Positions 1 to 27,692 of a stretch of 27,692 nt of DNA are shown in pieces. The stretch covers positions 1-27,692 of the IMG/VR virus record IMGVR_UViG_3300034954_000162. The stretch is one strand, 5' to 3'. A program made the translations under genes and the position numbers. A model generated the notes under the pieces. That model ran no database searches and was not told where the DNA came from. It worked only from the letters and a program-made list of their open reading frames with translations. The DNA comes from a virus. How positions within the stretch are numbered: the first letter of the stretch is position 1; every line of letters starts with the position of its first letter.

Positions 1-1
1 T

Positions 2-3000
2 ATTAATGGTTTCTTTGTAAGAAATGACAAGCAACTATTAGTAGTTAACAAATATTATAATAAAGCATCGGCAAAAGTAGGTTTTACTGTTAGTGAAGGC
101 ATTGTCACTCCTGAAGAGGACACCTCACTAGCAGATAACGCCAGAGGATTCTCCAATGCTTCTGCTCCTGGTGCTCATCGTCTTAGCATTAATCTAAACC
201 TCACAAAGTTTGATTATAATGCCAACACTGATAAGAATTTCATCCAGTTAGTCCAGATTAAGGACGGAACTGTAGAGAAGCAAGTAAAAGCAGCAGACTA
301 CACTCTACTAGAAGAGACTCTAGCAAGAAGAACTTATGATGAGTCTGGCGATTATGTTGTAGAAGATTTTGACTACGATGTTAGAGAGTATTACCAGAGA
401 GAAGGTAATAACGGTGTATATGCTCTCAACAATGAAACTGGTCTAGTAAACAAAGCATACTCGGCAGCAGAAGCAGAAGGCAAGATGGTCTTGTCTGTCA
501 GCTCTGGTAAAGCATATGTCAAGGGATATGAAATTATCAACAAAGAATCTAAAGTTCTTGAAGTTGATAAAGGTAGAGATACTCTATCCCGTGATAATGT
601 AACTATTAGATCTAAAGGTCTTTCTGAGTTTAACCTAACCAACGTTTATGGTGGTATTCCTCTAAACAGTGTTGGTGATGAACTAACTGGTTACCCAACA
701 GTTACCTTGAACAGTGTATTCAATGATGGTACGATTGGATTCTCTGGTCTACAACCTGATGGTTACTTCAGGGATACTGTAAGCAGAAGGTCGGAAGTAT
801 TTGGTCTAAACCAGGCTATCATGACCATTTACGTTCAGGCAATTGGTGATGTACCTACACAGACTTCACAACTTCCTGATGAACTCTTTTTCGTAACAAC
901 CAGAGGAACTGGTACTATCACTGGTAAGAGTGTCAAAGTTATTGGTAAAGCAATTGTTAATCGTCCAGAGGTTAACCCTGCTACTAATGCTCTCTTCGCT
1001 GAGATGACTATTATTGGTGATAAGGGTGTCCTAGACAAATTCATGAAAGAGTATGATACAGGAGAAGCTGACTACAGAAGATACCTGTATACTTCCCTGA
1101 CTGCCCTAGAAGCATCCGAAAACCCATATGGTACGGTTGTTGATTGGAACCCAAGTTTTACTCCTATCGTTGGTGTATCGAAACCAAAGAACTTCAGAAT
1201 GATCAGTAGAGGTACTGGTTTCAATCCTGATTCTGACATCATTATTTCGAAAGGCAGAACAGGATCTTCTACACCATATAATGCTACTTTTGGATTCTCT
1301 TATTTCAACCCAGTATTCTTTACTAGACTGACACTAGAAAGAGAAATTGTTGCTGGAACATTCTTAAACGGTAAGTATGTCTATGGTAAAGAGAGTAAAG
1401 CATATGGTGTAATCGAAAACGATTCTACATCTAACTTTAGTGGAGTTTCTACTCTTTACTTGACTACTCTTTCTGGTCAATTCATTCCTGGCGAGACAAT
1501 CATTGATGAAGAAAACAATGCCGTCAAGATTGCTAAAGAAAACACCATCTCACACTTCGTTGTTAATAAGAGAGGTAGTAACTACACTGCCGCTTCTAGT
1601 TTGATTATTAACGGAACAATCTTCGATCAGTCTAAGATTGGTGTGACTCTATATGGTGGCGCTGTCGTTAAGGTTGATGTAGAAAACAGAAGTGCCTTAC
1701 AACAAACATATGCCACACCTCCAGAAATTCTATTCACTGGTGATGAAGCTAATGCCGATAAGTCGGTTGTCACTCCAATTCTGTTCAAGGACACCGTATT
1801 AACATTCACACCTCAGAATGTGAAGTCGGTATCTTCTACATTCAATAACTACACATTTACGGCAGATGTCGATTTCTCTTCGACAGCATATGCTACCTAT
1901 CAGCAAATTAGTGACTTTACTTTCTTCGGTAACAAAGGTAGAAAGTTTATTGAGTGTAATGGTTTTGGTGCTGATCTATCTGGTGATCTAATTCAAGGTG
2001 ACATCATCCAGTTTACTGATGCTAGTAACAATGTTATCAAGAACGTTGTACAATGTGTAACTCTACCAGAGAACACAGAGAAGTCTAGAATTTACTTTGA
2101 TTATGCTTTGCCTGATGATGTAACTAATGCCACTATTGTAAGATTACGTCCCAGACTTTCTAACGGTGCTGCTACTCTTGTATATCCAACTGGTAGTAAG
2201 CAAGTAGCATCTCTTGTTAGTGATTCTGCTAACACCAAGTTTAAGTATCATGTAAGAAAAGACTTTGTTACTGATCTATCTGCTAGTGGTGGCAACCTAA
2301 CGTTCACCGCTCAACTACCTGTTGGTACACAAAAGTTTGTTAGCTTCAGTGAACAGCAGTTCCTCGTTACTGTATTGGATAAAGGTTCTTCGACTCTTAT
2401 CGAAAATGGTGATATAGTTTATATCGATCCAAGATACATCGAAGTAGAAGATTCAGTAATTACTGCTAGCAGTGTTACCGCTGGTGCTTTGAGAATTAAA
2501 AATCTCCCTTCAGGTTACTTCGGTAATATCATCGATGGTAACTATCCAAAGCTTAAATTGACTGCTACTGTAGAAATTGACAAAGCACGTCCTAGACTCA
2601 AGACTGCTATTAGAAACAAGCGTGTCACTATTGTATCTTCGGGTGACCGTGTAATTCCTATTAGAGGTCAAGACTACGATTCCGATGTCATTGAAACCTT
2701 CTCTTATTCTGACGTATTCAAACTTAAGTATGTCTATGAAGGAACTACTACCAACCCACCTGTAGTTGATACTGCTGGTAACCTAGTTAGTGGTACTGAC
2801 GTAACTTACAAGTATAAGTTTGACAATGGACAGAGAGACACCTACTATGATGTTTCTAGAATTGTATTGAAGCCTGGTTTCGATGCTCCTACTGGTCAAC
2901 TAGTTGTAGCGTTCGACTTCTTCGAACATTCTCAAGGCGACTTCTGTACTGTTGACTCTTATCTCCATGAAGCAGGTGTCCTACCTGATGAGATTCCTCT

Positions 3001-6000
3001 ATTCAACTCTACTGTTAATGGCGTCATCTCTCTTAGAGATTCTATTGACTTCAGACCAAAGGTTGATGGTAACACTACCATTACTGGTTTCCAAGATCAA
3101 TCTATTGTTGAAAGATTCGACACTAGCGATTACATCACTTTCCTAGGCACAGGTGGTATCCCAACAGGAACTCCTGCCCCTGACGAGAATCTATCTTATA
3201 CTGTCTCCTTTAGCGAGAAGCAATATCTAGATCGTATTGATGGTCTGTTCCTCACCAAGAAGGGAGAGTTTATCATCAAAGAAGGTAATGCTTCGCTCAA
3301 CCCATCTAAACCAGAACCAGTAGATGATGCTGTTTCTCTCTGCTATCTCCATATCCCTGCTTACACCAACAACAGTAAGGATGTAAGAATTGTTCCTGTG
3401 GATAACAAGCGTTATACCATGAAGGACATTGGTAAACTAGAGAAGAGAATTGAGCGTCTTGAGTATTACACCACTCTAAGCATCCTTGAGCAGCAAGCAC
3501 TAAACATGCAGGTCAAGGACGAGATTGGTCTAGACAGATTCAAGTCTGGTTTCCTCGTAGATAACTTCGAGGCACATAGAACTGGTAACCTCAAGTCTGA
3601 TGACTATCGTTGTGCTATCGACACTCAACAGTCTGTCCTGAGAGCACAATCCAAAGAAGATAGTTTCGCCCTTAGAGAAATCAACACTAGAGATGACCAG
3701 AGAGCAGTTTCTGGTTATGTTATCAATGATGGTGTTGTTACGCTGCCATTCGGACAGGTAGAACTACTAGGTAACAAGAATGCTACCAAGACAATCAATC
3801 CGAACCCATTTGTTGTTATCCAATATGTTGGTGAAGGCGTAATCACTCCACAGCAAGACTCTTGGTATGACCAGGGTGTTGCTCCTTTGGTTGTTGATTC
3901 TAACACCAAACTCAACTCGATCTTCCTAGCGAAAGACGTTGTAGCAGATGCTTATTCGAGCATCTACAATTCATTCATTGTTAACTGGTGTGGTACTGAC
4001 TCTGGTCTACTGCCAATCGAATCTCTCGCTAACATCAATAGTGAAGACATTGAGTCTACAGTTCAGTCTGCCAACATTGCTAGTTCTTCTAATGTAAGTC
4101 CACAAAACAATGAAGTAGGTAAAGGTATTGCTACCAAGACTGTTGGTGGTAAGCAAGTTGCTTCTTCCCTCCAGTTCTTTGCTAGATCAATTCCAGTCAA
4201 GTTTGTAATGAACAGACTGAAGCCTGACACCAAAGTATATGTCTACATGGAAGGACGTGACGTAGGTCGTTGGGTTATTCCTGATAGTCGTTTTAGTGGC
4301 GAGGCAGGCAACTCCTTGTCTACATTCGGTGCTCCATTGATTACAGATGGCAATGGTAACCTTTCTGGTATTATCTTGATTCCTGCTGGTCTTCCTCCTG
4401 TATCTAATACCAGATGGACTGGTAATGTAGATACTGTAGATTACGATCAAACAGGAGAAGAAATCAGATTCACTACAGGAACAAAGACTATTAGATTTAC
4501 ATCTGCTTCTGATGATTCTGACAAGGCAGAAGTTGATACTTACGCTGAAGTCAAGTTCTATGCTTCTGGTACAACTCCTTCTAATCCACCAAGCATTACA
4601 TCTACTGCTACATCATTCTTCAAAGCAAATGAAGGTGTACAGTTGGTTGACAGCAACACTGATAATCCAGTTAAACCAAATCCACTTGCTCAGACATTCA
4701 AGATTGAAAACTTTGAAAGTGGTTTGATGGCAACTGGTGTCGATCTCTTCTTCAATAAGAAGAGTGAAACTATTCCTGTTAGAGCATATCTAACAGATGT
4801 TGCTGCTGGCAAACCAGGCAAGAACATTGTCCCTGGTACACAAGTATCACTAACTCCAGAAACATATCTAAGAGTTTATGTAACTGGTGAAAGTGAAACT
4901 GTTACTGTCAGTCTTGACGAGTTTGTAACTGGTAAGACCTCTAATGCTTCTGGTCCTATCGCTAAAGTATTTGACTCCAACCTAGTGAGAGTTGGTGATG
5001 ACACCAGCAACACATTCCAAATGAACAAAGAACAAGTCTACACTCTTGTTCTAAGCAACCACAATGGAACATCATTCGTAGCAAACGAGTCTCTATCTAT
5101 TCCTTCTGTCACTGCTTACAATGCCAGAAACAATACCACTCTTGGAGTGTTTATCGCTAAAGATTCTGGTAAGGTTACTGACCTGAAAGTTAGTGCTGTT
5201 GGTGAAAACTACGAGAGTGCTTCGATTGTTATTGAAAGTCCTCAACTCCCTGGAGGATCGTCAGCAACAGGTTCAATTGCTGTCTCGGATGGAAAGGTAT
5301 ATAACTGTGATGTTTCGCTTTCTGGAAGGGGATATACAGAACCTCCATCGGTTGTTGTAAAGGGTGTTGGTCTCGGTGCTGCTGGCGCTGTGATCGAATC
5401 TGTAATTGAAATTGACACTCCTGCTGTAAGAATGGGTGTTGCTATCGACTATGATGGTGTAACAGCATCTACCACTCCAACCAGATTCAACTTCAAGCAT
5501 CCTGTATACCTACAAAACAATACTGAGTATGCTCTTGCTATTGAGACTGACTCGATTGAATATGAACTATGGGCATCGAAGTTGGGAGAGATTGAAATTT
5601 CTACCAGCAATGTTGTTACTACACAACCTCTACTTGGTTCTGTTTATAAGTCTCAGAATACCGATAACTGGACTGAAGATCTTTTCGAAGATATCAAGTT
5701 TACTTTATATCGTGCCGAGTTTGATACTACAGGTGGCGAGATTGAAGTTTCTAACGAGAATCTAGGTTACGAGAAACTAGCAGTTTCTCCTTTCGAAACC
5801 AGTGTAAGATCTGCTACTAATGCCACATCTACACTATTCAAGAACAACAACTCTATTGTTAAGGTTTACCATAGAGATAATGGTTTCGAAGATACTGGCA
5901 ACTCTTACGTATTCTTCCAAGAAGCAGAAGACGTTGGTGGCATCTCTGGTGTTACCTTGAACCAGAGACTATACAAAGTTTCTAACTCTGGTGTTGACTT

Positions 6001-7441
6001 CTATAACATCACCAGTCCAAACGGTGCTGGTTCTAGCATCATTGGTGGTGGTAAGTCTGTTCTTGCTTCTTACAATAGAAAGTTTGAGCGTCTCTATGCT
6101 CAAGTTCCTTACCTACAATTAGATGGAACAAAGATCGAATCCTTTGTTGCTACTACTGATGTAGTTCCTGTTGATTCTAATACTAAGAACTATGTTTCTT
6201 ATTCTTTCGTTGACTACGAGAAGACATTCCTTGGAGAAGAGCACTTCTTCACCAACCAGAAGGTAGTTGCTTCTAGAATCAACCAGACTATGAATGGTCT
6301 AGGTCATTCACTTAAGTATAAGTTTAAATTGACCACAACAAATCCTGCTCTATCTCCTGTCATTGATCTACGTACTGCCACTGTTAAGACAGCATCGAAT
6401 AGAATTGAAAATGCCACAGGATATGAAGATAGATATGGTAAGAGAGATCAAGTCGTTAGATTCCAACCTCTGTATAACCTAGCAATTGCTGTAACAGGAG
6501 CAAACTCTAGTCAAGTTGCTGAGAATCTTTCTTTGGTTGGTCAAACTTCTAAAGCAGAAGGTCTCATCACTGCTTATGCTAATGGTGATGCCACTATCAG
6601 ACTAAGAACTGTCACTCCTTTCCAGCAAGGTGAATCTCTAACTCTAGTTAACACAGATGGAGCAGAAGTTTCTAACGTAGGTATTACCATCACGAACATT
6701 GCTGAGATTGATTTCAACTTCAGTGTTGGTTCTAACGTCATTGCTTACTCACCTACTGATGCTGATGTAAGTTATGCCAATAAGATCAATGGTAAAGTCA
6801 TTCTCTGGGATGCTGAAGATAAGATTCTAATTGTAGAGAACTCTTATCAACCTATTAATAACAACTACACTGCCAAGACAGCAGATAGTGAAGCGTACAC
6901 CAGAAACCAAGACGACAGTGCTCAGCAACCTGACATCTTTAGAGTCGGTGATGTAGTTCAGTCAACTGGAGATGATACTCCTTTGTTTATCGAAATCGAT
7001 TCGATTGAATATACCACTGGTGTTGACTACGTTCCAGAAACAGACGCTGTTAATAGTTCTTCCCTTGCTAAGTACGTTACCAAGGAAGTCTTTATCGATA
7101 ATGCTGGTTCTGCTATTGATGTGAGATCTACAATGAATCTCACAAGTGTTGAGAATGTTAAGATTTACTATAAACTTAGAGAATCTTCTAGTTCAGCAAA
7201 CTTCGATGATATCAATTGGGTTCCCTTCAATGTTGACGGCAACCCAGATGTAAATAATCTTGCTACTCCTGCCAACTCTATTTCTGGTCAGTTTGAGAAG
7301 CAAACGGATTATCAAGAACTGACTTTCAGTGCTTCTAATCTTCCAGAATTTACATCTTTTGCTATCAAGATTATCATGAAGACGGACAATCCTTCTTACG
7401 TGCCTAAGATCCAAGACATAAGAGCTGTAGCATCATACTAA
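2..7441 (+). CDS. DUF4815-type virion structural protein of T4-like cyanophage (5' truncated)
   Basis: The reading frame is open from base 2, without needing the first internal ATG at 485, and ends at TAA 7439-7441, so the window holds about 2,479 residues of a longer protein. I recognise features of the DUF4815 family of cyanophage structural proteins. These are an early SSGKAYVKGYEI stretch (from about nt 500), a helical KLEKRIERLEYYTTLSILEQ segment that looks like coiled coil (about nt 3430-3500), an LDRFKSGFLVDNF motif just after it, and NPLAQTF followed by VDLFFNKKSETIPVRAYL (nt 4670-4790). The rest is beta-rich, including GY-x2-PP-type modules near nt 5160-5400. No signal peptide or membrane segment is visible. 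The family is a known virion component but its exact place (baseplate or fibre attachment) is unclear to me. It overlaps the next gene by one base, suggesting coupled translation. The family call is fairly sure; the role is inferred. Confidence 0.85.
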   Translation: MNGFFVRNDKQLLVVNKYYNKASAKVGFTVSEGIVTPEEDTSLADNARGFSNASAPGAHRLSINLNLTKFDYNANTDKNFIQLVQIKDGTVEKQVKAADYTLLEETLARRTYDESGDYVVEDFDYDVREYYQREGNNGVYALNNETGLVNKAYSAAEAEGKMVLSVSSGKAYVKGYEIINKESKVLEVDKGRDTLSRDNVTIRSKGLSEFNLTNVYGGIPLNSVGDELTGYPTVTLNSVFNDGTIGFSGLQPDGYFRDTVSRRSEVFGLNQAIMTIYVQAIGDVPTQTSQLPDELFFVTTRGTGTITGKSVKVIGKAIVNRPEVNPATNALFAEMTIIGDKGVLDKFMKEYDTGEADYRRYLYTSLTALEASENPYGTVVDWNPSFTPIVGVSKPKNFRMISRGTGFNPDSDIIISKGRTGSSTPYNATFGFSYFNPVFFTRLTLEREIVAGTFLNGKYVYGKESKAYGVIENDSTSNFSGVSTLYLTTLSGQFIPGETIIDEENNAVKIAKENTISHFVVNKRGSNYTAASSLIINGTIFDQSKIGVTLYGGAVVKVDVENRSALQQTYATPPEILFTGDEANADKSVVTPILFKDTVLTFTPQNVKSVSSTFNNYTFTADVDFSSTAYATYQQISDFTFFGNKGRKFIECNGFGADLSGDLIQGDIIQFTDASNNVIKNVVQCVTLPENTEKSRIYFDYALPDDVTNATIVRLRPRLSNGAATLVYPTGSKQVASLVSDSANTKFKYHVRKDFVTDLSASGGNLTFTAQLPVGTQKFVSFSEQQFLVTVLDKGSSTLIENGDIVYIDPRYIEVEDSVITASSVTAGALRIKNLPSGYFGNIIDGNYPKLKLTATVEIDKARPRLKTAIRNKRVTIVSSGDRVIPIRGQDYDSDVIETFSYSDVFKLKYVYEGTTTNPPVVDTAGNLVSGTDVTYKYKFDNGQRDTYYDVSRIVLKPGFDAPTGQLVVAFDFFEHSQGDFCTVDSYLHEAGVLPDEIPLFNSTVNGVISLRDSIDFRPKVDGNTTITGFQDQSIVERFDTSDYITFLGTGGIPTGTPAPDENLSYTVSFSEKQYLDRIDGLFLTKKGEFIIKEGNASLNPSKPEPVDDAVSLCYLHIPAYTNNSKDVRIVPVDNKRYTMKDIGKLEKRIERLEYYTTLSILEQQALNMQVKDEIGLDRFKSGFLVDNFEAHRTGNLKSDDYRCAIDTQQSVLRAQSKEDSFALREINTRDDQRAVSGYVINDGVVTLPFGQVELLGNKNATKTINPNPFVVIQYVGEGVITPQQDSWYDQGVAPLVVDSNTKLNSIFLAKDVVADAYSSIYNSFIVNWCGTDSGLLPIESLANINSEDIESTVQSANIASSSNVSPQNNEVGKGIATKTVGGKQVASSLQFFARSIPVKFVMNRLKPDTKVYVYMEGRDVGRWVIPDSRFSGEAGNSLSTFGAPLITDGNGNLSGIILIPAGLPPVSNTRWTGNVDTVDYDQTGEEIRFTTGTKTIRFTSASDDSDKAEVDTYAEVKFYASGTTPSNPPSITSTATSFFKANEGVQLVDSNTDNPVKPNPLAQTFKIENFESGLMATGVDLFFNKKSETIPVRAYLTDVAAGKPGKNIVPGTQVSLTPETYLRVYVTGESETVTVSLDEFVTGKTSNASGPIAKVFDSNLVRVGDDTSNTFQMNKEQVYTLVLSNHNGTSFVANESLSIPSVTAYNARNNTTLGVFIAKDSGKVTDLKVSAVGENYESASIVIESPQLPGGSSATGSIAVSDGKVYNCDVSLSGRGYTEPPSVVVKGVGLGAAGAVIESVIEIDTPAVRMGVAIDYDGVTASTTPTRFNFKHPVYLQNNTEYALAIETDSIEYELWASKLGEIEISTSNVVTTQPLLGSVYKSQNTDNWTEDLFEDIKFTLYRAEFDTTGGEIEVSNENLGYEKLAVSPFETSVRSATNATSTLFKNNNSIVKVYHRDNGFEDTGNSYVFFQEAEDVGGISGVTLNQRLYKVSNSGVDFYNITSPNGAGSSIIGGGKSVLASYNRKFERLYAQVPYLQLDGTKIESFVATTDVVPVDSNTKNYVSYSFVDYEKTFLGEEHFFTNQKVVASRINQTMNGLGHSLKYKFKLTTTNPALSPVIDLRTATVKTASNRIENATGYEDRYGKRDQVVRFQPLYNLAIAVTGANSSQVAENLSLVGQTSKAEGLITAYANGDATIRLRTVTPFQQGESLTLVNTDGAEVSNVGITITNIAEIDFNFSVGSNVIAYSPTDADVSYANKINGKVILWDAEDKILIVENSYQPINNNYTAKTADSEAYTRNQDDSAQQPDIFRVGDVVQSTGDDTPLFIEIDSIEYTTGVDYVPETDAVNSSSLAKYVTKEVFIDNAGSAIDVRSTMNLTSVENVKIYYKLRESSSSANFDDINWVPFNVDGNPDVNNLATPANSISGQFEKQTDYQELTFSASNLPEFTSFAIKIIMKTDNPSYVPKIQDIRAVASY

Positions 7442-7641
7442 TGAGATATTTGAAAGTAGAAGGTCACGAAAATCTTTATCGTGACACGAACACGGGAGCG
7501 ATCATCAACACTGATAAACCCGCTCCCAGAAACTTTTCTCAGACATTTAACGGTGCCCTCCAAGATATAAATAGCTTGAAGGAAGAAATATCTGAAATCA
7601 AACAACTATTACGAGAGATAGTAAACAATGTCAGTTCTTAG
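7441..7641 (+). CDS. Small structural or adaptor-like protein with coiled-coil C-terminus
   Basis: This 66-residue ORF starts at ATG 7441, sharing its A with the stop of the DUF4815 gene (TAATG), and overlaps the next gene by 14 bases. The N-terminal half (MRYLKVEGHENLYRDTNTGA) resembles a short conserved protein that I associate with T4-like cyanophage tail clusters. The C-terminal half (residues about 40-62, INSLKEEISEIKQLLREIV) has hydrophobic residues at heptad spacing and should form a coiled coil. A short coiled-coil protein wedged between two large virion genes would suit an adaptor, trimerisation or chaperone role, but that is inference. Conservation of the overlaps on both sides argues that it is real. 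The last third of the gene also carries a late-promoter match for the next gene. Confidence 0.75.
   Translation: MRYLKVEGHENLYRDTNTGAIINTDKPAPRNFSQTFNGALQDINSLKEEISEIKQLLREIVNNVSS
7566..7573 (+). promoter_or_regulatory. Candidate T4-type late promoter upstream of the 1,311-residue fibre gene
   Basis: The octamer TATAAATA matches the T4 late promoter consensus read by the gp55 sigma factor. It sits inside the 66-residue gene, with 54 bases between its end and the ATG at 7628. The only other exact + strand copy I found (23604) lies at almost the same distance before another gene. It is read there as ATA-AAT-AGC, which uses the otherwise uncommon Ile codon ATA. Confidence 0.6.
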
Positions 7642-10600
7642 ACAAGTAGCGAAAACAGATACCTTTGAGAAACAAAGGCAAGTCATCAATGACATTGCAT
7701 CGGATTTGTTTAGCATCGGAGCGGGCGGTAGTGACCTGTCTACTGGTAATCTAAAACTTGGCGATGGTACTAAAGATGCTCCATCGTTATCCTTCCTAAG
7801 TCAAGGAACTCTAGGTCTGTTTAGACCAGAGCAAAACAACATGACTTTTGTGGCAGACACAAAAAGAATTTTTGCTTATGATGCTTCTGCTGCTTATTTC
7901 TATAGAAACTTCATTCTCCAGAAGAATGAACTAATTACAGAGGGACTGGAGATCCAGGCAGCTGGTCAAAACTATGACCCTGGTAGTTACGAAAATATTA
8001 GTGTATTTGGCGGCACTGGTGCCTCTGGTGAAGTTGCTCTTACTATCGTTGCTTACAGCGGTACTGTAACCAATTCTGGTAGTGGATATTCATATCCATC
8101 CACTGGAGGTCTAGGTGGCGGTGGTAGTGAAGTTTTTAATAGTGTAGAATTTACAACCAGCGGAAGTGGCACTGGCGCTAAGGGTAATGTAACCCACGCT
8201 AATGGTAGTCTTACTGAAGTAGAATTTACAGACTTTGGTTCGGGATATGCCATCGGTGATACGTTGGGTATGCCCCCCGATGTTGTTAGTGTAACTGCTA
8301 CAACAACTACAGACTCTGCTGATATTACACTTGCCGACACTACTGGCATTTACGAAGGTTGGGAAATCATTGTAGTAAATACATCTGGTGGTGGTAGTCT
8401 AGAGACACCTACAGATGCTTTGTCTGGAGCAGCGTTACCGATTAAGGTTCAGTCCTTATCGGCAATGAACACAACTGATCTTACAACTAATACAGTTGGT
8501 CTTACTGATGGTACTATTACCGTAACGTTTAGAGCACCTTGGGATAACGTAAATGGTAGTGGATTCCAATATACTATTGATAAAGTTGGTGTTGCTAACT
8601 CTGTATCAGTAGATAATTCTGGTAATGGATATACAGTTGGCGATGTTCTGACTATCAACGCTTTAGATCTTACTCAACCTATTGATCTAACTGTATCTAC
8701 TATTGGAGTTCAGCAATTAACATTTGCTTCTGCTGTATCTGGTGCTGTTGTTGGTGCTTCTGTTGAAGCAACAGATCCTAACAGTGGTGGCGGTCCAGGC
8801 GGCGGAGGCGGCGGCGGTGGCGGTATTGGAGGTGGCGGTGGCGGCACCGATCCAAACGTCGGTACAATTATTGAAGTAAACAGCTCTACAGATTTTGTTG
8901 TTAGATGGACAACAGGTAACGCTTCTTCTGGTTACGAACTTGCTATCAATGGATCTGGTAATGATGTTATTGACACTGTAGAAGAAAGAAACAGATTTGG
9001 TATTGACTTAGATGACGGCAATGGCGAACAGCTATATCCTGATCTGACGTTCTTCAAGAATAATAGATATAGATTTGATATCACCAACGTCGGTAGTTCT
9101 CACCCATTGAGATTGAGTATCCACCCAGATGGTATTCATAATGTAGTTTCACAAACTATTTCACTTAGTGACTCTTCACTGATTCTGACTGTACCAAGTG
9201 TTGCTGGCATCTTGGTTGGTATGTCAGTAGCTTCAAATAATGATGATATCAGTCAAACTGGTCAGATTACAGGTGCTACGGTTGTTAGTGTGGATCCTGT
9301 TGGTAATACAGTAACCGTTGACAATCTACCAAATGCTTCTGGAACATCTATTGTAGAATTTACAGGTGTTCAATATTCGGGAAGTGAATATGATGCTGCC
9401 GAAGATGATAGCAACTACGTTGTAATTGCCCCTACAGATGAAACTCCAGCAACTCTGTATTACTATTGTGAGAACCATCCAGACATGGCTGGTAACAATG
9501 GTAATGAAGCAGAGATTACTATCAACTACAATAACCCTAAGGTATTTGGTACTGGACTGGAGATTCTAGTTACAGATGTTCAAACAACTGACACCGTTAA
9601 GGGTGATGTTTCTAATGGTAACTTCGAGGTTCAGCAAATTACTGGAACCACTGTTACTGTAGAAGATATTACAACAACCAATATTACATCAACTCTTTCT
9701 ACAACTGATAGGATCAAAACACCTATTCTTTCATTGGAACAGAATAGTGATGGTACTGATCTAACAACAATTACTGCTATTGCTGGCGCTATTGATCTTG
9801 GCGGCACTTCATTTAAGATTGGTGATAAGTTCACTGTTACTGGAGATACAGGAACTATTAATACTGATGGTATTATCAAAACCACCAATCAGTTGAATGT
9901 CAATGACTTCATCAAGATCACTGATAATAACATTGAGTCTACACTCAACAATAATATTTTCCTGACTCCAGCACCAAATAAAATTGTCAAGGTTGATGCT
10001 GTAACTGCTCTCTGTGTACCTGCTGGTGTAACAAGTCAAAGACCTACATCTGCTAATGTACAGAATGGTTCAATCAGATTTAACAGTGAGACTAATCAGT
10101 ATGAAGGTTACAGTGATCTATCTGGATCTGGTATTTGGTCTTCTCTAGGTGGTGTTCGTGACGTTGATGGTAATACCTTTATTACTGCTGAAGCATTTGT
10201 TGGTGCTAATGACAACACCCTATACTTCTACACCGACGACAATAACGCTGCCAGACTCAACAGCACTTATCTAGATTTCTGGAATACCAAGAAGATTAGA
10301 TCTGCTAACACTACGGCACCATCTTATTTCAATTATGCTTCAAACATTCCACTGACAGTGGGACAGTATGTGAAGTATAGAAACAATATTTACGAGGTTA
10401 CTGGCGCTGGTACATCTGGTACATCTGGTAACGAACCAACTCATACCACAGGAGCACAACCTAACGGTAGTGCTGAACTGACATGGCATTCCTTGGCAGT
10501 AGGACCACTGACGTTTGAAGAAATTGAGGAGATTAGAATTGCTCCTGTCGGTGGTACAGCACTATCCATCAATGGCGACCTAAGACTTGAGAACGCCAGA

Positions 10601-11563
10601 ATCTCTACTGATATTTCTGATCTTACTCTTGATCCAAACTCTGGTAAGAGAGTTATCATTAATGCTGCTACTCACCTACAGATTCCTGCTGGTACTGAAG
10701 GTCAGAAGAGCACTGGTACAGCACAAGCAGGTTCGATTAGATATAACACAACTATTCTTCAGTATGAAGGATACAACGGATCTTCTTGGTCTTCCTTGGG
10801 TGGTGTTCGTGACGTTGATGGCGACACCTTCATCAAACCAGAAGTAAGTCCTGGTAGTGATGAAGATACTTTGTATTTCTTTAATACAAACGTTCTATCG
10901 ATGCAACTGACTCCTAACAAGTTGGAGTTGCTTGCTGTAGATAGTTTTGAGTCTGCTGATAATATCAATTTAAATGCTCCTACCATCACAACACATAATC
11001 TTGCTACAACGCTAGATACTGATGATGCTTTAAGAGCTCGCTTTACAACTATTAGATCTGAGTATGAGATTGGTTTCAATCCAACTGGTCTAGCAAACGA
11101 AACCTTCCTAAGATTCAATGAGAATGGTGAGGTTTGGATTAACAGAGGTTTGGGTTCTGGTGGAACCGAAAGTTATCTGAGAGTCCTGGATAGTGAACTA
11201 GAAACATTTGAACTAGAAAGAACTAGACAGACTTCTGTCAAAGTTCCTATGGAACGTGGTGTTGTCAACTCTGGTACTGCCACAATTTACAACCCAACAA
11301 CTGCTCTTGGAGCAAAAGTTCATCTAATCGCTTTCAATAAGACTACTGGTGATAAAGAATGTATTGAATATAGTGTTATTGACAAGGGAACCAATATCGA
11401 ATACACCGAACTTGGTAACCTCAAAACAGGAGCAAATATTATTGACACCACTTTCAACTTTGCTGTCAGTGGTGAAGTCAGACTTTCTATGACATTGAAT
11501 TCTGCTCTGGCACAAAACAACCTAATTGATGTAATCGTCGTCACTAACGCTATCAAGAAATAA
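7628..11563 (+). CDS. Modular tail-fibre/virion structural protein with cupredoxin-like domain
   Basis: This 1,311-residue protein starts at ATG 7628, with GAGAG ten bases upstream. Its N-terminus (TFEKQRQVINDIASDLFSIG, then LSTGNLKLGDG) matches a module I associate with cyanophage fibres. Next come beta modules of the GSGY type (residues about 100-220 and 320-370), a polyglycine hinge (387-406) and a cupredoxin-like domain (about 469-625). Its putative copper ligands are His492, Cys614, His617 and Met620, with roughly 75 extra residues inserted after His492. Two related WSSLGGVRDVDG blocks follow (about nt 10000-10200 and 10640-10840). Between them lies a TSGTSGNEPTH module that is shared with the giant fibre downstream. 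The C-terminal ~120 residues form a beta-rich domain typical of fibre ends. There is no signal peptide or membrane segment. A virion location is likely; the exact fibre or baseplate identity is not determined. Confidence 0.8.
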   Translation: MSVLRQVAKTDTFEKQRQVINDIASDLFSIGAGGSDLSTGNLKLGDGTKDAPSLSFLSQGTLGLFRPEQNNMTFVADTKRIFAYDASAAYFYRNFILQKNELITEGLEIQAAGQNYDPGSYENISVFGGTGASGEVALTIVAYSGTVTNSGSGYSYPSTGGLGGGGSEVFNSVEFTTSGSGTGAKGNVTHANGSLTEVEFTDFGSGYAIGDTLGMPPDVVSVTATTTTDSADITLADTTGIYEGWEIIVVNTSGGGSLETPTDALSGAALPIKVQSLSAMNTTDLTTNTVGLTDGTITVTFRAPWDNVNGSGFQYTIDKVGVANSVSVDNSGNGYTVGDVLTINALDLTQPIDLTVSTIGVQQLTFASAVSGAVVGASVEATDPNSGGGPGGGGGGGGGIGGGGGGTDPNVGTIIEVNSSTDFVVRWTTGNASSGYELAINGSGNDVIDTVEERNRFGIDLDDGNGEQLYPDLTFFKNNRYRFDITNVGSSHPLRLSIHPDGIHNVVSQTISLSDSSLILTVPSVAGILVGMSVASNNDDISQTGQITGATVVSVDPVGNTVTVDNLPNASGTSIVEFTGVQYSGSEYDAAEDDSNYVVIAPTDETPATLYYYCENHPDMAGNNGNEAEITINYNNPKVFGTGLEILVTDVQTTDTVKGDVSNGNFEVQQITGTTVTVEDITTTNITSTLSTTDRIKTPILSLEQNSDGTDLTTITAIAGAIDLGGTSFKIGDKFTVTGDTGTINTDGIIKTTNQLNVNDFIKITDNNIESTLNNNIFLTPAPNKIVKVDAVTALCVPAGVTSQRPTSANVQNGSIRFNSETNQYEGYSDLSGSGIWSSLGGVRDVDGNTFITAEAFVGANDNTLYFYTDDNNAARLNSTYLDFWNTKKIRSANTTAPSYFNYASNIPLTVGQYVKYRNNIYEVTGAGTSGTSGNEPTHTTGAQPNGSAELTWHSLAVGPLTFEEIEEIRIAPVGGTALSINGDLRLENARISTDISDLTLDPNSGKRVIINAATHLQIPAGTEGQKSTGTAQAGSIRYNTTILQYEGYNGSSWSSLGGVRDVDGDTFIKPEVSPGSDEDTLYFFNTNVLSMQLTPNKLELLAVDSFESADNINLNAPTITTHNLATTLDTDDALRARFTTIRSEYEIGFNPTGLANETFLRFNENGEVWINRGLGSGGTESYLRVLDSELETFELERTRQTSVKVPMERGVVNSGTATIYNPTTALGAKVHLIAFNKTTGDKECIEYSVIDKGTNIEYTELGNLKTGANIIDTTFNFAVSGEVRLSMTLNSALAQNNLIDVIVVTNAIKK
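8786..8845 (+). repeat. Glycine-codon run (polyglycine hinge)
   Basis: Twenty codons that are all GGN except one Pro and one Ile encode residues 387-406 of the 1,311-residue protein. The tract is built from GGC/GGT/GGA units and separates the GSGY beta modules from the cupredoxin-like domain. It is probably a flexible linker, and it could change length in frame by slippage. Confidence 0.85.
9031..9493 (+). other. Cupredoxin-like domain with an internal insertion (in the 1,311-residue fibre protein)
   Basis: The segment begins LYPDLTFFKNNRYRFDITNV and carries SSHPLRL (His492), then closes with TLYYYCENHPDM. Cys614, His617 and Met620 follow the C-x2-H-x2-M pattern of type-1 copper proteins, with the first His upstream as expected for the fold. 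In simple cupredoxins the His and Cys are usually about 40-50 residues apart. Here they are 122 apart, because a separate beta module (about residues 503-578) has been inserted. The ligand pattern is visible in the sequence; copper binding is inference. Confidence 0.6.
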
Positions 11564-11565
11564 CA

Positions 11566-12075
11566 ATGGCAATTAATTTAAAAAACCTAGATTCTACTGG
11601 TGGATTTTCTATTGGCGATTCAACGATTGTCGATTCGGATTCCAACATTAAGAATGTAAACACCTTTGAGGTTAAAAACACCCACTATACAGATAGTCAT
11701 TCTCAACATTTTATTTTGAGAGGATTGAACACAGCAACTCTTTCGCTGGATACTTCCTCAACGACTATTTTTGTCCCATCTAATACTATTAGTTTCATCA
11801 CTGCTAATGTAGTTGCTGTGTCAGAAGCAGGCAACGGTGTACTAGTAATGAAACTAGAAACTGCCGTCAGCGCTAGTGCTGCTGGGGCATTGACAGAACT
11901 ATCTACTATGGAAACCATCATTAGAGATGATGTTCCAGCAGCAGAATCATGGTCGATTACACCTTTCACGACAGGTGCCTTAAACAGGTTCAGTTACAAT
12001 ACAGTTAAGTCAGGTTCTAACATCGCCGTAAAGTGGTTCGTATACGTCCAAGTTGCTTCTATCGACTGGAGTTGA
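11566..12075 (+). CDS. Small fibre-like structural protein
   Basis: This 169-residue ORF begins two bases after the stop of the 1,311-residue fibre gene and ends at TGA 12073-12075. The start context is weak (AAGAAATAACA before the ATG), so re-initiation from the upstream gene is plausible. The N-terminus (INLKNLDSTGGFSIGDSTIV) reads like the short attachment modules of cyanophage fibre proteins. The remaining ~110 residues alternate polar and hydrophobic residues like a beta-sandwich, ending SSWITPF-type strands and KWFVYVQVASIDWS. No enzymatic motif, signal peptide or membrane span is present. It may be a fibre tip, a fibre-bound decoration or a separate short fibre. I do not recognise a specific family; structural role by context and composition. 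Confidence 0.65.
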   Translation: MAINLKNLDSTGGFSIGDSTIVDSDSNIKNVNTFEVKNTHYTDSHSQHFILRGLNTATLSLDTSSTTIFVPSNTISFITANVVAVSEAGNGVLVMKLETAVSASAAGALTELSTMETIIRDDVPAAESWSITPFTTGALNRFSYNTVKSGSNIAVKWFVYVQVASIDWS

Positions 12076-12077
12076 TT

Positions 12078-12085
12078 GCTAAATA
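12078..12085 (+). promoter_or_regulatory. Candidate late promoter before the giant fibre gene
   Basis: GCTAAATA differs from the T4 late consensus TATAAATA at its first two bases, a CTAAATA form I associate with cyanophages. It lies in the 48-bp gap after the 169-residue gene, with 38 bases before the ATG at 12124. This is the longest intergenic gap in the window. No stem-loop terminator is visible in it. Confidence 0.5.
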
Positions 12086-12123
12086 GATAAAGAATAAAAT
12101 ATACGGCTGGGGCTGGGTATAAA

Positions 12124-15100
12124 ATGAGTTTTCAGTTTAATTCTGATAAGGAACGCATTAGAGGTGTAAATCCTACGATTTACGGTGAGAATTCTATCCT
12201 GTTTAGAGCAGGTGTTGGTTCGAATGAAAAGGAAGTCTTTCGAGCCCAACTTGACGCTACCACTGGTGGCGGTCGTGTAGGTATTAATAGAACTGGTAGG
12301 CGAGTTGAAAGAATTGATGTAGACCTTGGTGGTACTGGATACGTTCAGGCACCATCTGTTTTGGTTGCCGAACCTGATCTTCCAGGTGGTATCCGTGCCC
12401 TAGCTTCTGCTGAACTAACAGCAGGTAGTGTTACTCGAATTCTAGTTGAAGACCCTGGTGACGGTTATTCCCAACCCCCCGTCGTCACCATCACTGGTGC
12501 TACTGGTGCTGGTGCTTCAGCAACTGCCGTTCTTGATACTGTTGATTACGAACTTGACATCAACGGTGCTATTAGAACATCTACGTCTATCATTTCTGAT
12601 ACGGCGAGAATCCTCAACCTTGATATTGATAACTTCGTTACTTCTAACGCCCAGTTTAGAGCACCCAATCTAAAGAACTATCAAAATGGTGGTGGTACTC
12701 CTTGGCAGGCAGAAACACTAGTACCTAAGAACGCTTACAGATACTACAACATCTACGTTTATCAGGCGATGAACGTGGGTACAACAGGAACACAACCCCC
12801 AACCCATGCTGATGGTACTGAACTGAATGGAACCGTTCAGTTTAAGCATATTGGTATTAGAGAAAGTCTTCCTGATGCCGATTTCTTCGGAGAGACTGGA
12901 GATTCGGGTATCTTCCCCCGCTCGATCACTCCACTACTTGGTGATAGATCCGATGCTATTGCTACCACCGAGTACGTTCTAAACCTAGCAACCAACGACG
13001 TTGGTGGTAGAATCTACGTTTCAGAACAGATTGGTAATGACGCTAACGACGGTCGTTCCCCAGTTAACCCAGTTAGAACTATTAAAAAAGGTTGTCAGTT
13101 AGCGTGGGAAACGCCTGGCGTCAAAGAAACCATCATCATTGCTGGTGGTAACTACGAAGAAGATAACCCAATTTCAATTCCACCAGACGCTTCTGTTGTT
13201 GGTGACAACCTACGTCTGGTTATTATTCGTCCTAAAAACGAAAGGAAGCACATCTTCAAGTTCGGTGATAAGAACTATGTTATTGGTGTTACCTATCGTG
13301 ACGCTATTGACTCTTTAGGTGACTCTCAGTTCACCTGGGATTACGCCATGGTGTTCGACGACAAACAAAGAGTTGTTCTCGACACAACAGCAGGTGGTAA
13401 TTTTGATCTACCTTTCCCAATTGGTCATCAGGTATTTGGTGCCGATAGATTCCGTGCTAGATTCACAGAAAACGGTGGTCTAACAAACCTACAGGTGGGT
13501 CAGAAGATCTTTGGTGTTAACTCTCTATCTGTTGGTACAGTATACGCTGTCACATTTGACATCACTGATCTCAGTAATGGATTCCACCACCTTGCTGGTG
13601 AATTTGACTTTACGGTTGACTTTGGTACATTCAACATTGGTGAAACATTTAGATATGGTGGTCCTGGAACCACAGAGTACAAAACTAATGTAGACCTGAA
13701 TGTAGGCGATCTGGTCTGGAACCTCGGTGAAGAAGTATATGAGGTAACAGTTGCTGGTACATCAGGTACATCTGCTCCTACACACGACACTGGAGCGGAA
13801 GACGCTACTGGTGGTACTGCTGAGTTTACATATCTACGAGATGCTTACTCACTGATCGCTAATGATATTAGATCGATCAGATCTGAGGGTGAGGTTGTTT
13901 TCGAGAACGATGCTGATCTAGAAGGAGAACCAACTAACTCGATTACTCGTATCGACTTCTCCCTAGCAGGATCGGGAACCCTTGGTGGATTTGGCGAACC
14001 TTCTACTGGTGTCAATGGTCCAGTAGAAGATAATGGTGGCATTGTTATCTACACCAACCCACTGACTGGTAGACAAGGTATTCACGACTTCAAAGAAGGT
14101 GAAGAAATCTTTATTAGTGGTCTGATTGCTGATGGTGGTGCTGAAGATCTTTCTTGGTTGAACGGTTACCAGAGAATCTACAAGGTTCTAGAAGACGCTG
14201 ATGGTCGTGCTCGCCGCTTCATCATTCCTAAGAAAGTTCCTGTAATCGGTGGTGTTCCCCAGTTCACCGCTTCTGATTATGATCCTGGAACAAACGCTAG
14301 AGTAACTACAGCTTCTAGAAATGTCACATTTACACTTCTAAACTCTCCACAGAAGTTTGCTGTATCTCCTCCTGTAGCAAGAAGATTCCAAGACGCTTGT
14401 CTACAAATCAGAAACAACATCGACTACATTGCCGATGAAGTTGTAGGTAAGGTCAATGATCAATTCCAGAAAGATCATTATGCTGTATATGACATTGGTG
14501 GTACTCCATCCAGTCAATTCACTCCTACTGATGTAGATTACAACCCATCTACAGGTGAAGCAGTCTTTACTGTTGCTAACCACGGTCTCTCTATTGGAGA
14601 TGGTGTCAAGATTGAAGACGGATCCATCACATTTGTATGTGGTATGGACAATTATGCTACTGAGCATAAGGCTCCATTGTCCCATCACTATTCCAGTGGT
14701 AAGTCCCTTCCAATTCTTGCTGCCGATACCAACACATTCACTTTGAATGTAGGTGCCTCTGGTCCTGACAAGTATTTCACACCAACCAACGTAACATATA
14801 ACCCAGCAACAGGTGATGCTGTACTTACCGTTGGTGAGCATGGTTTGTCTGAGGGAGAAGGTATTGTTATCGATCAAGAATCCCTAGGATTCACTTGTAC
14901 GATGGATAACAATGATTCCGTCAAGTATTATCCACGTCTAGGTCACGACAAGTACGCTGCTAGATCTATCCCCATCAAGAGTGTAACTCAGACCGAGATC
15001 ACAATTAACGTTGGTAAGTCTAAACTAGATCAATATTTCACTCCATCTGCTGCCACATATGATGCTGCTACTGGCGATCTGACAGTTACTGTAGGTCAGC

Positions 15101-18100
15101 ATGGTCTTGCTGTTGGTAAAGGAATCGTTCTTGAAGACGAGTCTTTCACCTTCACATGTGATCAGAACAATCACCAAACTACCCACCAGTATCCACGTGC
15201 TGGCATCGATCCATATGCTGGTAAGTCAATCCCCATCACTGCTGTAGGTAGCACTCAGCATACAGTTACTGATGCTACGTATAATCCTGCTAATGGTGAG
15301 ATCGTTCTTACTGTTCCTAGTCATGGATTTACCCAAGGCGATTGGGTTCTTGTCGAGGATGGATCACTTGTATTCACCTGTGATCTCGACGGCAACTCCA
15401 CTCAGAAGGCATATCCAAAAGCAAACTACGATTGGGCAAGCAAGCGCTGGTTACAAATCTCCGAAGTTCTTCCAAACAGCTTCAAAATTACTATCGATGA
15501 AGATAGTTGGGGAGACTACACTGGCAACCACACCTTTGTCAGTGCCGCCACCAACGGTCTCCTACGTCAAGATGGAACGTTTACTATTAATGTAGGTGAT
15601 GCTGGATCTGCTACTGGATCTAACCACCTATTTGTTTCGGCAGCCACAAATGCTATGAGACATACCCCACAGGTTGCTCATACATTCGTTTCTGCTGCTT
15701 CTAATTGTGTCAAGCATCTACCACAGTCTCCACATCAGTTCGTAAGATCTGCTCCCAACTCCCTATCTATCGGTGGTGGAGAATTCAAGATCTACCTAGG
15801 ACAGACTGGTTATGTTCACACTTATGTTAGCGGTGGTACAGTAACATTCGGTGGTAACTCTTACAACATCACCAACTTTGTCTACGATAACGTAGTCACT
15901 GGTGAAGCAACAATCACCACTGCTACATCTATCGTTGGACTAGCAAACGACAGCATCGTCAAACTAGACGATATTCTAGTCGAGTGTAATATTGGTGGAA
16001 CTGTTACTCAGAAACTATATCCAAGTTTCAGTATTCCAGTTAGCGATACTAAGTGCCGTAGAGACATCGGACACTTCATTAATGCTATTCTTAGAGACCT
16101 TGAATATGGAAGTAACTACAATACCATTGACGCTGCTAAGAAATACATCTCTGCTGGTCAAGTTGATTTCGTAGACTACGAAATTATTCAGACTGTACGT
16201 GCTTTCGAGTACACCAGAGAACTGATGAACTATGCCATGTGTAAGTGGCGTACAGGAACTGGTGCTCCAGGACAACCCCAATACACTTCTCAGTATACGT
16301 CTCTACCCCAGTATATTGATATCTCCGTTATTGACGACGATGATCCTATTGCTTGTGATGATGTAAGATCTGCTATCAGCACTCTGGCATACTTGTTTGT
16401 TGATGTCATCACTAATGATTCTAGTGGCACAACTCTTGATGCTGCTTACTTGATCGCTAGAAACAGAGATTTCATTGCTGATGAGGCATACGGAAAGACA
16501 AAGAGTGTATACCCAACACTAAATCTCAATGATATTGACGAGCGTAAGTGCCGTAGAGATATCAACAAAGTTATTGATGCTGTACTGAAAGACTTGGTTC
16601 TTGGTGGCAACACTGCTTCTGTCGAAGCTGGTGAAAGCTACTTCACTGGCACCACACTAACTGGTTTACCACCTAGCGAAGTAGGACCTACACTTTATAC
16701 ATTCGAAACAGCAAGAGATCTTTCCATCCTTGCCATGAGGAATTGGAAGACTGGTGGTGGCAACGGCGCTGTATACAACCCCGCTCATTCTCCAATCCCA
16801 CAATTCACTGATAGCACCATTCTGGTTGACCCAGATGGCACTCCAACATCTCAGTGGACCCCAACAGGAGCAACCTATGATCCTGCTACGGGTGAGTTCA
16901 TCATGGTTATTCCTAGTAACACCATTACAACAAATGATGTTATTAGACTAGACCTTGAAAGCTTTGTGTTTACATGTGCCATGGATGGCAATGCCACAGA
17001 GCACGCTCTACCTGGAGCATATCAACTAGCAGGAACTCAGGCAAGACCTGTAACCAATGTCAGTGGTTCTAATGTAACTATCAACGTTGGTGCTTCTGGT
17101 CCCGACCAGTTGTTCACCCCAACAGATGTTACCTACAATCCTCAGACTGGCGACATGGTTCTCACCATTGCCACTGAGCAAGATCCACATACTCTAAGCA
17201 TTGGCGAAGGTATTGTACTAGAACCAAATGCTTTCAGTTTCACCTGTGCCATGGATAACCATGACAGCACAAAGACTTATCCACGTCCTGGTATCGATCC
17301 TTTCGCTAGCAGATCGATTAAGATTAAGGATACAACTGATACTACAATCACCCTTAATGTAGGAAACGCTGGTCAGAACAAGTATTTCACTCCATCTGCT
17401 GCCAGCTACAACCCATCAACAGGTGACATGACAGTCACTGTTGGTCAACATGGTCTTGGTGTTGGTAGAAGTGTTGTTCTGGATGACCTATCCTTTACCT
17501 TCACCTGTGCCCTAGATGGCAACCAGTCTACTCACCAGTATCCACGTCCTGGAACTGACCCATATGCTGGCAAATCTATCGCCATCACAAACGTTGGTTT
17601 TACCAATCACACACCAACAAACGTTACCTACAATGCTTCTACAGGTGTAGTTCAATTTACTATTGGTGGTCATGGATTTGCTAATGGTGATTATATCAAG
17701 ATTGATGATGGTTCGCTAGACTTCACATGTGTTCTTGATGGCAATACAGTAGCTAAGTCTTATCCACGTGCTGGTTATGACTATCCATCTGGTCGTTGGA
17801 TGAAGATTAGTAATGTAACTAACAACACCTTTGATATCAATGTAGGTCCTTCTGACTATGATGGCACTCACACCTTTGTTAGTGCCGATGCTAATTCTGT
17901 TAAGCGTCAGGACGGCACATTCACCATCAACGTTGGTACATCTTCTGATACATCAGTACACACATTTGTTAGTGCTACTACTAACGCTATCAAGTTCCTA
18001 CCACAGTCTGCTCACACATTCGTTAGTGCTGCTGCCAACTCGGTTAAGCACCTACCACAGTCTACTCACACGTTCGTAAGAACTAAAACAAATTCTGTTT

Positions 18101-21100
18101 CGGTATATCCTTCTACAGGTAATGCCATGTGTGCTGGTGTTGAAACATCACTCACCACATACTACGGAATTGTTAACGACATCATTTCGGAAACAACACC
18201 TCCTGGTACTGTAACCAAGACAGTAGGAACCCTGTTTGAAACAGGTCCTATTACTACCGTACCAGATAACACAGTCTATGATCTCAATGGTCAAAGATTG
18301 ACTATTCGTGCTGTAGCAGATGACCTCCCAATTATTGAGGCATCTCCATATACACAGAACGCTTCTGTTATCTCGTTCCTTGGTGGTTCTGGTGCTCTGA
18401 TTGACGGTTCTAAGGTCAAGCAACCTAACTGTCCTTTCCCTGGTCTACTAGCAGACGGAAGTGCTAAGTTCCCCAACCAGGGTAAATCGATGGTTGCCTC
18501 GGCATTCACGATTGTATCCTTCGGTGGTGATGGATACAAACTAGCGAACGATGGTTATGTTCAGTTGGTTTCGGTCTTCTGTATCTTCTGTGCCAACGGT
18601 GTTCTTGCTGAGTCTGGTGGTTACGCTTCTATCACCAACTCTGCTACAAACTTCGGTCTAAACGCCCTTAAGGCAACTGGATTTAGAGCAGAACCATACA
18701 GCTTTGACGCTGGTTACGAACTGAATGCTCAGTACAATGAAGCATACATCAGTTCTTCTTCCCAGACGTTGGGTGGTAGAACACAGTTTGTTATCTCCGA
18801 CCTTGGTAGAGCACCACTGGAGCACTACATCGTCAAGATCGAAGGTTACAGTCACCCAACCGAAGGTCTCTACTACTACGTAGATGCTGTCGAACTCCTC
18901 GGTGATGGTCCTCCATTCGCCGCTAGAGTTACCCTTGAGGATGGTACTGGTGGTGGTGTTGCTCTATTCAAGGAAGACGCCACAGGTCAAATTAGAAACG
19001 CCGAGTACCTTGCTCAACTTAACCCACAACCCAAGGCTGCTCTACACAGACCTTCTATCGTTAACTCTTCTTCCCACACTTGGGAATTCGCTGGATCTGG
19101 TGTTAACTACCTGGCACTACCTGAAAACGGTGGTATCAAGACAGAAGCACTGGAACAGGTACAAGAGAACTACGGTCGTGTATATGTCTCTGGTACTGAC
19201 GAACTGGGTGACTTCAAGGTTGGTACGTTCGCTAGAATTGAAAACAGAACTGGTAACATCACCTTCACAGGTACGGTTTCGATCTCGGAAGTTGAATTCC
19301 TGAAACTGAAAGGCGGCGACGTTGTTGTTACTGGATTCGACGCTAGCAACAACCTCGGTGGTGCTAACTCCTCTAACTCTAAACTACCTACTCAGAAGGC
19401 AGTTAGAGACTTCATCACCAACAACCTCGGTCCATACATTAACAAGCCATACTCCACGAACGCTGTTCCTAGAGCACTGGTCGAACTAACTGATTCTGGT
19501 AAGATCAACATCGACCAGATTCCACCACTACGTCCTTTCAACGTTTTCACTGTTACTACTGAGTCACAGAGACTTGCTATTGAAGGTGCTCTTGCTGGTG
19601 ACATCGTTATCCAGGAGAACATTCCTCCAGCAGCATCTGAGACATTCATTCTTAACAACGACAACTATTCGTTGTTCCTTGGATTCCCAGTTGATCCTAC
19701 CCTACAGTTCACTATCGGTGATGTCTTCACTGGTAGCACTTCTGGCGGTAAGATCCAATCCACTGAATACAGAGAAGGTGTTCTATTCCAGATCAACCTA
19801 ACTGAAGGTGGTGCTGGATACACTTCCCCACCAGTTGTTACCATCACTGGAGGTAACCTCCAAGCAGGTGGTATCCACGGTGCTGCTGAAGCAACCGTTG
19901 CTAACGGTGAGGTTGTTAAGATTGAACTAATTCTCTTCAACGGATACACTGGTGGTAAAGGATATACTTCTCAACCAGAAATTCAGATTGCTGCTCCTAC
20001 TGGCGGTGGCGCTAGTGCTGTTACGGCAGAAGCAGAAGGTCTGATTGAATCTAGACTCTATGGTCAAATCGTCAACAACGTTAAGATCGACGACAACGAT
20101 TCGATCTTCTCCAGTGACGTTCCTGCTGAGACAATCAACCTAACCAGAGTTATTAACACATCTGCTGAGAATACTGCTAACTGGGTATCTCTATCCACAA
20201 CTAATATCTCTGCTGATAACATCACGTCTGGTACGATCTCCACAGAACGTTTGGGTACTAACGCTACCGCTGCTAACTCCTTCACGTTCCTAAGAGGCGA
20301 CCAATCTTATGCTCTTGCTGTTCAGTCCCTGAAGGAACCTGAACTCAGATACTTTGCTGTTGTCAAGACTCCTGTTGGTATTGACGCTAACGTTATTGCC
20401 TTTGAACTAGAACCTGCCCTGAAACCAGGACATGAAATTACATCCATCACAACTGGTATCCAGGGTGGATCTAAGATTAGTTCTGTTGAAACTGACGGCA
20501 ACACAACTACAGTCGTTATCGACCAACTAACAACTGCCTCAATCCCTGCTGGTACTGTTATCGAGTTCTTCCGAGGAGATTCACCAATCTTCTTCGACTC
20601 TACATATACGTCTGGTAACTTCATCGAACAGATCATCATCGTAGATGGTGGTAGTGGTTTCGATAACGGATCTTACTTCAGTGTTCCTATCACTGGTGGT
20701 AACGGTAACAACCTAACAGTCAACATGGTTGTTTCTGACGTTGGTGTTGATCAAGGTGTTGTTACTAACGTTACTATCGTTAACGGTGGCGACGGATACG
20801 ACACTGACTTCACCGTCACAGACTTCCCTGCTGATATCGGTAACGGTACTGGTTTGATCATGCTTGCTAAGAGAAGCACGATCAACAAACAGTATGCTAA
20901 CGTCACCATCGACATCAACAGAGTTGAAGGTAACACCCAGTTTGGTTCACAAGACTACTCTTCTCTTGGTGTTGCTAGATTCAAGCAAGGCGACTTCACC
21001 TTCGGTCCTAACGGTGCTATTGGTATCTACCAGGGTTCTGACTCTGGTCTTGACGCTGACCTTCTTGATAACAAGGACAGCTCCTTCTTCAGAAATGCTA

Positions 21101-23661
21101 GTAACCTAGAATCTGGTACTGTACCTAGAGACAGACTTTCTGGTTCCTACAACATCTCCGTTGAACTATCCTCTGGATCTACAGGTCTACTTGACACCGA
21201 TCTAGGTAACGTCAACGGTAACCCACCTGCTTATCTGTATAAGACTGGTGTTACCGCCTTCACCAGATCTAATGGTTCTGACGGTCTAACCAGCGCCATG
21301 GCGGCAGGTAACTATCACGGTGTTCTGACCTACAGACAGGGTGGTAATGGTAACGACTCCACATATGGTGGTGTTAGACAGTTGGCATTCACGGACAACA
21401 ATAAGTTATTCCTCCGTGGTTCTGGTTCTTCTGTTGATACAGAAACCACCGACTGGACTGAGTGGTATGAAGTTTGGACTTCTGGTAATGACGGTCCTGA
21501 TACTGGCATGGACTCCGACAAGTTGGATTCCAAGCAAGGTCTCTTCTACCAGAATGCTTATAACCAGCAAGCAGGTAGATTCCATGATAGGCACATGCCT
21601 ACCTTCCAGTTTGCTAAGGACTTCAGAAAGAGTATCAGAATTCTTGATACTGGTTCTGCTTCTACACCTAACATCCGTTGGGCAGTATATATCCAGAACA
21701 GTGTAACCACCAGTAACATCGGTGCCTTCTCTGTATCTCCATGGCAGATCGGTACTCAAGTTAACATCTACCGTCCAAATGAAACTGAGACTGGTAAGAT
21801 GACCATCGGATTCATTGAGGTCAATAACGACACCAATGAACCTAGCAACAACTACGTTATTGTCCACGGTACTCAGACAGTTGGTGCTGGTGAGCAAATG
21901 TTCACCGAAGGCATCAAGATTGGTTCTAACTTCGCTACTGCTGTAACGTATCAAAACTGGACTCTATCTGATAGAGATCCTAACAACAACGGCAGACCTG
22001 ATGGTACATATGAAGTTGCCTCTCTATATGGAGACAACGGTGTAGGTATCCTAAGTCTTGGTAGAGACGGTGTTGATACTGCTCCTGCCATCTACTTCAG
22101 AACCAGTGCTACTGGAGCACCTACTGCTAACGCTGCTATCGTTGCTACAGGCACACAGTCCTCTAACTACAGTGCTGCTCTTAACGTCAAGGTTGCTGAC
22201 GCTAACTCCTTCAAGGTCAACAGTTCGGTTGTCTGGAACGCTCAGAACGTTGACTTCCATTCCGATGGAACAACACCTACTCTAGATGCTCAAGGTAATA
22301 TTACCAAGAGAGCAGCAGTAATGCTCGATGCTAACGGCGATTTCGTCGCTAACTCCATCACTGCTGACTTGACTGGTCAAGCATCTGAGAACGTTCTCAA
22401 GACTGGCGATACGATGGAGGGAACCCTCTTCATCAGTGGTATCGCTGCTGCTAACCAGGCACTGAGTGTATCTGGTAGAGCAGACTTCCTCGCCGCTGTA
22501 AACGTCGGTGCTGACCTGAAAGTTAACGAGGGTACTGGTACTGCTACATTCGTCGCTGATAGCGCCAACAACAATGTATTGATTGGTACTAACAACAGCG
22601 TCTCTGCTGCCAAACTACTGATCGTAGAGCAAGCAGATAAGGATGCTCTCTTTAGAATGTATTCTGCCAACGCTAGCCGTGATGCTCGTATCCAACTTCT
22701 TGGTCAGGGTGGAGATCCTAGTGTCGAAGGTCTTGAAATTCAGTATGATAATGACACTGGTGAAGTCTTCTTCAAGCAACTCTTTAGTGGAATTACCACC
22801 ACTAAGGCAATGGTATTCAACACTGCTAACTTCACTGATGCCCTGACGATTACTGGTAACGGTAACGTTGGTATCAACAAAGTTGCTGATGATGCTGTCG
22901 AACTTGATATCGCTGGTGATGCTAGAGTCGAGACCAGTTTCCAAGTTGGTCTTGCCAACTCCAACGCTGGTGCTCCTATCATCTTCGCTGGTGCTACTGG
23001 TGCTGAGACATCTCCTGGATCTGGTGCTTACCTCTCTAACTTCAGAATTGGTAACCAGATGATTGGTGGTGACGTATTTGAGATTACCGCTAACGACGGT
23101 ACTCAAGGTTCACTAACCTGGAAGTCTACTCCTGCCCTTGCTATTCAAGGTACTACGAACAGAGTTGCTATTAACACTGATCAGTTTGGTGGAACAGATA
23201 CTACCGTAACGCCAAACGAAGCACGTGTATATGCCTTGAATATTGGTGGAGACATCAACATTAATGGTAAGGTATACCAAGACAACGCTGAGTTTGTTAC
23301 CTCACGTTGGACTGAAGCTGATAATGAACTAGATATCTACAGAGCATCTAAGGTTTGGATCAATGCTGATCCTACTGCTTCTGCCTTCACTGGCAACCCA
23401 GACTATGCCCTACAGGTATCTGGATCTCTTGGAATCAATGGTACTACACTCAACGCTGATGGATCCAGCGATGACGTAATGTATGTCAACGGCGATAAAT
23501 TGTTCGTTGATAAGTTCGGCGTATTCAAGACAAACAGAAATGTAATTGACTACGATGTCACGATTCCTGCTAATACAAATGCTGTTAGTGCTGGTCCTTT
23601 GACTATAAATAGTTCCACGGTAGTTACTATCGCTAACGGAAGTTCCTGGTCGGTTGTATAA
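12124..23661 (+). CDS. Giant modular tail fibre (3,845 residues)
   Basis: Probably a trimeric fibre. Order by residue: GY-x2-PP beta module (about 58-145); QPPTHADG module (205-235); beta-helix-like region starting GGRIYVSEQIGNDANDGRSP (295-420); TSGTSAPTH module (540-560); helical NNIDYIADEVVGK segment (752-782); repeat superblock 1 (800-1216); two CRRD-containing helical segments (from 1311 and 1476); superblock 2 (1579-1994); a second beta-helix-like region (2040-2200); SSHTWEFAGSGVNYLALPEN (about 2316); more GY modules (2552-2640, 2833-2913). LDADLLDNK-type and W-TEWYEVW knob motifs like T4 gp34/37 and pyocin knobs follow (2976-3160), then LKTGDTMEGTL (about 3420). The C-terminus (IPANTNAVSAGPLTI) resembles a common fibre-tip trimerisation motif. 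No S74 intramolecular chaperone is seen at the end. ATG 12124 is chosen as the first in-frame start after the gap. Fibre identity is strong; receptor unknown. Confidence 0.87.
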   Translation: MSFQFNSDKERIRGVNPTIYGENSILFRAGVGSNEKEVFRAQLDATTGGGRVGINRTGRRVERIDVDLGGTGYVQAPSVLVAEPDLPGGIRALASAELTAGSVTRILVEDPGDGYSQPPVVTITGATGAGASATAVLDTVDYELDINGAIRTSTSIISDTARILNLDIDNFVTSNAQFRAPNLKNYQNGGGTPWQAETLVPKNAYRYYNIYVYQAMNVGTTGTQPPTHADGTELNGTVQFKHIGIRESLPDADFFGETGDSGIFPRSITPLLGDRSDAIATTEYVLNLATNDVGGRIYVSEQIGNDANDGRSPVNPVRTIKKGCQLAWETPGVKETIIIAGGNYEEDNPISIPPDASVVGDNLRLVIIRPKNERKHIFKFGDKNYVIGVTYRDAIDSLGDSQFTWDYAMVFDDKQRVVLDTTAGGNFDLPFPIGHQVFGADRFRARFTENGGLTNLQVGQKIFGVNSLSVGTVYAVTFDITDLSNGFHHLAGEFDFTVDFGTFNIGETFRYGGPGTTEYKTNVDLNVGDLVWNLGEEVYEVTVAGTSGTSAPTHDTGAEDATGGTAEFTYLRDAYSLIANDIRSIRSEGEVVFENDADLEGEPTNSITRIDFSLAGSGTLGGFGEPSTGVNGPVEDNGGIVIYTNPLTGRQGIHDFKEGEEIFISGLIADGGAEDLSWLNGYQRIYKVLEDADGRARRFIIPKKVPVIGGVPQFTASDYDPGTNARVTTASRNVTFTLLNSPQKFAVSPPVARRFQDACLQIRNNIDYIADEVVGKVNDQFQKDHYAVYDIGGTPSSQFTPTDVDYNPSTGEAVFTVANHGLSIGDGVKIEDGSITFVCGMDNYATEHKAPLSHHYSSGKSLPILAADTNTFTLNVGASGPDKYFTPTNVTYNPATGDAVLTVGEHGLSEGEGIVIDQESLGFTCTMDNNDSVKYYPRLGHDKYAARSIPIKSVTQTEITINVGKSKLDQYFTPSAATYDAATGDLTVTVGQHGLAVGKGIVLEDESFTFTCDQNNHQTTHQYPRAGIDPYAGKSIPITAVGSTQHTVTDATYNPANGEIVLTVPSHGFTQGDWVLVEDGSLVFTCDLDGNSTQKAYPKANYDWASKRWLQISEVLPNSFKITIDEDSWGDYTGNHTFVSAATNGLLRQDGTFTINVGDAGSATGSNHLFVSAATNAMRHTPQVAHTFVSAASNCVKHLPQSPHQFVRSAPNSLSIGGGEFKIYLGQTGYVHTYVSGGTVTFGGNSYNITNFVYDNVVTGEATITTATSIVGLANDSIVKLDDILVECNIGGTVTQKLYPSFSIPVSDTKCRRDIGHFINAILRDLEYGSNYNTIDAAKKYISAGQVDFVDYEIIQTVRAFEYTRELMNYAMCKWRTGTGAPGQPQYTSQYTSLPQYIDISVIDDDDPIACDDVRSAISTLAYLFVDVITNDSSGTTLDAAYLIARNRDFIADEAYGKTKSVYPTLNLNDIDERKCRRDINKVIDAVLKDLVLGGNTASVEAGESYFTGTTLTGLPPSEVGPTLYTFETARDLSILAMRNWKTGGGNGAVYNPAHSPIPQFTDSTILVDPDGTPTSQWTPTGATYDPATGEFIMVIPSNTITTNDVIRLDLESFVFTCAMDGNATEHALPGAYQLAGTQARPVTNVSGSNVTINVGASGPDQLFTPTDVTYNPQTGDMVLTIATEQDPHTLSIGEGIVLEPNAFSFTCAMDNHDSTKTYPRPGIDPFASRSIKIKDTTDTTITLNVGNAGQNKYFTPSAASYNPSTGDMTVTVGQHGLGVGRSVVLDDLSFTFTCALDGNQSTHQYPRPGTDPYAGKSIAITNVGFTNHTPTNVTYNASTGVVQFTIGGHGFANGDYIKIDDGSLDFTCVLDGNTVAKSYPRAGYDYPSGRWMKISNVTNNTFDINVGPSDYDGTHTFVSADANSVKRQDGTFTINVGTSSDTSVHTFVSATTNAIKFLPQSAHTFVSAAANSVKHLPQSTHTFVRTKTNSVSVYPSTGNAMCAGVETSLTTYYGIVNDIISETTPPGTVTKTVGTLFETGPITTVPDNTVYDLNGQRLTIRAVADDLPIIEASPYTQNASVISFLGGSGALIDGSKVKQPNCPFPGLLADGSAKFPNQGKSMVASAFTIVSFGGDGYKLANDGYVQLVSVFCIFCANGVLAESGGYASITNSATNFGLNALKATGFRAEPYSFDAGYELNAQYNEAYISSSSQTLGGRTQFVISDLGRAPLEHYIVKIEGYSHPTEGLYYYVDAVELLGDGPPFAARVTLEDGTGGGVALFKEDATGQIRNAEYLAQLNPQPKAALHRPSIVNSSSHTWEFAGSGVNYLALPENGGIKTEALEQVQENYGRVYVSGTDELGDFKVGTFARIENRTGNITFTGTVSISEVEFLKLKGGDVVVTGFDASNNLGGANSSNSKLPTQKAVRDFITNNLGPYINKPYSTNAVPRALVELTDSGKINIDQIPPLRPFNVFTVTTESQRLAIEGALAGDIVIQENIPPAASETFILNNDNYSLFLGFPVDPTLQFTIGDVFTGSTSGGKIQSTEYREGVLFQINLTEGGAGYTSPPVVTITGGNLQAGGIHGAAEATVANGEVVKIELILFNGYTGGKGYTSQPEIQIAAPTGGGASAVTAEAEGLIESRLYGQIVNNVKIDDNDSIFSSDVPAETINLTRVINTSAENTANWVSLSTTNISADNITSGTISTERLGTNATAANSFTFLRGDQSYALAVQSLKEPELRYFAVVKTPVGIDANVIAFELEPALKPGHEITSITTGIQGGSKISSVETDGNTTTVVIDQLTTASIPAGTVIEFFRGDSPIFFDSTYTSGNFIEQIIIVDGGSGFDNGSYFSVPITGGNGNNLTVNMVVSDVGVDQGVVTNVTIVNGGDGYDTDFTVTDFPADIGNGTGLIMLAKRSTINKQYANVTIDINRVEGNTQFGSQDYSSLGVARFKQGDFTFGPNGAIGIYQGSDSGLDADLLDNKDSSFFRNASNLESGTVPRDRLSGSYNISVELSSGSTGLLDTDLGNVNGNPPAYLYKTGVTAFTRSNGSDGLTSAMAAGNYHGVLTYRQGGNGNDSTYGGVRQLAFTDNNKLFLRGSGSSVDTETTDWTEWYEVWTSGNDGPDTGMDSDKLDSKQGLFYQNAYNQQAGRFHDRHMPTFQFAKDFRKSIRILDTGSASTPNIRWAVYIQNSVTTSNIGAFSVSPWQIGTQVNIYRPNETETGKMTIGFIEVNNDTNEPSNNYVIVHGTQTVGAGEQMFTEGIKIGSNFATAVTYQNWTLSDRDPNNNGRPDGTYEVASLYGDNGVGILSLGRDGVDTAPAIYFRTSATGAPTANAAIVATGTQSSNYSAALNVKVADANSFKVNSSVVWNAQNVDFHSDGTTPTLDAQGNITKRAAVMLDANGDFVANSITADLTGQASENVLKTGDTMEGTLFISGIAAANQALSVSGRADFLAAVNVGADLKVNEGTGTATFVADSANNNVLIGTNNSVSAAKLLIVEQADKDALFRMYSANASRDARIQLLGQGGDPSVEGLEIQYDNDTGEVFFKQLFSGITTTKAMVFNTANFTDALTITGNGNVGINKVADDAVELDIAGDARVETSFQVGLANSNAGAPIIFAGATGAETSPGSGAYLSNFRIGNQMIGGDVFEITANDGTQGSLTWKSTPALAIQGTTNRVAINTDQFGGTDTTVTPNEARVYALNIGGDININGKVYQDNAEFVTSRWTEADNELDIYRASKVWINADPTASAFTGNPDYALQVSGSLGINGTTLNADGSSDDVMYVNGDKLFVDKFGVFKTNRNVIDYDVTIPANTNAVSAGPLTINSSTVVTIANGSSWSVV
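14521..15771 (+). repeat. Repeat superblock 1 of the giant fibre
   Basis: It encodes residues 800-1216. Four imperfect ~80-90-residue repeats each carry a Y-[ND]-x-[AS]-[TN]-G start, an HG-L/F-type turn, a single conserved Cys in FTC-like context and, in most copies, a YPR-like motif. They are followed by four ~20-residue H-x-FV-[SR] repeats that include RQDGTFTINVG and KHLPQS segments. The order of elements matches superblock 2, and the lengths differ by only 3 bp. Confidence 0.85.
16858..18105 (+). repeat. Repeat superblock 2 of the giant fibre
   Basis: It encodes residues 1579-1994. The structure is the same as superblock 1: four Cys-bearing repeats (FTCAMDGN, FTCAMDNH, FTCALDGN, FTCVLDGN), then H-x-FV-[SR] repeats with RQDGTFTINVG and KHLPQS in the same positions. 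Even the lead-in is shared (GTPTSQW-TPT here, GTPSSQF-TPT in block 1). The block as a whole was therefore probably duplicated, long enough ago for the DNA to diverge. Confidence 0.85.
23604..23611 (+). promoter_or_regulatory. Candidate T4-type late promoter for the adhesin cassette
   Basis: This exact TATAAATA lies inside the last codons of the giant fibre gene, with 53 bases before the ATG at 23665. Its spacing nearly equals that of the copy at 7566. It is read in frame as ATA-AAT-AGT, again using ATA for Ile. It would drive the three glycine-rich genes independently of the 11.5-kb gene upstream. Confidence 0.6.
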
Positions 23662-23664
23662 AAA

Positions 23665-24414
23665 ATGAGTACAATTTTTGTAAACAACATACAAGCGTCG
23701 TCTGGCAACCAAGTCGTTATTCCAGCGGGTCATTCATTATTGTTGGGGGGAACTCCCTTAGATAGTTCCTCCTTGATGCCCAACCCATCTGGACAAGGCG
23801 GACTTGGTGTTGCTAGTGACGGCACTAGTTATGTGTTTAATTCCTATGGTGCTAAAGGCATCATTACCTTCACGTCTAACTCCACTTATTTCCCATCTTC
23901 TGGTACTAAATTAGTATACGTAAGAGTTGTGGCTGCTGGTGGTGGAGGTAGCGGATACGCTGAGAGTGGTGGAGCTGGAGGATTTGCCGAAGGTTTCTTT
24001 AGCATGATTGGTGTAGGATCTGTCGGCGTCACCATAGGTACAGGTGGAGGTCCAACTTATTATTCTGGTGGTGCTGCTAGTGGAACAGCGTCCTCATTCG
24101 GATCTTATATTACTTGTACTGGAGGCAACGGAGCAAATTCAAATCACCAACACTGTGGTGGTCTTCCTGGATTAGGTTCTGGTGGTCAAGTAAATCTATA
24201 TGGTGGAGGAGGAACTGGTCACGGACACAATGGTCGTGGTGGTTCTTCTCACTTTGGCGGTAGTAATGGATGTGGTCACCCACAAGCAGGAGCATATGCT
24301 CCTAACCATCAAACTCATGGATCTTATGGTGGCGGTGGTGCTAATGGATGGGGTGGTTCTTACACTGGTGCTAAAGGCGTCGGTGGTTGTGTAGTAGTAA
24401 TGGAGTACGGTTGA
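23665..24414 (+). CDS. Glycine-rich adhesin-like fibre protein, paralogue 1
   Basis: This 249-residue protein is the first of three tandem paralogues and starts three bases after the giant fibre stop. Its N-terminus (MSTIFVNNIQASSGNQVVIP) matches the MSTIKVN-type N-terminal module common in marine phage virion proteins. A strand-rich middle (ITFTSNSTYFPSSGTKLVYV) then enters a glycine-rich C-terminal half (about residue 93 onward). That half contains NHQHCGGLPGLGSGG and an NHQTHGSYGGGG stretch, and ends WGGSYTG-x-KGVGGCVVVMEY. The glycine-rich layout recalls the polyglycine-sandwich adhesins of T-even-type phages (gp38-like), and HxH motifs recall the metal-binding histidines of T4 gp12/gp37. 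It differs from its siblings in having FPSSG where they have W-x-KPAG. Receptor-binding role is inferred from composition and context. Confidence 0.75.
   Translation: MSTIFVNNIQASSGNQVVIPAGHSLLLGGTPLDSSSLMPNPSGQGGLGVASDGTSYVFNSYGAKGIITFTSNSTYFPSSGTKLVYVRVVAAGGGGSGYAESGGAGGFAEGFFSMIGVGSVGVTIGTGGGPTYYSGGAASGTASSFGSYITCTGGNGANSNHQHCGGLPGLGSGGQVNLYGGGGTGHGHNGRGGSSHFGGSNGCGHPQAGAYAPNHQTHGSYGGGGANGWGGSYTGAKGVGGCVVVMEYG
24145..24185 (+). repeat. Conserved 41-bp segment of the adhesin genes, copy 1
   Basis: It encodes HQHCGGLPGLGSGG. It differs from the copies at 24897 and 25665 at only a few silent positions and shares with them an uninterrupted GGTCTTCCTGGATTAGGTTC core. This makes it a good site for recombination between the paralogues. 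Confidence 0.85.
24405..24405 (+). promoter_or_regulatory. Ribosome binding site (GGAG, 24402-24405) deciding the start of paralogue 2
   Basis: GGAG ends eight bases before ATG 24414, inside the last codons of paralogue 1. An earlier in-frame ATG at 24387 lacks such a site and would add nine residues (MCSSNGVRL) not matched in the siblings. This supports 24414 as the true start. Confidence 0.65.
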
Positions 24415-25172
24415 TGTCTATTTTAAGAGTAAACGAAATTCGTCCACAAAATGGAACGTCAGTTAGTATCCCTTCTGGACATTCTCTTGTTCTGGGATCC
24501 ACACCACTGACATCGGCAAATATTATGCCCGACCCAACTGGTCAGGCTGGAAAAATTCTGGTTAGTGATGGTTCTGACCTACAATGGACTTCTGTAGGAC
24601 CAACAGGTATTACTGTATTCACGTCATCAGCTACTTGGATTAAACCAGCTGGCGTGTCCAAGATTTATGTACGCCTAGTTGGCGGCGGTGGCGCTGGTTC
24701 TGGTGTTGGTGAGACTGGTGCTGCTGGTGGTTATTCCGAGAGACTAATTGATGTTAGTGGAGTTTCTCAAGTATCCGTTACTATTGGACTAGGATCTACA
24801 AGTCCTACATATTATTCTGGCGCTGCTGGTGGAGGAACATCTTCATCATTCGGAAGTTACATGACTTGTACTGGTGGTGGCGGTGGAAACCAAAGTCATC
24901 AACACTGTGGCGGTCTTCCTGGATTAGGTTCTGGCGGAGACTTCAATCAGTATGGCGGTGGTGGTAGCGGTCACGAATACTATTCTGGTGTTACTGGAGG
25001 TGCCTCTTATTGGGGAGGATCTGGTGCTAGTGGTCACCCACAAGGAGGTCAGTATTCTGCCAACCACCAGACTCATGCTGCTCCTGGAGCAGGTGGATCT
25101 GCTGGTTATCACACATCTTATGTTGGTGCTGTTGGTCGTGATGGTATCTGTGTTATTTGGGAGTTTAAGTAA
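24414..25172 (+). CDS. Glycine-rich adhesin-like fibre protein, paralogue 2
   Basis: This 252-residue protein starts at ATG 24414 in a TGATG overlap with paralogue 1, preceded by GGAG. The MSILRVNEIRPQNGTSVSIP N-terminus lines up with both siblings. The middle has TWIKPAGVSKIYVRLVGGGG, the W-x-KPAG-x-x-K-V-VGGGG pattern of glycine-rich phage tail adhesin domains. The C-terminal half contains MTCTGG, SHQHCGGLPGLGSGGDFNQY, ASGHPQGG and NHQTHAAPGAGG, and ends ICVIWEF. It is closer to paralogue 3 than to paralogue 1 in the middle and at the NHQTHAAPGAGG segment. The most variable stretch between paralogues lies between GSGGD-type and HPQ-type motifs, which may be exposed loops. Receptor-binding function is inferred. 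It abuts paralogue 3 with no gap. Confidence 0.75.
   Translation: MSILRVNEIRPQNGTSVSIPSGHSLVLGSTPLTSANIMPDPTGQAGKILVSDGSDLQWTSVGPTGITVFTSSATWIKPAGVSKIYVRLVGGGGAGSGVGETGAAGGYSERLIDVSGVSQVSVTIGLGSTSPTYYSGAAGGGTSSSFGSYMTCTGGGGGNQSHQHCGGLPGLGSGGDFNQYGGGGSGHEYYSGVTGGASYWGGSGASGHPQGGQYSANHQTHAAPGAGGSAGYHTSYVGAVGRDGICVIWEFK
24897..24937 (+). repeat. Conserved 41-bp segment of the adhesin genes, copy 2
   Basis: It encodes the same HQHCGGLPGLGSGG peptide and is near-identical to the copies at 24145 and 25665. It is spaced about 750 bp from each, which is one gene length. Confidence 0.85.
25159..25163 (+). promoter_or_regulatory. Ribosome binding site for paralogue 3
   Basis: GGGAG lies nine bases before ATG 25173, within the last codons of paralogue 2. 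Together with the TAA|ATG abutment, this suggests coupled and well-initiated translation of the third adhesin. Confidence 0.6.
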
Positions 25173-25937
25173 ATGTCAACTATTAGAGTAAATATTCTAG
25201 AATCATCTAGTGGTGGTGCTATCAACATCCCATCTGGAAATAGTATTGACCTAGGTGATAGTGGTCTTTCCCTCAGTGAAAATTCATTGCCACCATCCCC
25301 CAGTAGTGGCAATGGACAATATTTGTATAGTGATGGAAGTGCTTCTCCAAGTTTTAACCTACCTGGACCTAAGAGTATTCAAACGTTTACCCAGTCTGGT
25401 ACGTGGAATAAACCAGCTGGTATTGGTAAGATCCTCGTTCGTCTAGTTGGTGGTGGCGGCGGTGGATCTGGTCACGGAGAATCAGCAGGTGCTGGTGGAT
25501 ACTCAGAAAAATTAATTGATGTTGGTAATATTAGTCAGGTATCTGTAACCGTAGGTAATGGTTCTCAGTCAGGAACATACTATTCTGGCAACGGAGGTGG
25601 TGGTCAAACCACATCATTCGGTAGTTACCTTTCTGCTAGTGGTGGTCTTGGTGCTAATCAAAGTCATCAACATTGTGGCGGTCTTCCTGGATTAGGTTCT
25701 GGTGGAGATCTAAACCTCTACGGTGGTGGCGGAACAGGACATTACGGTTATACTGGTGTTGGTGGCACTTCTCACTTTGGTGGACAAGGTGCTACTGGTC
25801 ACCCCCAAGGCGGCAACTATTCTCACAATCACCAAACTCATGCTGCTCCTGGAGCAGGTGGCGGTAGTGGATGGAGATCTAGTTATCAAGGAGCACATGG
25901 TTCCAATGGTATTATCGTTATCTACGAATACGCCTAA
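25173..25937 (+). CDS. Glycine-rich adhesin-like fibre protein, paralogue 3
   Basis: This 254-residue protein is the last of the tandem set. Its N-terminus (MSTIRVNILESSSGGAINIP) and TWNKPAGIGKILVRLVGGGG core align with paralogue 2. The glycine-rich half has SHQHCGGLPGLGSGGDLNLY, GATGHPQGG, HNHQTHAAPGAGGGSG and a C-terminal IIVIYEY. Where the siblings have a Cys in the (I/M)TCTGG strand it has LSASGG, so it keeps only the Cys of HQHCGG there. The stop codon overlaps the candidate late promoter of the next gene. Like its siblings it would be a cell-surface binding tip; whether the three assemble together or are used alternatively is unknown. Confidence 0.75.
   Translation: MSTIRVNILESSSGGAINIPSGNSIDLGDSGLSLSENSLPPSPSSGNGQYLYSDGSASPSFNLPGPKSIQTFTQSGTWNKPAGIGKILVRLVGGGGGGSGHGESAGAGGYSEKLIDVGNISQVSVTVGNGSQSGTYYSGNGGGGQTTSFGSYLSASGGLGANQSHQHCGGLPGLGSGGDLNLYGGGGTGHYGYTGVGGTSHFGGQGATGHPQGGNYSHNHQTHAAPGAGGGSGWRSSYQGAHGSNGIIVIYEYA
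25665..25705 (+). repeat. Conserved 41-bp segment of the adhesin genes, copy 3
   Basis: This is the third copy of the segment encoding HQHCGGLPGLGSGG, with only scattered silent differences from the other two. Confidence 0.85.
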
Positions 25938-25940
25938 ATA
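25933..25940 (+). promoter_or_regulatory. Candidate late promoter before the 158-residue gene
   Basis: CCTAAATA, continuing AATAAG, overlaps the stop of paralogue 3 and lies 29 bases before ATG 25970. It has the same CTAAATA form as the candidate at 12078. It could also serve the halogenase gene, which follows nine bases after the 158-residue gene. Confidence 0.5.
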
Positions 25941-25969
25941 AATAAGATACACGTTTACGAGAAAAGTCA

Positions 25970-26446
25970 ATGAAGCGAGTCCTCATGGATTACCGAGGCG
26001 TCCTTAGTGATGTCGTCGATGTAGGTAAAGAATTTGAAATCTATGATGGTGACGATGCTCCCTTCCGTTGGGTTCTTTGTCGCCATGATGACGTAACCTC
26101 AAACTGGCATTTCTGTCAGGGACAATGGATTCGTCCAGATCAACGTCTTGAGATTGACCAAGATATCAAGCGTAAGGTAGCATATGGTCTTATTGAAGAT
26201 CAACTAGATATGCTCTATAAAGATATCAAGGCAGGTCATTTGTCTGATGGTAATTGGGTTTCTCACATAGAAAACGTAAAGACAAATATCCCACCACAAA
26301 GGGAAATGGAAAAGAATGAAGCTTACAAAGAAGGTAAGTTCGAGATTAAACTCCATGCCAAGAATGATCCAGCATGGAACTACTTGCCTGATAATGATGG
26401 CGAGCAACTAAAATTTAACAAAGAGAAAGATTCCCGTCCTCATTGA
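25970..26446 (+). CDS. Hypothetical cyanophage protein, possible fibre assembly factor
   Basis: This 158-residue, acidic and soluble protein has no membrane segment. The N-terminal half (VGKEFEIYDGDDAPFRWVLC, then WHFCQGQWIRPD) looks like a small beta domain with two Cys near aromatic residues. The middle, about residues 70-105, has YGLIEDQLDMLYKDIKAG followed by W-x-SHIENVK. I associate this pattern with small cyanophage tail proteins, and it loosely resembles tail-fibre-assembly or chaperone tails in other phages. The C-terminal ~50 residues are charged and probably disordered. A position right after three adhesin genes fits a chaperone for them, but that is guesswork by association. The start is weakly supported by AGAAAAG upstream. 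Confidence 0.7.
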   Translation: MKRVLMDYRGVLSDVVDVGKEFEIYDGDDAPFRWVLCRHDDVTSNWHFCQGQWIRPDQRLEIDQDIKRKVAYGLIEDQLDMLYKDIKAGHLSDGNWVSHIENVKTNIPPQREMEKNEAYKEGKFEIKLHAKNDPAWNYLPDNDGEQLKFNKEKDSRPH

Positions 26447-26455
26447 TTTTATAAT

Positions 26456-27692
26456 ATGAAAGTGAATTCAATATGTATACTCGGCGGGGGCACTGCTGGG
26501 TGGATGACTGCTGCCTCATTAGTAAAAAACTTTCCAGAAAAAACCATTACCCTAGTAGAATCCGAAGAGGTTCCTAGGATTGGTGTAGGAGAATCTACTC
26601 TACAAAAAATTAGATACTGGTTAGATGATTTGGGAATCAAAGATTCCGATTTCATGAAACATTGTGATGCCACATATAAACAGAGCATCAAATTCGTAAA
26701 CTTCAATGATAACCTAGGCGACTGGCATTATCCATTCACTTCCAATGAACTGCCCCCAGGCACTAAGTATGACATTGCTGATTGGTTTATCCATGCTGGT
26801 TTAAATCCTGAAACTCCAGCTGGAGATTTCGCTAGGTGGATTACACCTAACTACAAGTGTCTGGAAGAAAATAGAATCCCGACACGTGACATGCCTGGAT
26901 TCAAATTTCATTATCAAACAGCGTTTCATTTCGATGCTTTAAAGTTTTCTCATTGGTTGAGAGATGAATACTGTGTTCCCAGAGGACTACAGCATAAGCG
27001 TGCCACTATTGTTGATGTGGAGTACAATTATGATGGAGGAATCAAATGTCTTGTGGATGATGAAGGTAAAACCTTCGAAGCAGATCTATTTGTAGACTGT
27101 ACAGGTTTCAGATCATTCCTACTACAAGACAAGTTAGGAACACCTTTTGATTCTATGGAAGATGTTCTTATTAATAATAAAGCATGGCATACTACAGTTC
27201 CATACAAGGATAAGAAAAAAGAACTGAATGTATATACTACATGTACTGCCAAGTCTGCTGGATGGATATGGAACATTCCATTGACACACAGAGCAGGAAC
27301 TGGTTATGTATTCTGTGATAGGTTTATCAGTGAAGAAAATGCTCTAGAAGAATTCAAAGAACATCTAGGACATCCTGAAGGTGCTGAGTATCGTCTGATT
27401 AACTTTAAGACAGGAATCACCCAGAAAGTGTGGAACAAGAATGTTGTAGGTATAGGATTGTCATCTGGATTTATTGAACCACTTGAATCCAATGGCGTTG
27501 CTTTCTCACATGACTTTGCCATGATCCTGTGTGATGTTCTGTCGAGAAGAGATAAAGTAAATGCTATCGACAGGAACACATTTAATGTTAGATGTAGAAA
27601 TGCCTGGTTTGATTTTGCTTGGTTTGTAGCATTCCACTTCGGATTACAAACTAGAGATGATACTCCTTATTGGAGACATGTCACGGACAATA
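26456..27692 (+). CDS. Flavin-dependent halogenase, tryptophan-halogenase family, VirX1-like (3' truncated)
   Basis: An open frame runs from ATG 26456 to the window edge (412 codons, no stop), nine bases after the previous gene. It has the full family signature: the FAD-binding GGGTAGWM (Gly10-Gly15, GxGxxG), a GVGEST motif, and Lys75 in ATYKQSIKF, aligning with the catalytic lysine of PrnA-type halogenases. It also has WIWNIP (270-275), the diagnostic WxWxIP, and FIEPLESNG (339-347), the FxxPxxSxG motif of single-component flavin halogenases, which holds the likely catalytic Glu. These enzymes halogenate substrates using reduced FAD, oxygen and halide, via HOX relayed to the lysine. Cyanophage Syn10 encodes VirX1, a broad-substrate iodinase of this family, the natural comparison. 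No flavin reductase is in the window, so the host would supply FADH2. No ribosome binding site is evident; coupling to the upstream gene is likely. Confidence 0.9.
   Translation, partial: MKVNSICILGGGTAGWMTAASLVKNFPEKTITLVESEEVPRIGVGESTLQKIRYWLDDLGIKDSDFMKHCDATYKQSIKFVNFNDNLGDWHYPFTSNELPPGTKYDIADWFIHAGLNPETPAGDFARWITPNYKCLEENRIPTRDMPGFKFHYQTAFHFDALKFSHWLRDEYCVPRGLQHKRATIVDVEYNYDGGIKCLVDDEGKTFEADLFVDCTGFRSFLLQDKLGTPFDSMEDVLINNKAWHTTVPYKDKKKELNVYTTCTAKSAGWIWNIPLTHRAGTGYVFCDRFISEENALEEFKEHLGHPEGAEYRLINFKTGITQKVWNKNVVGIGLSSGFIEPLESNGVAFSHDFAMILCDVLSRRDKVNAIDRNTFNVRCRNAWFDFAWFVAFHFGLQTRDDTPYWRHVTDN

Follow-up and report, generated by a model that had tools for sequence, protein, structure and literature searches.

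A tandem pair of flavin-dependent halogenases in a probable late gene module linked to tail-fibre adhesins of T4-like cyanophages

What might a halogenase do for a phage when its gene is located between those of the tail fibre and the neck? This question is raised by the stretch of DNA analysed here (hereafter, the window), the first 27,692 nucleotides of IMG/VR record IMGVR_UViG_3300034954_000162, which comes from a T4-like Synechococcus cyanophage (Kyanoviridae), with Sf-FR1, Syn1 and S-RIM44 as its nearest relatives. The window closes on an open reading frame (26456-27691, + strand; 412 codons, open at the right edge) that we denote FDH-A, preceded by genes of the tail fibre and its presumed tip:

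12124..23661, + strand: 3845-aa ORF, probable tail-fibre trunk; its S-RIM44 counterpart is annotated 'structural protein'
23605..23611, + strand: ATAAATA late-promoter-like motif, 53 nt upstream of adhesin 1
23665..24414, + strand: glycine-rich tip adhesin 1 (phrog_863)
24414..25172, + strand: glycine-rich tip adhesin 2 (PF21722, phrog_863; the longest ORF runs from 24387)
25173..25937, + strand: glycine-rich tip adhesin 3 (PF21722 Gly_rich_2, phrog_863)
25938..25944, + strand: ATAAATA late-promoter-like motif, 25 nt upstream of the 158-aa gene
25970..26446, + strand: 158-aa gene (phrog_1787), constant companion of glycine-rich adhesins
26456..27692, + strand: FDH-A, first gene of a tandem halogenase pair, with 412 of its 508 codons within the window
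27942 and 27952 in parent-record coordinates, both beyond the window: start of the second halogenase gene, FDH-B, and end of FDH-A, respectively

The initial annotation described a phage-encoded flavin-dependent halogenase (FDH) with an intact active-site signature, and this assignment is almost certainly correct. FDH-A matched the Pfam family Trp_halogenase (PF04820; E=5e-105, 352 bits against a cut-off of 21 bits) and phrog_2928 'tryptophan halogenase' (E=5e-136), and the best solved structure by sequence was that of VirX1 (6QGM, E=3e-90 for the window ORF). Each of the elements that identify an FDH is present, namely, GxGxxG (GGGTAG, residues 10-15), the catalytic Lys (K75 within ATYK), WxWxIP (WIWNIP, 270-275), FxxPxxSxG (F339-P342-S345-G347), and the catalytic Glu (E344, in FIEPLESNG). 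Across 15 phage relatives, G10/G12/G15, K75, W270, P275, F339, P342, E344 and G347 are invariant. An AlphaFold model (pLDDT 88) retrieved VirX1 as the top PDB match (TM 0.90), followed by PyrH and PrnA, and the top 50 matches were all FDHs, so that fold and sequence alike place the protein among halogenases as opposed to other flavin monooxygenases. The alternatives of a broken gene or a non-halogenating monooxygenase are ruled out by the open 508-aa frame, the sequence matches and the fold matches. Judged from its residues, the catalytic competence of FDH-A is well supported, and the enzyme is presumably active.

The complete frame was recovered outside the window, as the initial annotation had proposed by way of a check. 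In the parent record (28,759 bp), the FDH-A frame continues past the window and a second halogenase then begins, with a 21-N scaffold gap (27693-27713) directly after the window and the frame open on either side of it. The gap length is a placeholder because contig L004, which matches the window at 99.98% identity along 9.2 kb and lacks the gap, has about 50 nt at this place. L004 encodes a complete, stop-free FDH-A of 508 aa with no early stop beyond the window, followed by FDH-B (533 aa), a gene missed by the initial annotation that overlaps the 3' end of FDH-A by 11 bp. A second intact copy of FDH-A, 90% identical at the protein level and in the same layout, is present in contig L006. Between the two contigs, dN/dS was 0.081 for FDH-A and 0.050 for FDH-B, indicating that both genes evolve under purifying selection.

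The relationship of the pair to VirX1, the only viral halogenase characterised in the literature we searched, differs from what the initial annotation implied. VirX1 is indeed the closest solved relative (E 5e-92 at full length, over residues 2-498 of 508), shares the catalytic Lys/Glu and WxWxIP with FDH-A, and belongs to the same gene block; however, its PDB chain is 100% identical to AGH56623, encoded by the second of the two Syn10 genes, which makes it a B partner, whereas FDH-A is an A partner. FDH-A is only 39% identical to VirX1 but 47.7% identical to the uncharacterised first gene of Syn10 (AGH56624), with which it clusters. In a tree of 131 FDHs, a quick tree without bootstrap and with some long branches, SH-aLRT support was 98 for an A clade of first genes and 98-99 for a B clade of VirX1-type second genes, with FDH-A outside the latter, in its own clade; orthology of FDH-A and VirX1 is rejected by this placement together with the identity values. 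Reportedly, VirX1 prefers iodide and forms a trimer.

The 'PrnA-type' label likewise survives in part. FDH-A has the FAD-dependent fold of PrnA, RebH, PyrH and Thal (TM 0.80-0.84) and their catalytic motifs, but not their Trp-binding motif 4, by which free-tryptophan enzymes are defined (YYxxF..EF.NFW.N..YY or [YH]YHG[LF][PE]xYS) and which VirX1 also lacks (PMC8269204). Inspection of all 508 residues found no such motif; the similarity to PrnA/RebH ends at about residue 408, before the motif, and the Trp1/Trp2 positions read STLQKI and YPFTS. FDH-A is, then, neither a free-tryptophan halogenase nor a VirX1 orthologue, and belongs to the non-tryptophan ('group C', VirX1-like) kind of FAD-dependent halogenase. 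Database labels do not follow these distinctions: in Syn10 (HQ634191, L017; 9001-12106), 'tryptophan halogenase' is attached to the uncharacterised partner and the VirX1 gene was deposited as a 'hypothetical protein'. In S-PM2 (AJ630128, L193; 8995-10471), the FDH is found as two unannotated ORFs of 75 and 410 aa and, being split in this manner, may be interrupted. Four Campylobacter phage records and some human faecal phage contigs gave weaker FDH matches.

The pair resides in a larger block of genes. In L004, three adhesins (two of them above the Pfam cut-off for PF21722) are followed by the 158-aa gene, FDH-A, FDH-B, a gene for a 260-aa protein (phrog_7084; 11081-11863), and an oxygenase array that consists of TIGR02466/PF13759 oxygenases, of which two are clear and a third is weaker, a JmjC_2 protein, an unassigned phrog_2954 protein, a 92-aa protein and a DUF6445 protein, after which comes neck gene 13. 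The initial annotation placed the halogenase directly after receptor-binding genes; the adhesins are close upstream, but the 158-aa gene, possibly encoding a fibre-assembly helper, intervenes. Gly makes up 23% and Ser 13% of the adhesins, which have invariant Tyr, Phe and His residues as well as aromatic segments that vary. Five or six proteins of the block are Fe(II)/2-oxoglutarate (2OG)-type oxygenases, one of them the JmjC protein, whose matches are enzymes that hydroxylate proteins: the histidyl hydroxylases NO66/MINA53 and the arginine hydroxylase YcfD. The 260-aa protein has a predicted dUTPase-like fold (pLDDT 89, TM about 0.65 over dUTPase) with 9% identity to dUTPase and C67 as the sole residue invariant across the family, and in 20 of 26 cases its gene is no more than 1 kb away from an FDH.

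Two PHROG labels in the array, 'DNA endonuclease V' (phrog_274, L004 13015-13608) and 'ferrochelatase' (phrog_2954, 14307-14858), are carried by 2OG-oxygenase-like proteins and are probably wrong: the phrog_274 member also matches 2OG profiles, and in the phrog_2954 protein an HxD...H pattern is visible by eye. Human NO66 acts on an NHXH motif in Rpl8 (PMC4556315), and NHQH occurs in some adhesins (L004 5210-7482) near the NO66-like JmjC gene; this is only a hint of JmjC targeting, given that the His is not conserved in the presence of JmjC and also occurs where JmjC is absent.

Is this arrangement peculiar to one phage? The order adhesins, 158-aa gene, FDH(-A, -B), 260-aa gene, oxygenases recurs in Syn10, S-RIM44, P-TIM40, P-RSM6, Sf-FR1, Sf-FP1, S-CREM1, S-WAM1 and S-SZBM1, with one or two FDHs, with the 260-aa gene missing from some, and with neck gene 13 or other genes downstream. 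In seven metagenomic contigs (L038, L044, L047, L057, L062, L066 and L078), the FDH/oxygenase array, with up to five FDHs, is encoded by the other strand and runs convergently towards the adhesins; the 158-aa gene was recognised in some of these but not in others. Because convergent arrays retain the neighbourhood while breaking the shared transcript, the linkage is not only operon hitchhiking, an argument confined to these convergent cases. In L047, L066 and L078, four to five FDH genes with 2OG oxygenases face glycine-rich adhesins on the opposite strand. Within the phage collection, all good matches to the 260-aa protein (14/14) and the 158-aa protein (20/20), and all matches to the adhesin (10/10), were in phages with this type of FDH.

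The association is specific to particular lineages. A tie to fibre genes is a feature of the A and B clades and not of phage FDHs in general, since other clades have psbA, hli or talC as neighbours or are located in the terminase region. Two phages depart from the adhesin pattern, namely Sf-CH11, with a LamG-type neighbour, and S-B64, in which the FDH is found beside recombination genes, and many related viral FDHs occur amid 2OG oxygenases with no recognisable glycine-rich adhesin near. Across the loci around FDHs, oxygenases and adhesins within 4 kb were enriched just 1.5-2-fold, and the 260-aa gene within 1 kb was enriched 4.5-fold; our case does not rely on these distance statistics.

The linkage is also apparent when S-RIM44 isolates with and without the block are compared (four of each in the search lists). 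In Np_42_0711, which has the block, and Sn_08_0709, which does not, both flanks are 94-96% identical, whereas the fibre genes inside them are only 65-70% identical. The interval of Np_42_0711 runs from three adhesins and the 158-aa gene through the FDH pair and the 260-aa gene to the oxygenase array, and that of Sn_08_0709 holds one unrelated adhesin-position protein (phrog_2415), one 2OG oxygenase, and a small protein (phrog_2504) that is a remote relative of the 158-aa protein (profile E 6e-8). Both FDHs, the 260-aa gene and all oxygenases but one have been replaced along with the adhesins, in what may have been one exchange event.

The initial annotation also raised the idea that the halogenase acts late in infection. 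Late genes of T4-like phages are marked by a NATAAATA-type late promoter motif, and a motif of this type was found at 25938-25944, ahead of the gene that precedes FDH-A. ATAAATA is not in excess over the window (3 found vs 4.2 expected), but all three copies are 25-54 nt upstream of a same-strand gene. Among relatives, the motif precedes the 158-aa gene in 11 of 22 cases (background about 4%), neck gene 13 in 9 of 18, and the FDH genes themselves in 9 of 145. The simplest reading would be a late transcript that begins before the 158-aa gene and runs into the halogenases. Together with a location flanked by tail-fibre and neck genes and with the exchange along with adhesins, this motif lends support to a late role, as far as sequence can indicate timing; infection time courses of syn9 and P-TIM40 are published (PMC7238727). 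Overall, we consider it highly probable that FDH-A belongs to an adhesin-linked late module.

What, then, would the module do? The FDH pair most likely works late on a virion protein, for which the adhesins are the best candidates. FDH-A would be made late, from the promoter ahead of the 158-aa gene, and would be translationally coupled to its paralogue FDH-B via the 11-bp overlap, an arrangement suggestive of joint production, whether because the two enzymes form a complex or because they serve different sites. Together with the dUTPase-fold protein and the 2OG/JmjC array, they would constitute a tailoring set for the neighbouring tip adhesins. A host reductase would supply reduced FAD, which, with O2 and halide, would give hypohalous acid, to be passed to K75/E344 before the ring is halogenated; generation of hypohalous acid from FADH2, O2 and halide and its delivery to the ring via the catalytic Lys and Glu are the established chemistry of the FDH family. 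Exposed Trp, Tyr or His residues of the adhesin would be halogenated and other residues would be hydroxylated by the oxygenases, and such modification could tune or stabilise host recognition. We regard a late tailoring set for tip adhesins as the best explanation of the locus as a whole, at somewhat below even odds, and would put the identification of an adhesin as the substrate of the halogenases similarly, as a tentative assignment not far from an even chance.

The pair could instead halogenate a host metabolite or make a small bioactive compound, with its location in the late block being incidental. Such a substrate is possible because VirX1, with its large open active site and broad scope, halogenates many small aromatics in vitro (PMC8407142); a small-molecule role has been assumed for VirX1, 'antibiotic protection' by a cyanophage prnA has been cited as speculative (PMC2984593), and it is near psbA, hli and talC that other phage FDH clades are found. 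The A and B clades, however, are not situated amid photosynthesis or carbon genes but are exchanged with adhesins, their only neighbours being oxidative tailoring genes and small unknown genes, and the block showed no genes for a peptide synthetase, polyketide or transporter, all of which renders a small-molecule substrate unlikely, albeit the alternative to be taken most seriously. We think it distinctly unlikely that the array acts on a different virion protein, on the host surface (for receptor masking or superinfection exclusion) or on ribosomal proteins, and travels with an adhesin that matches the same receptor or host. Exchange of the adhesin module would look identical in that case, JmjC relatives act on ribosomal proteins (PMC4556315), and some arrays include a carbamoyltransferase and a weakly glycosyltransferase-like gene; yet there is no direct sign of a host-surface substrate, and phages of the same host genus with other adhesins are missing most of the oxygenases and both FDHs.

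Hyperplastic regions are well known in T4-like cyanophages, and the interval between fibre and neck genes might simply be an insertion hotspot, in which case linkage would be uninformative on the substrate. Hot-spots have been reported in these phages (PMC3037559) and 2OG genes are widespread in their genomes, but the content of the interval is not mixed, comprising FDHs, the 260-aa protein, 2OG/JmjC/DUF6445 proteins and a small unknown gene, and the linkage persists despite changes in genome position and orientation, so an effect of location only appears very improbable to us. Least credible of all is nucleotide or DNA chemistry, in which the dUTPase-fold neighbour would supply or protect a pyrimidine for halogenation by the FDH: the fold and its frequent adjacency to FDHs speak for it, but the low identity, the single invariant Cys and the lack of DNA-modification neighbours make this reading weak, and we assign it only a slight chance.

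The enzyme family is known; the link to adhesin exchange places VirX1 and its partner in a late module swapped with host-recognition proteins and thereby makes the natural substrate testable. More broadly, it is conceivable, though we would not presume it, that a dedicated array of one to five halogenases and several 2OG/JmjC oxygenases, exchanged together with the tail-fibre adhesins of marine T4-like phages, halogenates and hydroxylates these adhesins post-translationally, that this chemically diversifies or hardens receptor binding, and that it is the natural role of VirX1-type viral halogenases. If true, this would amount to halogenation of a protein by a virus and would add a new chemical layer to host range, and it would account for the abundance of 2OG oxygenases in cyanophages, so far interpreted as nitrogen or DNA-repair genes (PMC3037559).

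We know of no viral FDH that acts on peptides, but there is precedent elsewhere. SrpI (PMC10286304) and ChlH (PMC12518702) are FDHs that act on peptidyl or protein Trp, and MibH is a peptide-acting FDH of the same non-Trp 'group C' as VirX1 (PMC8269204); unlike the phage pair, all three serve ribosomal peptide natural products. On the side of the putative substrate, the adhesins of the block resemble the gp38 adhesins of T-even phages and S16, with their polyglycine-II sandwich (PMC12892980), in being glycine-rich tip proteins with hypervariable segments and in being encoded at the end of the fibre genes. This likeness is one of PF21722/phrog_863 membership and composition. For gp38, no tailoring enzymes are known to us. 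A parallel to the block as such comes from bacteria (Pseudoalteromonas, Microbulbifer, Ferrimonas and others), where FDHs, often multiple, are encoded beside DUF6445/cupin proteins and a surface protein, a TonB-dependent receptor. These loci differ from the phage block in that they are without the glycine-rich adhesin and the 158-aa and 260-aa proteins, and their FDHs are about 31-38% identical. Bacterial FDHs with DUF6445 nearby were found in L110, L118, L124, L128, L130, L136, L139, L165 and L184, and all six loci tested for TonB-dependent receptor genes (L110, L124, L130, L136, L165 and L184) contained them. The parallel between the phage block and this bacterial combination of FDH, DUF6445/cupin and TonB receptor suggests a wider theme, in which FDHs are encoded beside surface proteins.
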